A stretch of 56,276 nucleotides of DNA from a virus. The position numbers were made by a program, and so were the translations under genes. Below, piece after piece: positions 1 through 56,276 of this stretch. Numbering within the stretch: position 1 is the first letter of the stretch; each line of letters starts with the position of its first letter. The DNA lies in IMG/VR virus record IMGVR_UViG_3300033148_005213, positions 1 to 56,276 of that record. One strand, written 5' to 3'. The notes below the pieces were generated by a model. It was not told the DNA's origin. It did not search any database and worked only from the letters and a program-made list of their open reading frames with translations.

Positions 1-345
1 TAAAATTGGATTGTCAGCATATGCAGTAAAAGCACCTTCCATAACCGATTCATAGAAACTTTGCAACATGACCGGATTATTGATTAATGGATCACCTGGA
101 AATACATCAACAACTGCAATGACATCCGAATCTAAATTATATAGCAAATTATCTGTGGTTATGTCTAATGTTTGATAAAAATCGTGACTTCCATCATATG
201 CAAAATTTAAAAATTTTTCAACTGCCTCATTAACTGCAATGTCATATTGGTTAACACTTAATTCAATATCATGATCAGGATCACCCAATTCATTTTTAAT
301 CAATGCAATTAAATCTGCTTTATCTGTAATTGTTTGAAAATTCAT
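1..345 (-). CDS. T4 gp13-like neck protein, N-terminal part (runs off left edge)
   Basis: The frame is open from an ATG at 345-343 (AAAGGAA Shine-Dalgarno a few bases upstream) to the left edge, giving 115 residues. The start KADLIALIKNELG, followed by an ...AVNEAVEKFLNFAYDG segment, resembles the N-terminus of T4 gp13 (KELKDVILRRLG, then a short helix and EYHFDG), the neck protein that closes the filled head and joins it to the tail. This is recognition by eye of a short N-terminal domain, which also occurs in other T4-like virion proteins, so neck or other virion protein are both possible. It lies directly downstream of a late-promoter gene, which fits a virion role. Confidence 0.55.
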   Translation of the reverse strand, partial: MNFQTITDKADLIALIKNELGDPDHDIELSVNQYDIAVNEAVEKFLNFAYDGSHDFYQTLDITTDNLLYNLDSDVIAVVDVFPGDPLINNPVMLQSFYESVMEGAFTAYADNPIL

Positions 346-361
346 TTGTTATATTCCTTTG

Positions 362-928
362 TTAAAATGTCCAAATTATTTTGTCTTGTTCACGAATAGT
401 TACAGCTTTTTTTAACTTACAAGCAACCATCTCTTTATATGTTTTCAAGTATGAAGGGTCGTAGTTGCATTGTTCAGCGGTTTTACCATCATCCCACACC
501 ATGTACACACCATTCAAATTGAATGCTAAGTAAGCTTCTTTATAAGCTACATTATCTTGATCTCTAACTTTAACCAAAACATTTTTAGACATGAAGTGCT
601 GCATAGTTCCTTCAGAAATATCAACATAGCCCTTTATTTTGGAAATAATTTCAGTTGACCATTCATTTAATGTGCCAATGCATCTTTCAACATATTGATC
701 TCTAATTTCATTTGATATGAATATTTTTACAAAAGGCACTGAATCCAATGCTTCATATGTTCCTCGGACATGCATTACATCATTGCAAAGTTTTGGATGG
801 TCAGTTGAAAGTATATCAAAGCTGTTATTATAAGAATGATAATCAAAATTATCTTTTAGTTTTTCATTTTGTTGTAGTACAGTATATATTAAAGAATTTT
901 CTCTAAATTCTAGTTGTATGGATAGCAT
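362..928 (-). CDS. late protein of unknown function, 188 aa
   Basis: I do not recognise this 188-residue protein. It has no signal peptide, membrane segment or obvious catalytic motif; the C-terminal half holds a YMVWDDGK stretch and ends in a hydrophobic IIWTF. A perfect TATAAATA late promoter lies 23 bases upstream of the start, and the ATG at 928 has a TAGGAA Shine-Dalgarno. It is 17 bases upstream of the gp13-like gene and is probably co-transcribed with it, so a virion or assembly role is the best inference. Confidence 0.75.
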   Translation of the reverse strand: MLSIQLEFRENSLIYTVLQQNEKLKDNFDYHSYNNSFDILSTDHPKLCNDVMHVRGTYEALDSVPFVKIFISNEIRDQYVERCIGTLNEWSTEIISKIKGYVDISEGTMQHFMSKNVLVKVRDQDNVAYKEAYLAFNLNGVYMVWDDGKTAEQCNYDPSYLKTYKEMVACKLKKAVTIREQDKIIWTF

Positions 929-950
929 TTCTATTCCTATATTTTATACT

Positions 951-958
951 TATTTATA
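951..958 (-). promoter_or_regulatory. T4-type late promoter (TATAAATA)
   Basis: An exact match to the T4 late -10 element lies on the minus strand just upstream of the gene starting at 928. In T4 such sites are read by the gp55 sigma factor with gp33 and the gp45 clamp; those factors are not in this window. Confidence 0.7.
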
Positions 959-964
959 TAAAAT

Positions 965-1002
965 AAAAAAGCCTCATACTATGTTAGCTATGAGGCTTTT
1001 TT
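965..1002 (-). terminator. bidirectional hairpin terminator
   Basis: A 14-bp stem (965-978 with 989-1002) is flanked by an A-run on one side and a T-run on the other, so it can stop transcription on either strand. It ends the minus-strand early unit that finishes at 1023. The loop and the distal stem share TATGTTAGCTATGAGG with the terminator at 19865-19900. Confidence 0.85.
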
Positions 1003-1022
1003 TTGCTTGGAGGAGGCATATT

Positions 1023-1187
1023 TTATTTTTGATTAAAATTTAAAAGGATAAAATCCTTTGTACTCAAGAAAATCTCTGTTCTAGTTAATTCCGGATTTGT
1101 AAAAGCTCCAATCATGGTTACTGTGCATATGTATGCTAATACTATATAAGCAACCAAATCCCACCATTTAAGTTTTTTAATTTTCAA
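1023..1187 (-). CDS. small single-span membrane protein, 54 aa
   Basis: The frame opens with TTG at 1187-1185, which overlaps the TGA stop of the preceding gene as TTGA; the GGAGG eight to nine bases upstream serves as Shine-Dalgarno. The 54-residue product has a basic N-terminus (KIKKLKWW) followed by one hydrophobic segment of about 20 residues (LVAYIVLAYICTVTMIGAF) and a polar tail. The topology is that of a small phage inner-membrane protein. No function can be assigned. Coupling to the coiled-coil gene before it suggests the two work together. Confidence 0.6.
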   Translation of the reverse strand: MKIKKLKWWDLVAYIVLAYICTVTMIGAFTNPELTRTEIFLSTKDFILLNFNQK

Positions 1188-1366
1188 TTTTTCAATCCTC
1201 CAAGTCTAGTCAATCGTCTAATTTTTTGCACATAATCTCCCAAATCTTTTGACAATTCTTCATTTTCTTGAAGTAGGTTTGCATTTTGTTTTTTCAACCT
1301 AATAATTTCATTATGTTGCTCTTGAATTTTAATGGTTAATGAATTCAGTCTTTCCATGTCTTCCAT
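1184..1366 (-). CDS. small coiled-coil protein, 60 aa
   Basis: Almost the whole 60-residue chain is charged with leucine/isoleucine heptads (RLNSLTIKIQEQHNEIIRLKKQ...), predicting a single coiled coil and thus an oligomer or scaffold. Its stop overlaps the start of the small membrane protein at 1187. It belongs to the minus-strand early unit that ends at the terminator at 965-1002. No homolog is recognised. Confidence 0.65.
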   Translation of the reverse strand: MEDMERLNSLTIKIQEQHNEIIRLKKQNANLLQENEELSKDLGDYVQKIRRLTRLGGLKN

Positions 1367-1376
1367 AATATAAAAC

Positions 1377-1802
1377 CTACAATTTAAATTTTACATGCTT
1401 TCTTTCACACTTTAATTCCATTTTACTGATTATGAATTTTGAATCTCTGACAAGATCAGTAATTGAAATCTCTTTTTGTATAAACTTCCAAGATCTTTCA
1501 TTTCCCTTAATAACCAGTTTAACAAACATTCCATCTTTAAAAGCAATTAATTGTGAAAGATCTTGTCTGGTATATTTTACAACAATCAATTCTTCATGAG
1601 TAATATCTTCATCAACTAGTTCTTTATCATCAACCAATTTGAATGAAATTGCAAAATCTTCTTTCAGTTTGTCAAAATTCTTACCAAGAAAAGTTCTCAA
1701 TTTCAAGATGTTCATTTTGTCCACTTTGAATTGTTCTTCTTTTGCTTCCATTTGCATTTTCTTAAACTTCTTTTGTGATGCTTCAGACATGTTATCAAAC
1801 AT
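1377..1802 (-). CDS. hypothetical protein, 141 aa
   Basis: A 141-residue charged protein with a lysine- and methionine-rich helical N-terminus (KKFKKMQMEAKEEQFKVDKM) and a mixed beta-rich remainder. No known motif is visible. The ATG at 1802 is preceded by a CGGAGGT Shine-Dalgarno. It sits in the early unit of small genes read leftwards from the promoter at 2981-3009. Confidence 0.7.
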   Translation of the reverse strand: MFDNMSEASQKKFKKMQMEAKEEQFKVDKMNILKLRTFLGKNFDKLKEDFAISFKLVDDKELVDEDITHEELIVVKYTRQDLSQLIAFKDGMFVKLVIKGNERSWKFIQKEISITDLVRDSKFIISKMELKCERKHVKFKL

Positions 1803-1834
1803 GATGTACCTCCGAGATTTTTGATTGAATTATT

Positions 1835-2068
1835 TTATTTAATACAATTATCAACAAATTCTTTATTGGAAACTTTAACAGGAAATTTTCTTACAAACAT
1901 ATCTACAACAAGATTGTATATACCAACCAATTTTCCTAATTCTGTATATGATTTGTAATAAATGAAATTTCCTCTTCTCTCAGTAATTTCCTGAAAATCT
2001 TGAAGAATAGTCTTACCTCTATAAATATGTCCTACTTCTAATGTTGATTGTTTCTTTTTCTTTGACAT
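1835..2068 (-). CDS. hypothetical protein, 77 aa
   Basis: A small basic protein beginning MSKKKKQS, with a predicted beta segment HIYRGKTILQDF and a hydrophobic YNLVVDMFV stretch. No motif that I can name. It lies 9 bases after the zinc-ribbon-like gene that ends at 2078, in the same orientation. Confidence 0.65.
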   Translation of the reverse strand: MSKKKKQSTLEVGHIYRGKTILQDFQEITERRGNFIYYKSYTELGKLVGIYNLVVDMFVRKFPVKVSNKEFVDNCIK

Positions 2069-2077
2069 ATTAAACTC

Positions 2078-2380
2078 CTAAACATTTATTTCAAAATTAT
2101 CTGCAATATATTCTTCAAGATTTGTAAAAACATATTCGCCAAATTCATCTTTTCCAATGTGATATAAATAAGGTGAATCTAAATTTCTTGCAACTTTATC
2201 AATTTCAGTTTTGTCAATACTTCTAATTATACATTTATCAGTTTCTATTTCTGTAATGTCATATTCAACATCTTCCTCTTCAAGTTCTTTAGGTTGTTTC
2301 CATCCACATAAACAATCTTGCATTGTTCCATCACCACCTTCCAAATATTCACCACATTCAGGACAATATAATTTTTTCAT
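2078..2380 (-). CDS. small protein with N-terminal zinc-ribbon-like cysteines, 100 aa
   Basis: The N-terminus reads MKKLYCPECGEYLEGG followed by QDCLCGWKQP, giving CPEC and CLC pairs spaced as in a small zinc ribbon (residues about 6-26). An acidic stretch (KELEEEDVEYD) follows. The start at 2380 has an AAAGGAG Shine-Dalgarno. Such ribbons bind nucleic acid or protein partners, but the function here is unknown. Confidence 0.7.
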   Translation of the reverse strand: MKKLYCPECGEYLEGGDGTMQDCLCGWKQPKELEEEDVEYDITEIETDKCIIRSIDKTEIDKVARNLDSPYLYHIGKDEFGEYVFTNLEEYIADNFEINV

Positions 2381-2451
2381 CTTTTTGTCTCCTTTACTAT
2401 AGTGGATAATTTATTGTACAACCATTATCTAGTAAATCTTTTAACTTAATT

Positions 2452-2670
2452 CTATTTTTTAAGAACTCTTTTTAAATTAACAGATTCATCTTCAAAATAT
2501 TCTTCATCTTCATCATAATATGTTCTATAAATTCTATAATTTTCCATTGGCACAAACTTTAGTAGTTTATCCCAATGAGTTTTACATAATACATGATAGT
2601 GATGATTACCAACTTCGTTACAATCACTATCAATAATCTTATAATCTATTACATTTGCACTTGTCGTCAT
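2452..2670 (-). CDS. hypothetical protein, 72 aa, possible C-terminal frameshift
   Basis: A 72-residue protein with an NHHYHVLCKTHWDKL segment (clustered His and Cys, perhaps metal-binding) and an acidic tail. It stops just after an A6 run. Dropping one A would continue the frame as NRIKLKDLLDNGC... for about 20 residues to a TAG at 2402-2404, so a one-base slip or error near 2460 is possible. The rest of the 2381-2451 gap holds nothing else that I can see. Confidence 0.6.
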   Translation of the reverse strand: MTTSANVIDYKIIDSDCNEVGNHHYHVLCKTHWDKLLKFVPMENYRIYRTYYDEDEEYFEDESVNLKRVLKK

Positions 2671-2694
2671 ATTTTAAATTCCTAAATTATGTTG

Positions 2695-2937
2695 CTAAAA
2701 TTCAATTCCTGATTCAGTTTCTAGTTCATTAACGATAATTCCTAACATGTTAATTTTTTCTACTCTTGTGAATGCGGACATGAAGTATGAGTTTTCTTCA
2801 CAAGAAATAGAACTTTTTAGTACTCTTTTTACTCTATCAATTGTTATGCAATCTGAATTAAGGATGATTAGAGATTTTTCGATAACTGCTTTCACATGAT
2901 CTTCATTAGTCATTTTAGTTCTATTCATCTTTTGCAT
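2695..2937 (-). CDS. hypothetical protein, 80 aa
   Basis: A small helical protein (NEDHVKAVIEKSLIILNSDC...). Two starts are possible: ATG at 2937, or ATG at 2928, which is better spaced from the TGGGA upstream. It is the first gene after the early promoter at 2981-3009, so it heads the transcription unit that ends at 965-1002. Confidence 0.65.
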   Translation of the reverse strand: MQKMNRTKMTNEDHVKAVIEKSLIILNSDCITIDRVKRVLKSSISCEENSYFMSAFTRVEKINMLGIIVNELETESGIEF

Positions 2938-2980
2938 CCCATCGGATTTTGGTTTATGTTACTTACTTGCTTATATATAT

Positions 2981-3009
2981 AATATACACAATATATATGG
3001 GAATAGCAA
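2981..3009 (-). promoter_or_regulatory. early-type promoter TTGCTA-17-TATATT
   Basis: On the minus strand the -35 TTGCTA (3009-3004) and the -10 TATATT (2986-2981) are separated by exactly 17 bases. It drives the small genes from 2937 leftwards. Confidence 0.75.
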
Positions 3010-3012
3010 GAA

Positions 3013-3259
3013 CTATTTAATCTTTTTATTAAATACTGATATGAGATTGTCAATTCTTTCACTAGATTCATATAAAAATTTTCCATCTTGATTTGTAACA
3101 TGAATTTTAACATAATTTTCTTTTCTTTCTGTAATAGTTGCAATCCAAAGAGTATTCAAACTAAAAGGATCATTACATATTTTCAAAAATATTTTTATCA
3201 ACTGTTTTCAATAAATAATATATTTTAGCTTGGTTGGTATCACTATCTTTATCAAACAT
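3013..3259 (-). pseudogene. small early gene interrupted by a one-base frameshift
   Basis: A good Shine-Dalgarno (AAGGAGATTTAAAA) precedes ATG at 3259, but that frame stops after 28 residues (MFDKDSDTNQAKIYYLLKTV...). The shifted frame continues as ...FLKICNDPFSLNTLWIAT and ends in SVFNKKIK at 3013. Removing one base from the A5/T5 runs near 3185-3200 joins the two parts into one protein of about 80 residues. The gene is therefore either broken, subject to +1 frameshifting, or carries a homopolymer sequencing error. Function unknown. Confidence 0.55.
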
Positions 3260-3261
3260 TT

Positions 3262-3492
3262 TTAAATCTCCTTAACTATGGTTATTTGATAATGTGTTTT
3301 ACCACTACCATTTAAAACTTCAACAAATTGTGAATATTCACTATATTCATGTATTTCTCCATAATCTAATTCATCATTCTGAATTTTATCAAAAATATAT
3401 TGTTTCAATTTATCTGTATCGTTGGATATGATCAATGGTGTATCAAATCTATGATTGTTAAATCCGTAACTTACATGAACTAATAAATACAT
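3262..3492 (-). CDS. hypothetical protein, 76 aa
   Basis: A 76-residue protein starting MYLLVHVSYGFNNHRFDTPLI, with a beta-rich first half and an acidic middle. Its start at 3492 has a GAGAGGT Shine-Dalgarno and lies 3 bases after the stop of the methyltransferase gene, so the two are probably translated from one message. The N-terminal pattern is common in small phage proteins of unknown role. Confidence 0.65.
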   Translation of the reverse strand: MYLLVHVSYGFNNHRFDTPLIISNDTDKLKQYIFDKIQNDELDYGEIHEYSEYSQFVEVLNGSGKTHYQITIVKEI

Positions 3493-3494
3493 AA

Positions 3495-4511
3495 TTACCT
3501 CTCGTTGTTATTATTTTTATTAATATACCTAATCAATAATGTACATGAAGTAAAATTATAATTATCATATTCATAATTTGCATAAATTCCATTGAATTCT
3601 ACTTTCAATCCAATAGGACATAATTTTAAATATTCAATCGTTAATTTTTCTTGTATTTTTAATTCTTCATCATAACATTTACAACTATTATTTCCTCTAA
3701 GCCAACTCTCAGATATTTGATTACATATATTATCAATTGTTGTGATTGTTCCAATCAATTTTTCAAAACATTCTTTTGGTTTCGTCAATGTCAACAAAAG
3801 AGTTTTAACAGTTGTTCCAGACTCTTTAAATCGTCCAGCATCAATTAATTTTATTGTGCTTTTATTTTTAATAAATTCTTTAAATTGTTGTTGTACTTTT
3901 GTTCCTTTTCTTTCATACCATCCTGTAGACATCAAAGAAACTATTTGACCACCTTCCTTTAACATCTCATACATTCTTTTTATATGGATGATATCAGCAT
4001 TTTTAGAGAATGGAGGATTTGCAATTATCAAATCATATTTCTTATCATTATCAACAGAATCAACTAAAAAATCTTTACCGAGTATATTACAATTTAATTT
4101 ATTTAAAAACATGTGATTAATTTCTTGTAATTCATAGCAAGCTATTTTTGCAGTATCACATCTATTCAATAATGCTTTTATCAAATTACCAACACCTGCT
4201 GATGGTTCCAATACTTCAAAATCACTACAATAATAAAGATCATTAATTATTTCTTCACATAAATCAATTGGTGTATAAAATGATTGGAAAATTTGTTGTA
4301 AATTTACAATTCCTTCATCAATAACTTGTTGCAATAAATCTGTTGGATCTTGAAGATATTGAAAAAATTGTGATTTACCACCAAGCCACTTTCCACCAAT
4401 TAAAATTAATAATTTTTTTAATTTTGCATAATCTTTTTTATTTAATCTAGTATTTGGTAGTGTGATTGTATTATTATCAACTACACAATTTTTTAAAACA
4501 TCTAAAATCAT
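3495..4511 (-). CDS. DNA adenine-N6-type methyltransferase
   Basis: A class I SAM-dependent methyltransferase of 338 residues. FYTPIDLCEEII (about 78-89) resembles the region before motif I in type I/plasmid-type N6-adenine methylases. LEPSAGVGNL (101-110) is the SAM-binding motif I and NPPF (165-168) is catalytic motif IV, an order typical of gamma-class N6-adenine enzymes. It would methylate phage or host DNA, most plausibly against restriction. The recognition site cannot be inferred. It follows the DUF262-type gene at 4532-4960 in one unit started by the promoter at 4998-5026. Confidence 0.8.
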   Translation of the reverse strand: MILDVLKNCVVDNNTITLPNTRLNKKDYAKLKKLLILIGGKWLGGKSQFFQYLQDPTDLLQQVIDEGIVNLQQIFQSFYTPIDLCEEIINDLYYCSDFEVLEPSAGVGNLIKALLNRCDTAKIACYELQEINHMFLNKLNCNILGKDFLVDSVDNDKKYDLIIANPPFSKNADIIHIKRMYEMLKEGGQIVSLMSTGWYERKGTKVQQQFKEFIKNKSTIKLIDAGRFKESGTTVKTLLLTLTKPKECFEKLIGTITTIDNICNQISESWLRGNNSCKCYDEELKIQEKLTIEYLKLCPIGLKVEFNGIYANYEYDNYNFTSCTLLIRYINKNNNNER

Positions 4512-4531
4512 TTTTTATTACCTTTAATTTT

Positions 4532-4960
4532 TTAATGCAATGAATTATAAAATTTGATAAAAAACTCATCAGTTACTTGAGTGCTATAAAATTCTTCAAC
4601 TAGTATATAAGTATCTTCCATCCGTGCTTGTAAATTATTTGGTAATTCTGAATAAAATTTACCAACATATTCTGCATCAACACCTGTCAACACAAATTTA
4701 TCATCCATGAAATCAAAAATGGTTTTCATTCTCTTATAGCCATCAACAATTTGTGTGCTACCATCTCTATGTGATTTTACAAAAATGTGTGCTAAAGGTA
4801 TGTTTAACAGTAATGATTCGATTAACAATGATTTATGCTCATTTGTCCATGAATACTTGTCATTGGGAAGTGTGACACCTCTATCAATCTTAAAATAACC
4901 TTTTTTAGCAGATTGTAGTAATTGATAAATTGTATTCTTTTGTTGTCTAATATCTAACAT
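4532..4960 (-). CDS. DUF262-like (GmrSD N-terminal / ParB-like) protein, 142 aa
   Basis: The segment QIVDGYKRMKTIFDFMDDKFVL (about 70-91) corresponds to the DUF262 signature usually written as IVDGQQRLTTL...FL.G.F.L, preceded by a helix ending in NIPLAHIFV. DUF262 is found in GmrSD-type IV restriction enzymes and in small phage proteins. Here the first Gln of the usual DGQQR is Tyr (DGYKR), so nuclease or NTPase activity is uncertain. At 142 residues it carries only this domain, with no GmrD partner. It is immediately followed by a methyltransferase, suggesting a role in DNA modification or counter-restriction. Confidence 0.7.
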   Translation of the reverse strand: MLDIRQQKNTIYQLLQSAKKGYFKIDRGVTLPNDKYSWTNEHKSLLIESLLLNIPLAHIFVKSHRDGSTQIVDGYKRMKTIFDFMDDKFVLTGVDAEYVGKFYSELPNNLQARMEDTYILVEEFYSTQVTDEFFIKFYNSLH

Positions 4961-4980
4961 TATTTAACTCCTATATCATT

Positions 4981-5029
4981 ATTAACTTAACAATAGTAAT
5001 ATAAGCATATAAAAGAAAAATAGCAACAA
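4981..5029. repeat. 49-bp direct repeat carrying an early promoter (copy 1)
   Basis: The 49 bases here are identical to 6225-6273, including the whole promoter and its flanks. The two copies head adjacent transcription units, pointing to duplication of the promoter segment. Confidence 0.9.
4998..5026 (-). promoter_or_regulatory. early-type promoter TTGCTA-17-TATATT
   Basis: The -35 TTGCTA (5026-5021) and -10 TATATT (5003-4998) have a 17-base spacer. It drives the DUF262-like gene and the methyltransferase. Confidence 0.75.
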
Positions 5030-5084
5030 TAAAATTAGTTATATTTTTTGGCTTTCGTATTCTTCTGTATAACATTTGCGACTA

Positions 5085-5501
5085 CTATTCGTTACCGCAT
5101 CTTTTGTCAAACTCTAATTCTAAAGCCCTTGATTGCATCTTTAACACTGGTATATTTTGTTTTATTTTAAACTTATGAATTGATAAAAAATATAGGTTTA
5201 CAGCCAAGTTATAAATATCTTCATATTTTAATGTTTCAATTGCAGTGTATTTAAAACTTACTCCTTCAACCTCACAACCCAACGGAAATAAAACATCATA
5301 TCTTAATGATAGAAAACAGCTTATCGCTTCGATACTATCTTTAAAATCGATATAATTTCCTTTTTTTGTTCGTTCTATAATGTCGAAAATAATATTATGT
5401 CTATCATTATTTTTTAGGAAAGCTTTTAAATCTATTTCAGAACCTGAAATTTTGCCAAGAATAACACTATCTAATTTTACTAATAATTGTTTGACGTTCA
5501 T
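5085..5501 (-). CDS. hypothetical protein, 138 aa
   Basis: The ATG at 5501 is chosen because a strong AGGGGGGAT Shine-Dalgarno lies just upstream; the open frame continues further but without a ribosome site. The helical 138-residue product (MNVKQLLVKLDSVILG...) has no motif I recognise. It is the last gene of the unit started by the promoter at 6242-6270, after the 92-residue gene. Confidence 0.7.
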   Translation of the reverse strand: MNVKQLLVKLDSVILGKISGSEIDLKAFLKNNDRHNIIFDIIERTKKGNYIDFKDSIEAISCFLSLRYDVLFPLGCEVEGVSFKYTAIETLKYEDIYNLAVNLYFLSIHKFKIKQNIPVLKMQSRALELEFDKRCGNE

Positions 5502-5529
5502 GTTTTTTATCCCCCCTTTTTTTAATGTA

Positions 5530-5808
5530 TCATTTATAAATAACTTTTGTTTTAAAAAAATACTGAATATAATTATCTTTGTTTTCGTTTTTAGAAAGTA
5601 TCTTTTCGGCCTCTGAAATGGTTTTACAAACCTTAAAGTCTTTATTATATGCATGTTCACCACTCTTTTTTAACGGTTGCGATTTCCACTTGCAATTTAC
5701 ACCAGCAATAAAGCCCAATAAAGTAAATTTTTCTTGCCCGTTATGATGAGGTAGAATTTTTGAATCTCCGACCTTTTCAATACCTTTGATTTTATTTACT
5801 ATTTCCAT
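5530..5808 (-). CDS. hypothetical protein, 92 aa
   Basis: A basic 92-residue protein with GDSKILPHHNGQEKFTLLGF and a C-terminal helix (ISEAEKILSKNENKDN). AAAAGGTG precedes the ATG at 5808. No known domain is visible. It lies between the SprT-like peptidase and the 138-residue gene in one early unit. Confidence 0.65.
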   Translation of the reverse strand: MEIVNKIKGIEKVGDSKILPHHNGQEKFTLLGFIAGVNCKWKSQPLKKSGEHAYNKDFKVCKTISEAEKILSKNENKDNYIQYFFKTKVIYK

Positions 5809-5850
5809 ATATACACCTTTTGTTTAAAGTTAAGTTAAATTCGTTATATA

Positions 5851-6207
5851 TTAACATAATCCGAAACGTTTACCGAGTTTGTAAGTTAACACCTTGTGCC
5901 TCTTATCATGTCCCAGGTAGCCTTTTTGTTTACCAAGTATATAGTGTGCTAACTCGTGGCACATTACATAATCAGGATCGAAGCTAATATCAAATCCGGC
6001 ACCAATTACGATTTTGTTAAATTTTACAATCTCTTTTGTTGTTTTATTCATGGTAGTTTCTAAATAACCACCTCCACTATTTCTAACACCATCTATATTT
6101 TTGAATTCTACCTTTATCTTTGGTAGTTTGTACTCTTCACATACTATTTTGAAAATATTTTTTGCGTTGTTTATTTCCGTTGTAATATATGGATTTAGTT
6201 TTTTCAT
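5851..6207 (-). CDS. SprT-like zinc metallopeptidase domain protein, 118 aa
   Basis: The motif HELAH at 84-88, followed by GHDKRH with a third histidine near 100, fits the compact SprT/Spartan-like gluzincin core; the preceding strand YLETTMNKTTKEIVKFNKIVI also fits that fold. SprT-domain proteases act on DNA-bound proteins; small phage versions are of unknown target. The second of two adjacent ATGs (6207) is preferred because it is better spaced from GGGAG. First gene after the promoter at 6242-6270. Confidence 0.75.
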   Translation of the reverse strand: MKKLNPYITTEINNAKNIFKIVCEEYKLPKIKVEFKNIDGVRNSGGGYLETTMNKTTKEIVKFNKIVIGAGFDISFDPDYVMCHELAHYILGKQKGYLGHDKRHKVLTYKLGKRFGLC

Positions 6208-6224
6208 CATAGACTCCCGTTATA

Positions 6225-6273
6225 ATTAACTTAACAATAGTAATATAAGCATATAAAAGAAAAATAGCAACAA
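6225..6273. repeat. 49-bp direct repeat carrying an early promoter (copy 2)
   Basis: Identical to 4981-5029 over 49 bases; see that entry. Confidence 0.9.
6242..6270 (-). promoter_or_regulatory. early-type promoter TTGCTA-17-TATATT
   Basis: The -35 TTGCTA (6270-6265) and -10 TATATT (6247-6242) are 17 bases apart. It drives the SprT-like, 92-residue and 138-residue genes. Confidence 0.75.
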
Positions 6274-6307
6274 AAAAGTCATTTATTTTTAACATAAATG
6301 ACTTTTT
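6273..6307 (-). terminator. hairpin terminator
   Basis: A 14-bp stem (6273-6286 with 6294-6307) ends in A and T runs. It closes the late acidic-protein gene at 6332-7201 immediately before the next early promoter begins. Confidence 0.85.
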
Positions 6308-6331
6308 AATAAATTGTATAACTAAATAACA

Positions 6332-7201
6332 CTATACTTTTTTCATAATCTTCTCAATAGTTTTGGCAGTATTTGTCCATTTGATCTCGAAGTATTGTGA
6401 AATTTGTTTAACCTTGGTATAATGGAGATTTTTCAAATAACTTCTGATTTCTTTATCAGAATCTTCATCAGCTATTTCAGATTTTAAAAAATGTAAAAAT
6501 TTAGTTACATCTTCATCCAAAGTGATTACTTTTGTTTCTTCTTGTTTAATTGTTTCCATTGACACAATTTCTTGTTCAACTTTTTCTTTAATTTCTTCGG
6601 TTGTGCTGGACACGGTTTGTTCTTCAACGGACAATTTTGGTTCATCTTCAATTACTCCTTTATTTTCAATTTCTAAACCTTCATCTTCATCAGTTACATC
6701 AAACTCATCAATTTCAGGTTGTTCAACGGATTCTTTATCAATATTTTCATCAATAACTGAATCAATTAAATCATCAACTTCATCTTTAAAAGGTTCTGAC
6801 AATTCTTGAATTTCTTTTTCAACTTCATCAATAACAACTTTAACATTTTCTAAAAGTTCTTTTGGTGGAACTACGTCAACATCTACAATGTTTTCAAGCT
6901 TTTGTTTAATTTCTTCATTACTTAGATCTACATCAATGAAGAATTTTTTCTTTCCATCAATTATTATTTCCGAAACTTCATTTCCAGAATCATCAACAAT
7001 CGGAAATTCTTGATTAGATACTTCAATGACTTTTTTAACTTCATCTTTAACTTCTAAAAATCTATCTGGAAATGCATTAGCAAATTTGTCAATCATTTCA
7101 TTTGAAGGATATATTTTATCCGGAACAAACCTATATGACGAATTAGTTGTTGTTAAACTATTGCTTCGAAAAGTAATGCCCACGAATCTGTATTTTTTCA
7201 T
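6332..7201 (-). CDS. acidic late protein, 289 aa
   Basis: The start at 7201 (MKKYRFVGITFRSN) is chosen from an AGAGGTAAG Shine-Dalgarno and a late promoter 20 bases upstream. An N-terminal domain of about 80 residues is followed by a long region very rich in Glu, Asp and Val (about 90-230), then a compact helical C-terminal domain (LHFLKSEIADEDSDKEIRSY...). A late promoter amid early genes and the acidic, low-complexity middle suggest a virion-associated or head decoration/scaffold-like protein. I do not recognise a family. Confidence 0.75.
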   Translation of the reverse strand: MKKYRFVGITFRSNSLTTTNSSYRFVPDKIYPSNEMIDKFANAFPDRFLEVKDEVKKVIEVSNQEFPIVDDSGNEVSEIIIDGKKKFFIDVDLSNEEIKQKLENIVDVDVVPPKELLENVKVVIDEVEKEIQELSEPFKDEVDDLIDSVIDENIDKESVEQPEIDEFDVTDEDEGLEIENKGVIEDEPKLSVEEQTVSSTTEEIKEKVEQEIVSMETIKQEETKVITLDEDVTKFLHFLKSEIADEDSDKEIRSYLKNLHYTKVKQISQYFEIKWTNTAKTIEKIMKKV

Positions 7202-7220
7202 TCTTACCTCTTTTTTACTA

Positions 7221-7442
7221 TTATTTATATTTATGAATATAGTTAAATACTCTTCTAACAATGAAATTCTTGACTAATGAAACACAAAAGAAAATTGCAC
7301 ATATTGAAAAGTTAGTCTTTACTGGTATATTTATTCCAAAAAATGGGAATATTAAAATCTGTGTGAAGAAGCTGACAGTGATACCAGCAATTGTATTTAC
7401 TAAACTTTCAAAACCAGTCCATTTTTTATTTTGTTCTTTCAT
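7221..7442 (-). CDS. small two-span membrane protein of a common phage family, 73 aa
   Basis: The 73-residue protein reads ESLVNTIAGITVSFFTQILIFPFFGI then a second hydrophobic segment FSICAIFFCVSLVKNFIVRR, ending in a basic tail. This pattern (TQ-h-h-h-F-P-h-F-G between two spans, then a VS-h-h-x-x-hhhRR motif) is recurrent in small phage membrane proteins classed as DUF7220-like. Function unknown. It precedes the late promoter at 7222-7229, which lies inside its 3' end. Confidence 0.65.
   Translation of the reverse strand: MKEQNKKWTGFESLVNTIAGITVSFFTQILIFPFFGINIPVKTNFSICAIFFCVSLVKNFIVRRVFNYIHKYK
7222..7229 (-). promoter_or_regulatory. T4-type late promoter (TATAAATA)
   Basis: An exact TATAAATA on the minus strand sits about 20 bases upstream of the start at 7201. 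It overlaps the last codons of the preceding membrane-protein gene. Confidence 0.7.
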
Positions 7443-7449
7443 TATAATC

Positions 7450-7716
7450 TCACAGTTTCTTAATTTTTGTTGTCAATTTCCCTCTTATGTCTGATTCACG
7501 TATATTTCCATTTTCAACTTTGATAAAGCATTTTTCGGAATTGTAATTATGTATCCATATATCAATGCATCCACATGTTTCTTGATTACACACTGTCCTC
7601 GCATCATAACCAGCTTTTTGATATTGTTTTACAAGCTGATTAGCTAAATATATCACCTTTTCTTCAGCTGTCAAATCTTTAATCTTAAAATTTATTAACC
7701 ATTTAAAAAATCTCAT
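7450..7716 (-). CDS. hypothetical protein, 88 aa
   Basis: An 88-residue protein starting MRFFKWLINFKIKDLTAEEKV, with a NQETCGCIDIWI segment and a final beta stretch. AGGAGATTGCACAA precedes the ATG at 7716. No domain is recognised. It lies between the second methyltransferase and the membrane protein. Confidence 0.65.
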   Translation of the reverse strand: MRFFKWLINFKIKDLTAEEKVIYLANQLVKQYQKAGYDARTVCNQETCGCIDIWIHNYNSEKCFIKVENGNIRESDIRGKLTTKIKKL

Positions 7717-7737
7717 TTGTGCAATCTCCTACTTTTT

Positions 7738-8568
7738 TTAAAATATTCTTTTCTTTTTACTAGCTTTCTTTTTTGTTCTGATCTTTTTCAATTCAATTTC
7801 AGCAATGTCTTTCCAAGACACATTGAAATATTTTGAATTTTCTTTTTGACATTTTCCCGAATCAATTCCTATAAATTTTCTTTTATTTTTAATGCAAGCT
7901 TTTCCTGTAGAACATGAACCCATTGTAAAATCTAAAACTATTTCACCTTCATTTGTATAAGTTTTTACTAAATATTCTAATAATTTTACGGGCTTTTGTG
8001 TTGGATGAATTGAGTTTCCTCTTTCCACTTTTACTTTTAAAATGCTACTTGGATTTTTAACCTTTATATCATACCTATTTATATCATAATCTTTTTTAGT
8101 TTTATTCCCTTGAATATCTGATCCACTAAACCTAATAGGATTTTTTTTATTTTCTAACCTCTTTTGACCCAATACATCTCGAGGTATCATTTGCCTATTA
8201 TATATTGATTGAGTAATATAAAACACACTTATTATTTCATGATATTTCAAGGGTTGTTTTTTAGCATTTCCAATATTTGCATGATTTGATTTTTCCCAAA
8301 TCCAATCATACTTATAATGTTTAATATTACTCATTCTCAATGCAGAACTAAATGGTTCACTTCCAAATAAAACTATAGCACCATTAGGTTTAATTAGTTT
8401 ATTTAATCGTAACCACATCTTGTCGAATGGGATTATTGAATCCCATGAGCAAGCTGTAGTTCCGTAAGGTGGATCTGTGATGATTGCATCTACTTTTATT
8501 CCTCTTGCGATTAATTGATCCATAATTTCTAGACAATCACCACAATATAATTCATATTGTTTATTCAA
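7738..8568 (-). CDS. beta-class DNA methyltransferase (adenine-N6 or cytosine-N4)
   Basis: Motif IV DPPYGT lies at 32-37, far before the SAM-binding motif DFTMGSCSTG (213-222), the order that defines beta-class amino-methyltransferases. HPTQKP (188-193) is the usual segment before motif I. The normally conserved Gly of GSGSTG is Cys here, an unusual change. The start is TTG at 8568, supported by AGTAGGTTAG upstream; the next in-frame ATG would delete residues before motif IV. The basic tail ends in KKKRIF, shared with the gene ending at 9610. Confidence 0.85.
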   Translation of the reverse strand: MNKQYELYCGDCLEIMDQLIARGIKVDAIITDPPYGTTACSWDSIIPFDKMWLRLNKLIKPNGAIVLFGSEPFSSALRMSNIKHYKYDWIWEKSNHANIGNAKKQPLKYHEIISVFYITQSIYNRQMIPRDVLGQKRLENKKNPIRFSGSDIQGNKTKKDYDINRYDIKVKNPSSILKVKVERGNSIHPTQKPVKLLEYLVKTYTNEGEIVLDFTMGSCSTGKACIKNKRKFIGIDSGKCQKENSKYFNVSWKDIAEIELKKIRTKKKASKKKRIF

Positions 8569-8577
8569 ATTTCTAAC

Positions 8578-9597
8578 CTACTTTTTTAAAAACCTATTCT
8601 TAATGTAATTCATATTTTTAGTATTTTCTTTATATTTCTTACTTGTTTTAGATTCAACTATTCTATCAGGCAAAGAAAATTCTTCCATTCTTGAAATTAA
8701 ACTTGGAACATCACCTTCAGTTAATTGAGCTGCATTAATATTTCTGAGTGCCATTGACAGTTTAAATTGATTATATTTACCTTGTTCCTTTTTAACTTCC
8801 TGTATAATCAACTGTTGAACTTTCTTTGGAAGATTTTCTAATGACAAATCCATTAGTTTTACATTTATTTTATATCTTTCTTCTAAATTTTCATCAGGAT
8901 GCTGATCAAATATTTCTTGTAATGTGAATTTTTCCAATTTAGACTTCCATCTGAAATTTTTTTTAATTGATGGAATTGCATCAGCACTATCTCCTTTAAG
9001 ATAAAATAATAATTTATCATGGTCTGACATGTGTTCGGAACAATATTTTTTAGTATACCAATCATAATATAATATTTTATCAGTTGCAAGTGCCTTAACA
9101 TCTTTATCATGAGATATTAAAGTAACTTTTCGTTTTGATTTTAGGGCCAACACAGCACATATATCATCCGCTTCAACACCAGCAATTTCAATGACTTGAA
9201 AATCTGAAAAGTTTTTAAATAATTCTAAACATTCAGCATAACATTTTTCAAGAGTTTCCCAGTCAAATTTTGAATCTTTGACTCTACCTGCTTTATATCC
9301 CCCAAATCGTAAAGATCCATCATTATTTTTAGACATCTTTAAATGCATTTTATTGTAATAAATATCTCTCCAATATCCTCTCGCATACGAACCATCTAAT
9401 TTTTTAAATTTCTTTTTTCTATCAATTGCTAATATTAATCTATTTTTCTTAGTGCAATTAAATTCTCTTCTAATTTTTAATATTGACTGTATAAAATAAA
9501 ATTTAAATAGTTCTGGTCTTTTAACCAATTCTTGACTAATGTACTTTCCAAATATTGTCATCATTTTTACTACACTCGAATCTACAATAACTGCGAT
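8578..9597 (-). CDS. rnh: T4 RNase H-type 5'-3' exonuclease (FEN-1 family), non-AUG start
   Basis: The protein matches T4 RNase H in layout: a GYWRDIYY segment (T4: GYWRRDFAYYYK), a VIEIAGVEADDICAVL acidic active-site helix, VTLISHDKDVKAL with YYDWYTKK, and KGDSADAIPSIKK (the GDxxDNVP-like motif). It would remove RNA primers from lagging-strand fragments. The first ATG is at 9564, but conserved residues upstream (IAVIVDSSVVK, equivalent to T4 LIDFSQIALS and holding the N-terminal catalytic Asp) are in frame back to a stop at 9612-9610. Only near-cognate codons are available there; ATC at 9597 is 7 bases after AAAGGAG. Confidence 0.85.
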   Translation of the reverse strand: MAVIVDSSVVKMMTIFGKYISQELVKRPELFKFYFIQSILKIRREFNCTKKNRLILAIDRKKKFKKLDGSYARGYWRDIYYNKMHLKMSKNNDGSLRFGGYKAGRVKDSKFDWETLEKCYAECLELFKNFSDFQVIEIAGVEADDICAVLALKSKRKVTLISHDKDVKALATDKILYYDWYTKKYCSEHMSDHDKLLFYLKGDSADAIPSIKKNFRWKSKLEKFTLQEIFDQHPDENLEERYKINVKLMDLSLENLPKKVQQLIIQEVKKEQGKYNQFKLSMALRNINAAQLTEGDVPSLISRMEEFSLPDRIVESKTSKKYKENTKNMNYIKNRFLKK

Positions 9598-9609
9598 ATA
9601 ATTTCTCCT

Positions 9610-9885
9610 TTAAAATATTCTTTTCGTTTTTCTTCTTTTTATCTTTACTACTTCTTCTTTCTTTTTATTTTTCTTCTCTACAATAACTCTATTTGAGGTA
9701 ACAATAGGTTTTTCAATTTCTGGTAATTTTTTTCTTTTAAAGTCAGGACAATTGTCATAGTTTTCAGTGATAAATATTTTGAATTTTTTCTTTGATAAAT
9801 CTTTCTTTTTTAGATCGATGGTTTGACAACCATCAAACCATTGACACCTAATACACTGTTTACTTGATTTTCTTTTTTTATTCAT
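9610..9885 (-). CDS. small basic cysteine-containing protein, 91 aa
   Basis: A lysine-rich protein with QCIRCQWFDGCQTIDLKKKD and a later NCPDFKRKKLP; the cysteines could bind zinc. It ends in KRRKTKRIF, a basic tail similar to that of the methyltransferase at 7738-8568. The ATG at 9885 overlaps the 3' end of the PrkA-like gene by 8 bases, so translation is probably coupled. The C-rich N-terminus resembles small phage proteins with a CxxC...C pattern; function unknown. Confidence 0.6.
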   Translation of the reverse strand: MNKKRKSSKQCIRCQWFDGCQTIDLKKKDLSKKKFKIFITENYDNCPDFKRKKLPEIEKPIVTSNRVIVEKKNKKKEEVVKIKRRKTKRIF

Positions 9886-12007
9886 CTTCAAACATATCCA
9901 CTACATTGTTCTCTAAAGCATACAATACCACTTGAATTGAGCCTTCTTCACTGTAACCACACTTTGTTTGCATATTTTTTAATAGGCGTACAACATCGTT
10001 TTTAATGTGTTTATTGTAAGATTCAAAATCCTTGGTTCCAAAGTCGTTAAGTGCTCTGTTAAAATCATAATCATCTTTATATTTTTCAAGAACATTGGAT
10101 TTAATTTCATTCTTGGATACTTTAAACATTGTTTTAAATAAATTTGTTTCAGTTATTTCTAAACCTTCTACATTCACTTGTTGCATAACTGCTTCTGATA
10201 AATATTTCTTCTGGATTGATTCTCTCATTATTATTCTTTCATCATCTTCAAAAACACCACCATTACTTGATTTATCTTCAAGACGTTTCAAGAAATCTTC
10301 ACTTACAACAAATTTGTTGCCAGTGTATGTACAGGTTACTTCATCGCCAATATCATAACTGAGTGCAAATAAATAATCCAAAATATCATCAGTAATTTGT
10401 TGTTCATTATAATCATAAATTGAATCTGATATTTCAGTAAAAATTTTATACTGATATGCTTTTTCAATCTCTGTTAAAATTTCAAGATTTGCACCTTCCT
10501 CAATTACAGGTGTCATAAATTCTATAACATGATTCAATGATATAATTTCATTATCTGTATTAGTTGTCAAGAATTGTTGCATTAAAGAAACCGATCGCCT
10601 ACCAGAAATTCCGCTAAAACCTGTAGAACCAACTTTTGGTGTAAAAATGGAATTCACTGTTTCAGTTGTTAATTTTTCTTTATCTGTTTGGGTAATGTAT
10701 TCTGGAATTTTACCAGTAAGCATTTCTATTTTTAATAAAGCTCCTCTTTTATCAATATATTTTTCATATTTAGAGAATCTAATCCAATTATTTGGCATAT
10801 CATCATCTAATCTAGTAAAAACTATTAATTTTGCAAAAAATTCAAAAACATGTGGTTGAAATATTTTTGCAATATCACCAAATTTATTTTTAAAAACTTT
10901 CAATTCAGTTTCGTAATTTAAAATATATGGAATGTTGATATTGTTTATTCTATCGTTCATTGATCTCATGTACTCACAAAAGCTAGTATCCTGTGGATTC
11001 CACAATCCTAAAAACACTGATTTTATATATTCTTCAGATAATCCAACTTTATGCAATCCGTCTGAAATAATTGTATGTAGTGATTGTATTCTCTTGACAT
11101 TTTCACCCTTCACATCCATCATTCCAAATATACCGTTGTTTGTTTTTGACAATATGCTTGAATATAATTTACTAGGAGTAATTTCCAAATCTTTTGAAAC
11201 ATCAGTATTTAATACATGTGATATAATTGGTTTGGTGGAATACTGGTCAGATGGGTTAAATATACTGATTCCATAACCAGCTTTTTTATCATACCTTGCT
11301 CTTCTAGCATGAATCATGTCAAATGCTTTTTCCTGTCCGTGTTTTTTCACAAGTTTTTCAAATACTTGTTTGCATATTTGGCAAGGTTCGTCTACGAAAA
11401 TCCAATTGAATTGTTTTTCTGTAAATATTCGTTGTTTCATTTCAGAGTCTTTAATCAAATCTTCTAGAAACTGTCGTCTATGCTTTACTGGAATTTGCAA
11501 TATTGGGTGATCATTATTTGGACATTCAAATTCAACTATTTTCTTTTCCGCATTTTCATATTTCCAAATGGTTACAAACAATTCACCCACTTCACTTTCA
11601 TTTAAATATTCTTCAAATTTCTCTAAAAAGTTTTTCAGGAATGTTGATTTTCCAGATCCTGGAGGTCCTTTGAACATTGTTATTGATTGATGATGTTCGC
11701 CAGTTCTAAATTTTTCAACCCAATTGACAAACTCATTTTGAAATACATGATCTGAAAAAAATGGAGAATTTTGATCACTTGCAAAAATATTACTAAGATC
11801 ATATTTAAAAATATCTTCAAATATTTTTTCTTCACATTTGAAGTCTTTTACATTTTCAAACACAAAATCATGTAGTGTCTGAAAAATATTTCGTAATGTA
11901 TAGTATGGATCTTTCTTAACAAGCTCAACAAATGAAAATAGTTGAACACTTTTCACTTTTTGTTCATCATTAGACAAACTGGTTAGTAAAATTTTTGTTG
12001 CGTTCAT
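9878..12007 (-). CDS. PrkA/YeaG-like AAA+ protein 1, 709 aa
   Basis: The Walker A GPPGSGKST is at 114-122, and a DHPIL segment at 166-170 resembles the NDHPF of E. coli YeaG (PrkA). A Walker B-like FNWIFVDEP is at 200-208. NGIFGMMDVKGENVKRIQSLHTII followed by FCEYMRSMNDRINNINIPYIL corresponds to YeaG GIMEFVEMFK...HPLL and the Arg-finger DRVYIVKVPY block. PrkA proteins are described as serine kinases or AAA+ proteases acting in starvation responses with YeaH and SpoVR. This copy is more diverged than the one at 16830-18866, and I see no clear kinase catalytic motif. Own promoter at 12045-12073. Confidence 0.75.
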   Translation of the reverse strand: MNATKILLTSLSNDEQKVKSVQLFSFVELVKKDPYYTLRNIFQTLHDFVFENVKDFKCEEKIFEDIFKYDLSNIFASDQNSPFFSDHVFQNEFVNWVEKFRTGEHHQSITMFKGPPGSGKSTFLKNFLEKFEEYLNESEVGELFVTIWKYENAEKKIVEFECPNNDHPILQIPVKHRRQFLEDLIKDSEMKQRIFTEKQFNWIFVDEPCQICKQVFEKLVKKHGQEKAFDMIHARRARYDKKAGYGISIFNPSDQYSTKPIISHVLNTDVSKDLEITPSKLYSSILSKTNNGIFGMMDVKGENVKRIQSLHTIISDGLHKVGLSEEYIKSVFLGLWNPQDTSFCEYMRSMNDRINNINIPYILNYETELKVFKNKFGDIAKIFQPHVFEFFAKLIVFTRLDDDMPNNWIRFSKYEKYIDKRGALLKIEMLTGKIPEYITQTDKEKLTTETVNSIFTPKVGSTGFSGISGRRSVSLMQQFLTTNTDNEIISLNHVIEFMTPVIEEGANLEILTEIEKAYQYKIFTEISDSIYDYNEQQITDDILDYLFALSYDIGDEVTCTYTGNKFVVSEDFLKRLEDKSSNGGVFEDDERIIMRESIQKKYLSEAVMQQVNVEGLEITETNLFKTMFKVSKNEIKSNVLEKYKDDYDFNRALNDFGTKDFESYNKHIKNDVVRLLKNMQTKCGYSEEGSIQVVLYALENNVVDMFEDE

Positions 12008-12044
12008 TTGTTCCTCCGTGAAATTTATTTAATGTATAAAATTA

Positions 12045-12073
12045 AATATAAACAAATATTTTTGAAAAAGCAA
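12045..12073 (-). promoter_or_regulatory. early-type promoter TTGCTT-17-TATATT
   Basis: The -35 TTGCTT (12073-12068) and -10 TATATT (12050-12045) have a 17-base spacer. It drives PrkA-like gene 1. Confidence 0.75.
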
Positions 12074-12079
12074 GAACTT

Positions 12080-12421
12080 TTATTTATTTATCACATACAT
12101 CTTTTTACCATCATCCCAAATAAATTCTGGCTTTTTGGTTATTTGTTTTTCAGTGTCAACTTCGTCACCAACAAATCTAATTACAGTTTCTGGAGATAAA
12201 ACCAATCCACGTAGTCCTTTGTATTCACATGAAATCTGTCCTTCATCAATATCATACACTGTATAAACACCATCCAAAAAATCTTCTTCACTAATACCCA
12301 ACCAATCTGCTAAATATGACTGCATATAATATTTTTCACCACATGAACTGTCATCAGGATAAGAAACAATTTTTATTTTTTTATTTACATCCGTGTTTTC
12401 ATCAAGATCTTTTAATTTCAT
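12080..12421 (-). CDS. small KDL-family paralog (FIWDDGK tail type), 113 aa
   Basis: The protein begins MKLKDLDENTDVNKKIKIVSYPDD and ends KPEFIWDDGKKMYVINK. The N-terminal pattern M-[KL]-[LV]-K-D-L-x(3-4)-D-V-[GN]-K-[KE]-I recurs in at least five other genes of this window (14132, 14557, 22136, 22674, 29916). The tail type recurs in the decayed copies at 22136 and 22674. It lies directly between SpoVR and PrkA-like gene 1, its start one base after the SpoVR stop. Acidic, no membrane segment; function unknown, possibly an adaptor for the module. Confidence 0.75.
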   Translation of the reverse strand: MKLKDLDENTDVNKKIKIVSYPDDSSCGEKYYMQSYLADWLGISEEDFLDGVYTVYDIDEGQISCEYKGLRGLVLSPETVIRFVGDEVDTEKQITKKPEFIWDDGKKMYVINK

Positions 12422-14056
12422 TTATGACTTCCTTGTAATTTTCGTAACTTTGCCATTTTTAATAGTATATATAATTCTTTTCAATTCTTTTTTTAGTGGA
12501 GGATCATCAGCAGAAACTGTTAAATACGGATTCCTTTTTTCTACAAAGATTTCAGTTGTTTTTAATTCCACATTACCACCCCAAAGATATTCCAATCCTA
12601 CTAAAACATCCGAAATATAATCTTTGACCAATTGTTTACCTTCAAATTGGTGTTCTATACATAGACATTCATCATTTGTCTCTTGTTGGTTTACGGTGAC
12701 ATGTGGTGGATGATAAAGAGTATTTTTAAGCATATCTTTATAATCTTCAGCTTTTCTACTCTTAACATAGTATTCAATTGATTGACGTTCCTGATTAACT
12801 CTTTGACCGACTGTAAACAAATTGTTCTTGTTTACAAATTCCTGATCAACAAATGTATTGATTAAAGTAAAATCTGAAAAATTCTTTCTCACATCAAAAA
12901 TAGCTTTTTGTCCGTTCATCGATTTATCATCATAATTTTTTCTAATAGTTGCATCATGAATTTTTTGGAAATTAAAATTCATCTTTCCTTTGTTTCCAAG
13001 TTCTTCAATATGTTTATACAATCTCAAACCAATTGCATACGGATTTAAACCGACTCTTGACAAAGATACTACTTTAGAATTTAATAATGCAAAATCTGAT
13101 TCATGACTTCTAATTCTATCATCTGCCATAAATAATTTTTCATGCCAGTAACTTGCCCATCCTTCATTTGCAATTTTTGTTCTGATTTGAGGTGCAAAAT
13201 AAAGTGAAGTTCGCCTAACAATTGACAAAATGGATTTCATCCACTTATTTTGTTCTTTATTCAATTTAGGTGAATGTTCCTTTATAAATTCAAGAACATC
13301 AATATTATTTGAAGATGATGTTTTCTTCCATTCTTGATGTTTTGTTTCCAGTTCAGGATATTTACTTTTCACTTCACTGAAAAATATATTTTCACCTAAA
13401 TCAGCATTTTGATTTTTCAATTCATTATATCGTTCAATTTCTTTAATGATATAACTGGATGATTGCATTTGATCTGATAGAAAATGATTAAAATAATATT
13501 CAACCACTCCTTTTAATTCAGTTTTTTCATCAATATCCTGTTTAGACATTTCAGGAAAATAATGACAAATATTATCAATACTTCTTGAAAACTCAATAAC
13601 ATAATCAACCAATTTCATAGTATGCTTTTTTCTCAGTGATTCAATCAAATTTGAATCAGCTTTTGCAATACCTAAAAAATCATCATTCCAAGTATGTTTG
13701 AACATTGTGTTGTTTTGGAAAAAATCAACATGTGCAAGTACATGATAATATATCATGGTATTTAGCCAATCAGGATTATCTGAGTTGTAAAATGATATTG
13801 CAGCTCTCGTATTAATAACCGTTTCAAAAGCATTTGATGGTTGTATTTTGTAACGACCCTCAGTTTGTAGTAAATCAACGTCATGTACCCAAAAATCGTA
13901 CATTGTTGGAACCATTACTTTTGGAGACATTTCATTCATGTCCTTATTGGAAACAACATACTCCAATGTTTCATCATCAAAATTTAAACCAACATCTTTT
14001 GCTCTTAATTTACATTCTTCCATTATTTTCTTTTGTTTCTGGTCAATTAAATGCAT
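12422..14056 (-). CDS. SpoVR/YcgB-family protein, 544 aa
   Basis: Blocks matching E. coli YcgB run along the chain: FETVINTRAAISFYN...VLAHVDFFQNNTMF (77-119; YcgB YEIVINSNPCIAYL...MAHACYGHNSFFKNN), WMKSILSIVRRTSLYF.PQ (272-290), NEGWASYWHEKL (297-308; YcgB NEGWATFWHY) and GLNPYAIGLRLYKHIE (336-351). SpoVR proteins are encoded beside PrkA and YeaH in many bacteria and act in sporulation or stationary-phase survival; their biochemistry is not settled. Length (544) matches the family. It has its own promoter and sits between two KDL-family genes. Confidence 0.9.
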   Translation of the reverse strand: MHLIDQKQKKIMEECKLRAKDVGLNFDDETLEYVVSNKDMNEMSPKVMVPTMYDFWVHDVDLLQTEGRYKIQPSNAFETVINTRAAISFYNSDNPDWLNTMIYYHVLAHVDFFQNNTMFKHTWNDDFLGIAKADSNLIESLRKKHTMKLVDYVIEFSRSIDNICHYFPEMSKQDIDEKTELKGVVEYYFNHFLSDQMQSSSYIIKEIERYNELKNQNADLGENIFFSEVKSKYPELETKHQEWKKTSSSNNIDVLEFIKEHSPKLNKEQNKWMKSILSIVRRTSLYFAPQIRTKIANEGWASYWHEKLFMADDRIRSHESDFALLNSKVVSLSRVGLNPYAIGLRLYKHIEELGNKGKMNFNFQKIHDATIRKNYDDKSMNGQKAIFDVRKNFSDFTLINTFVDQEFVNKNNLFTVGQRVNQERQSIEYYVKSRKAEDYKDMLKNTLYHPPHVTVNQQETNDECLCIEHQFEGKQLVKDYISDVLVGLEYLWGGNVELKTTEIFVEKRNPYLTVSADDPPLKKELKRIIYTIKNGKVTKITRKS

Positions 14057-14091
14057 TTGTGTTCCTCCATCAAATTTAATAGTATTAATTA

Positions 14092-14120
14092 AATATACAC
14101 AACATTTTTAAAAATAGCAA
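14092..14120 (-). promoter_or_regulatory. early-type promoter TTGCTA-17-TATATT
   Basis: The -35 TTGCTA (14120-14115) and -10 TATATT (14097-14092) are 17 bases apart. It drives the SpoVR gene and the KDL paralog after it. Confidence 0.75.
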
Positions 14121-14131
14121 ACTTTTTTATT

Positions 14132-14455
14132 TTAAATTACGTCTAACCAACTTCTTCTTTTCTTTTTAAATGTATTTTTTTCAATTGATAATGTTGCAAT
14201 TAAATCATCTGCCCAAATAAATACAGATTCACTTGAAAATATAAATCGATTCTCATCATCTACAATCAACACATGTTCACCATCATCATACACTGAGTCT
14301 ATGGTAAATAAAACATTTACAGTATTTTTTTCTTCAATTTGCAGACTATCACACATTGATTTAATTGTATCTTGTCTGGGATGATTAATTGAAATAATAT
14401 TTGTCAAATATATGTGTTTTCCTTCGTCATCTGTTATCAAGTCTTTTAATTTCAT
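14132..14455 (-). CDS. small KDL-family paralog (WLDVI tail type), 107 aa
   Basis: The start at 14455 (MKLKDLITDDEGKHIYLTN) is set by GGAG seven bases upstream; the frame is open further but matches no paralog there. The protein ends FKKKRRSWLDVI, the second tail type of the family, also seen at 14557, 16162, 29333 and 29916. Acidic middle, no membrane segment. It lies between the hairpin at 14482-14550 and the SpoVR promoter. Confidence 0.75.
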   Translation of the reverse strand: MKLKDLITDDEGKHIYLTNIISINHPRQDTIKSMCDSLQIEEKNTVNVLFTIDSVYDDGEHVLIVDDENRFIFSSESVFIWADDLIATLSIEKNTFKKKRRSWLDVI

Positions 14456-14481
14456 TGTATTTCTCCATCTCACTTAAATTA

Positions 14482-14550
14482 GCCCTTTAAATTTCGCAAA
14501 ACTATTTCTAGTTGATACATTTACTGTTGAAAATAGTTTTGCGGTTTAAA
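14482..14550 (-). terminator. long conserved hairpin H1 (minus strand), likely terminator
   Basis: A 13-bp stem (14495-14507 with 14531-14543), extended by TTTAAA pairs, is followed on the minus strand by TTTAAAGGGC. All 69 bases are identical to 29841-29909. Two further relatives lie on the plus strand at 47900-47965 and 49886-49952. Each follows the 3' end of a small gene, here the KDL paralog ending at 14557. The loop carries ATGTATCA, also seen in the copy at 49886. Confidence 0.7.
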
Positions 14551-14556
14551 TGTTGT

Positions 14557-14886
14557 TTAAATTATGTTTAACCAACCACGTTTCTTTTTAGGTTTTTGGA
14601 CAACAGGCAACATTTCTTCACTATCTTGTAAACTATCTTCAACAAATTCTATTACTGTTTCAAAACTTATATGAAATATATATCCAACACCAGTCATCAT
14701 TTCAGAAACACGAATACGATTTTCTCCAATAATTTTTTTATCGAATCTAAATACATCATCCTTGCACAAGTTGCGGTTTAAATACGATTTAATATATTGT
14801 AATGAATTACAATCTATAGCATGAACAAAATCTATTATATTTATTTCCTTACCAACATCTTCATCTTTTAAGTCCTTAACTTTCAT
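14557..14886 (-). CDS. small KDL-family paralog (WLNII tail type), 109 aa
   Basis: It begins MKVKDLKDEDVGKEINIIDF and ends KPKKKRGWLNII; both ends closely match the paralog at 29916-30239, and the similarity continues at DNA level into the hairpin downstream of each. This points to duplication of a gene-plus-terminator cassette. The middle is diverged (FETVIEFVED near the end is shared with the paralog at 12080: PETVIRFVGD). It follows the YeaH gene by 11 bases. Confidence 0.75.
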   Translation of the reverse strand: MKVKDLKDEDVGKEINIIDFVHAIDCNSLQYIKSYLNRNLCKDDVFRFDKKIIGENRIRVSEMMTGVGYIFHISFETVIEFVEDSLQDSEEMLPVVQKPKKKRGWLNII

Positions 14887-14897
14887 AATGTACTTCC

Positions 14898-16145
14898 CTA
14901 TGATAATAATTTCTTAATAGTATTAATAATTTCTTGTTCGCTAATTGTTTCAGCTTGTCCCGAAGTCATTCTAAATATTTCTTTATAATCTTCAAGCATT
15001 CCAGAATTTTTAATATACTGTTCAACTGTAGTATCTCCGGAACCTCCCCAATTATTTTTAAAAATTGAAATACCTACTCTTGAAGCATATTTAAACAATT
15101 TTTTCAATTCTGATATGGTTTCTTCACCGCTATCCCAATCATCTCCATCCGAACAATAGAAACAATATATGTTATTATCTTTAGCTAAATTTTCTTCTTC
15201 AATTATATCATTTACAAGTTTAAAAGCCGGACTTACTTTCGTACCACCAGCAACCTGCGATTTATAATATGTATAAAAGTCTTTCACTTCTTTTGCATTT
15301 GTATCATGTAGAATGAATCTAGTTTGTACTCTATTTTGATATTGATGACATAACCAAGAATATAAGAATAGATGTTCTGTACATGAAACTTCAGCAGGTT
15401 TTCCATCCATTGATCCTGAATAATCCCTTACGAAAAATACAACAGCCTGAGATTCAAATACTTTTTCTCTTGACATTACTCTAAATACTTTATCATTTGG
15501 GTTTACTAAAAGTTTAGAAGTATCAACATTATTTGCATCCAATGTTCCCAGCAAAATATTTGTGGTTGCAATTTTCTTCAGTGTTGCTTTCTTATCTAAC
15601 AATTGCCCCGATCCAGTATTTCTATCTGTAAGATCATACTTAAATTTAGTAATAGATCTTTTCTTGCCCTTGTCTTTTAGATTAGGCAAGTCAAATTCTT
15701 CTGTTAAAATTCTACCAAGTTCAGCAGAATTAGAATCAATTTCATGATTTGCTCCATCACCTTCACCAGCTCCGTTTCCTTCACCCTCGCCTTGTTCAGG
15801 ATTTAATGGTCTTTCGCCAAGTATTTCACCCTCACCTTCTTCACCAGTGCCAGCTTCAGTTGGTCCTTCACCTTCGTCTTCATCTTCTTCAGATACAGAA
15901 TTATCATGATAGAATTTTGGTTCTGATGTAGTTGGCACTATTACAGCATTTGGTCCAACTCCAGATTTATTTGTAATTTTACCCATTCTTATTCTTCTAG
16001 GGAAACCATCTGCTTCCCTTTCATTATCTCTCTCCACCAATTCTTTCAACGTTCTTTTCAATTGTGTAGTTGCTTCAGATTTTTGATCAAACATTTTCGC
16101 ATCATCAAAATCATATAGCCTTACTACTTTTTTAATTTCTTCCAT
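14898..16145 (-). CDS. YeaH/YhbH-family (DUF444) VWA-domain protein, 415 aa
   Basis: The second half has a VWA-like fold with a MIDAS motif: VVFFVRDYSGSMDG (235-248; DxSxS), AGGTKVSPAFKLV (299-311) and YCFYCSDGDDWDSGEE (327-342), matching YeaH MFCLMDVSGSMD, TGGTIVSSALKLM and YAAQASDGDNWAD. EEFDLPNLKDK (149-159) matches YeaH EDLALPNLKQN. Residues 85-132 are an acidic, glycine-rich linker as in YeaH. The start at 16145 is the second of two ATGs, six bases after AGGTGG. YeaH is the usual operon partner of PrkA. Driven from 16531-16559. Confidence 0.9.
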   Translation of the reverse strand: MEEIKKVVRLYDFDDAKMFDQKSEATTQLKRTLKELVERDNEREADGFPRRIRMGKITNKSGVGPNAVIVPTTSEPKFYHDNSVSEEDEDEGEGPTEAGTGEEGEGEILGERPLNPEQGEGEGNGAGEGDGANHEIDSNSAELGRILTEEFDLPNLKDKGKKRSITKFKYDLTDRNTGSGQLLDKKATLKKIATTNILLGTLDANNVDTSKLLVNPNDKVFRVMSREKVFESQAVVFFVRDYSGSMDGKPAEVSCTEHLFLYSWLCHQYQNRVQTRFILHDTNAKEVKDFYTYYKSQVAGGTKVSPAFKLVNDIIEEENLAKDNNIYCFYCSDGDDWDSGEETISELKKLFKYASRVGISIFKNNWGGSGDTTVEQYIKNSGMLEDYKEIFRMTSGQAETISEQEIINTIKKLLS

Positions 16146-16161
16146 GATCATCCACCTTTTT

Positions 16162-16512
16162 TTAAATTACGTCCAACCAACTAGTATGTTTCTTTTTAGT
16201 TAATTGTTTATTTGATTCATCATCAACAATATCAAATTCTGTTATAGTGTGGATTGATGAATTGAATTGTATTAGAAATCCGTTGACTTCATCTTCAATT
16301 AGACAAACATTCTCATTTATTTTATAATTATCATATTGCCTATATGATCTCAAATGAAATTTATTCCCTATCTTCAGTTGTTGCATTGGCCAATTTTTCA
16401 TATCTCGAATTGCTTGTGCATCATTGATTACATCAATATTAGTAATTCGCAATTTACTATGTTCTGGAATTATTTTTGATGCGTATATTTCTAAAATTTT
16501 GTTCAATTTCAT
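16162..16512 (-). CDS. small protein with WLDVI tail, 116 aa
   Basis: The ATG at 16512 has AAAGAG six bases upstream and lies 19 bases from the promoter -10. The protein begins MKLNKILEIYASKIIPEHSKLRITN, only loosely like the other family members, but ends TKKKHTSWLDVI, the shared tail. Its stop is 16 bases before the YeaH start. It is the first gene after the promoter that also reads YeaH, which again places a WLDVI protein next to a module component. Confidence 0.7.
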   Translation of the reverse strand: MKLNKILEIYASKIIPEHSKLRITNIDVINDAQAIRDMKNWPMQQLKIGNKFHLRSYRQYDNYKINENVCLIEDEVNGFLIQFNSSIHTITEFDIVDDESNKQLTKKKHTSWLDVI

Positions 16513-16530
16513 AATCAACTCTTTATTTTT

Positions 16531-16559
16531 AATATACAAAAACTATTTAAGAAAAGCAA
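16531..16559 (-). promoter_or_regulatory. early-type promoter TTGCTT-17-TATATT
   Basis: The -35 TTGCTT (16559-16554) and -10 TATATT (16536-16531) have a 17-base spacer. It drives the 116-residue gene, YeaH and the KDL paralog at 14557. Confidence 0.75.
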
Positions 16560-16565
16560 GATATA

Positions 16566-16721
16566 TTATTTTTGTTTTCTTCTTCCACAATTCTTACAAG
16601 TTTTAATTTCCATATCAAATCTGTGAAAAACTTTATCAACTTCAATTGTAATTTCATAATCATGAACACATTTAAATTGTTTCCATAATTTTAAAATCAA
16701 TAATACTAAATCGCCAAACAT
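16566..16721 (-). CDS. small zinc-finger-like protein, 51 aa
   Basis: The frame begins MFGDLVLLILKLWKQFKCVHDYE and ends TCKNCGRRKQK. The CVHDY...CKNCG pattern is typical of small phage proteins thought to bind one zinc ion. No strong Shine-Dalgarno precedes the ATG at 16721, so expression is uncertain. It lies between the terminator at 16748-16797 and the promoter at 16531-16559. Confidence 0.5.
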   Translation of the reverse strand: MFGDLVLLILKLWKQFKCVHDYEITIEVDKVFHRFDMEIKTCKNCGRRKQK

Positions 16722-16747
16722 ATTTTAAATTCATTATTTTATATTTA

Positions 16748-16797
16748 AAAAGGGATTGAACATCAAACTATAATAATTCAATATTTTAATCCCTTTT
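16748..16797 (-). terminator. two-part hairpin terminator
   Basis: The outer stem AAAAGGGATT/AATCCCTTTT (16748-16757 with 16788-16797) encloses an inner ATTGAA/TTCAAT pairing, with A and T runs at the ends. It closes the unit of PrkA-like gene 2. Confidence 0.75.
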
Positions 16798-16829
16798 CTT
16801 TGGAGGAGGCCAAATGAAACTATTTAACT

Positions 16830-18866
16830 TTATTCAGGTTTACAGAATTCCTCGATGGTTTTACAAGAACACGTATGGCAAAAGCCTAATTTATTCATCA
16901 TAGTATCAACCATTCTATTGTAGAGTTGCTTATTTTCTTCATTAGTACGATTTGCAAGAGCACCAACCAAACTACCTGCTCCAGCGACATCTGACTTCAG
17001 GCGAACATCCGTAATTGCCTTAACAAGTTCATTGTTATCAAGAAAATCGTAACCTGGTTCTGTCACCATTTTCTGTGAATAAATTTTTGAAATTGTTGTC
17101 CTAAAACTTTCTTTTTGTTCGTTATTATTTAAACCCAATCTTTTTTCAACACTATTGATAAATGTTTCATTAATTTTCAAAGGAATTAAATCCCCTGATG
17201 ATGGATCTCTGTAGGTCCAAATTTTATCATCACCCAAATTCTTAGCAGAAATTCCAATAATCATATTCACATAGTTCATAACATCTTTTTTAATTGCAAG
17301 TGGTTCATCCATGTAGGCATTAAACACAGATTCCATGATATTTTTTCTATACAGTGTTTTTGCAATTGCAATGTCGTTTTGATATTTAATTCTATCATTT
17401 GGCTCAGATACATAATCTAAGATAATATTATCAAGAGCTTTGAAAATATCTCCAGCAAACATACATTTGCCTTCCTGAGTTGCTGAACTTTCTAATAATA
17501 ATTGCAATGCTCTTCCAAGGTTTCTATGTCCTAATCCTTTCTGTCCAAATCTTTTTGTAACATCCGGTTCAGTATTTAATTCAGTGATAATTTCAGTTAA
17601 AGTTTTTACTGATTTTTCACCAGCTACTTCACCAGCTGCCAATTGCATCATTTCAATTGGTTGTAATTTTTGCACTGATGGCATTCTTGATAATGTTACT
17701 GCAACTGATAAAGCATGGTTTAAATTAGGATCAACATGAAGTTTTTCTCCTGTCAATGTTGTTTTTTTCCTTGCAGAACCAAGTGAATATTCAGTTAGTT
17801 CTTTTTGTAGTTTGTAATTGGTATTGTGGCTCATATAAGTAAGTCTACATCTATCAACAACTGGAGCTTGTTCCTTTTCTTCCAAGAAATTTTGAAATTC
17901 TGCATTGTTACTTGTTGCAATAATTAGAGTGTCGATTGGCCATTTGAAACCTTCAATATCAATAGTTCTGTTTTGAATAACACCTAAATAAATTTGTACA
18001 AGATCTTTTTTGTTTTTAAAGATTTCATCAGCAAAGTGAATTCCGCCACCTGCTACTCTTGCTAATGCACCTCTTTGTAGATCAAATTTATACGGGTTTT
18101 TTGTATCTGTAATGTTAAGAAGTCTAGTAATAGACTCTTCACCAAGTAAATCAACAGCGGATGATGTAATTTTATCTTTTGCGGCATATTTACCTGTTAA
18201 AGTTCCTCTTGATTCTGAAATAGGTACTGGAACAACATCAATAAAATCATTCATAATTTTTTCAACATCATCATCACAATGTTCTTTAATTTGTTCTAAG
18301 ATGTAATCAGAACATGCACCCAAAACTCTTTTATTGTCTTCCCAAAATTCAATTTGTTCATCAGTTGCACCAAGCTCTTTTAAATCAATTCCTAATGCGA
18401 ATGCAAGTAACATTGGATCTTCAAATGTCTGTGATTCAATTTCTCTTATTTTGCCGTATGTTTCAAATTTATCTAGGTTTTTAAATCTAAATGTGTATCT
18501 CTTATTTTCGGGTAGTGCAGTAAAATTTCTGTATGCAGTGTTAATATAGTCAATAACCATCGTCTTGCCATTTCCGGGTTCGCCTATCAAAACAAATGCC
18601 ATTTCACTGGATGATCCACCTTCAGAAGCATCTTTAACATACGAAACAAAACTATTGAGCTCATCATACATCGCAATTGGGTGTTTCTTACCTTGTCTAA
18701 AAATATTGAAGTCGTAAGTTGAAACTCCATTTACTTTCACTTTTTTGATTGCATCATCTTCACTGTGAAGAATGAGTCTGCAAAGTGATTGAAAAACATT
18801 CTCAAATCTTCTTTCACCATTAATTACTTTTTGTACGTGTTCTAACAAACTTTCTCTTTTCTTCAT
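16830..18866 (-). CDS. PrkA/YeaG-like AAA+ protein 2, 678 aa
   Basis: Close to E. coli YeaG along its length: HPIAMYDELNSFVSYVKDA (62-80; YeaG FYGMEDAIEQIVSYLKHA), Walker A GEPGNGKT (95-102), GALARVAGGGIHFADEIFKN (266-285; YeaG GALCRANQGIMEFVEMFK), LIIATSN (314-320; YeaG IILAHSN), VDRCRLTYM with the Arg finger (337-345), and a C-terminal YRDPSSGDL block (YeaG YRDPDTGQL). PrkA is the AAA+ kinase/protease of the PrkA-YeaH-SpoVR stress module. The ATG at 18866, five bases after GAGGT, is preferred to the GTG four codons earlier. No promoter separates it from the gene at 18910. Confidence 0.9.
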   Translation of the reverse strand: MKKRESLLEHVQKVINGERRFENVFQSLCRLILHSEDDAIKKVKVNGVSTYDFNIFRQGKKHPIAMYDELNSFVSYVKDASEGGSSSEMAFVLIGEPGNGKTMVIDYINTAYRNFTALPENKRYTFRFKNLDKFETYGKIREIESQTFEDPMLLAFALGIDLKELGATDEQIEFWEDNKRVLGACSDYILEQIKEHCDDDVEKIMNDFIDVVPVPISESRGTLTGKYAAKDKITSSAVDLLGEESITRLLNITDTKNPYKFDLQRGALARVAGGGIHFADEIFKNKKDLVQIYLGVIQNRTIDIEGFKWPIDTLIIATSNNAEFQNFLEEKEQAPVVDRCRLTYMSHNTNYKLQKELTEYSLGSARKKTTLTGEKLHVDPNLNHALSVAVTLSRMPSVQKLQPIEMMQLAAGEVAGEKSVKTLTEIITELNTEPDVTKRFGQKGLGHRNLGRALQLLLESSATQEGKCMFAGDIFKALDNIILDYVSEPNDRIKYQNDIAIAKTLYRKNIMESVFNAYMDEPLAIKKDVMNYVNMIIGISAKNLGDDKIWTYRDPSSGDLIPLKINETFINSVEKRLGLNNNEQKESFRTTISKIYSQKMVTEPGYDFLDNNELVKAITDVRLKSDVAGAGSLVGALANRTNEENKQLYNRMVDTMMNKLGFCHTCSCKTIEEFCKPE

Positions 18867-18909
18867 CTTTGACCTCACCTTAGATTTGAATTATTTAGTT
18901 GTAAAACTT

Positions 18910-19458
18910 TTATTTTAATATTGCAAAATTGTGTAATTCAGTTGTTAATGTTTTAATGGTATGACTCAATGATGATCCCCATTCTGTCCACTCAACACCA
19001 TTAAAGTATTGAAACTTTTCACCTGCTTCATATGCATCAATCATTCGTCCATGTGTCAAACGATCTTCACTTAGAGGAGTAAACAAATGAAGTTCTTTAT
19101 TTTCAACAATTGATTTCTTTATTATGTCTCTACTAAATGGAAATGTTTTCATTTCGTCTACATAGTAATCTTCATCAAATGGAACTACTACATGCATTTC
19201 AGGAAAATGTTTTAGATGATCTGAACAAGACATAAATTTTTTTACTGGTTTTGAAATATAAATGTGTATAGTATCGTCAATTGTTTCCACTTGATCACGA
19301 CCATCAATTGTTTCACCTGATTTACTTTCTTCAGGTCTCACAGGGGGTTCGGAACCAATTTGAGCTTTTACAGATCTCATATATTCTTCAGTTCCCATTT
19401 CACAATGCTTTCGATCTGCTTTCAATTGTTTTAAAGTCTTTTTAATTGCTTCTAACAT
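18910..19458 (-). CDS. hypothetical protein in the PrkA-2 unit, 182 aa
   Basis: The ATG at 19458 follows GAAGGAG; the product starts MLEAIKKTLKQLKADRKHCE. The rest is acidic and beta-rich (VVVPFDEDYYVDEMKTFPFS; WTEWGSSLSH) without any motif I recognise. It is the first gene after the promoter at 19500-19528 and lies directly upstream of PrkA-like gene 2 with no terminator between, so the two are probably co-expressed and it may belong to the module. Confidence 0.7.
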   Translation of the reverse strand: MLEAIKKTLKQLKADRKHCEMGTEEYMRSVKAQIGSEPPVRPEESKSGETIDGRDQVETIDDTIHIYISKPVKKFMSCSDHLKHFPEMHVVVPFDEDYYVDEMKTFPFSRDIIKKSIVENKELHLFTPLSEDRLTHGRMIDAYEAGEKFQYFNGVEWTEWGSSLSHTIKTLTTELHNFAILK

Positions 19459-19499
19459 TTTATTCTCCTTCACATTATTTTAATTGCTTACATACTTTC

Positions 19500-19528
19500 A
19501 ATATAAGTACAAATATTCTAAATAGCAA
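19500..19528 (-). promoter_or_regulatory. early-type promoter TTGCTA-17-TATATT
   Basis: The -35 TTGCTA (19528-19523) and -10 TATATT (19505-19500) are 17 bases apart; the -35 overlaps the 3' end of the next gene. It drives the 182-residue gene and PrkA-like gene 2. Confidence 0.75.
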
Positions 19529-19766
19529 GCTTTATTTTCTTATATTGTATGAAAAATAATCTATGAGATTTATCAACGTTTGAGATATCAGCCCAATTTA
19601 AAAACTCATCTTCATCTTTAAACACTCCAACACCAGTAATTCCTAGAGATGCATTTCCGCTTATATGAGGAAGACAATAATCGACAAACAAATTTCCATT
19701 GCCACCATGATTGTAACCATCTACTAAAAATTCATTATCAACTTGTGATTCTGTAATAGTTTCCAT
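19518..19766 (-). CDS. hypothetical protein, 82 aa
   Basis: The ATG at 19766 follows GGGAGGCACGAAG. The 82-residue product (METITESQVDNEFLVDGYNHGGNG...) has an NHGGNGNLFVDYCLPHISGN segment and a basic tail. No known family. It stands alone behind its own promoter at 19808-19836. Confidence 0.65.
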   Translation of the reverse strand: METITESQVDNEFLVDGYNHGGNGNLFVDYCLPHISGNASLGITGVGVFKDEDEFLNWADISNVDKSHRLFFIQYKKIKLAI

Positions 19767-19807
19767 CTTCGTGCCTCCCAGCATTTTTTATTTTTACTTA
19801 CAATAGA

Positions 19808-19836
19808 AATATACAAAAACTTTTTGGAAATAGCAA
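19808..19836 (-). promoter_or_regulatory. early-type promoter TTGCTA-17-TATATT
   Basis: The -35 TTGCTA (19836-19831) and -10 TATATT (19813-19808) have a 17-base spacer. It drives the 82-residue gene. Confidence 0.75.
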
Positions 19837-19864
19837 GAACTATTTCACTTATTTTACACAAATA

Positions 19865-19900
19865 AAAAATCCTCACAATATGTTAGCTATGAGGATTTTT
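19865..19900 (-). terminator. hairpin terminator
   Basis: An 11-bp stem (19865-19875 with 19890-19900) is flanked by A and T runs. It ends the gene-free transcript that starts near 20218. Its loop and distal stem share TATGTTAGCTATGAGG with the terminator at 965-1002. Confidence 0.85.
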
Positions 19901-20218
19901 GGAGGCAATTTATATGTAAAATCATTATATTCAAGAACACCATCAGTAGGTTTCTAACCTACTTCCCAACTATGAATTTACACTTCTTCGAAATTTATTT
20001 GGTTGTTTTGGACATTTAATAAGTTCACGCATTTTCATTAAAACAGAGTTCGTGATTCTCCCTGTGGTTGTCCGATTAATTTCAAATTATAGCAATTTCA
20101 ATTTTATTGGGCCGATCCTTCAAATCTCTTTAGTGATGGTGATACTGAGCCGAAATATTTGGTTGTTGAGTGTAAGCTAATACACCATATCCCGTCAAGT
20201 ATTTTTATTTATTTATAT
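19865..20218 (-). ncRNA. candidate structured non-coding RNA, about 350 nt
   Basis: This stretch has no plausible gene but has its own early promoter (20225-20253) and terminator (19865-19900). On the minus strand I see a GTGTA/TACAC hairpin near the 5' end; CACCATCA in the first third and TGATGGTG near the 3' end can pair over eight bases; GTAGGTT/AACCTAC is a 7-bp hairpin. In the middle, ACAGGG/CTCTGT forms a hairpin whose loop TCACG can pair with CGTGA just downstream (a pseudoknot), all enclosed by GGACA/TGTCC. ACAACCAAATA occurs twice. A 22-codon frame (MKMRELIKCPKQPN...) starts in the middle but lacks a well-placed ribosome site. No known RNA family is recognised. Confidence 0.5.
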
Positions 20219-20224
20219 ATATGA

Positions 20225-20253
20225 AATATACAAAGACTTTTTGTAAATAGCAA
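20225..20253 (-). promoter_or_regulatory. early-type promoter TTGCTA-17-TATATT
   Basis: The -35 TTGCTA (20253-20248) and -10 TATATT (20230-20225) are 17 bases apart. The only thing downstream before a terminator is the gene-free stretch 19865-20218. Confidence 0.75.
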
Positions 20254-20265
20254 GAGAAATAATAA

Positions 20266-20937
20266 TTATTTTGATACCCATCCAATTTGTTTTCTATATC
20301 TATCAACAGTTTCTTCAAAATCATATTTATTGAATGATGTTAGCACAGCATTTGTAAATTTGTCCCAGTATTCTTGAAATGTTGGAAATTCTCTTTTGAA
20401 CACAGTTTTAATTGACCTCCAGCTGATGGAGCAATGTTTTTGAGCAAATATTCTATTTTTAATTCTTTGGTCAAAAACATTATTAAAATTTGTACTATAA
20501 TAAAATATATTTCTATATTTATTCAATTTTTGTTCAGCAGCATTTATTTTTTCTAACAAAATATCAATTTCTTTATCAAACACATTTATTTTATTATTCA
20601 AATCAGCTATGTTGTTTTTAATTTCTTTGTTAATTTCTTTGTGCCACCATCTTCTAAATTTATTAAAATTATTATATTCTCTTAGTTTATCTTCTTCACT
20701 GATTTTATTTTTAATCAAATACCATCTAGATAATGAGATATCAAAAACCATGTATCCAAAATAATTGTAATCATCAATTAATTTTTTCAAAGATTTATCT
20801 TTTTGAAATTCTGTGTATTTTTGAGCAGCATAATCTATATTTACACTTATAATCCATTGTTTATAATATTTTTCATATTCTTCTTTTTCTGGTATCAATT
20901 TATGAAACATCAATTCAAGCTGTAATTTACCTTGCAT
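20266..20937 (-). CDS. coiled-coil protein of unknown function, 223 aa
   Basis: The ATG at 20937 lies seven bases after TGGAGG and overlaps the preceding gene by 11 bases. The protein is rich in Lys, Asn, Tyr and Trp. A coiled coil spans about 100-150 (NKEIKNNIADLNNKINVFDK...), followed by a tail with HCSISWRSIKTVFKREFP. No known domain is seen. It is the last gene of the unit containing primase. Confidence 0.65.
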   Translation of the reverse strand: MQGKLQLELMFHKLIPEKEEYEKYYKQWIISVNIDYAAQKYTEFQKDKSLKKLIDDYNYFGYMVFDISLSRWYLIKNKISEEDKLREYNNFNKFRRWWHKEINKEIKNNIADLNNKINVFDKEIDILLEKINAAEQKLNKYRNIFYYSTNFNNVFDQRIKNRIFAQKHCSISWRSIKTVFKREFPTFQEYWDKFTNAVLTSFNKYDFEETVDRYRKQIGWVSK

Positions 20938-21127
20938 ACCAAATCCTCCATTGTCCATTATTTAAACATTCAATACATGTTGATTTAAAAAAGGAACATT
21001 CTCCACTTTCGTCATCATGTTTCCATTTACATAGATATCCTTCATGATCTTCAGCTTCTAATGCATATATTTCTTGGTCAATAATGAGTTTGAGAGGTAA
21101 CATTTTATCCAGTTCTTCAATAGTCAT
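20927..21127 (-). CDS. small hypothetical protein, 66 aa
   Basis: It starts MTIEELDKMLPLKLIIDQEIY, closely like the start of the protein at 29333-29611 (MTIDEMNNLLPFKVKICSIW), so the two are paralogs at least at their N-termini. A CSFFKSTCIECLNNGQW segment has three cysteines. GGAGAAATAG precedes the ATG at 21127, which directly follows the primase stop. Confidence 0.65.
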   Translation of the reverse strand: MTIEELDKMLPLKLIIDQEIYALEAEDHEGYLCKWKHDDESGECSFFKSTCIECLNNGQWRIWYAR

Positions 21128-22132
21128 CTATTTCTCCAAATTAACTTTCTTTATTCTTCTTAATTTCATGATGTTTTTTAATTTCATTTGAGCAACTATT
21201 CCACTATATGTATTATTTAGTAAAATACGCTTTATATCATCCTTTGTATGGCCATCTATAATATATTCGTTATTATCCTTCCATGTAAATGATTTTGGCC
21301 AAATGACCACCTTAAAGTCTTTCTCAGCCATTTCTAAACTTTTTCGAATACCGGTTTCATCATTATCAAAACAAAAAACAGGTTTTTTCAAAATATCCAA
21401 CAATAAATCTGGAAGTGAAGCAGACAGCATTGAAATTGAATTACTGATAAAGAATGAATCAATGTGACTCTCTAAAATATAAACAATTTTATCTTTATCA
21501 ATATTATACAAATTGCCAACTTTCAAATTTTTCTTAGATGCTAACGAAATGTGAAATTTCTTTTCAGTTATTGATCTACCTAAAAACCCATACATTGCAT
21601 CATCAGAATTTCTATACAACGGCATTATTAACATTTGCCCATATGCTTTTTCTTTTTTACTAGCTTTACACCAAAAGAATTTTTCATATATTTCTTTTGG
21701 AATTTTTCTATTTTTACAATATTTTACCGCATCTTGATTTTCTTTAATGTTTACAAATATTTTTTTAGATAGTGACTTTACGAATTTTGTTTGATCTCCA
21801 TCGTATGTGCTATTTGAAGTTGTTGATTTTCTTCTGATAGATTTTCTTGATATTACATCATCCAATTTTTCTCTTTTTTGTTCTTCATTGAATTTATTGA
21901 ATAATGTTGTATCCACAATTTTCAAATATTTCCAAAATGAAGTATGTAATCCGCAATTCCAACAACTGACAATCATTCCACCATCTGGTTGAGGACTAAA
22001 CCATAATCTAGTTTTTGATTTTGATTTTTCTGAATCGCCACAAACATTGCATCTTGCATTCCATTTACCATATTCTTTTTGCTTCAAATTGATCAAGCCT
22101 AAAGAAAATATATAATCAGTATAATTAATCAT
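21128..22132 (-). CDS. DNA primase, T4 gp61-like, 334 aa
   Basis: An N-terminal zinc-binding domain has CNVCGDS (C28, C31) and CWNCG (C57, C60), as in T4 gp61 (CPVCGDS, CYNCN). A TOPRIM catalytic domain follows, with YILESHIDSFFISNS (218-232; Glu221) and VFCFDNDETG (252-261; Asp256, Asp258). It would make RNA primers at the replication fork with a gp41-type helicase, which is not in this window. No clear Shine-Dalgarno precedes the ATG at 22132; it starts right after the stop of the decayed KDL gene. Confidence 0.9.
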   Translation of the reverse strand: MINYTDYIFSLGLINLKQKEYGKWNARCNVCGDSEKSKSKTRLWFSPQPDGGMIVSCWNCGLHTSFWKYLKIVDTTLFNKFNEEQKREKLDDVISRKSIRRKSTTSNSTYDGDQTKFVKSLSKKIFVNIKENQDAVKYCKNRKIPKEIYEKFFWCKASKKEKAYGQMLIMPLYRNSDDAMYGFLGRSITEKKFHISLASKKNLKVGNLYNIDKDKIVYILESHIDSFFISNSISMLSASLPDLLLDILKKPVFCFDNDETGIRKSLEMAEKDFKVVIWPKSFTWKDNNEYIIDGHTKDDIKRILLNNTYSGIVAQMKLKNIMKLRRIKKVNLEK

Positions 22133-22135
22133 TTA

Positions 22136-22506
22136 TCACATACATTTTTTATCATTATCCCAAATAAATTCAGGCTTCTTTTTATTTTCTATATCATCAA
22201 CAAATTCAAATTCTGCTTCTCCATGAAAACTAAGTGCAATGTCTTTATTTCCATTTTCATCTACTGAATGTGCATCAATCCCCTCCATTACGCCATCTGC
22301 AATAATCCTCATACTAACATAAGCTACTATAAATGTCATTTGATATAACTCAAATATATCATTTGATATAACTCAAATATATCATTTAATGAAAGTCTTT
22401 CCAATATAAAATCTATACCAAATGATGTACATATTACTGGATCTAAATAATTAGTAATTTTAATTTCTTTGCCAACATCATCACCTTTTAATTCTGAAAT
22501 TTTCAT
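22136..22506 (-). pseudogene. KDL-family paralog broken by a 23-bp tandem duplication
   Basis: From ATG at 22506 the frame starts MKISELKGDDVGKEIKITNYLDP but ends after 56 residues at 22336. The frame that follows (MTFIVAYVSMRIIADGVMEG...) overlaps it as ATGA and ends KKKPEFIWDNDKKCM. Deleting one copy of the 23-bp repeat at 22337-22382 restores a single frame. One extra A in the run near 22145 would also restore the tail KKMYVIN of the intact paralog at 12080. The gene is thus a recent casualty, although the ATGA overlap could still allow two-part translation. Confidence 0.7.
22337..22382. repeat. perfect 23-bp tandem duplication
   Basis: Two adjacent identical copies of the unit catttgatataactcaaata plus tat (22337-22359 and 22360-22382) disrupt the KDL paralog. 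Since 23 is not a multiple of three, the duplication shifts the frame. Confidence 0.95.
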
Positions 22507-22525
22507 TTAATCTCCTAAAAAATAA

Positions 22526-22659
22526 AAAGTTATTGAATTTGGCACATCGGATAGATAGCGATATACAATATTAACTTACCAAAGAAACTACTGTAAAAGG
22601 GCATTCCAGCAATCCCTATCCGACACATACCAACACTGGCCCTAAAATTCAATAACTTT
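22526..22659 (-). ncRNA. candidate structured RNA closed by a 15-bp inverted repeat
   Basis: AAAGTTATTGAATTT at 22526-22540 and its exact complement at 22645-22659 form a 15-bp outer stem. Inside, TCGGATAG/CTATCCGA (22547-22554 with 22616-22623) makes an 8-bp stem and GGGATT/AATGCCC a further hairpin with one bulge. On the minus strand the outer stem is followed by TTATTTTTT, so the whole may act as an elaborate terminator or a stable RNA. No own promoter is seen; the tRNA promoter at 23183-23211 could supply it. Confidence 0.4.
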
Positions 22660-22673
22660 ATAAATTTATAAAT

Positions 22674-23057
22674 TTAATTATTTACAATCCATAATTTTTT
22701 ATCATTGTCCCAAATTAATGGTTGTTGCTTTTTTTACAATTGAATCATCAACAAATTCGATTTCTGCTTCACCATGAAAACTAATACCAATATTATTTAA
22801 AATTTTTAAGTTCAGCGTATTTACTAAATGAATAATATCGATAATGCCCCTCATCACCTATAATTTCAAATTCATATATACTTGCCAAGATAATTAAGTG
22901 TAAATTTACAATTGATTATATCATCAATATTGCAACTTATTTTCAACATCATTTTCAACGCTTCTTCGTTTATATGTAATCGATCATTATCATCGACATA
23001 TTTAATAAGTCTATATTCTTTACCAACATCTTCTTTTGTCAAATCTTTAACTTTCAT
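22674..23057 (-). pseudogene. KDL-family paralog with several frameshifts
   Basis: From ATG at 23057 the frame reads MKVKDLTKEDVGKEYRLIKY and stops at 22872 after 61 residues. Three shifted pieces continue the paralog pattern: YEFEIIGDEGHYRYYSFSKY, then NNIGISFHGEAEIEFVDDS, then QPLIWDNDKKLWIVNN ending at 22674. The last two match SFHGEAEFEFVDD and PEFIWDNDKK of the neighbouring decayed copy. At least three one-base changes separate this from an intact gene of about 125 residues. The 61-residue N-terminal piece might still be translated. Confidence 0.65.
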
Positions 23058-23091
23058 TTACAATTTCTCTCAATTCATTTAACTTTAATTG

Positions 23092-23165
23092 CGGCAATGA
23101 CAGGATTTGAACCTGCGACCTAGTGAATTTTTATTCCCCTTATTCAACCACCGAACTCCATTGCC
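23092..23165 (-). tRNA. tRNA-like gene, anticodon uncertain
   Basis: A perfect 7-bp acceptor stem (GGCAATG/CATTGCC), a T-arm GCAGG-TTCAAAT-CCTGT and a D-arm GTTC...GAAT with GG in the loop are present. The anticodon arm is irregular: the best stem has six pairs with a G-A mismatch and a G-T wobble, and loop ATAAAAA, giving AAA in the anticodon position. CCA is not encoded. The gene may be decayed or need unusual processing. The promoter at 23183-23211 lies just upstream. Confidence 0.6.
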
Positions 23166-23182
23166 GTTTAATGCATTACTTG

Positions 23183-23211
23183 AATTTACTAAATAATTTT
23201 AGTAATAGCAA
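23183..23211 (-). promoter_or_regulatory. early-type promoter TTGCTA-17-TAAATT
   Basis: The -35 TTGCTA (23211-23206) and -10 TAAATT (23188-23183) have a 17-base spacer; transcription would start about ten bases before the tRNA-like gene. Confidence 0.7.
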
Positions 23212-23220
23212 GCATTATTT

Positions 23221-23406
23221 TTAATAACTTTGCAAAATAGCTTTCTTAACTCTTTTTGCAAAAAATGAAGGATTTTGTTCCAAATCATTCATATGATCAT
23301 TTATTTCAACCACCTGCTCTATATGATCAGTCATGAACACATTTGAATTAAATTTGGTATCAATTATATAATAAAATCCTTCTATCTTACCATAAACATA
23401 TCTCAT
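23221..23406 (-). CDS. hypothetical protein, 61 aa
   Basis: A 61-residue protein (MRYVYGKIEGFYYIIDTKFN...) with a basic C-terminal helix. AAAGGAG precedes the ATG at 23406, which overlaps the stop of the membrane-protein gene before it as ATGA. No family is recognised. Confidence 0.6.
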   Translation of the reverse strand: MRYVYGKIEGFYYIIDTKFNSNVFMTDHIEQVVEINDHMNDLEQNPSFFAKRVKKAILQSY

Positions 23407-23612
23407 TTCAACTCCTTTAGTTCTTTATAAACCCATTTAATAATATCACATAGTATACTTGAATAACAAATAATTAATGCTATTGGCGGTATTAACATAA
23501 CTAAAAATTTTTTTCTATTCTTATTTGATAATGCAAGTGCCATTCCTGAATTGATTACCAATATAAATAATAAAAATATCATATTAGAGTATATTATAAT
23601 GCTTGAGATCAT
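23403..23612 (-). CDS. small two-span membrane protein, 69 aa
   Basis: The start at 23612 follows GGAGAAAGAA and overlaps the upstream stop as ATGA. Two hydrophobic segments (IIIYSNMIFLLFILVINSG and FLVMLIPPIALIICYSSIL) are separated by a basic loop NKNRKK, with a basic tail. The loop and the MIPP-x-A motif align with the 56-residue protein encoded just upstream, so the pair is probably a tandem duplication. Function unknown. Confidence 0.6.
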   Translation of the reverse strand: MISSIIIYSNMIFLLFILVINSGMALALSNKNRKKFLVMLIPPIALIICYSSILCDIIKWVYKELKELK

Positions 23613-23779
23613 TTCTTTCTCCAATTTAAAATTAACCATCTGACAAAATTATAAATAGTTGCAAGTATTGCCAATGGTGGAATCATAAAAAAATTAAACT
23701 TTCTATCATTCCACCAATATGACAACATCCAATTTACAATCAATACTACTATTATGAAATACAGAAATTCAGGAGACAT
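23609..23779 (-). CDS. small two-span membrane protein, 56 aa
   Basis: The ATG at 23779 follows GGAGTATAGT. Two spans (FLYFIIVVLIVNWMLSYWW and FFMIPPLAILATIYNFVRWL) flank a NDRKFN loop, with an RKK tail. The second span shares MIPP-x-A with the next gene downstream. Such two-span proteins with basic ends could be holin- or superinfection-type membrane proteins, but the sequence does not say. Confidence 0.6.
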   Translation of the reverse strand: MSPEFLYFIIVVLIVNWMLSYWWNDRKFNFFMIPPLAILATIYNFVRWLILNWRKK

Positions 23780-23780
23780 A

Positions 23781-24071
23781 CTATACTCCAAAATAATTTA
23801 GTGTTTTAGTTTTAATAATCTCTTCACTTTGAGGAACTTCTACTTCTACATCTTTTCGTTCTTGCATTTTGAAATCACTATCATACAACCAGAATCTATT
23901 GCCAAGATCCTCAAAATAAACAAGATATTGATAAGTTTCACGATGATCATGAACATCTTCAATAATTCCAATTTCTCCAACCCAAAGATTGACAATTTCT
24001 CCATACTTTCGTTGTATGCAATCTCTCATCATAACCACTTCATTGTCTTTTTTGTACTTTGATTCTTTCAT
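23781..24071 (-). CDS. hypothetical protein, 96 aa
   Basis: After a charged start (MKESKYKKDNEVV) comes a beta-rich core (EIVNLWVGEIGIIEDVHDHR...YLVYFEDLGNRFWLYDSDF) resembling an SH3-like or KOW-type small barrel, and then an acidic tail. This is a structural impression only. AAAGGAG lies before the ATG at 24071. First larger gene after the promoter at 24227-24255. Confidence 0.65.
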   Translation of the reverse strand: MKESKYKKDNEVVMMRDCIQRKYGEIVNLWVGEIGIIEDVHDHRETYQYLVYFEDLGNRFWLYDSDFKMQERKDVEVEVPQSEEIIKTKTLNYFGV

Positions 24072-24083
24072 AATACTTCTCCT

Positions 24084-24197
24084 TTACGTAATAATACATT
24101 TAAATATACAGATACATATTCCTGTTAATAAAGCACCAACATAGATTCCTAACATAAAAGCAGTGTCAAATACAAATTTTCGTTCTTTTGAATTCAT
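24084..24197 (-). CDS. small single-span membrane protein, 37 aa
   Basis: MNSKERKFVFDTAFMLGIYV continues into a hydrophobic GALLTGICICIFKCIIT. A GAGGT Shine-Dalgarno lies six bases upstream. The small size lowers confidence, but the start site, orientation and position right after the promoter at 24227-24255 support a real gene. Confidence 0.55.
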   Translation of the reverse strand: MNSKERKFVFDTAFMLGIYVGALLTGICICIFKCIIT

Positions 24198-24222
24198 ATT
24201 TTACCTCATTTAATTTACTTAA

Positions 24223-24230
24223 TATAAATA
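24223..24230 (+). promoter_or_regulatory. T4-type late promoter (TATAAATA), plus strand
   Basis: An exact TATAAATA upstream of the SGNH tail protein. It overlaps the -10 of the divergent minus-strand early promoter at 24227-24255. Confidence 0.65.
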
Positions 24231-24255
24231 TATAAAAATATATTAAAAAAAGCAA
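24227..24255 (-). promoter_or_regulatory. early-type promoter TTGCTT-17-TATATT
   Basis: The -35 TTGCTT (24255-24250) and -10 TATATT (24232-24227) have a 17-base spacer. It drives the small genes at 24197-23221 and shares bases with a plus-strand late promoter. Confidence 0.7.
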
Positions 24256-24292
24256 GTAAAATTATTATTATTTTATACAAAGGATTTAAATC

Positions 24293-26626
24293 ATGGCTGT
24301 GATACATACAAATCAATATAACAATTTACATGTAGAATCAATAGAATATCTGGCAGATGCATCTACAACTGATCTGGTTGCAGACAATGAATTATTTAGC
24401 ATTCACCAAGCCACTGATGATATATATAGATTAAATGATAAAATTGTAGTTGATAATGGGCCAGCTGTAATAGGTGAATATTTTTATTGTTTCAATTACG
24501 CTTATGCAGATTGTTTAACTGATTTTAATCCTGGACTTAGTGATTTTGCATTAGCTGTAAAAGTAAAGCTTTCTACAATTACTACTTTGAGACAAGGCAT
24601 TTTTGGTAAACTAAATACTGAAACTGATCAAGGTAGTTATGGATTTTATTATTTAGAAAATCAAGGCACTAAGCCAACATATGATCTTCAATTTCCAGGT
24701 GGTGGAACATATGTTGGACAATTAAATATTGATGCAGCTACAGATTTTGTAAATTTAATTATGTCTGTTGATCGTGATGGATATATGGATATATATTCAG
24801 GTAAAACATTATTAAAGCACATTGATATATCTAGTGACGTAGCTATAGATTTAACTCAACGTTTCCCATTAAGATATGGTGCTGTTGAAGATGATTTGCA
24901 AGTTATATACAAAGCTCAAGGAATTGGCATATCTACAGGTTGTGTTTGGAATAAAGCTTTAAATCAAACAGATGTTGATAATTATATTGATAACGATGAT
25001 GCAGGATCTAATGTAATTTTAAAACATAGATTAAATGCTGGTAGTGGCGACACTATATATGATATGACAGTTTATGATACTCCAAAGAAAAATATTGTTT
25101 ATATTGGCGATTCCATTACTAGAGGTTGGCCTACATATAATCGCAGTTATCCAATACAACTAAAAGAAATGTATGATATACCAAATGTAAGAGAAATGGC
25201 AAACTTTAACCGTTCTGATAATGGAGATAAAGTTCTTTACATGATTGATGATGGAGTTTACGTTGATGGTCTTTACAAAACTGGAATATGTGATACACTC
25301 ATTTTTATGGGTGGAATAAATGATTATAATGGTAATGGTGTTACTGCACCTGAATTATATGCATTAATAAAAACATACGTAAACGCTAGAGCTGCTACAG
25401 GATGGAAAGTTCATGTTATTTCCAATCCTTCATGTGGATCAGCTGGATGGGAAACTTTACGAGCAGAAGTTTATACTTCAATGACAACTGATGCAGGGTT
25501 TAATTGTGAAAGTGTTATTGATATTAGAAGTACTCCTGTAGGAATGTTAAATGGGTATTCTGATCTAACATATTTTACACCGGATCAAATACATTTGACT
25601 GCTGATGCATTGACGATAATTGCAAATGCTGTTTATAATGCTATAGATTTAACACCGCAAGCAACTAGATCTGATGCTAATTTAAATCCGATGAATGAAT
25701 TACCAACAGGTGTGCCAACCGCATTTGATGTAAGTACAGTTACAAGTGTTACATATACTTCACTACATGCTGAAATTACAAATGTTGCAGCAAGTTGGGA
25801 ATATGTTCGGAAAATATTAAATGTGCCAATTGGAGTTGATGTTACTGTTGAAGTTGAACGAGATATTGTATCTGGTACATATGCTTTATATATTGGTACA
25901 TCACCCCTTGGAACTCAATATCTATTTGATAATTCACATCCTGACATTACTACTACATTCACAACAACTGCTGATTCACTGTACATTAATTTATTCGCCA
26001 ATAATGGCATCAATAGGATTAAAAACATAACAGTAACTATTGACGGTCATTGTGTTGATAATTGGAATCAAAATACTGATGGATCATTCAAACCTACTCT
26101 AACATTAGAAGGTGCAGGGAAAAAAGGTGATGCATATATTTCAAAACGGATTGGAACAAATTTAGATGCAACTGGTTCACCTATTTCAATACAACCGTAT
26201 GATTGGTCACAATTACCTCATTCTTTCAAATTTAAAGACATTGCTGCATTTCAAATCTGGAATAAAAATGATGCAGCTGTTTGGGGTTCATCTTTCACTG
26301 GTACTCCGGTCGATGATCAATTTACATGGACATATACTGAATTATTGAATTTTGAAACATATATTGAACCAGCATACGAAAATCAATTATTCATATTGAA
26401 AAATAATTTAAATCAATTGATTGAAGTACTAACATATTCTGACGCATTAACAGGTGATGATTTAACAGATACTGAAAACTATTTAAGTGCTTATAATCAG
26501 AATGTTAGAAAAATTAATGGGTATGTAAACAAAAAAAGAAATGCTGGAAATAATATTGTTGAAGAAAAAGAAAATATAACTTGCATTGTCAATATTAATG
26601 ATCCAAATATTGTATGGATGTACTAA
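24293..26626 (+). CDS. tail or decoration protein with SGNH/GDSL hydrolase domain, 777 aa
   Basis: Residues about 60-250 look like a LamG/concanavalin-type sandwich (GEYFYCFNYAYADC...FALAVKVKL). An SGNH hydrolase follows: GDSITRG with nucleophile Ser274, GGINDYN with Asn343 (block III), and DQIHLTAD with Asp431 and His434 (block V). Such domains remove acetyl or acyl groups from surface glycans, fitting host-surface recognition. Further beta-rich domains follow to about 700. The first residues (MAVIHTNQYNNLHVES) and the last (CIVNINDPNIVWMY) are shared with the next gene, so both ends are probably attachment modules. Late promoter at 24223-24230. Confidence 0.8.
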   Translation: MAVIHTNQYNNLHVESIEYLADASTTDLVADNELFSIHQATDDIYRLNDKIVVDNGPAVIGEYFYCFNYAYADCLTDFNPGLSDFALAVKVKLSTITTLRQGIFGKLNTETDQGSYGFYYLENQGTKPTYDLQFPGGGTYVGQLNIDAATDFVNLIMSVDRDGYMDIYSGKTLLKHIDISSDVAIDLTQRFPLRYGAVEDDLQVIYKAQGIGISTGCVWNKALNQTDVDNYIDNDDAGSNVILKHRLNAGSGDTIYDMTVYDTPKKNIVYIGDSITRGWPTYNRSYPIQLKEMYDIPNVREMANFNRSDNGDKVLYMIDDGVYVDGLYKTGICDTLIFMGGINDYNGNGVTAPELYALIKTYVNARAATGWKVHVISNPSCGSAGWETLRAEVYTSMTTDAGFNCESVIDIRSTPVGMLNGYSDLTYFTPDQIHLTADALTIIANAVYNAIDLTPQATRSDANLNPMNELPTGVPTAFDVSTVTSVTYTSLHAEITNVAASWEYVRKILNVPIGVDVTVEVERDIVSGTYALYIGTSPLGTQYLFDNSHPDITTTFTTTADSLYINLFANNGINRIKNITVTIDGHCVDNWNQNTDGSFKPTLTLEGAGKKGDAYISKRIGTNLDATGSPISIQPYDWSQLPHSFKFKDIAAFQIWNKNDAAVWGSSFTGTPVDDQFTWTYTELLNFETYIEPAYENQLFILKNNLNQLIEVLTYSDALTGDDLTDTENYLSAYNQNVRKINGYVNKKRNAGNNIVEEKENITCIVNINDPNIVWMY

Positions 26627-26632
26627 TTTAAT

Positions 26633-26640
26633 TATAAATA
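26633..26640 (+). promoter_or_regulatory. T4-type late promoter (TATAAATA), plus strand
   Basis: An exact TATAAATA lies between the two plus-strand tail/decoration genes, 29 bases before the ATG at 26669. Confidence 0.65.
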
Positions 26641-26668
26641 TATAAAAAATAATATATAAGAGGAAAAT

Positions 26669-27277
26669 ATGGCAGTAATAACCACAAATCAATATGTAAA
26701 TTTGCACATAGAATCAATGGGAGAACCAAGTAGACCAGCAATTCCTTCAGCAGTTGTTGCAACTACACTCCAAGGTTCTTCATCTGTGGCTCAAGTATGC
26801 ACATTCCAAGTAGGTGTAGCTGAGTTGGCTGGAAATTATGACTGGAACATGTTTTGTATATCCAGTGCATTAAATGTACATAATTTTTATGTTTGGTTTG
26901 ATGTGGGTAGTGAAAACAAAGATCCGAGAATTGGAGATAAGCAAGGTATAAAAGTTTCTATGACTGCAACAGAAACAATTAACGACATTGCAACTAAAAT
27001 AGCAGCCGCAATAAATGCAAATGTTAATTTCAGTGCTGTTGCTGCAACTGACACTGTAACTATTACAAATGCTAATAACGGTTACGCTGATGACATAACA
27101 AATGGTCCAAATGAAACATTTGATTATCAGGCAACTATCTCCGCAACCGTTAACTTAAAAAATATAATCGGATATGTAATTCAGCGAAGAGATTCTGGTA
27201 TTACAATGGTGCAAAGTAGAATACCAATTTCATGTATAGTGAATATCAATGATCCTGACATCATCTGGATGTACTAA
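26669..27277 (+). CDS. short paralog of the SGNH protein sharing both termini, 202 aa
   Basis: It begins MAVITTNQYVNLHIESMGEP and ends CIVNINDPDIIWMY, nearly the same ends as the 777-residue neighbour, but the middle is different: an Ala/Thr/Asn-rich beta region (ATKIAAAINANVNFSAVAA, TVTITNANNGYADD) as in small phage structural or Hoc-like domains. The SGNH and LamG parts are absent. AGAGGAAAAT precedes the ATG. Late expression and shared ends point to the same attachment point on the virion. Confidence 0.75.
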   Translation: MAVITTNQYVNLHIESMGEPSRPAIPSAVVATTLQGSSSVAQVCTFQVGVAELAGNYDWNMFCISSALNVHNFYVWFDVGSENKDPRIGDKQGIKVSMTATETINDIATKIAAAINANVNFSAVAATDTVTITNANNGYADDITNGPNETFDYQATISATVNLKNIIGYVIQRRDSGITMVQSRIPISCIVNINDPDIIWMY

Positions 27278-27284
27278 AATTTAC

Positions 27285-27316
27285 AAAAAAGAGCTAATTT
27301 TTATTTAGCTCTTTTT
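27285..27316 (+). terminator. bidirectional hairpin terminator
   Basis: The stem AAAAAAGAGCTAA/TTAGCTCTTTTT ends the plus-strand late unit. It also lies over the 3' end of the decayed minus-strand frame at 27301-27447. Confidence 0.85.
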
Positions 27317-27447
27317 ATTTTTTTAAGAAACAACTCCCTAATTTCTTTTCTATCAATTCCTTCTTCTCTCAATTCTTTCCAAATTTGTATTTTAATTGGA
27401 AGTATTACCTTCCATTGTTTTCTACTTCATCCATTTCGTCTATTCAT
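27301..27447 (-). pseudogene. possible small gene with an in-frame TGA, 48 codons
   Basis: From ATG at 27447 the frame reads MNRRNG, a TGA, then SRKQWKVILPIKIQIWKELR and a basic helix ending KKIKRAK at 27301. Without the TGA it would be a 48-residue basic helical protein. No clear Shine-Dalgarno. It may be a remnant or chance; the rest of this 190-base gap holds only the terminator. Confidence 0.3.
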
Positions 27448-27467
27448 TTATTCACCATAACTAATAT

Positions 27468-27866
27468 TTATCCTCTAAAATCCTCAATATCATCTTTGAA
27501 TGCAATTGCAATACAATTGTCGCATAGATAACCAACAAGTGAATCTCCATCATATTCACTACCATACCCACAACTAATATCAATATGATTTAAATGAGTG
27601 TGAAGTGATGTTCTATCACATTTAATGCAATTATTGTTGGTAGGAATTATTGTAAAATGTTCTTTGAACAAAACTAAATCATATTCATTTAAAGTTAATT
27701 CAGTTTTTTCATTATTGACTAAACCTCTTATAAGTTTATTTCCATTATTATATGTTGATTCATCCAATAACATTGATATTAATTTATCCTTAGCATCAGG
27801 TACATATTTATTTATTTCTCTTTTCAAAATGTGATAATGTATTTTTGCATATACAAATCGTTCCAT
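27468..27866 (-). CDS. hypothetical protein with zinc-type cysteine pairs, 132 aa
   Basis: A helical N-terminal half (MERFVYAKIHYHILKREINK...) is followed by NCIKCDRTSLHTHLNHIDIS and YLCDNCIAIAF, two CxxC pairs with intervening His residues that could bind one zinc. CTGGAGAG precedes the ATG at 27866. Such pairs occur in small HNH-like or nucleic-acid-binding proteins, but no catalytic HNH pattern is evident. Confidence 0.65.
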   Translation of the reverse strand: MERFVYAKIHYHILKREINKYVPDAKDKLISMLLDESTYNNGNKLIRGLVNNEKTELTLNEYDLVLFKEHFTIIPTNNNCIKCDRTSLHTHLNHIDISCGYGSEYDGDSLVGYLCDNCIAIAFKDDIEDFRG

Positions 27867-27881
27867 AATCTCTCCAGTTTG

Positions 27882-28085
27882 TTACCAACTAATAATGTGT
27901 TGCAATAATTTAAATTTCTTTTTTCTATAATATAAACATTCATCTTCATAAACATCTATGCATTTTGGATCTTTTAAATAATTAATATATTCATCTGAAG
28001 TATATTTTAGTCCTTGAAAACATGCATGTAAACAGCACTTCTTTTTTCTGTGTACACATCTTTTACATTCTTTAGATATTTTCAT
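27882..28085 (-). CDS. small cysteine-rich protein, 67 aa
   Basis: MKISKECKRCVHRKKKCCLHACF opens the protein, with five cysteines in the first 22 residues and two or three more later (DPKCIDVYEDECLYY), suggesting two metal sites. The start at 28085 follows GGAG, inside the 3' region next to the 218-residue gene. Very basic tail (YRKKKFKLLQH). Function unknown. Confidence 0.65.
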   Translation of the reverse strand: MKISKECKRCVHRKKKCCLHACFQGLKYTSDEYINYLKDPKCIDVYEDECLYYRKKKFKLLQHIISW

Positions 28086-28103
28086 AGCATAAACTCCATG
28101 CAA

Positions 28104-28760
28104 TTATTCCATTTCATCATATTTCCAGTTATATTTTTCTATATCATAGGTAGTTGCATGGCTATCTATTAAATATCCTTGTTTGGTATAAATTACGTCA
28201 GAAACAACAAAACCATTATCATTATTTTTAATTTCAATTTTCTCATTAAATTCTGGCTTAGTATTTTCAAACGAAATAAATTTTTTATCATCTTCAATCA
28301 TTTGATCCTCCACTTGCTTTATACTTTGATTCCATGACATCATAACATTTGATTGTATTATTGTACTGATATATTGTTTAAAATCAACAACTAAATCAAA
28401 TAAAATCCATGATGCTAGTGATATATTAGATTTTTTGCTGTCTTCTGTAGACATACCAACATCAGCACTTAATAACAATTTATAGGAATCTGGCTCAATG
28501 GTCATCACAATAAACGAATCATCTGCCCATGAATCAACTCCAATACTAATTAGTACCATCGGAGTATAATTTAAATCTTTATATTCTTGTGTAACTAATT
28601 TTAAATTTAATGAGTTGTCAGGTTTTAATTTTTTTAACTCATTAAAAATATCCTTACAATCTTCTATTAAAGTTGGATGAAAAGCTTCATAGTTGAAAGT
28701 TTTTAAGACTGATTCAAGTTCTTTAAATTTAACTAATTTCAATAATTCATGAATATTCAT
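28104..28760 (-). CDS. hypothetical protein, 218 aa
   Basis: A 218-residue acidic protein with NSLNLKLVTQEYKDLNYTPM and VLISIGVDSWADDSFIVMTI, alternating beta and helix. No catalytic motif or membrane segment seen. The start at 28760 has only a weak Shine-Dalgarno. It belongs to a run of early genes from 30239 to 27468 in one orientation. Confidence 0.65.
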   Translation of the reverse strand: MNIHELLKLVKFKELESVLKTFNYEAFHPTLIEDCKDIFNELKKLKPDNSLNLKLVTQEYKDLNYTPMVLISIGVDSWADDSFIVMTIEPDSYKLLLSADVGMSTEDSKKSNISLASWILFDLVVDFKQYISTIIQSNVMMSWNQSIKQVEDQMIEDDKKFISFENTKPEFNEKIEIKNNDNGFVVSDVIYTKQGYLIDSHATTYDIEKYNWKYDEME

Positions 28761-28773
28761 ATTATAGAGCCCG

Positions 28774-29088
28774 TTATTTTTTTATTAAATTGGCAAAGAA
28801 TTTTTTAATTTTTTTGCAAGACATTTTAAAATTAGCAAAAGTATAATCCTCTCTAATTATTCTTATTGGTGGTGGAGGTGGGCATTTTGGTAAATTCATC
28901 ATTCCAAATGTATCTGTTGTTTCACCAATTAATTTCGGCAAATTTAATTTTTCATATGCAATTCCTGGATTATCTTTAATTATTTGGCTTCTTTTTGTCA
29001 ATATTTTAACTCTTCTTCTAATGACTGCAATCGTTCTTGGATTAATCATGTGGAAATTTTCAGGAAACTCAACTTCTTCATTATTCAT
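28774..29088 (-). CDS. hypothetical protein with proline run, 104 aa
   Basis: The middle contains MNLPKCPPPPPIRIIREDYT, a six-proline stretch, between a basic helix (RTIAVIRRRVKILTKRSQII) and a lysine-rich C-terminus (CKKIKKFFANLIKK). The ATG at 29088 follows AGAGGT and overlaps the stop of the next upstream gene by one base. Family not recognised. Confidence 0.6.
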   Translation of the reverse strand: MNNEEVEFPENFHMINPRTIAVIRRRVKILTKRSQIIKDNPGIAYEKLNLPKLIGETTDTFGMMNLPKCPPPPPIRIIREDYTFANFKMSCKKIKKFFANLIKK

Positions 29089-29336
29089 TATTCCATACCT
29101 CTAATTATTTTTAATGCTTCAACCAACATCAACAACATTCCTTCAGTAGTTGATTTTATTTTATTTATATTGAAATTTTCCAATAACTTAATAAAAATAT
29201 CATCATCACCGTTTTTTCCTTCACCTTCACCCATCAATATTAAACCTTTCAATTTATTGACTAAATCTTTGTCAAATGTTTTACATAGCTCATTTAACAT
29301 TTTTGTTTTCATTCGTTTTTGTTTTTTATACTTCAT
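29088..29336 (-). CDS. hypothetical protein, 82 aa
   Basis: The ATG at 29336 overlaps the previous stop as ATGA and has GGATGG upstream. A basic start (MKYKKQKRMKTKMLNELCK) is followed by a GEGEGKNGDDD acidic/glycine turn and a helical end (GMLLMLVEALKIIRGME). Function unknown. Confidence 0.6.
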   Translation of the reverse strand: MKYKKQKRMKTKMLNELCKTFDKDLVNKLKGLILMGEGEGKNGDDDIFIKLLENFNINKIKSTTEGMLLMLVEALKIIRGME

Positions 29337-29611
29337 AGTACGTCCATCCATCCTTTACGAATCTTTTTCTTTTCATTGGTTACAATTGGTTCTGATTGAG
29401 GTTCATCATCTTTAATAAATTCATAAAATGCATTATTTATCTCACTGAGTACATATGATTTACTGTCCACATCCACATCTGGATCAAATGTTTTTTGTAT
29501 ATTTGGAGTCAGATAAACTTTATCTTCATCGGTTGGGTGTTGTTGTACCCACCAAATACTACAAATTTTAACTTTAAATGGTAGTAAATTGTTCATTTCA
29601 TCGATGGTCAT
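29333..29611 (-). CDS. small protein with WMDVL tail, 92 aa
   Basis: It starts MTIDEMNNLLPFKVKICSIW, matching the 66-residue protein at 20927-21127, and ends KKKIRKGWMDVL, a variant of the WLDVI tail of the KDL family. It therefore links two families: the same C-terminal tail on a different N-terminal domain. The ATG at 29611 follows GGAGAATGAAA. Its stop overlaps the next start as ATGA. Confidence 0.7.
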   Translation of the reverse strand: MTIDEMNNLLPFKVKICSIWWVQQHPTDEDKVYLTPNIQKTFDPDVDVDSKSYVLSEINNAFYEFIKDDEPQSEPIVTNEKKKIRKGWMDVL

Positions 29612-29813
29612 TTTCATTCTCCATTTTATCATCAACATAATCAATACAATCTAAACAACAATCATCATGCAAATATTCTTTATTTCTACCATACATCATT
29701 TTTTCTTCAATTATTTGAGTATATCTATAATATACTTCATTTATTCTAATTGTGCAACAACAAAATGAACATTGTCGAAATTTCTTAGATTTTCTTTTTT
29801 CACGATTAATCAT
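29598..29813 (-). CDS. small zinc-finger-like protein, 71 aa
   Basis: CSFCCCTIRINEVYYRY and LHDDCCLDCIDYV give CxxC-type clusters at both ends of about 40 residues, as in small treble-clef or HNH-related zinc fingers. Very basic N-terminus (NREKRKSKKFRQ). It overlaps the next gene by 14 bases and follows hairpin H2. Confidence 0.65.
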   Translation of the reverse strand: MINREKRKSKKFRQCSFCCCTIRINEVYYRYTQIIEEKMMYGRNKEYLHDDCCLDCIDYVDDKMENENDHR

Positions 29814-29840
29814 CTTTAAAATTCCACCTTACGTATTTCT

Positions 29841-29909
29841 GCCCTTTAAATTTCGCAAAACTATTTCTAGTTGATACATTTACTGTTGAAAATAGTTTTG
29901 CGGTTTAAA
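29841..29909 (-). terminator. long conserved hairpin H2 (minus strand), likely terminator
   Basis: Identical over 69 bases to H1 at 14482-14550: a 13-bp stem extended by TTTAAA pairs, then TTTAAAGGGC. It follows the 3' end of the KDL paralog at 29916, whose end resembles that of the gene before H1. Confidence 0.7.
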
Positions 29910-29915
29910 GTATGT

Positions 29916-30239
29916 TTAAATTACGTCTAACCAACCACGTTTCTTTTTAGGTTTTACAGGATCTTTTACAAAATTACCTGTAAACTGTTCAACAAATTCA
30001 ATTTCGCATTCTTCAGACAATCTAAAATGCAACCATTGGCCAACTACTCTAATTTTAACGTTTTTAGTTTTATTAATTTCTTTTATTCTTAAAACGTCAG
30101 TTTCATTCAACATTCTTTTATTTGGCATATATTCAGTAATATTGCATTTTAAAGTCGTGTAGCTAATATCACCTTCAACCCATTTAATCAATCTAATTTT
30201 TTTACCAACATCACGTAAATTTAAATCTTTAACTAACAT
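29916..30239 (-). CDS. small KDL-family paralog (WLDVI tail type), 107 aa
   Basis: It begins MLVKDLNLRDVGKKIRLIKW and ends KPKKKRGWLDVI. The start at 30239, rather than an ATG two codons earlier, is better spaced from GAGGAT. The last 40 bases and the following hairpin closely match those of the gene at 14557. First gene after the promoter at 30276-30304. Confidence 0.75.
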   Translation of the reverse strand: MLVKDLNLRDVGKKIRLIKWVEGDISYTTLKCNITEYMPNKRMLNETDVLRIKEINKTKNVKIRVVGQWLHFRLSEECEIEFVEQFTGNFVKDPVKPKKKRGWLDVI

Positions 30240-30275
30240 AATCAAACATCCTCACAATTTAATTAACTTATTAGA

Positions 30276-30304
30276 AATATACTAAAACTTTTCAAAAATA
30301 GCAA
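30276..30304 (-). promoter_or_regulatory. early-type promoter TTGCTA-17-TATATT
   Basis: The -35 TTGCTA (30304-30299) and -10 TATATT (30281-30276) have a 17-base spacer. It drives the KDL paralog at 29916. Confidence 0.75.
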
Positions 30305-30307
30305 GAC

Positions 30308-31999
30308 TTATTTAAACTTTTTAACAAATACTTTATTCCCAGCATCAAAAATTCTATAATAATCATTAGCAATCATATTTTGATATTCATTCAAACTTTC
30401 ATTATAGACTGATAATAGTTTATTTAGCTTGTATTTTTGGTATTTCATTCTATTTTCAAGTCCACAATATTTTGAATCAAGTCTGAAATAAAAATAGTTA
30501 GGTGCAGATATGGAAATCTCTTCAAAATCATTAGCTAAATAACCTTTACCATTGAAATATCTTAAATCAACATATGTCAATAAATTTTGAGGTGAATATC
30601 TCAGTGAAAAATACGTCAACATTTTTGAAAATCCTCCTATAACGGAAAAATTCATTTTCGTAGCTAATCTTAACAATTCGTGTTGATATTTTTTATTAAA
30701 TCTTGACTTACCAATTCCAATACAAGATACTAATTCATTTTGATAGAATAATCCAATTTTAATTTTTGATGCAACATAACCTTGTAAATGGTTGGTATCT
30801 AAAAAATTTCTATATTCAGAAACTGATATTTCTTTAACTTCACATTTACGACCATATATTCGTTTATTCAATCCTAATTTTGATTTTAAAATAGATTTGA
30901 CTATGTCTTGTTTTTCATTCCATTCATTTTCAAAAATTTGAATTATTTGAATGTCTTTATCAACAAAATGTTTATATTTATCATAATGATATGTTTTACT
31001 TTTAAATTGATCAGAATGCCAGTATAAACCATGAAATTCTATACCCAATTTAAGTTCAGGTAAATAAACATCCAATTCATATCCAAAAGTTCCATTTGCA
31101 TTTCTTTCTCTTTGCCCATGAACATAATTTGTAATGTTATTTTCTTTTAAAAAATCAATTATTTCTAATTCATAATGAGATTGATATCCACTAGTATAAC
31201 ATCCACAAGATATTTTTTGAATATATACTGAATTAGTTTCAATTACATTACCACACCTCAAACATTCATAGTTAAATTTTTTATATTCGGGATCTATGAA
31301 ATTATCATACTCAAACAATCTTTTTAATTTCTTTCTATCAATCTGTAAATTAAAAGTATCCCAAGTTTTAATACGCCTGTTGACTAATACTTTATAGAGT
31401 ACTGATTTTTTATTGAAATGATATTTTACATTATGTGTTTTTAAATTAGTGGATTCACGTTTTTCACGAATTTTATATTTTTGAGTATCTGTTTTATTTT
31501 TATTGCTGATACTTATTTGTTCTTTATTACAATAATTTTCATCACCATATTTTTTTAATTTGGTTTTCTTGCATTGCTCTATATTATTATAATTTTCATC
31601 ACCATATTTTTGTAGTTTTGTTTGTTTGCTTTTTTTAATTAGATTTTCTCTATATTTGACATCTTTATTTAATTCAGTCATTATTTTTGATTTGTATTTT
31701 TTATATACTTCTTTTCCTTCTTTGGAATTACCACATTCTTTACAACAGAAAAATCTATATTTACCATCTTTACCTGATAAGAATGAAACTTCCTTTTTGC
31801 AAACTGGACAGGATGGTCTTTTAGTGATATCATTTTTCAAACAATATTTTAATTCAGTAATTGCTTTAATATCATCATAAAATGGAACATGTTTTTTAAT
31901 AGTTGTGATTTGTTCATGGCTCCAATTGTCTTTATTTTTCCATTTGGAGTTAAGATTGCTAAATGTATTTAAATAATTTATAATATCTTGTTTGTTCAT
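30308..31999 (-). CDS. Vsr/PD-(D/E)XK-type homing endonuclease, 563 aa
   Basis: The N-terminal third has a CPVCK...CCKEC zinc finger and NUMOD-like repeats (TKLQKYGDENYNN, TKLKKYGDENYCN). A central CLRCG...CGC finger is followed by a nuclease core YELDVYLPELKLGIEFHG then LYWHSD, a pattern found in Vsr-like free-standing phage homing endonucleases. The C-terminal domain (about 390-520) is the usual associated region. It sits with its own early promoter just after the capsid gene, a usual site for such elements in T4-like phages. No intron is visible. Confidence 0.8.
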   Translation of the reverse strand: MNKQDIINYLNTFSNLNSKWKNKDNWSHEQITTIKKHVPFYDDIKAITELKYCLKNDITKRPSCPVCKKEVSFLSGKDGKYRFFCCKECGNSKEGKEVYKKYKSKIMTELNKDVKYRENLIKKSKQTKLQKYGDENYNNIEQCKKTKLKKYGDENYCNKEQISISNKNKTDTQKYKIREKRESTNLKTHNVKYHFNKKSVLYKVLVNRRIKTWDTFNLQIDRKKLKRLFEYDNFIDPEYKKFNYECLRCGNVIETNSVYIQKISCGCYTSGYQSHYELEIIDFLKENNITNYVHGQRERNANGTFGYELDVYLPELKLGIEFHGLYWHSDQFKSKTYHYDKYKHFVDKDIQIIQIFENEWNEKQDIVKSILKSKLGLNKRIYGRKCEVKEISVSEYRNFLDTNHLQGYVASKIKIGLFYQNELVSCIGIGKSRFNKKYQHELLRLATKMNFSVIGGFSKMLTYFSLRYSPQNLLTYVDLRYFNGKGYLANDFEEISISAPNYFYFRLDSKYCGLENRMKYQKYKLNKLLSVYNESLNEYQNMIANDYYRIFDAGNKVFVKKFK

Positions 32000-32029
32000 G
32001 TATTTGAAATCCTTCTTTATATAATAAAG

Positions 32030-32058
32030 TATATACTAAAAATATTTATAAAAGTCAA
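32030..32058 (-). promoter_or_regulatory. early-type promoter TTGACT-17-TATATA
   Basis: A variant with -35 TTGACT (32058-32053) and -10 TATATA (32035-32030), 17 bases apart. It drives the homing endonuclease gene. Confidence 0.65.
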
Positions 32059-32085
32059 GTTAAATAAAAATTATTTTTGAGAAAT

Positions 32086-32116
32086 AAAAAAGAGTCTCAT
32101 AAAGAGACTCTTTTTT
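32086..32116 (-). terminator. hairpin terminator of the capsid gene
   Basis: GAGTCTC/GAGACTC with a 5-base loop, extended by A6/T6 pairs, lies 20 bases after the capsid stop. It ends the head gene unit. Confidence 0.9.
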
Positions 32117-32135
32117 TGTGTTACTATGTTATTGA

Positions 32136-33572
32136 TTACGCAATACTTGAACCTGTCAAGTCTACATCGAAAAATGTCAAGTATCTTTCGGCACCAAACG
32201 GATTCGTGCGATATCCTGCTCTTTGGCTAAACGCTACCTTCTGTCTTTCTGGGTTATTGAAATCATTTGCATGAGAAATTCTCAAGCTTTCGTATGGACA
32301 ATAGAATACACCAGCTTTGCTATCATCATTACCCTTATACCCAACCATCATGAAATCTGCTATAATAGCGTCCATGGTAGTCATGTAGTAATTAATTCCA
32401 TCAAGATTACCAACCTTAATGATTCCAGCTTGGTCACCACCATCATCAGCTAAACTTTTGCTGAATCCAGTTTGCATTTCCAATACAGTCGCAATCTTCG
32501 GAGTGATTAGAGCAAAGTTACCTCTACCCATCTGAGTTTTAACTGCAATTCTATTTTGTTCATACTTAATTTTTCTTCTTAGGGACATGAATTTTTCAAA
32601 TTCAGAACCAGGTCTACCTGTACCAGTAGCATAACTCCATGCAGTAGAAATTTCTGCATTAGATGTCATAAGATTAAAAAGTTTTCTATTAATTGACATT
32701 GCAAGCTGCCAGTTAATTGCTGTTACTAGTCTTTGCTTCGCGTCATCACCTGTGATATTAGCAAGATCTGTAATAGTTTCTTGAGAAAGTTCAAAAGCAA
32801 GTTTGTGAGATTCAGCTTTAACTTCAACTCTTTCCAGAGAGATTTTCAAGTTTAGCCAATCATTTAGAACTTCACCTTCAGAAGTTGTCATTGGTCCACC
32901 ATAATTACTAAGAATTACAGATCTACCAATTTCATTATTCCATACATTACTCATGTTTAGATCTGCATTTGGTCCTGTTACATACACTGTACCAACAGCA
33001 GGCAAACTTTCACTAGCTTGGATTTTTACTAAAAATTTGCCACCGCCAGCAGCTTCCTCTTTATAAACAATTTTTGCAAGGTTATTACCACCGCCACCAG
33101 CGACTTTTATATGACTTGTTCCAACTACTACAGATGCATATTGCCCTGCATTCATTTCAATTCTAACTACATTAGAATCAAATATTGGATCGGCAGTTAA
33201 GCCTCTATCAAGGTTTGTTAACAAAGCATCTGTACCATTTGCGTCATTTCCCCCATAGTAAAAGCGTTCAACGTAGAAAAACGAGGATGCTTGATTCAAT
33301 GGCTGAAAACCAACTACTTCTAACAAGTGTGTCTTGGACATTGACTCCCTGAAAATAGGAACTTTCATATCTTTGAAAAATTGTAAATCAGTATGAAGAT
33401 TTGCATCTTCATTAATCATATTTTCAATAAGAAGTGCAGTTGACATTCTGAATTTTTTATTCATTGGGCTAAATTGTTCGTCATCAATAACTGATGCATA
33501 CGTTTCTAGCAATAGTGCAGATTTTGATTTTTGAAGTTCATATGCTTCAACGATTTTATCTTTTTGTTCCAT
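32136..33572 (-). CDS. major capsid protein (T4 gp23-like), 478 aa
   Basis: It follows the protease and scaffold genes in the T4 order 21-22-23. The start MEQKDKIVEAYELQ, then FRMSTALLIENM and VVGFQPLNQASSFFYVERFYYG, is typical of gp23. T4 gp23 is cleaved by gp21 during head maturation; the N-terminal 60 or so residues here would be the removed part, but the exact site cannot be set. The ATG at 33572 lies nine bases after TGGAG. The late promoter at 33611-33618 is immediately upstream. Confidence 0.93.
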   Translation of the reverse strand: MEQKDKIVEAYELQKSKSALLLETYASVIDDEQFSPMNKKFRMSTALLIENMINEDANLHTDLQFFKDMKVPIFRESMSKTHLLEVVGFQPLNQASSFFYVERFYYGGNDANGTDALLTNLDRGLTADPIFDSNVVRIEMNAGQYASVVVGTSHIKVAGGGGNNLAKIVYKEEAAGGGKFLVKIQASESLPAVGTVYVTGPNADLNMSNVWNNEIGRSVILSNYGGPMTTSEGEVLNDWLNLKISLERVEVKAESHKLAFELSQETITDLANITGDDAKQRLVTAINWQLAMSINRKLFNLMTSNAEISTAWSYATGTGRPGSEFEKFMSLRRKIKYEQNRIAVKTQMGRGNFALITPKIATVLEMQTGFSKSLADDGGDQAGIIKVGNLDGINYYMTTMDAIIADFMMVGYKGNDDSKAGVFYCPYESLRISHANDFNNPERQKVAFSQRAGYRTNPFGAERYLTFFDVDLTGSSIA

Positions 33573-33610
33573 TATTAGTGGCTCCATATATTGTTAATTT
33601 GTTTTTTAAT

Positions 33611-33618
33611 TATTTATA
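33611..33618 (-). promoter_or_regulatory. T4-type late promoter (TATAAATA)
   Basis: An exact match 39 bases upstream of the capsid start, in the gap after the scaffold gene. Confidence 0.75.
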
Positions 33619-33620
33619 TT

Positions 33621-34442
33621 TTATTTATTTTTAGGTGCAAGTTTCAACCACTTCTGAATTTGCTTTTCTTTTTCAGTTAGTTGTTTCTCTTCAGTTGTAG
33701 TATCTTCAGTATCTACATTTTCATTTACAATTAATTCCTTTTCAGGTTCATCTTTTTTTGTTTTTTCTTTAATGAGAATTACATCGACAACCTTTGTCAA
33801 TTCTTCAGCATATTTTTCTTTAGATTCAAACACAATTGATCTAGTAAGAAATTTAAAATCTGATTTTTGTTTTTCAGTTAAGTCTTTAATTAGCTCAGAT
33901 TCAACTTTTTCTTTAGAAATATCTTCAAGTTGCTCAGTTACTGCCTTAAATTCTTTATACATAACATTGTAATCAGATTTAGCTTTAGCCAATTCTTTTT
34001 CGTTTTTCACTTCATCTTCAACATTTTCTACAACTATACCGTATTTTTCAATTAGTTGTTTATAATTTTTGTGAATTTGAACTGCTTCATCAAGCATTGC
34101 AATATTTTCGTAAACAACTTTATTATCTTCAACGAGTTCTTTAGACACATGCTTCATGTATTCAGAAAACTTAATTTTCAAATCTTCAAGTTCTTTAGCA
34201 GATTGTTTTTCATATTGTTCTGACAAATCAGTGAGTTTTTTATCATTTTCTTCAACTTTCGTATCAAAGTCAGTTTTTTGCTCTTCAGTTTTAACATCAA
34301 AGTCTTTTTGCATTTTTTCAACTCTGGTTTGCACATCTACATTAACCATTTCGTCAAAAGTGCTTTCGATTTGTTCAATCAACTCATCATTGAAAATTTT
34401 TTCATCAATTGATTTGAACAATTCTTTCAATTCTTTTTTCAT
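33621..34442 (-). CDS. prohead core scaffolding protein (T4 gp22-like), 273 aa
   Basis: A Glu/Lys-rich, almost wholly helical protein with long coiled-coil segments (VEKMQKDFDVKTEEQKTDFD; KLTDLSEQYEKQSAKELEDL) and many Glu residues where gp21-type protease could cut. Position between protease and capsid identifies it more than its sequence. It would form the inner core on which the capsid assembles and be degraded afterwards. Late promoter at 34484-34491. Confidence 0.85.
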   Translation of the reverse strand: MKKELKELFKSIDEKIFNDELIEQIESTFDEMVNVDVQTRVEKMQKDFDVKTEEQKTDFDTKVEENDKKLTDLSEQYEKQSAKELEDLKIKFSEYMKHVSKELVEDNKVVYENIAMLDEAVQIHKNYKQLIEKYGIVVENVEDEVKNEKELAKAKSDYNVMYKEFKAVTEQLEDISKEKVESELIKDLTEKQKSDFKFLTRSIVFESKEKYAEELTKVVDVILIKEKTKKDEPEKELIVNENVDTEDTTTEEKQLTEKEKQIQKWLKLAPKNK

Positions 34443-34469
34443 TTTATAAATTCCTCTATTATGAATTTT

Positions 34470-35141
34470 CTATCTTTTTATTTTATTTATATTTAAAATA
34501 TTTTTAAATCTTTCAATTATTTGTTTATCAAATTGTTTTCTTCTAAATTTATTATTATTCAAATCTTTAATAAATTTTTCCAAGTCTTCTTCAGATACAT
34601 TATTAGTAAGCATTAAATCTTGCTGCTCTCTAATTAGTCTTATAGCTGAATCTGCTGATGGTCTTAATACTGCATCCCAAGTAATGAGATTATAATCTTC
34701 ATCCACATAACCATCTGATAAAACTGTTCCAGATCCCCTTGAAGAAACTCCAGGTACACTTTCTTCTGCAACTGCTTTTAATAAATCACCTTTAGGGGTT
34801 GGTAAAATTAAAGCCTTACCATATAGAATATTCCCCTGCCATGACAATTCAGTTATTACATGAGATAAACGTTCCCATTGTAGATCAAGATCTTTTGGAT
34901 GTCCTAATTCACCCCATGATTTTTTTATATTGATTAATTTTTGAAATTTATTAACTTCTCTTTCTAAAATATGTTTTCTATATGTTCTAGGATTTCTTAA
35001 TTGAACATCAGCTTGAGAAAATAAACCTGTTATATAACATTTTTTTTCTTTGCCTTCATCTATTATAGATTCATATTTTATATCTTGGCAATCTTCATAG
35101 AGCCATCCAGTCCCTTTGCTATTGCCTTCTAATATTAACAT
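34470..35141 (-). CDS. prohead maturation protease (T4 gp21-like), 223 aa
   Basis: The conserved SWGELGHPKDLDLQWERLSHVI block carries the catalytic His81, and PGVSSRGSG (130-138) the catalytic Ser near 133-134, as in S77-family prohead proteases. It cleaves scaffold, capsid and internal proteins during head maturation. The length is normal for the family. It lies between the tail tube and scaffold genes; a hairpin without a T-run lies upstream. Confidence 0.92.
   Translation of the reverse strand: MLILEGNSKGTGWLYEDCQDIKYESIIDEGKEKKCYITGLFSQADVQLRNPRTYRKHILEREVNKFQKLINIKKSWGELGHPKDLDLQWERLSHVITELSWQGNILYGKALILPTPKGDLLKAVAEESVPGVSSRGSGTVLSDGYVDEDYNLITWDAVLRPSADSAIRLIREQQDLMLTNNVSEEDLEKFIKDLNNNKFRRKQFDKQIIERFKNILNINKIKR
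34484..34491 (-). promoter_or_regulatory. T4-type late promoter (TATAAATA)
   Basis: An exact match 42 bases upstream of the scaffold start, inside the last codons of the protease gene. Confidence 0.7.
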
Positions 35142-35172
35142 TTGTTCCTCTTTGTTTCTAATTAACTTTACG

Positions 35173-35198
35173 GAATGCTCATATTTCTATAAGCATTC
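35173..35198 (-). other. intergenic hairpin without T-run
   Basis: An imperfect stem GAATGCTCATA/TATAAGCATTC between the tail tube and protease genes. On the minus strand it is followed by CGTAAAGTTAATTAG, not a T-run; a similar tail follows the hairpin at 37927-37954. It may be a processing or stability site. Confidence 0.5.
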
Positions 35199-35237
35199 TA
35201 AAAATCAATTATATTGTTTTACTTATTATTTATCCTA

Positions 35238-35759
35238 TTATATTACTTTACTCTTATATGCAAAATCATCTAATGCGAAAGTCGCAGTGAATGTACTAAT
35301 TGTTGAAGGTGAATCTTGATCATATGCAATTTCGCCAACTTCAGTAATAAACATTCCTAAAAATTCCCATGTAGCAAGTATTGAAGCATTGTCACCTAAT
35401 TGATGCAAGTCAAGATTTTTCTTAACATCGCCAATTGCTCCTCTTGAATTTGTCAATGTATCAATAACTAGACTCTGCCATAGCTGACAATAATTGTATG
35501 ATTTCATTGCACCATCTATTCTGAAAGTGATTGTTACTGTTGATACTGTTGAATCGCCAGGAACTTTATACTGAACGCCTTGCCAATTGATAATAATTTC
35601 TTCAGTTGTTTTAACCGGAGTTGCAATTGATTGAATGAAGTAAGCCATGTCATCTTCTTCGTTATTTCCAAGTGCTGGAAAATCAGCATAGAATCTATTT
35701 ATCTTAGCAGGTGTTCCCAACTTTGCTTTTAATGTACTTAATGACGGATCGAAAGCCAT
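35238..35759 (-). CDS. tail tube protein (T4 gp19-like), 173 aa
   Basis: The size and beta-rich sequence (MAFDPSLSTLKAKLGTPAKI then NRFYADFP) and the block VPGDSTVSTVTITFRIDGAM match gp19 tube proteins, which stack as hexamers inside the sheath. AGAGGT precedes the ATG at 35759 and an exact late promoter lies 34 bases upstream. It is next to the head genes as in T4. Confidence 0.88.
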   Translation of the reverse strand: MAFDPSLSTLKAKLGTPAKINRFYADFPALGNNEEDDMAYFIQSIATPVKTTEEIIINWQGVQYKVPGDSTVSTVTITFRIDGAMKSYNYCQLWQSLVIDTLTNSRGAIGDVKKNLDLHQLGDNASILATWEFLGMFITEVGEIAYDQDSPSTISTFTATFALDDFAYKSKVI

Positions 35760-35792
35760 TTTAACCTCTATATTATATCGTTATTTTTTATA

Positions 35793-35800
35793 TATTTATA
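35793..35800 (-). promoter_or_regulatory. T4-type late promoter (TATAAATA)
   Basis: An exact match 34 bases upstream of the tail tube start. Confidence 0.75.
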
Positions 35801-35812
35801 TTTTGAAAATTG

Positions 35813-36250
35813 TTATTTTTCATTTTTTGCCTTCCAGCCTTTTTCAATGTAATCAAAAAATTCTTTTTTCTTTGCATCAGGAAGTTCATCGATTTCATCT
35901 GCTTTATAACCAAACTTTTTTAATGCCTGGTCAAAAAACTTTTTATAGGCTACTTTTCCACCTTCTTTCTGTTCAGCTTCTAAATTTATTTCTAAATCAC
36001 CAGCAATTAAATCACCACATTTAGGACACTTCTCAGGATATCTACCTTTTGAAATTGGTAATTCAAGTCCACAATGATCGCAAATCTTTTTAACTCTAAA
36101 ATGTTTCATGTATGCTGTTTTTTGTTTATCAGCAAATGTTAAAAAATTAGTTTTAAATGTTTTTGGTTGTTTGTCTTTATAGGTTTGTACATCTGTCGTT
36201 AAATTTGCTTCTTCAGTTAATTTTTTATATAATTCTTCAAATTTTATCAT
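35813..36250 (-). CDS. late zinc-ribbon protein, 145 aa
   Basis: A four-cysteine zinc ribbon, ICDHCGLELPISKGRYPEKC then PKCGD, lies at about 59-82. The C-terminal KFGYKADEIDELPDAKKKEF resembles short helical tails common in T4-like virion proteins of environmental phages. The N-terminus (MIKFEELYKKLTEEA) faintly resembles the T4 capsid targeting sequence. It lies between the third sheath-like gene and the tube gene, so it is probably a late structural or assembly protein. Confidence 0.65.
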   Translation of the reverse strand: MIKFEELYKKLTEEANLTTDVQTYKDKQPKTFKTNFLTFADKQKTAYMKHFRVKKICDHCGLELPISKGRYPEKCPKCGDLIAGDLEINLEAEQKEGGKVAYKKFFDQALKKFGYKADEIDELPDAKKKEFFDYIEKGWKAKNEK

Positions 36251-36257
36251 TTATTTT

Positions 36258-37865
36258 TTACCCTATGTTGAAATTTATTTCTATATCAAAATTTTCTACT
36301 AATGACTTTAACCATACTGTCACCCAAAATTTCAGTACTCCTGTATCGTAAACAAAATTTATTGAATCTGAATAAGTATATTCTCGTAAAGATTTTAATA
36401 CATCCTGAATTTCATTTATTATTGTTTCTCTTTTATTGTTCAATTCTCGTGAATGTATAATACTATAAGTACTTTGAATTTCTAATAATTTATATCGCAG
36501 TTCTTCAATTATTGCTGAATTAAATAAATTCTTTATAATCAATTTATCGTGAATTATTTTATTGCCATATATTTTAGAAATTCCTTTTCTATCTATAATC
36601 AAATTTAATTTCTTTTCAGCAAAATATTTTCTATCACTTTCAGTTGGTTTAAATAATAACTTATAATTTCCTATTACATCATCTAAATCAATTGGTTTTT
36701 TCAATTTTTTTTGAAATACTAATCCACCATAAATTCCTAAAAAAGGGAGCCATCTATTTTTACAATTATATACATCATACTTTTTATACATGTTTGTAAT
36801 AATTGACACATTATTTCTATGATTTGTAAAATAGTTATTTCCATTTGCTTCTTTGAAATCATCTATCATTTTTGTTGAAATATCAGTACTTATAAATCTT
36901 GTAACATCATAAGGTCCAACAAAATTAAATACATTATCATCAGTGAATACCTCACCAACTAAATCTACATTATCATCAAATTCAAAACTCAATATTCCTT
37001 TTATAGTGGAATCAGCTTTTAAAACATTTAAAGCATTTATATAATCATTTTCAACTAATGTATAATCATTTGTTGATATTCCAGTAGAATTATAATTCTC
37101 AAAAGAATTGTCTGATAAATCGTGTGTTGATGTATCTACTTTCTTAGTGCTATCACCTAATTTTAAATAAATAAAGTCAAGTTCCCAATCATCAGCAAAA
37201 TATTGTGAATCAGTATCATAAGATAAAATATAAGAATTTTGAAATTTCCATTTTTTATTTTTGTCCTTTTTAAGCACAATTAAACAAAATTCGTCTATAC
37301 TGAAGTTTGGAATTCCTGACGTTAAATTTCTATATGATTTTAAGTTTCCTTCATTGTCTAATAATGATGTATCAAAAATAGTCAAATCAGTATCTGCAAA
37401 TATTGAATCATCATAATTTCCTTGTGTAGAACATACAGAAACAGCTATATTTTCGCTTTCAGTAGTTAAACCATACTTTTGTACATTCTTAGAAATTATC
37501 GTAAATCTGCCACTATATGATAGCAAATCAATGGTTGTTTCAGCTATAGTTGGATTGTAACAATCTTTTATAGCTTCTTTTGTTGGTGTTGCTGTCAATC
37601 CTGCATATTTCAAATCAGCATTGGCAATTAATGTAGTATTAATAGGTCGAACAATTTTTATTCTATCAGAAAAATTCAAAAAATCATCTATCATAAACCA
37701 TTTTTGATAATTATTATCAGTTGGCAAATCTAGAGTATCCAAATTATCTAAAATGTAATTACAATAACCAGTTTCACTATTGCAAATTGCTCCACAATAG
37801 AAAATAAAATCTGTTTGATTGTTTCTTACATTATAATAGTTCGTCTGTTCGACAATATTAATCAT
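36258..37865 (-). CDS. third tail-sheath-like protein, 535 aa
   Basis: Its first half parallels the two larger sheath proteins: YQKWFMIDDFLNFSDRIKIVRPI matches YKHWFNLHDYLLSGKQCKVVRAI of the 961-residue protein, followed by the same CYNPTIAETTIDLLSYSGRF (there FYNTSVAEFTLDTFTSNYKL) and AVSVCSTQGNYDD (AVAVCSNIDHYDQ). The C-terminal part is shorter and more diverged. It may be a sheath terminator, cap or variant. Late promoter at 37894-37901. Confidence 0.7.
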   Translation of the reverse strand: MINIVEQTNYYNVRNNQTDFIFYCGAICNSETGYCNYILDNLDTLDLPTDNNYQKWFMIDDFLNFSDRIKIVRPINTTLIANADLKYAGLTATPTKEAIKDCYNPTIAETTIDLLSYSGRFTIISKNVQKYGLTTESENIAVSVCSTQGNYDDSIFADTDLTIFDTSLLDNEGNLKSYRNLTSGIPNFSIDEFCLIVLKKDKNKKWKFQNSYILSYDTDSQYFADDWELDFIYLKLGDSTKKVDTSTHDLSDNSFENYNSTGISTNDYTLVENDYINALNVLKADSTIKGILSFEFDDNVDLVGEVFTDDNVFNFVGPYDVTRFISTDISTKMIDDFKEANGNNYFTNHRNNVSIITNMYKKYDVYNCKNRWLPFLGIYGGLVFQKKLKKPIDLDDVIGNYKLLFKPTESDRKYFAEKKLNLIIDRKGISKIYGNKIIHDKLIIKNLFNSAIIEELRYKLLEIQSTYSIIHSRELNNKRETIINEIQDVLKSLREYTYSDSINFVYDTGVLKFWVTVWLKSLVENFDIEINFNIG

Positions 37866-37893
37866 TAACTACCTGAATTTTATTATTTTATTA

Positions 37894-37901
37894 TATTTAT
37901 A
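37894..37901 (-). promoter_or_regulatory. T4-type late promoter (TATAAATA)
   Basis: An exact match 29 bases upstream of the third sheath-like gene. Confidence 0.75.
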
Positions 37902-37926
37902 TTTTGTATTTTTATAATAAACTTTA

Positions 37927-37954
37927 TAGAACACTCTTGTTTAAGAATGTTCTA
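37927..37954 (-). other. intergenic hairpin without T-run
   Basis: The stem TAGAACA/TGTTCTA with an inner CTT/AAG pairing lies after the 91-residue gene. It is followed on the minus strand by TAAAGTTTATTA, close to the sequence after the hairpin at 35173-35198. Confidence 0.5.
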
Positions 37955-37962
37955 AAAATTAA

Positions 37963-38238
37963 TTATTTTTTAAGTTTCATTTTCTTCCATGAAAAATCTG
38001 CTTTAGTTTTACCACTAACAATATCTTTCAACACTTTCTGGCCACCAATTGGACTGTATGGCTGAGTTTCACCTTTTAATACTAAAAATTCATTATCGCC
38101 TCTCATTGCAACATATGAATTATGCGTTCCACCCAATCCATATCCGGTTGCTACATTTGATCCAACTTTAACATATTTAATATTATCAATAGCTTCATTA
38201 ATTATTTCATTGTAAAATTCCAAAAAACCTTTACTCAT
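37963..38238 (-). CDS. small late protein with CTS-like N-terminus, 91 aa
   Basis: The N-terminus MSKGFLEFYNEIINEAID resembles the T4 capsid targeting sequence (MKTYQEFIAEA), which directs internal proteins into the prohead and is cut off by gp21. The rest (GSNVATGYGLGGTHNSYVAM) is a small beta-rich domain with a lysine tail. It lies between two sheath-like genes. Identity unknown; an internal head protein is one possibility. Confidence 0.6.
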   Translation of the reverse strand: MSKGFLEFYNEIINEAIDNIKYVKVGSNVATGYGLGGTHNSYVAMRGDNEFLVLKGETQPYSPIGGQKVLKDIVSGKTKADFSWKKMKLKK

Positions 38239-38262
38239 TTTTTTTTATCCTATATTATATAT

Positions 38263-38294
38263 TTGAGCAACTTAAATAATTATAAGTAACTCAA
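38263..38294 (-). other. intergenic hairpin without T-run
   Basis: TTGAG/CTCAA with inner ACTTA/TAAGT pairing lies just after the main sheath gene. No T-run follows on the minus strand, so RNA processing or protection is as likely as termination. Confidence 0.5.
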
Positions 38295-38306
38295 ACAATT
38301 TTAAAA

Positions 38307-41192
38307 TTACGCTTCTTCTACTGTTAAACCTTGTTCAGTCATTGTAATAACTACATTGAAATGTTCCAAAATTCCAGTTGGCACAAGATTAATATAAAGA
38401 GTCATTGTATCACTTGGCTCATTCTGAATAGTTGGGAAAATCAATTCACCTGATCTTAAACCTCTTCTTGCAACAATATCTTGTAAGAATGGATTTACAG
38501 CATCTCTAATTTTCTTTTTAACGATATCATCTTTAAATTTGAAATAAAGAGGAAATACATTATCCGCTATAAATCTTTCAATTTTAATTAACATCATTCT
38601 ATACGATAGAACTTGGAATAATCCATCTACTCTATAAGTCGTTTTATTAGAAAATAAAATTGGGTTATTTAGTCTAGGATTTATATAATTGAAGTTAATT
38701 GCATTCATACCCAAAGTTTCCCTTTGATCTTCAGTGGCAATAAATGTAAGTTTTATTTGATTATTTAATTCACCGTCCGGAATACCTGCAATTGGATACC
38801 AAGCACCTTTACCAGCATCTTGAAGAACTAACATTCTTGCAATATCACCAACAACTGGAACATATCTGAAAACATTATTGTAAATATCTTCAACATATTT
38901 CATGAATCCAAATGTTGCAGTATATTTTGAATATTTTGTAAAAGTACCTTGATAAATATTATCTCTATTGTTACCAAATTCATTTACAAGATTTTCTGTA
39001 ATTGCATCGCCAGTATTACCAATAAATAAAGATTCATCAAATGGTGCAACTATAGCAATACAATCAGCTCTTTTATTAGCAATTTCAGCAATTTTATCTT
39101 GATGATGATTTCCATATTCATCAATAGTTTCAAATGAAATTAGAATATCAACACCTACATTATCTTTATCATCAAATACGGCTGCACTTGAATTTAAATC
39201 AGATGTTTCAAGATTTGAATAATCAGTAATAGTAACACTTGAAGAGTTTTTAGGATCAGTATCATATACTTTCATATTAGCTACAGAAAAACCTTCAGAT
39301 GCATTGTCATTAGCAATATCATATGCTGCATCTCTTGGATTACCATATTTATTCATATTGGTAGAAACTTTACCACATAACGAATCATCAATTGTGGTGC
39401 TTGCTACAACATAAAGAAGTAAATCTTCAACAACTGTAATTGTTGTATTTCCACCCGCATAAGAAATTCCAGCAATAGTCAATTGGCCATCAACTCCAGC
39501 AGTTCCATCTATTGTAAAATCAGTGTAGTTTAGTTTTTCACCAATTTGGAAATTTTGCAAATCTTGAGTATTAACAACAATTTTATTTTCAGAAATATCT
39601 AAAGTTTCATCAGATTCACTAAATGTTTCATCAACAACTGTTTCAGACACAACTATAGTAGTTGCTAATGCAGTTGTTACACCATAATCATAAGAAACAA
39701 TTGTAAATGTATCATCATTTGAAGTTGTTTCCGCAATTGTAAACTGTTTTCCAATTTCCATAAATTCACTCAAATCTTGAGCAACAAATGTAAATGTCTT
39801 GGAAATTGCAACTGCTGCTGAAGTTGCACTTGAATTTGTATACTGATTAGTTGTTACACTTGTTACACTATATTCATTTGCTGTACCAACTTTCGCATAA
39901 ATATATTCAGAACCATCAAAAACAACTTTTTCAATTCCATAAGGATTGTTATTATCATCTCTTGCAGTTTGATCATATGAACCAATAAAATCTTCAACTT
40001 TTTCAAGTTTACCAAGATCATTAATTTTAAATACAAAAACCAAAACTTCATCATTTAAAAATTTAACATTGTCTTTAAAAATTTGTTTGAATGTTTTTAC
40101 TGAATTATCACTATTTAATAATGATCTATCGAAAATATTTTGTACTGCATATTCAGCTTTAGAATCACCATTTTCATCAACTGGGATATAATCATCCGTT
40201 AAAACGGCATTCCAAACAGTTCCTGACCATTGATAAACATTACCTTGCAATACAACGTAATATTTTTTACCAATTGCTACAGTTACTTCTGACCATGCAG
40301 AACCAGAATATTCTACTAGATCACCGTCAACAAATGCTTCGGTTGTTCTCCAATCACCCAACAAATATTTGAGCGTACCATCATCACCAGATGCAGAAAT
40401 AGTTTCATCAATAGTGATTGTGGTTTTGCCACCTACATATGTCATCGGTGTAGTAGTATCAACTGTAACAACCACATCAACATTTCCAGTATTGTTAAGA
40501 ATTAATTTATCTCCATCTTCTAAGATAGTTGTATAATCACCATTAACAATTACTGTTCCTGTGGTAGTTTCATCAACAACAGCCACATTTCTTAAGATTG
40601 TATATCTTTCAAATTGTTTCGGTAGTGCTGGTGCTTGTCCTGCATCAAAATCTCTAATTACTTCCATTTCTTCATTGAAGATTGGTTGATCATAATGATC
40701 TATATTAGAACACACTGCAACTACAAGATTTTGTTCAGCAGTTACATATCTATTTACGAATTGTAATTTGTAATTTGATGTGAATGTATCCAATGTAAAT
40801 TCAGCAACAGAAGTATTGTAAAAATCTTCACTTGGATTACTTAGAGTTCTTGGTTTAATGCTTGCATACCAAGAATTTGTTTTTAGTTTAGAAATACCTT
40901 TTAATTTAATTGAGGAATTATGCGCATTGGTAGGAATTGCTCTTACTACTTTACATTGTTTTCCGGAAAGTAGATAATCATGAAGATTAAACCAGTGTTT
41001 ATAATTATAATTATTTGGTTTTCCGAAAGTATTTATCAAATCTTCTACAGTATATAGATCAATTACTTCATCACCATATCCGTAGTCTGATGTTATTAAA
41101 CCACCTGCTATCATTCCACCTGTAATTGCTTCTTGTGGAAGAATTACTTGTTTTTCTTCGAATGTAGTTGATGGGCTATATTTAGTTGCCAT
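38307..41192 (-). CDS. main tail sheath protein (T4 gp18-like), 961 aa
   Basis: The C-terminal part carries the conserved sheath core: YVPVVGDIARMLVLQDAGKG, WYPIAGIPDGELNN, LGMNAINFNYINPRLNNPIL then FSNKTTY, and the final helix-strand (VNPFLQDIVARRGLR). At 961 residues it is much longer than T4 gp18 (about 660) because of a large Thr/Val-rich insertion at about 230-600 made of repeated beta units (VTVDTTTPMTYVGGKTTITI and similar), probably surface domains. Late promoter at 41232-41239. Confidence 0.92.
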   Translation of the reverse strand: MATKYSPSTTFEEKQVILPQEAITGGMIAGGLITSDYGYGDEVIDLYTVEDLINTFGKPNNYNYKHWFNLHDYLLSGKQCKVVRAIPTNAHNSSIKLKGISKLKTNSWYASIKPRTLSNPSEDFYNTSVAEFTLDTFTSNYKLQFVNRYVTAEQNLVVAVCSNIDHYDQPIFNEEMEVIRDFDAGQAPALPKQFERYTILRNVAVVDETTTGTVIVNGDYTTILEDGDKLILNNTGNVDVVVTVDTTTPMTYVGGKTTITIDETISASGDDGTLKYLLGDWRTTEAFVDGDLVEYSGSAWSEVTVAIGKKYYVVLQGNVYQWSGTVWNAVLTDDYIPVDENGDSKAEYAVQNIFDRSLLNSDNSVKTFKQIFKDNVKFLNDEVLVFVFKINDLGKLEKVEDFIGSYDQTARDDNNNPYGIEKVVFDGSEYIYAKVGTANEYSVTSVTTNQYTNSSATSAAVAISKTFTFVAQDLSEFMEIGKQFTIAETTSNDDTFTIVSYDYGVTTALATTIVVSETVVDETFSESDETLDISENKIVVNTQDLQNFQIGEKLNYTDFTIDGTAGVDGQLTIAGISYAGGNTTITVVEDLLLYVVASTTIDDSLCGKVSTNMNKYGNPRDAAYDIANDNASEGFSVANMKVYDTDPKNSSSVTITDYSNLETSDLNSSAAVFDDKDNVGVDILISFETIDEYGNHHQDKIAEIANKRADCIAIVAPFDESLFIGNTGDAITENLVNEFGNNRDNIYQGTFTKYSKYTATFGFMKYVEDIYNNVFRYVPVVGDIARMLVLQDAGKGAWYPIAGIPDGELNNQIKLTFIATEDQRETLGMNAINFNYINPRLNNPILFSNKTTYRVDGLFQVLSYRMMLIKIERFIADNVFPLYFKFKDDIVKKKIRDAVNPFLQDIVARRGLRSGELIFPTIQNEPSDTMTLYINLVPTGILEHFNVVITMTEQGLTVEEA

Positions 41193-41231
41193 TATATTAT
41201 TACTCCTATATTATAAGATGTGTTTTTATTA

Positions 41232-41239
41232 TATTTATA
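41232..41239 (-). promoter_or_regulatory. T4-type late promoter (TATAAATA)
   Basis: An exact match 40 bases upstream of the main sheath start. Confidence 0.75.
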
Positions 41240-41255
41240 TTTTAAGAAATTAACT

Positions 41256-43991
41256 TTATATTTCCTGTATTTCTATATTTGATTCTTGCACTGAAACCAA
41301 TATATCAACTGTTCTCAATATATCAACAAATTCAAGTGAAATTTTAACATTCAATTTTGATGATTGTGCTTTTAAATTAACTGTATAATTTTTCTTAATT
41401 AAACCATTTCTATAAAGTTTCTGAAAATATGATTGTAACAATGTTTCAATGTTTTCAATTCTATCATTAGACAATAACTTTAAAATTTGCTTAAAAAATA
41501 GTTGTCTTAAATCATTTTTAATCATGTTCAAAGTTTTTCTTTTGTGAAATTCTCTAAAGATTGAATCTAAATTTGTCACTGTAGTTATACTATCAAAAAC
41601 AATTGCTTCCTTTAAATTATTATATATAATATTATTGATACCATTTCTATTTAACTTTTTCCTGTTATCAAATTTTGAAATGTTGAATAAAAGTTTTGAA
41701 ACATTTTGCAATTCATTATCATAACCAACTCCTGAAGTCAATTCATTTTGAATTAGATTTCCAGCAACATCACCATTGATAGGAATCCAATGATATTGAT
41801 TCAGATATTTATCATATTGCAATCCCATATTTCCAAAAAATCCAGCATATTCAGAAAATAGTTGAGTTTTAGCAGTTGATATATGATCAGCATTTCCAAA
41901 GTTATTTAATATTTCTGTAGTTATTTCATCTTCTGTTTTACCAAAGAATGTTGATTCTTCCCATACACTATTGATAGCAAGTGAATTTTCACGTTCTTTT
42001 GCTATCTTGGACATAATGTCCAAGTCATAAATTGAAGTGTCAGAATAAGCTTTAAAGCCCATTAAATAATCTATAATGTAAGAATCTTTGTCTAAGTATA
42101 ATTTTGCTGTTTCATAACATTCATTATATGTATAATAATTTATATTTGAATAATTTTTTGTTGTATCTACTTCAATAGTCAAATCAACAATTGAATAATT
42201 CTTAGTGTTTACTCCATCACCTGAAGAAACTGATGAATTTAATTTTGCATAAATATAATTTGAATTTTCATATACATAAATTTCTGATTTTTGACTATAA
42301 TCAAGAACAAATGTTTCCTTCAATTCATATTTGTCATCTTGATTCTTTTTAAATACTGCTAATACAAATTCACCATTTAAAAAATCTGGTTTAGTATCAA
42401 ATATTTGAGCATAAGTTCTAATTCCTTCAAATCCAACTATTTCAGATGAATAATAATCCAAAATAGCAGTATTTCTATCAATTTCAATAAATCCTAGAGT
42501 TGTTTCAGTAAATACAGATGTTAAATATGAATAAACTTTATTATCATTTTTCACAAAATAATTATTGTTATCAACTAGTAAAGTAGTATTCTTTTCCCAT
42601 AAAGTATTTGTTTCATTATATTCCCACACTTCCCCGTTTGAACCATGTTCTAAAACAGAACCTAAAGTTCCTCCTAAACCCTGATCAATATCATTCCAAT
42701 CATCTGCTAAATAATACAATGTAACAGGAACTGAAGGAGTAAACGTGGAATCAATTATAATTGAAGTTGTATCAGATTGTATTGCTAAAAAATTACTATC
42801 AGTAACTTCATCAAAAGCATTGACAATATATGATGTTGTTATTTCAGTTTTATCTTCAGTATCATTATATGAAATTGCTGAAATTGTATAATTAGTTTCA
42901 TCATCTTTAATATTAACAATTTCACTAGTATTCAAATATTGATGATTTCCTAGTAATAAAAATTTTGGGGCAACTCCAGTAACAAAATCAGGTTTTACTG
43001 TAATAGTCAATCTATCAGTACTATCACCATTTATTTCAATATTTTCTAAATCAATTTCACCATCAAGATCATATAATTCAATAGTTCCAGCAGCATCACC
43101 ACCTCCCCAAGTTCCCGAAGTTACATCTACTGAATAAACTGTACCAGATTTTGTTGAAGTTAAACCAGTTAAAATATCACCAAGAACTGGTTCAACTGAT
43201 CCCGAATTAAAACTATATGAAAAAACAATTTCAACTGATTCTTCTCTATAACCATTATAAGTTACTCCATCAACTGAAATTTGCCTTAAAATATCTTGTG
43301 GAGTATCATCAATTAAACGAATATATTTTTCAGATTCAATGTGCGATCTATTTCCTGACAATACTAGAAATGTATTTGCAGTTCCATTATCAGAATAAAT
43401 ATCATTAGCTGTTAGACTATGTTCATCAAACTTTATAACATATCTATTAATATACGCTGTTGAAATTGTATTATATTGATAAACATCCAAATCTCTTATA
43501 GTGGAAATTTGTTCGTCAGTAATTGGTAATTCCCAATCAGTTTCATTATCAACCACAGTTATAGCAACTTTTGATTCATCTTCAACATATCTATTAAAAA
43601 TTTCCATTGAATAATCTGATAAAGTTGTATTGAATACTAAATTTTGAGAAAGATCATAATTATATAAATTTGTATTTTCAACATTATTTAATTTAGTTGA
43701 TTCACCAGTTAATTTTATTGAATAATTTATATCAGTAGTTTTTACTGGTCTTACAACGTAAATTCCTTGGTTAGTATAAGATAAATAATTTGCAATTTGC
43801 CACCAATATTTTGCATTATCTAAATTTGGATATCCAAATTTAAAAATGAAATTATCTAAATTTTCAACTATTTCAATTTGATTTCCATAATTTGTTGAAC
43901 AAGGCAAAAGTGAAGCACATTTAATGTCCAAATTTTCAGTTTGTTGTTCAATTACTTCTTTTATGATTATTCTTGGAGTGAATGCTCTCAT
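41256..43991 (-). CDS. second tail-sheath-like protein, 911 aa
   Basis: The start (NLDNFIFKFGYPNLDNAKYW then WQIANYLSYTNQGIYVVRPV) and the later NFGNADHISTAKTQLFSEYA and YLNQYHWIPINGDVAGNLIQ follow the 961-residue sheath gene block for block (NEFGNNRDNIYQGTFTKYSK; YNNVFRYVPVVGDIARMLVL). The middle again holds a large beta-rich insertion. The two genes are adjacent, so a duplication followed by strong divergence is likely; the final core is less conserved than in the first protein. Confidence 0.82.
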   Translation of the reverse strand: MRAFTPRIIIKEVIEQQTENLDIKCASLLPCSTNYGNQIEIVENLDNFIFKFGYPNLDNAKYWWQIANYLSYTNQGIYVVRPVKTTDINYSIKLTGESTKLNNVENTNLYNYDLSQNLVFNTTLSDYSMEIFNRYVEDESKVAITVVDNETDWELPITDEQISTIRDLDVYQYNTISTAYINRYVIKFDEHSLTANDIYSDNGTANTFLVLSGNRSHIESEKYIRLIDDTPQDILRQISVDGVTYNGYREESVEIVFSYSFNSGSVEPVLGDILTGLTSTKSGTVYSVDVTSGTWGGGDAAGTIELYDLDGEIDLENIEINGDSTDRLTITVKPDFVTGVAPKFLLLGNHQYLNTSEIVNIKDDETNYTISAISYNDTEDKTEITTSYIVNAFDEVTDSNFLAIQSDTTSIIIDSTFTPSVPVTLYYLADDWNDIDQGLGGTLGSVLEHGSNGEVWEYNETNTLWEKNTTLLVDNNNYFVKNDNKVYSYLTSVFTETTLGFIEIDRNTAILDYYSSEIVGFEGIRTYAQIFDTKPDFLNGEFVLAVFKKNQDDKYELKETFVLDYSQKSEIYVYENSNYIYAKLNSSVSSGDGVNTKNYSIVDLTIEVDTTKNYSNINYYTYNECYETAKLYLDKDSYIIDYLMGFKAYSDTSIYDLDIMSKIAKERENSLAINSVWEESTFFGKTEDEITTEILNNFGNADHISTAKTQLFSEYAGFFGNMGLQYDKYLNQYHWIPINGDVAGNLIQNELTSGVGYDNELQNVSKLLFNISKFDNRKKLNRNGINNIIYNNLKEAIVFDSITTVTNLDSIFREFHKRKTLNMIKNDLRQLFFKQILKLLSNDRIENIETLLQSYFQKLYRNGLIKKNYTVNLKAQSSKLNVKISLEFVDILRTVDILVSVQESNIEIQEI

Positions 43992-43999
43992 TAATTATC

Positions 44000-44287
44000 C
44001 TATATATTGTAAACGACTTCACCAAAATAAACTGCTTTATTTGGATCATATTCATTATCTTCATTTTTCAAAAACATTATATATACAAAAGAATCTTTTT
44101 CAGGCATGTATCCAGTTTGAAATGGTTTTCTATTTCCATCTTCTACCCATATACCATATTCCAAATCTGTAAAATTATCATTAGTATCATGTATGCTAAT
44201 AACTCTGACAAAAATTCTTTGTCTTTTTAGTTCTTCATCAATATCTTGTTTTAGAACTTTTGCAGTATGTATTCCTGATAAATCCAT
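44000..44287 (-). CDS. small baseplate protein, possible gp5-type OB domain, 95 aa
   Basis: A beta-rich 95-residue protein with VRVISIHDTNDNFTDLEYGI and a PEKDSFVYIMFLKNEDNEYD segment before a final YFGEVVY. Position directly after the gp27-like hub gene, and the pattern of a strand-rich domain with a loop before the last strands, recall the OB-fold that gp5 uses to sit on gp27. This is a weak structural guess. Late promoter at 44304-44311. Confidence 0.55.
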   Translation of the reverse strand: MDLSGIHTAKVLKQDIDEELKRQRIFVRVISIHDTNDNFTDLEYGIWVEDGNRKPFQTGYMPEKDSFVYIMFLKNEDNEYDPNKAVYFGEVVYNI

Positions 44288-44303
44288 TATTCTTTTTTTA
44301 CTA

Positions 44304-44311
44304 TATTTATA
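44304..44311 (-). promoter_or_regulatory. T4-type late promoter (TATAAATA)
   Basis: An exact match 17 bases upstream of the small baseplate gene start. Confidence 0.7.
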
Positions 44312-44316
44312 TTTTT

Positions 44317-45447
44317 TTAAATACTTATTCCAAATTTTGATAATGTTAATTTTTGTTCATAATAATCAGTTGATAAATTATGTTCTATTTCATGAATATT
44401 ATATATTCCAGATAATTTCTGATCTTCAACTACACCATCATCATCATGTCTATAACTGACTAGAAATACATTATATCCCAATTTTCTATTGTAATCACCC
44501 AGACTTTCTAATTGAATAATAAATGAACTATTTAAAACATTATAATATTTTCTGCTACTTATTTGGTTTAATTCAGTATCATTTGAAAATGGGATATATA
44601 TTTTTTTACTATATTTATTATTTTGATAATCTTTATTCAACAAAAAATTATCATATTTTGCTTTTTCAGAATTTATTACTTGTGAAACTTTTTTATTTGA
44701 TTTTATTATTTCACCAATACAAACATCAAACGTAGATGCATCAACAAAACCATTTCCTTTATTCAACTGTTCTAATAAATCATACTGTTGAATTATTTCC
44801 AGATTTTGTATTTTACCAATAAACTCTTCATTTTTAGAATTTTGGAGTAATGGATAATCAACACTTCCATAATTCCCTTCATTTAGATAAGTATAATTAA
44901 CCAAATTCATTTTTTGATTAAACATATTTGGAAAAAGTAAAAAACCTGCCTTGTTATTATAATCAGCACATTTTTTTCTTAAATAATTCAAAGATTGATA
45001 TATAGACCATGTGGGTAATGTTGTTGTGAAATTTCCTAAAGTATCAACAACATTATCAGTATCAATTTCAACATATTTCAATAATTTTTTAATCATTCTA
45101 CTATATGACATATTTTTATAAGTAGTTGAACGATTTCCATTATAAATTTCGGGTCCAAATGAACTACAAAATTTTAATTGTTGAATATTGTTCCCTTGAC
45201 TTTTTTCTTTTTCAATAGCATAGATTACAAAACTCAATAACAATTGTTTATCTTCAATTTTATCGTATACGATAAAATTAATGTAAACTTTTTTATTGTT
45301 AATGACTTGCGTTTCGAAATCTACATCAAAATTATACAAGTTTATTTCACCTTCAATTATAGGTGAAAAAATTGATTCCCTTATAACAACATCTTTAATA
45401 TTATTGATTGGAAATACTATGTCATTTATTAGACAATTTATTAACAT
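44317..45447 (-). CDS. baseplate hub protein, gp27-like, 376 aa
   Basis: The layout fits a gp27/late-control-D hub: an N-terminal strand-rich domain (VVIRESIFSPIIEGEINLYN), a central helical part with MSYSRMIKKLLKYVEID and WSIYQSLNYLRKKCADYNNK plus GFLLFPN, and a C-terminal LSGIYNIHEIEHNLSTDYYE then QKLTLSKFG, a common ending in hub proteins. It would form the trimer joining tube and spike. The start overlaps the gp53-like stop as TAATG. Confidence 0.72.
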   Translation of the reverse strand: MLINCLINDIVFPINNIKDVVIRESIFSPIIEGEINLYNFDVDFETQVINNKKVYINFIVYDKIEDKQLLLSFVIYAIEKEKSQGNNIQQLKFCSSFGPEIYNGNRSTTYKNMSYSRMIKKLLKYVEIDTDNVVDTLGNFTTTLPTWSIYQSLNYLRKKCADYNNKAGFLLFPNMFNQKMNLVNYTYLNEGNYGSVDYPLLQNSKNEEFIGKIQNLEIIQQYDLLEQLNKGNGFVDASTFDVCIGEIIKSNKKVSQVINSEKAKYDNFLLNKDYQNNKYSKKIYIPFSNDTELNQISSRKYYNVLNSSFIIQLESLGDYNRKLGYNVFLVSYRHDDDGVVEDQKLSGIYNIHEIEHNLSTDYYEQKLTLSKFGISI

Positions 45448-45926
45448 TATTCGTTTGCACTTATTTTATTATAAATTTCTCTCAACACCAAATACAAATA
45501 ATCTTTTTTAACTACTTTGAAATTTGTCTTTAATTCATTAACTCTTTTTAAAATATTATAATATGTATCATAACTATATTTATATTCATTATCATACAAT
45601 TCTTGGACCATTTGTTTTATTTTAAGACTTGACATTGGGAAATCATACATTGATTTTCTATTAATCAATAAATTAACCCACCAAAAATCAACACTTCCAT
45701 ATAATTTTACTGACAATGTTTCAGGTCTTTCCTCAGAATTTAATATATAATCTTCAGTATAATTTTCTAGAATAACATCAAAATTAATATCAGTAAATGC
45801 ATAAATATTTAACATTTCAAATGTAATTGGCTGAACGTTAGAATATTCTATATTATTGTCATAATTAAATTCCGAAATGTCTAGTTCAATACTTTTGAAA
45901 TAATCAAAATAATTTTCTATAGACAT
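45447..45926 (-). CDS. baseplate wedge protein, gp53-like, 159 aa
   Basis: The central RPETLSVKLYGSVDFWWVNL then LINRKSMYDFPMS is the LysM-like segment characteristic of T4 gp53 (RPD...YG...YWW). gp53 joins the wedges to the hub in the baseplate. TTGGAGGAAAC precedes the ATG at 45926. It lies between the peptidase and hub genes with almost no spacing. Confidence 0.78.
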   Translation of the reverse strand: MSIENYFDYFKSIELDISEFNYDNNIEYSNVQPITFEMLNIYAFTDINFDVILENYTEDYILNSEERPETLSVKLYGSVDFWWVNLLINRKSMYDFPMSSLKIKQMVQELYDNEYKYSYDTYYNILKRVNELKTNFKVVKKDYLYLVLREIYNKISANE

Positions 45927-46433
45927 TTATGTTTCCTCCAAATCAAGATAAAACTTTACATTTACATCTGTATTTGCTAATTCATGTATTTCTTTGGATT
46001 TTAGAAACTTTACATATAAATCATTTGTCATATGTGCTTCAATTTCCCATGGTGATGTTTTATAAATACCTATTGGATCTTTTCCATAATTTTTATTTTT
46101 CCAGATAATTTCATTTTCTTTATTCAAAGATAATTCACCATTTGCAATTTGTTTAACATGTATCATTTCATGGACAATTGAATTTAACATAAAATTTGTT
46201 CCACCATATTCAATTTTTATTTTAAATGTTTTTGGCACGTTATTTGTTAATTTAATAAATCCAAATTCCTTTTTCATTTTTTTATATATTGACATTTCAA
46301 TATTGATATTTGATTTAATATTTAGTTGATTCTTAAAATATTCAATTGCTAACTTATAAAGTGGAAAATATATTTTACTCACTTGTCCTTTTATCATTAT
46401 TTTTTCATTAATATATTGTAAAAAAGTTATCAT
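45927..46433 (-). CDS. late HExxH metallopeptidase-like protein with CTS-like N-terminus, 168 aa
   Basis: HEMIHVKQ at 88-95 is a gluzincin zinc site, in a compact domain of the size of phage-encoded SprT/M48-like peptidases. The first ten residues, MITFLQYINE, follow the T4 capsid targeting pattern (MKTYQEFIAE) position by position, so the protein may be packed into the head or cut by gp21. The start at 46433 overlaps the previous stop as TAATG. Late location between baseplate genes. Confidence 0.7.
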   Translation of the reverse strand: MITFLQYINEKIMIKGQVSKIYFPLYKLAIEYFKNQLNIKSNINIEMSIYKKMKKEFGFIKLTNNVPKTFKIKIEYGGTNFMLNSIVHEMIHVKQIANGELSLNKENEIIWKNKNYGKDPIGIYKTSPWEIEAHMTNDLYVKFLKSKEIHELANTDVNVKFYLDLEET

Positions 46434-47401
46434 TATTTCCATCCTAAAATATCTTTAACTCTTGTCTGAACTGTTTTTTCTCGATCAAATATTTTTTCAG
46501 TTGATGTAAAACTAAGAGATAATTTATAACCTAAAAAAGACCCATCATATTTGGCTTTTAAATCAGAATTGTTTCCAGATATTGGAACCAAACTAAAAGT
46601 AGTCATACCCAAATTTTCAAAATCTGTATACAATTTCAATAACTTATCTCCTTTATTAGATACTACAGCACTATCTATATCTTGTTGAGCACTTGCATTG
46701 AATTTTACTTTAATATCGAATAATGCTGGAAATTCAAAAAATTCACCGTCAGCAGATTTTGGAACAACACCTTGTTTTAATATATTCAGTGCTTTTATAA
46801 TTGCAAAAGATGATTCTGAATTGTTTGGATTAAACTCAAAATTTAATGTTTGATCTAAAAATGATGGTTGAAATAGTTTTATTTCAAATGGAGACAATCC
46901 AACATTGTTAAAAGATTCGATTTGATTTTTTAGTAATGTATATTGATTCGACAATGCTGATCCAACAACTCCGCCAAGTGCTCCTCCAATTCCAGCAACA
47001 GCAGTTTCAATAACTTTTGCAGTGCTTATTAATTGTGTTGATTGCCAATCACCTTGCAATGATAAAGATAAATCAGATGGAACATATGTTAAAAATTTAA
47101 AAATTTCGTGTCCTTCTAAAGGTTTAATTTCTTTTCCATTTTTTCCAAGTTTCTTAGCATCATTCAGAGCACCTGTTATATCACTAAGAGCTTTTTTGAA
47201 ATCGCCTTTTCCAGATAGTGCTCCTTTAGCATTTTCCCATGCAGATGTTACAATATTTCCAGTGTAATTTTTCATCAATGAACCCAACTTAGAAAAACCT
47301 TCAGTATCAGTTGAAAGTGCTTTCATAGTAATTTCAAGATATACATTTAAATCGTTAAAATCATTTCCATTTGGAAAATATAGTTTTGGTGTACTTGCCA
47401 T
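46433..47401 (-). CDS. baseplate / tail-tube initiator-like protein, 322 aa
   Basis: A mixed beta protein with a hydrophobic glycine-rich helix (VAGIGGALGGVVGSALSN, about 135-152), FEIKLFQPSFLDQTLNFEFN and a closing LGYKLSLSFTSTEKIFDREK. Comparable T4 proteins are gp48 and gp54, which nucleate the tail tube on the baseplate and have a similar hydrophobic stretch. This assignment rests on position and general build, not on a firm sequence match. Late promoter at 47428-47435. Confidence 0.55.
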   Translation of the reverse strand: MASTPKLYFPNGNDFNDLNVYLEITMKALSTDTEGFSKLGSLMKNYTGNIVTSAWENAKGALSGKGDFKKALSDITGALNDAKKLGKNGKEIKPLEGHEIFKFLTYVPSDLSLSLQGDWQSTQLISTAKVIETAVAGIGGALGGVVGSALSNQYTLLKNQIESFNNVGLSPFEIKLFQPSFLDQTLNFEFNPNNSESSFAIIKALNILKQGVVPKSADGEFFEFPALFDIKVKFNASAQQDIDSAVVSNKGDKLLKLYTDFENLGMTTFSLVPISGNNSDLKAKYDGSFLGYKLSLSFTSTEKIFDREKTVQTRVKDILGWK

Positions 47402-47427
47402 TTATTTATTGCTCATAGTTTTTATTA

Positions 47428-47435
47428 TATTTATA
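47428..47435 (-). promoter_or_regulatory. T4-type late promoter (TATAAATA)
   Basis: An exact match 27 bases upstream of the 322-residue baseplate gene. The plus-strand early promoter of the inserted cassette starts 17 bases further right. Confidence 0.75.
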
Positions 47436-47451
47436 TTTTGTAAAATAAATG

Positions 47452-47480
47452 TTGCTATTTTAACATATATTTTGTAACTT
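47452..47480 (+). promoter_or_regulatory. early-type promoter TTGCTA-17-TAACTT, plus strand
   Basis: The -35 TTGCTA (47452-47457) is followed after 17 bases by TAACTT, a weaker -10 than the other copies. It drives the plus-strand gene at 47523. Confidence 0.6.
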
Positions 47481-47522
47481 TAATTTATAAGCAAGTAACA
47501 AACAAAAAATGAGAGGCAAAAG

Positions 47523-47861
47523 ATGACTAAACTTCTTCAAAATGCAATTAAACGTGCTAAACAGAACTGTGAATGGGGATATAATGATAATGAAGTATTT
47601 ACATCGCATCAATTAGCAAAAATACTACTAGAAAATGATGATGCAATAATTTCATTCAATTGTGTAACAGATTACACATCTTTGTATGACTGCCCATATC
47701 AAGGTAGTTTGAAAATCTCTAAAGGATTAGTTAAAGGAGTTCCGATCATAACAATTGGAACTCATCAATTAACTGATCCAAATGAAAAATATCCACATAA
47801 TGGAATAAGAAAATTTAAATGGATTTTTAATTCAGATAATGAAAATGAAAATGATGATTAA
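47523..47861 (+). CDS. plus-strand cassette gene, hypothetical, 112 aa
   Basis: A small protein (MTKLLQNAIKRAKQNCEWGY...) with a helical start, a FTSHQLAKILLENDD segment and an acidic asparagine tail. TGAGAGGCAAAAG precedes the ATG. It is read against the surrounding late genes and has its own early promoter and hairpin terminator, the layout of a moron-like cassette. No family recognised. Confidence 0.7.
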   Translation: MTKLLQNAIKRAKQNCEWGYNDNEVFTSHQLAKILLENDDAIISFNCVTDYTSLYDCPYQGSLKISKGLVKGVPIITIGTHQLTDPNEKYPHNGIRKFKWIFNSDNENENDD

Positions 47862-47899
47862 TAAAAATTACTTACAAATAAAAAAGCTTTAATACAATT

Positions 47900-47965
47900 A
47901 AACAACAAAACTATTTCTAATGATGTATGTCATCAAAGGAAATAGTTTTGTTGTTTTTAAAGGGC
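47900..47965 (+). terminator. long conserved hairpin H3 (plus strand), likely terminator
   Basis: A perfect 17-bp stem (47900-47916 with 47940-47956) is followed by TTTAAAGGGC. The loop contains a further TGATG/CATCA pairing. Stem sequence AACAAAACTATT is shared with H4, and CAAAACTATT with H1 and H2. It ends the plus-strand cassette. Confidence 0.8.
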
Positions 47966-47987
47966 TGGATTTGCTTAGACAAAGAAA

Positions 47988-49565
47988 TTACACCATCAAT
48001 CTAAATGTTTTTGCTTCACCTATAAATATTTTCATTGCTGGAGTATATGCAAGATATAATAATTCAGTTCCATCACTATCAACATATTGGATTGAAACCA
48101 TTCTAAATTCCACTTCATTTATGTATGGTCCAAATTCAAAATTCAAAAACAAATTATTTAGATAATATCTTTTTAGAGCATATTCAGAATTACCAACTAA
48201 AAATGTTTTATTTTCATAACTTTTCAAATATACATGTTGATATGTAACTGAATTTGATGCATTTAAAACTTTTCCACTTTCACTAGTTCCATCATCTTTT
48301 TGGATAACAAAATAATCAGCACCAACTTCATATACTATAAAAGTTCCATTATTATTAGAACTAAATGTAGTACTATTTATTGTAATTCTATCTCCAACTT
48401 TCAATCTAATTTGAATTCTTGGATTTGTTCCAGTTGAATTATAAGTATATGTTGTAAGACTTCCTGAATGAGCTATATTAAAACCAGTTGTAGAATCTCC
48501 TAAATATTCATCACAAATTGGAACTTCTGTCAAATAATTATCACTAGTAAGTACTGTATAAGATTGTAATGTTTCATTTCCTGAATAATCAGATACGACA
48601 TTTTTTATTATATCACCAGTTGCAACTTCTTTAGAATATGAAAAATCATTCGTTGTTATAATGTGACTTTGAATGGGAGTAAACATTTGTAGCAATTCAG
48701 AAACATAAGTGTCATTCAGTAAATTATTAAATAGTGAAGGTATTTTATAATCGTTTGAAATATTATTATATAGATTATCAGAAACATAAACATCAGGATA
48801 AACTGCATATTCCGAAATTATTGAATTTGTTGTGAATATAATATATTGCTTTGAATTGTTGGTGAAATGTGAAAAAACCAAATAATCTAAATCTAGTATT
48901 TTTTCTTCAAATTTCAACCCTGTTATTATAGGTTGATAAGTACTGGAATCAACACATAAATCAAATGATGCATTGCCAATATTTTTTTCTTCAACATCTA
49001 CAAAAAATGAAATTGGTAAATTATATACTATTATATTTCCAGTCATGTCAGTTTTCATTTTCATACTGCCAAAACTAACTCCTTCATTCAAAGTATCCAA
49101 TGATTTCATAACTACATTTAAATCATTATAATTAGTTGAATCTTCTGAAAAACGAATATATCTAGTAAACGAATTTTGATATTCAATTTTAAAATTTTCT
49201 TGAGTGGATGGTTTTTGTGAATTATAGTAATTTAAAAAATTCCATTCAGCTGTACTATCAATATTTGAAATAACTATCCAATGTTCTGAAACATTTAACA
49301 CTTTCCATCTAACATCTCCAGATAAATCAAAAATTTTAATAAATTTATCTACAGTTGTTGATGATGCAATTATATCATAACCATTTGCAGAAATATTGTT
49401 ATCAATTCCGATTATTACACTATCTCCCCAAGATATAAAGTTGTTCGTTGGTAAATTTGTATCTTTTCTTGATAATAATGAGCATCTTAATTTTGAATTT
49501 TTAGGAAGAAATTTTAGTTCATTGTATCTTCTATTTTGAAATGTTTGTAATCCTGATAATTTCAT
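47988..49565 (-). CDS. late baseplate or tail protein of unknown family, 525 aa
   Basis: The start at 49565 (MKLSGLQTFQNRRYNELKFL) follows AAAGGAATTT. The long beta-rich chain has repeated patterns of small sandwich domains (GDRITINSTTFSSNNNGTFI then VYEVGADYFVIQKDDG). It lies between gp7/I-like and initiator-like genes in the baseplate block with a late promoter of its own, so a wedge or peripheral baseplate role is likely. I recognise no specific family. Confidence 0.7.
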   Translation of the reverse strand: MKLSGLQTFQNRRYNELKFLPKNSKLRCSLLSRKDTNLPTNNFISWGDSVIIGIDNNISANGYDIIASSTTVDKFIKIFDLSGDVRWKVLNVSEHWIVISNIDSTAEWNFLNYYNSQKPSTQENFKIEYQNSFTRYIRFSEDSTNYNDLNVVMKSLDTLNEGVSFGSMKMKTDMTGNIIVYNLPISFFVDVEEKNIGNASFDLCVDSSTYQPIITGLKFEEKILDLDYLVFSHFTNNSKQYIIFTTNSIISEYAVYPDVYVSDNLYNNISNDYKIPSLFNNLLNDTYVSELLQMFTPIQSHIITTNDFSYSKEVATGDIIKNVVSDYSGNETLQSYTVLTSDNYLTEVPICDEYLGDSTTGFNIAHSGSLTTYTYNSTGTNPRIQIRLKVGDRITINSTTFSSNNNGTFIVYEVGADYFVIQKDDGTSESGKVLNASNSVTYQHVYLKSYENKTFLVGNSEYALKRYYLNNLFLNFEFGPYINEVEFRMVSIQYVDSDGTELLYLAYTPAMKIFIGEAKTFRLMV

Positions 49566-49591
49566 AAATTCCTTTATAACATTTTTTATTA

Positions 49592-49599
49592 TATTTATA
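49592..49599 (-). promoter_or_regulatory. T4-type late promoter (TATAAATA)
   Basis: An exact match 27 bases upstream of the 525-residue gene start. Confidence 0.75.
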
Positions 49600-49622
49600 T
49601 TTAAAAATAAATAAGATTTCAC

Positions 49623-49651
49623 TTGCTATTTATAATTAGATTGTGTATATT
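49623..49651 (+). promoter_or_regulatory. early-type promoter TTGCTA-17-TATATT, plus strand
   Basis: The -35 TTGCTA (49623-49628) and -10 TATATT (49646-49651) have a 17-base spacer. It drives the small plus-strand membrane gene at 49692. Confidence 0.75.
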
Positions 49652-49691
49652 ATATATAAGCAAGCAATATAAACTACTGAGGGGGGACAAT

Positions 49692-49865
49692 ATGAAAAAA
49701 TACTTGAAGAGATGCAAAGAATTTTTTAGAATTATATCAATTTTGGGAGTGATTCCAAATGCGGTTGCCGGATTTTTTGGAAACATTCAACTTCAGCTAA
49801 TATCTCTAATAATTCAACTTTCATGTTTTGGTTTAATGTTTATTGTTGGATGGAAGAGAGAATAA
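49692..49865 (+). CDS. plus-strand cassette gene, small membrane protein, 57 aa
   Basis: The ATG at 49692 follows a strong GAGGGGGGAC. After a basic start (MKKYLKRCKEFFRIIS) come two hydrophobic segments (ILGVIPNAVAGFFGNI and LISLIIQLSCFGLMFIVGW) and a KRE end. It is enclosed by its own early promoter and hairpin H4 and is read against the late genes. A membrane-acting exclusion or signalling protein is conceivable but not shown. Confidence 0.72.
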   Translation: MKKYLKRCKEFFRIISILGVIPNAVAGFFGNIQLQLISLIIQLSCFGLMFIVGWKRE

Positions 49866-49885
49866 TTCTTGCATAAACATACTTT

Positions 49886-49952
49886 AAACAACAAAACTAT
49901 TCTTAGATGCTAAATGTATCAATAAAGAATAGTTTTGTTGTTTTTAAAGGGC
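49886..49952 (+). terminator. long conserved hairpin H4 (plus strand), likely terminator
   Basis: A perfect 19-bp stem (49886-49904 with 49925-49943) is followed by TTTAAAGGGC. Its loop has AAATGTATCAA, as in H1 and H2. It ends the second plus-strand cassette. Confidence 0.8.
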
Positions 49953-49973
49953 TAGAATTGCTTATATTTAATT

Positions 49974-51431
49974 CTATGCAAATGTATTGAAGTAAATTTT
50001 AACGTTTGATTGTAAATTTTCATTATATATATTTTTCAAATTAGTAGTGACATTCAAACTATAACTACTACTCAAATCTAAATCATGACTCAAATTTAAA
50101 TAAATTATATTATCTTCTTTACTCACATATAAATTAGGAATTGGTACAATTATTTCTGTACTTTCACATTTAATATAAATGTCATCAGGAACAATTATCA
50201 TGTCGTCTACTATTTCAGAAAATCTTATTTCAAATGAGTAATCCAATGAAACTGATTGATTATTATATAAATTAGCTGAAATTACTGAAAAGTCCAAAAT
50301 GTTGGTTGTCAAGTTTAAATTTTTATTTTTTATCAAATCTGATGTTGACAAATTTGATAATTGTTGCAATGTATAATTTTTATTTAAATTGTTTGCAGCT
50401 GAATTTTGCCAATAATAACCAATGTTAGTATATTTAACAGTTTCAAAATTAACAATATTTACTAATTGATTAAATTCAGAAACATCTAAGTTGGTTGATA
50501 CATTGGTATAAAAACAAAGCCATCCAACTGGGTGTACTAGAGGTTTTAATAAATAATCCCATGTATTTTCATCAAAAATAGATTCTAAATTATATATTGT
50601 TTTATTTAACTTATTAATTGATATAAATGGCTGTTCTATAACTATATTATCATCATTACATTGTGCATTATTTAATGTTCCGTCATTTATTACAATATTT
50701 CCAATAGAATTTCCATTACTAAAATAAGTATCTGATTCAACTTTATGGATTAGATATCGTTTATTGAATGCCAGTGAACCAGATTTCTTTAATGTAGTAT
50801 CTGTTGAAAATATTTCAACCACTTTATTATTAGAATTTAATGTCAATGAAATTTGTGGAATTATTATATTTCCAATTTCTTTATCATCACCAAAATAATT
50901 TTCTTCAGTTGCAGTTATTTTATATCTTTTATTTTTAACCAAATTACCACTTAATTTTTCTAAGGAATAATTTAAATCAAATTGCTTAAAATAAAACATT
51001 CTCAAATATGCATCCAAAATAAAATAAACATACTGTTCAGAACCTTTAAATCGTTTTAGATATTTGAAAGTCTGTATAAACGTTTTTTTATAAATTTTAA
51101 TATCTTGCATTCTGTTTGTATACAAATCATTTTTAAAATTTATAACTTGAGCGGAATCAGTTGGAAGTATTTTTTCATTTTCATTTCTACTATTTATTGT
51201 AGTAAAAAAATCAACTAACTCATATGCATAAGTTTCAATGTACTTCAATTCAAGAATAGAACCAATATCTACTTGAATATTTTCAGTACCATAATAATTA
51301 TTTATATCGTTGTCAAACAATACATGTTCATAATCCAATTTCAAATCATCTGAATTATCTATTATATATTCAATCGATGAATAATTTTTCATATTGAATA
51401 ATTTTTCAAATATTTGTATGTTTTTTATCAT
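49974..51431 (-). CDS. baseplate protein, gpI/gp7-like, with C-terminal Ig-like domain, 485 aa
   Basis: KTFIQTFKYLKRFKGSEQYV with YFILDAYLRMF and LLKPLVHPVGWLCFYTN recall tail protein I-type baseplate components (helical region, then a HPxGW segment). The last about 90 residues (FEIRFSEIVDDMIIVPDDIY...SYSLNVTTNLKNIY) look like a bacterial Ig-like domain. The start at 51431 overlaps the previous stop as TAATG. It follows gp6 and the 172-residue gene, as gp7 follows gp6 in T4. Confidence 0.55.
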   Translation of the reverse strand: MIKNIQIFEKLFNMKNYSSIEYIIDNSDDLKLDYEHVLFDNDINNYYGTENIQVDIGSILELKYIETYAYELVDFFTTINSRNENEKILPTDSAQVINFKNDLYTNRMQDIKIYKKTFIQTFKYLKRFKGSEQYVYFILDAYLRMFYFKQFDLNYSLEKLSGNLVKNKRYKITATEENYFGDDKEIGNIIIPQISLTLNSNNKVVEIFSTDTTLKKSGSLAFNKRYLIHKVESDTYFSNGNSIGNIVINDGTLNNAQCNDDNIVIEQPFISINKLNKTIYNLESIFDENTWDYLLKPLVHPVGWLCFYTNVSTNLDVSEFNQLVNIVNFETVKYTNIGYYWQNSAANNLNKNYTLQQLSNLSTSDLIKNKNLNLTTNILDFSVISANLYNNQSVSLDYSFEIRFSEIVDDMIIVPDDIYIKCESTEIIVPIPNLYVSKEDNIIYLNLSHDLDLSSSYSLNVTTNLKNIYNENLQSNVKIYFNTFA

Positions 51432-51949
51432 TATATTGTTAACCACTCTTTAAATAGTTCTTTAATATCTGAATTTTCAAATAGTTTATCAGGTAATGAT
51501 TTTGCAAATTCATCTACTTTATAAGCTTCAAATACATTTTTATAATCATCAATTTTAACTACTTTATCATATTCAATATTTATCATATTTATGTAAACTT
51601 CTTCAGCATTGATGAAAGTTATCCTAATATATGATAATAAAATTGGATCAAATGTAAAATTAAATATTGCTGATGGAGGAATTTCCTCTTCCAGAATTGA
51701 CCAATTTACATTATCCCTACTAGTCTCTATTTTCAATGTATCAAATAACATTGTTTTCATATCAATTGATAAATTATTTATTTTATAGCCATCTAACAAA
51801 TGAATTTTTAAAAATTCATCTTGACTAGGATTATTGAGTACTTTCCAATTTATAGCATCATAATTTTTAATTTGTGAAAAATTTGTGCTAATATGACTAT
51901 TAGAATATGATATGTATATATTAACGCCATTTATCAAATCAATAAGCAT
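51431..51949 (-). CDS. late protein with discoidin-like (F5/8 type C) domain, 172 aa
   Basis: LKIHLLDGYKINNLSIDMKT then LFDTLKIETSRDNVNWSILE and LLSYIRITFINAEEVYINMI follow the strand pattern of galactose-binding/discoidin domains (SxDNxxW followed by RYIRI.F). A helical tail (EAYKVDEFAKSLPDKLFENS) ends the protein. A carbohydrate- or protein-binding accessory of the baseplate is inferred. The gene is packed tightly between gp6 and the gpI/gp7-like gene. Confidence 0.65.
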   Translation of the reverse strand: MLIDLINGVNIYISYSNSHISTNFSQIKNYDAINWKVLNNPSQDEFLKIHLLDGYKINNLSIDMKTMLFDTLKIETSRDNVNWSILEEEIPPSAIFNFTFDPILLSYIRITFINAEEVYINMINIEYDKVVKIDDYKNVFEAYKVDEFAKSLPDKLFENSDIKELFKEWLTI

Positions 51950-51951
51950 GT

Positions 51952-54699
51952 TTATTTTTCCTGAACTTGGTTTAAATTTGGCAATAAGAAAACAGTGTCA
52001 TCAGTGTTGAAATCACTATTTAAATTGGATATAGTTGCATAATCATCTTTTGAAGTTAAATGCATTTGATATATATTAGAAGATATCATAATATCATCTA
52101 GTAAAGTATTTAATTGAATTGTTTCACTTGTTATAGTTAAATGATCTTCATAATAACTCAAATTTTCATTAAAATAAAATACTCCCTTATTCATATCGAT
52201 TGTTGCAAGAATAATGTCATCATATTTTTCATAACAATATACTGAATATACGTTTCCGCTAGATATTAATTTAAACTTATTATTTTTATATTCTGGCATT
52301 GATGTACTATAATTAGATGTAGTCACAATTTTTATTTCAGAGTCAGTATATGATAAAGTCAAAACAGTATTTGAATCAACGTCCTTAACATAAATAAAAT
52401 TATTTGTTTCATCTTGATCATATGAAAATGCATCTGCATCATATTCATTTATATCTATTGTTGAAAATAATGAAATATCAAATATTTTTTTCCTGGACAC
52501 TAATTTTAAATTCATATCTTTTTGTTTAACTAAATCACTATTTCCAAATATTAAATTTCCAACAATTTTATTTGTTGTTTTTATCTTAGCATCTAATACA
52601 GATACATTTTTAGTGAAAACATAGTTGAAAAAATTTTCAGTAACATATTGAGATAAATTCAAAATCTGAAATAATAATTGAATGCCATATTTGTTATCAA
52701 CCGGTTTTAAATAGTAGAAAATTGTAGGTTCAGTTATTTTAACTATTTCACCAACCAAATAAGAAATGCCATCAATTCTAAAATAAATAAAATATGTTAA
52801 ATTTGTTGAGGAATAGTTATAGATATAATCACTATTTGCATCTTGTAAATTATCAGTGGAATAATACAGTGGAATATAACCATTTACAAAATATTCTTTT
52901 TCAGTTGCTAACTGATCATTTTTAAATATTTGAACAGTTATTATTTTATCATTGATGTGTGTTGTTAAAATGTCTGTATTTACAATATTGTCGTCTTCGT
53001 CAAATACTAATTCAAATATTTTAGATGCATTGGTTTCTGATATATAATCACTATTGACAATTATTCTTTCAAAATCATTTCCTATTGAAGGTGAACTTGA
53101 TTCAAGATTTGGACAATAAACAGTTTTATCTTCTAATAGTAATTCACTATGGGAATAAGAAGTATTATTTTTTAAATTGTTGAATTGGGTGTTATTTGTT
53201 ATTAAAAAATTTTCCGGAACTTTTAATAGCATTTTATCTATAATGTTATCTTTATTGACCATCAATCTGTAATTAGTTTCAATTTCTGCTGATAGAACAA
53301 AAGAATTTTGCATTATTAATTTATATAGATAACTCTCTCTATATTTTTTATTAAAACCATACAATGTTGAAGTTTCATCAACATCATTAACATACGGCAA
53401 TAATGATTGATATACATCTTTAGAAACTATGTTAAAATTTTTACTAGAATCAATTTCTATTTTCGGAGTAATATTCATATACATATATGACGGAGAGATC
53501 AAGTCAATATAAATCCATCCATTATAATAATTTCTAATATTTTGATATGTAATTACATCTGATACCAAATTAGTAATTTCACTAATTGGCAATGTTCCAT
53601 TTGGATAAAAATCATCAATATTTGTTTGACCTTTCAAACGATAATCTTCGGGAACTAAAACTAAATATGTTTGTCCTAACAAATTCCCCGAACTATAATT
53701 AACAATTGCTAGATTTGAAAATGCTAAATAAGTTTCTGCAATTTCCAACAATGCATCATAATCACGTCTAATAATATTATTACCAAATGCAGAAAAGTAT
53801 TTTGGAGCAATTGTCTTTATTTCCTCAATACTTTCAAATCCTGAACCACCATATGAAGAACTAAATGTGAAATTATAATTTGAAATATTTGCAAATTCAG
53901 AATTACCACTTGATATTATATTAGTTGCTTCAAATTCATTTTCTCCATTACCATCTTCACCTTCAGTAATGTAATAATTTACAACTATTTTTTCTGAATT
54001 TTGTGGTTTCTGTCCAACGTATCCATTTCCAAAAATTAATTTTACTTCATTATTTTTATTAACATCAATGTAATATATCCTGGAATTTTGATCAGGAATT
54101 TGTTGATAATCAATTATTTTATCCCATACATAATTATTTAAACCAACATATGATTTAACATCAAATGCATCATCTGAAATTCCAGTATCATCAATTTGTA
54201 CTTCTTGATTTATTGAATTGTCACCTGAATATTCAATACTTTTTAATTCTTTTTCTGAAATTGTAAAAATAGATTGATAAGTTCCATTTGCTTGTTTAGT
54301 GAATGTAATATTATTAACTATATAATTTAAGGAATTATTTTTTCCAATAAAAATAAATTTTGTTATAGTAAATGTCTGCCCTGAAAAAGTATCTGGAGTA
54401 TATATTGCAGTTACTTTCGATTTTGATGATATTCTTCTTCTAGGAGTATATCCGAGCTGATTAGCTAGATAAAAAGTTGATTCTGTAGTGTTAGCTGATG
54501 GAAGATATAAATTATTAACTAAGTTGCACATATACATGGAATTTTGAAGTCCTATATATGCAAGTCCTCTCAAATAAATGTCAAAATTCCCATTTGCAAC
54601 ATATTCAATATTGTGAACATCTTTATAATAGGTTTTCAATTCTTCTAATATATCATCATAAGAAAGTGTATTTATTGAAAATGAAAATTGTTCAGCCAT
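51952..54699 (-). CDS. baseplate wedge protein, gp6-like, 915 aa
   Basis: The N-terminal half matches the gp6/gpJ family: FDIYLRGLAYIGLQNSMYMC and LYLPSANTTESTFYLANQLG then YTPRRRISSK; later VKLIFGNGYVGQKPQNSEKI, VVNYYIT and GFESIEEIKTIAPKYFSAFG then NNIIRRDYDALLEI, the family hallmarks. gp6 forms the ring of inner wedges that drives the baseplate change of shape. At 915 residues it is longer than T4 gp6 (about 660), with extra C-terminal domains. Late promoter at 54729-54736. Confidence 0.92.
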   Translation of the reverse strand: MAEQFSFSINTLSYDDILEELKTYYKDVHNIEYVANGNFDIYLRGLAYIGLQNSMYMCNLVNNLYLPSANTTESTFYLANQLGYTPRRRISSKSKVTAIYTPDTFSGQTFTITKFIFIGKNNSLNYIVNNITFTKQANGTYQSIFTISEKELKSIEYSGDNSINQEVQIDDTGISDDAFDVKSYVGLNNYVWDKIIDYQQIPDQNSRIYYIDVNKNNEVKLIFGNGYVGQKPQNSEKIVVNYYITEGEDGNGENEFEATNIISSGNSEFANISNYNFTFSSSYGGSGFESIEEIKTIAPKYFSAFGNNIIRRDYDALLEIAETYLAFSNLAIVNYSSGNLLGQTYLVLVPEDYRLKGQTNIDDFYPNGTLPISEITNLVSDVITYQNIRNYYNGWIYIDLISPSYMYMNITPKIEIDSSKNFNIVSKDVYQSLLPYVNDVDETSTLYGFNKKYRESYLYKLIMQNSFVLSAEIETNYRLMVNKDNIIDKMLLKVPENFLITNNTQFNNLKNNTSYSHSELLLEDKTVYCPNLESSSPSIGNDFERIIVNSDYISETNASKIFELVFDEDDNIVNTDILTTHINDKIITVQIFKNDQLATEKEYFVNGYIPLYYSTDNLQDANSDYIYNYSSTNLTYFIYFRIDGISYLVGEIVKITEPTIFYYLKPVDNKYGIQLLFQILNLSQYVTENFFNYVFTKNVSVLDAKIKTTNKIVGNLIFGNSDLVKQKDMNLKLVSRKKIFDISLFSTIDINEYDADAFSYDQDETNNFIYVKDVDSNTVLTLSYTDSEIKIVTTSNYSTSMPEYKNNKFKLISSGNVYSVYCYEKYDDIILATIDMNKGVFYFNENLSYYEDHLTITSETIQLNTLLDDIMISSNIYQMHLTSKDDYATISNLNSDFNTDDTVFLLPNLNQVQEK

Positions 54700-54728
54700 T
54701 TTATATAATTCCTGTTATATTTTTTATA

Positions 54729-54736
54729 TATTTATA
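54729..54736 (-). promoter_or_regulatory. T4-type late promoter (TATAAATA)
   Basis: An exact match 30 bases upstream of the gp6 start. Confidence 0.75.
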
Positions 54737-54740
54737 TAAT

Positions 54741-54771
54741 AAAAAACTCCAGCATATAATTTATGCTGGAG
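54741..54771 (-). terminator. hairpin terminator
   Basis: A 10-bp GC-containing stem (CTCCAGCATA/TATGCTGGAG) is followed on the minus strand by six Ts. It ends the unit from UvsX to the 120-residue gene, just before the gp6 promoter. Confidence 0.9.
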
Positions 54772-54819
54772 CTACCATAAGATTGATCAGAATTGAGCAT
54801 AATTTAGAGGCTTGATCAA

Positions 54820-55182
54820 TTACTTAATCAATTCAACCATTTTCATAATATTGGCAATTTTTTTTAAATCTTTAGGATACTTTTTTTCAAGATCCTTTTT
54901 AATCAATTTCATGTCGCCATTATATTTTTTATACAACATAACAGATTCTTCTTCTTTTCCTTCTTTCAATCTGCCATTAGCAAAAGATTTCCAAGCCTCA
55001 CCGGATTTAATATATTCTTGTGCTTGCTGATCAATGTCCCGTTGAATTTCGTCTCCCACCTTACTTTTAAATGTGTGAATATCATCATTATTCATACAAT
55101 CAATTATTTCATCGAAAAAATCTTTTTCTGGTTGTTCTTCTTTATTTTCGATTTCTTCTGGAGTTTCTTTATCTTTTTCCAT
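54820..55182 (-). CDS. charged helical late protein, 120 aa
   Basis: Almost entirely Lys/Glu-rich and helical: an acidic start (MEKDKETPEEIENKEEQPEK), a middle IQRDIDQQAQEYIKSGEAWK and a KKDLEKKYPKDLKKIANIMK end. No motif seen. A late promoter lies 22 bases upstream and a strong terminator downstream, so it can be expressed alone. Structural, chaperone or core protein roles are all possible. Confidence 0.7.
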   Translation of the reverse strand: MEKDKETPEEIENKEEQPEKDFFDEIIDCMNNDDIHTFKSKVGDEIQRDIDQQAQEYIKSGEAWKSFANGRLKEGKEEESVMLYKKYNGDMKLIKKDLEKKYPKDLKKIANIMKMVELIK

Positions 55183-55189
55183 ATATTAC

Positions 55190-55585
55190 CTACATTTTGT
55201 TTGTATTTATATTACAAAAATTAATTGTATTAATTGATATACTACCATCAGCAACACACATTACTAAATATGGTTTGATTGCTTTTATTTTTGAAAGTTC
55301 TACCAGTATCTCACCATAATTAAGATCTATCAACGGTGTAATATTACAATATACTTTATTACCAGCAATAAATAATTTATCAATCCTATGAGATATTTTT
55401 TTTATACAAACACAATAATTAGCATCTCGTGTTCGACTCTCAACTGTACCATATGATTTTTTATTTTTACAAAATTCATTATATTCATCAATTGCGTTCA
55501 AAAAAACTAATTTATTTTTAATAAAATCAAAATGATAATTATTATTACATAAATCAAATAAAAAATATTCTTTAGATTTATTCAT
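55190..55585 (-). CDS. hypothetical protein after UvsX, 131 aa
   Basis: The ATG at 55585 follows AAGGAAGTTGTTG and overlaps the UvsX stop by 8 bases, so translation is probably coupled. The chain is mixed alpha/beta (KNKLVFLNAIDEYNEFCKNK; KKISHRIDKLFIAGNKVYCN) with a final ADGSISINTINF. I cannot name a family. The pairing with UvsX suggests a role in recombination or head/DNA metabolism. Confidence 0.65.
   Translation of the reverse strand: MNKSKEYFLFDLCNNNYHFDFIKNKLVFLNAIDEYNEFCKNKKSYGTVESRTRDANYCVCIKKISHRIDKLFIAGNKVYCNITPLIDLNYGEILVELSKIKAIKPYLVMCVADGSISINTINFCNINTNKM
55204..55211 (-). promoter_or_regulatory. T4-type late promoter (TATAAATA)
   Basis: An exact match 22 bases upstream of the 120-residue gene, inside the 3' end of the gene at 55190. 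Confidence 0.7.
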
Positions 55586-56276
55586 CAACAACTTCCTTAT
55601 CTTTTTCAATATGTTTTTTAGCCTCTTGAAATAAATCACTTTTAGAAAATTCATTTCTTAAAAAATCACCAAATTTACCAGCAATTTCTCTATCCCAATC
55701 ACTATCAGGTATATCTTTAAGCAATTTATAAACAAATTCTTTTTTTGGCATATCTTCATACTCAACACTTTTAAATCTATATCCTGCATATACTTTATTT
55801 AAAAATCCACCCATCATTGCATATTCGGCCAATCCGGAATATCTTAATAAACCTTTTTCATCGTCAATAGTAATGCGAACTTTTGTATTTTGCTTACCTA
55901 CTCTATTTTTTTGAGCATAAGATTCAATTTCTAAACCTGTACGATATTTTGTTGTTGATTTTTTACCATTATCTTTTACAAATTCAGTTCCTTCAGTATA
56001 TAGAATGTTTGCTTTTAAAAATAATGTTATACTAGGAGAATATTCATTTGAAGATCCTCCAGATACTACTCGTTTATTTTCCGCACTCACCTTTCCAACA
56101 GTTCCTAAATCCATTTTATCATATGTTCTGTTTACAAAAACCAATGGAATGTGTTTTAAATATGCTGGTTTCAATATTACGCGAAATAGAGAATTTGTTT
56201 CAATTGCCCTTTTCCCGACCACACTTTTATTATCTAACTTCTGTGCTTTATCAAATTCTTCGGAAGATGCTAAATT
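55578..56276 (-). CDS. uvsX: UvsX-like RecA-family recombinase, C-terminal part (runs off right edge)
   Basis: The frame is open to the right edge, so only about 232 C-terminal residues are present; Walker A lies outside. KSVVGKRAIETNSLFRVILK then HIPLVFVNRTYDKMD matches T4 UvsX (...IFRRITALVNIYDIPYIVVNHTYETQ), and VSGGSSNEYSPSITLFLKAN matches the L2/SGGTGPMYSADTVFII region. DDEKGLLRYSGLAEYAMMGG corresponds to the T4 DPYSGLLDMALELG segment. It pairs strands in recombination-dependent replication. It overlaps the next gene by 8 bases. Confidence 0.88.
   Translation of the reverse strand, partial: NLASSEEFDKAQKLDNKSVVGKRAIETNSLFRVILKPAYLKHIPLVFVNRTYDKMDLGTVGKVSAENKRVVSGGSSNEYSPSITLFLKANILYTEGTEFVKDNGKKSTTKYRTGLEIESYAQKNRVGKQNTKVRITIDDEKGLLRYSGLAEYAMMGGFLNKVYAGYRFKSVEYEDMPKKEFVYKLLKDIPDSDWDREIAGKFGDFLRNEFSKSDLFQEAKKHIEKDKEVVDE

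What the first reader, a model, noticed from the sequence alone, without database searches (positions are those of the whole stretch)
19865..20253. Gene-free transcription unit: a candidate phage ncRNA of about 350 nt
A perfect early promoter (20225-20253) and a strong terminator (19865-19900) enclose a stretch without a convincing gene. It can fold with an 8-bp long-range pairing (CACCATCA/TGATGGTG), a 7-bp hairpin and a nested pseudoknot (ACAGGG/CTCTGT hairpin whose TCACG loop pairs with CGTGA, within GGACA/TGTCC). ATGGTG near the 5' end competes for the same CACCAT, so two alternative folds are possible.
Basis: partly seen in the sequence, partly recalled or inferred. Interest (0 to 1): 0.62.

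Follow-up and report, generated by a model that had tools for sequence, protein, structure and literature searches.

The report
Orphan phage noncoding RNA gene
Between two protein genes, a T4-like virus of bacteria carries a short stretch with its own start and stop signals for transcription but no protein gene, so it very probably makes an RNA about 350 letters long that has no known relatives; its job is unknown and its folding is only weakly supported so far.

Summary
On the minus strand, a strong copy of the phage's own promoter (20253-20225) and an intrinsic terminator (19900-19865) enclose the largest gene-free gap in the window. A matrix built from the phage's other promoters gives 12 sites of 24 bits or more. 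The other 11 lead to a gene within about 55 nt; this one leads to none before its terminator. The terminator has a diverged copy at 948-1001 with a compensatory stem change.

The 8-bp long-range pair occurs in 45% of shuffles, an H-type pseudoknot in 35%, an enclosed one in 11%. Without the terminator the fold is marginal (p about 0.03-0.08). The competing 5' fold is 7 kcal/mol worse, probability 0.00.

Not reported before: the hairpin 19962-19946 abuts a 7-bp closing helix as a tRNA T-arm abuts its acceptor stem. With a UUNRA loop this occurs in 0 of 5000 shuffles. T4 RNAC and tmRNA share that layout, but models of both fail to claim the sequence.

No homolog was found in the collections I could search, so covariation is untested. 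Verdict: very probably a real orphan phage ncRNA gene, a new member of a known kind; function unproven.

The parts
20225..20253 (-). Promoter TTGCTA-17-TATATT of the phage's own class, 26.4 bits; start of transcription inferred near 20218
   Evidence: 12 sites of 24 bits or more in the window; the other 11 lead to genes
19862..20218 (-). Inferred ncRNA, about 350 nt
   Evidence: Between promoter and terminator; no ORF of 25 aa or more on this strand; largest gene-free gap of the window. No transcript data
19865..19900 (-). Intrinsic terminator
   Evidence: diverged copy at 948-1001 with a compensatory U-A to G-C change in the stem; pair probabilities 0.97-1.00
20134..20141 (-). P1, 5' strand CACCATCA (7 of its 8 pairs are firm)
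   Evidence: Pair probability 0.99-1.00 for 7 pairs, 0.18 for the eighth; an 8-bp pair of this kind is common in shuffles
19938..19945 (-). P1, 3' strand TGATGGTG
20106..20111 (-). P2, 5' strand CCCAAT
   Evidence: Mean pair probability 0.98
19965..19970 (-). P2, 3' strand GTTGGG, ending two bases before the hairpin
19946..19962 (-). Hairpin GUAGG-UUAGAAA-CCUAC, shaped like a tRNA T-arm and abutting P1 without a gap
   Evidence: Pair probability 1.00; geometry with a UUNRA loop in 0 of 5000 shuffles, framed after the fact
20010..20073 (-). Candidate enclosed pseudoknot: GGACA/UGUCC around ACAGGG/CUCUGU and UCACG/CGUGA
   Evidence: Enclosing stem 0.91, inner stems 0.41 and 0.55; similar motifs in 11% of shuffles
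20156..20167 (-). First copy of AACAACCAAAUA, mostly unpaired
19996..20007 (-). Second copy of AACAACCAAAUA, unpaired
19901..19907 (-). UGCCUCC, exposed, complementary to the Shine-Dalgarno GGAGGCA at 19778-19772 of the next gene
   Evidence: may be chance

Best explanation
This is a dedicated noncoding RNA gene of a T4-like phage. The phage-class promoter 20253-20225 starts an RNA near 20218 and the terminator ends it near 19862. The RNA (about 350 nt) has a 5' leader, a core domain (20141-19938) closed by a 7-8 bp helix with a long inner arm and a hairpin abutting the closing helix, a single-stranded 3' tail, and the terminator. The most likely mode of action is as a trans-acting small RNA: the folded core and terminator protect it from decay, while exposed segments (the repeated AACAACCAAAUA and the UGCCUCC tail) touch a target, either an mRNA, perhaps at Shine-Dalgarno sites, or a protein. 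Shown: promoter class, terminator, absence of a gene. Predicted: the core helices. Inferred: that the RNA is made, made early, stable, and acts in trans.
For: Promoter in the top class of the genome, and the only one of 12 that leads to no gene. Largest gene-free gap, no ORF. Terminator directly before the next promoter, with a compensated copy elsewhere. Core helices P1, P2, hairpin and enclosing stem at 0.9-1.0 probability; ensemble better defined than shuffles at p 0.03-0.04. Exposed repeated 12-mer and C-rich tail. T4-like and other lytic phages are known to make ncRNAs of unknown function (PMC9697503, PMC7567579).
Against: No transcript data and no homolog, so no covariation. Fold energy without the terminator is ordinary. 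No convincing target in the window. A 26-codon coding-like frame at the 3' end leaves room for a gene relic.
Confidence: 0.6

Rival explanations
1. A tRNA-like stable RNA in the manner of T4 RNAC or a degenerate tmRNA: the 7-bp closing helix is an acceptor stem, the abutting hairpin a T-arm, and the RNA is handled by tRNA-processing or translation factors.
For: T-arm-on-acceptor geometry with a UUNRA loop in 0 of 5000 shuffles; with P2 and a D-region match, expected about 5e-5 per transcript. T4 RNAC has an acceptor-like stem and an abutting T-arm, both with covarying pairs; its model's best place in the interval is this end, on the right strand.
Against: Tests were framed after seeing the sequence; an AT-rich chance site scores nearly as high. 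tmRNA models are silent here. No G3-U70, no T-loop C56, no CCA, no typical tag. RNAC model only 6 bits, nothing in the full search.
Confidence: 0.17
2. A relic: a former small gene between promoter and terminator has decayed or been mostly deleted, and the transcript has no function.
For: Frame 19953-19876 (-), KPTDGVLEYNDFTYKLPPKILIANIL, has codon usage near the 0.1% tail of wrong frames. Promoter flanks of this unit and of the next gene are 76% alike over 71 nt, as after a duplication.
Against: No start codon; part of the frame is the terminator module, which is noncoding in its copy. No match in Pfam, PHROGs or phage genomes. After counting the frames and positions tried the signal is near p 0.05. 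Phage genomes delete useless DNA quickly (general knowledge).
Confidence: 0.15
3. A cis-acting leader or attenuator of the downstream 88-aa gene: read-through past the terminator gives an mRNA whose Shine-Dalgarno GGAGGCA can be masked by UGCCUCC.
For: GGAGGCA occurs once in the window, at that gene, and UGCCUCC lies just before the terminator.
Against: The 88-aa gene has its own stronger promoter (19836-19808, 30.8 bits) downstream of the terminator. UGCCUCC also precedes the terminator copy at 948-1001, whose next gene has no matching site. No competing antiterminator pairing: terminator pairs at 0.97-1.00.
Confidence: 0.08

Closest known systems
T4 RNAC (rnaC, species 1 RNA) of Tevenvirinae
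   Same: Small phage RNA of unknown function in a T4-like phage; 7-nt acceptor-like strand directly after a 5-bp, 7-nt-loop T-arm; long inner arm (PMC9697503)
   Different: RNAC is 139 nt, lies in a tRNA cluster, is classed as a late RNA, has a canonical T-loop, and shares no alignable sequence; its covariance model does not claim this RNA
tmRNA (ssrA), including phage tmRNA such as that of methylophage Melnitz
   Same: One-piece layout acceptor / D-region / P2 / pseudoknot / P2 / T-arm / acceptor can be drawn; the Melnitz tmRNA lies just downstream of an early promoter (PMC9004378)
   Different: No model match; lacks G3-U70, T-loop C56, CCA and a typical tag; only about 200 nt from stem to stem
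ICP1 ncRNA of about 800 nt, and GOLLD/ROOL RNAs
   Same: Phage RNA from a gene-free interval, function unknown (PMC7567579)
   Different: Those are far longer; no GOLLD or ROOL match in the Rfam scans
Bacterial and phage trans-acting sRNAs (for example VpdS, PreS; PMC12197685)
   Same: Own promoter, intrinsic terminator, exposed segments that could pair with mRNA
   Different: No target, chaperone or expression shown here; no homology tested

Membership tests
Phage noncoding RNA gene (general kind) | Own promoter and terminator enclosing no gene | tested here: met
Phage noncoding RNA gene (general kind) | A discrete transcript is made | not testable with these tools
   No expression data
Phage noncoding RNA gene (general kind) | Structure kept by covariation among relatives | not testable with these tools
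   No homolog of the interval found; only the terminator has a copy, with a compensatory change
Any Rfam 15 family | Score at or above the family's gathering threshold | tested here: not met
   in the window only the tRNA at 23092-23165
tmRNA | Match to the tmRNA covariance model | tested here: not met
   (own-record search of RF00023 rings only at 50854-50921, 5.8 bits)
tmRNA | Alanine identity pair G3-U70 and 3' CCA | tested here: not met
   Sequence: third pair C-G, stem followed by G-UUC
tmRNA | Acceptor stem plus abutting T-arm plus P2 | tested here: met
   T-loop UUAGAAA departs from UUCRA
tmRNA | Tag reading frame | tested here: inconclusive
   Several short frames, none with a typical tag end
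T4 RNAC | Match to a covariance model of RNAC homologs | tested here: not met
   6.0 bits, E 0.07 in 366 bases; nothing in 138 kb
T4 RNAC | Location in a tRNA cluster | tested here: not met
   The only tRNA found lies about 3 kb away at 23092-23165

The most novel reading that the evidence does not exclude
A new tRNA-like phage RNA: a domain of about 200 nt capped by a 7-bp acceptor-like stem and a T-arm-like hairpin, but without anticodon, alanine identity pair or tag, transcribed from its own promoter. It would be a third lineage beside T4 RNAC and tmRNA, mimicking or capturing tRNA-handling factors.
Probability: 0.15. Interest if true: 0.65.

Novelty: new member of a known kind. Interest (0 to 1): 0.42.

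Why it matters
Few lytic-phage ncRNAs have a known function, and T4 RNAC and RNAD still have none (PMC9697503). A well-bounded, gene-free unit on the phage's own promoter is an easy deletion target. If the tRNA-like geometry proves real and recurs, it would suggest that T4-like phages repeatedly build tRNA-like RNAs that are not tRNAs, which would make the old RNAC question testable.

Tried and rejected
Relatives: DNA and protein searches of phages, plasmids, viral contigs and genome contigs gave only two relatives worth using, by capsid protein (L006, 8 kb; L007/G002, 74 kb). Neither has the promoter class, the terminator or a similar RNA. Promoter and terminator patterns in viral and genome contigs: none. 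Intact gene from the coding-like frame: rejected. Homology to the gene upstream of the terminator copy: at shuffle level (p 0.13). Riboswitch, intron, RNase P, 6S, GOLLD or ROOL: no Rfam support. ARAGORN at relaxed thresholds gives several mutually contradictory tRNA and tmRNA drawings, judged noise. Pairing scan against translation starts in the window: the best hit is the RNA's own terminator, the rest long gapped duplexes, no convincing target. An apparent resemblance to the T4 RNAC probe (TTGACGG...GGATATGGT), noticed while reading PMC9697503, did not stand up in alignment.

Full report
WHERE IT LIES. The window is an IMG/VR virus record of 56,276 bases, possibly a fragment. It is a very AT-rich (27% GC) T4-like phage: its capsid protein matches gp23 of Campylobacter, cyanobacterial and enterobacterial T4-like phages at about 25% identity. 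It carries a primase and a SpoVR / DUF444 / PrkA gene set. The finding sits on the minus strand between a 230-aa ORF (20266-20958) and an 88-aa ORF (19518-19784).

THE UNIT IS WELL BUILT AS A TRANSCRIPTION UNIT. I collected all TTGCT[AT]-17-TATATT sites and built a weight matrix from 11 of them, leaving the candidate out. Twelve sites score 24.0 bits or more; the next is 18.3. The candidate scores 26.4. Of the other eleven, ten are followed 29-52 nt downstream by a Shine-Dalgarno plus start codon, and the eleventh (16559) by ORF 16162-16539. Only the candidate leads to nothing: the first start with a Shine-Dalgarno lies 363 nt on, beyond the terminator stem. The gap is the largest gene-free gap in the window (481 bp). 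The terminator is one of few strong ones. A copy at 948-1001 (87% identical) has the same loop but a U-A to G-C compensatory change in the stem, so the hairpin itself is maintained.

THE FOLD IS ONLY MARGINALLY BETTER THAN CHANCE. With the terminator, z is -2.7. Without it the energy is ordinary (p 0.06-0.08). Ensemble diversity and the numbers of strong and of long-range strong pairs are at p 0.03-0.04, and about 3-6% of all 314-nt stretches of the genome do as well. In the partition function P1, P2, the hairpin and the enclosing GGACA/UGUCC stem are firm (0.9-1.0); the two pseudoknot stems are at 0.41 and 0.55; the alternative 5' pairing is at 0.00 and 7 kcal/mol worse.

The hairpin GUAGG-UUAGAAA-CCUAC (19962-19946) touches the 3' strand of the closing helix with no gap, and P2 ends two nucleotides before it. 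This is the layout of a tRNA T-arm on an acceptor stem, and of tmRNA. A 5-bp stem with a 7-nt loop abutting a 7-bp closing helix occurs in 0.8% of shuffles, and with a UUNRA loop in 0 of 5000. With a P2-like helix and a D-region match to the tmRNA consensus the expectation is about 5e-5 per transcript. These tests were framed after seeing the sequence, and an AT-rich chance site elsewhere in the genome scores 13 against its 14, so I discount them strongly.

MEMBERSHIP. No Rfam family reaches its threshold, and no tmRNA model reports the locus even at E 10. G3-U70, the T-loop C56, CCA and a typical tag are missing. I then built a model of T4 RNAC from seven Tevenvirinae homologs. RNAC itself shows an acceptor-like stem and an abutting T-arm, both with covarying pairs. 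Its model's best place in the interval is this T-arm end on the right strand, but with 6 bits and E 0.07 in 366 bases, and nothing in the full search. So the RNA resembles RNAC in layout and cannot be filed in its family.

OTHER FEATURES. A 12-nt repeat AACAACCAAAUA lies in two predicted open regions (20167-20156 and 20007-19996; p 0.012 in shuffles, though 11% of 318-nt stretches of the genome hold a repeat as long). UGCCUCC (19907-19901) is complementary to the only GGAGGCA of the window, in the Shine-Dalgarno region of the next gene, which may be chance. A coding-like frame at 19953-19876 is near the 0.1% tail of wrong frames. It has no start codon, runs into the terminator module, which is noncoding in its copy, and has no database match.

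RELATIVES. Only two usable relatives exist in the viral contigs searched (capsid 65-69% identical), and neither holds the unit. No covariation test was possible. This is the main limit of the report.

MECHANISM. I commit to a dedicated phage ncRNA acting in trans through its exposed segments (0.6). The rivals are a tRNA-like stable RNA (0.17), a relic (0.15) and a cis leader (0.08). The 0.6 rests mostly on the transcription unit; the trans-acting step is inference. Only the architecture is shown; expression, stability and targets are inferred. Precedents for phage ncRNAs of unknown function are in PMC7567579 (ICP1), PMC9697503 (T4 RNAC and RNAD) and PMC9004378 (a phage tmRNA just downstream of an early promoter).

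Noticed in passing
window 23092-23165 (-): A tRNA-like gene found by Rfam (39 bits) but not by ARAGORN; acceptor and T-arm are canonical, but the anticodon arm does not form a normal 5-bp stem with a 7-nt loop. A weak promoter-like site (18.3 bits) lies just upstream at 23211.
   Followed up: partly
window 948-1001 (-): Second copy of the terminator module (UGCCUCC, AAAAAGCCUCAUAGCUAACAUA...UGAGGCUUUUUU), 87% identical, with a compensatory stem change and a conserved loop.
   Followed up: yes
window 5026 and 6270 (-): Two promoter regions that are identical over the 29-base core and the next 12 bases, upstream of different genes.
   Followed up: no
window 12422-18878 (-): SpoVR, DUF444 and PrkA homologs (and a further 709-aa ORF at 9878-12007) side by side in a phage; the PrkA protein finds only one distant match among 50,697 phage records.
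   Followed up: no
L013 4041-5245 (G002): In the relative G002 the capsid gene is split into two overlapping ORFs (4041-4349 and 4346-5245) with part of the protein missing, which may be a frameshift, a deletion or an assembly fault.
   Followed up: no
window 12080-30245 (-), several genes: A family of small paralogous proteins beginning MK(V/L)KDL..EDVGK and often ending in KKxRGWLDVI, repeated through the window.
   Followed up: no
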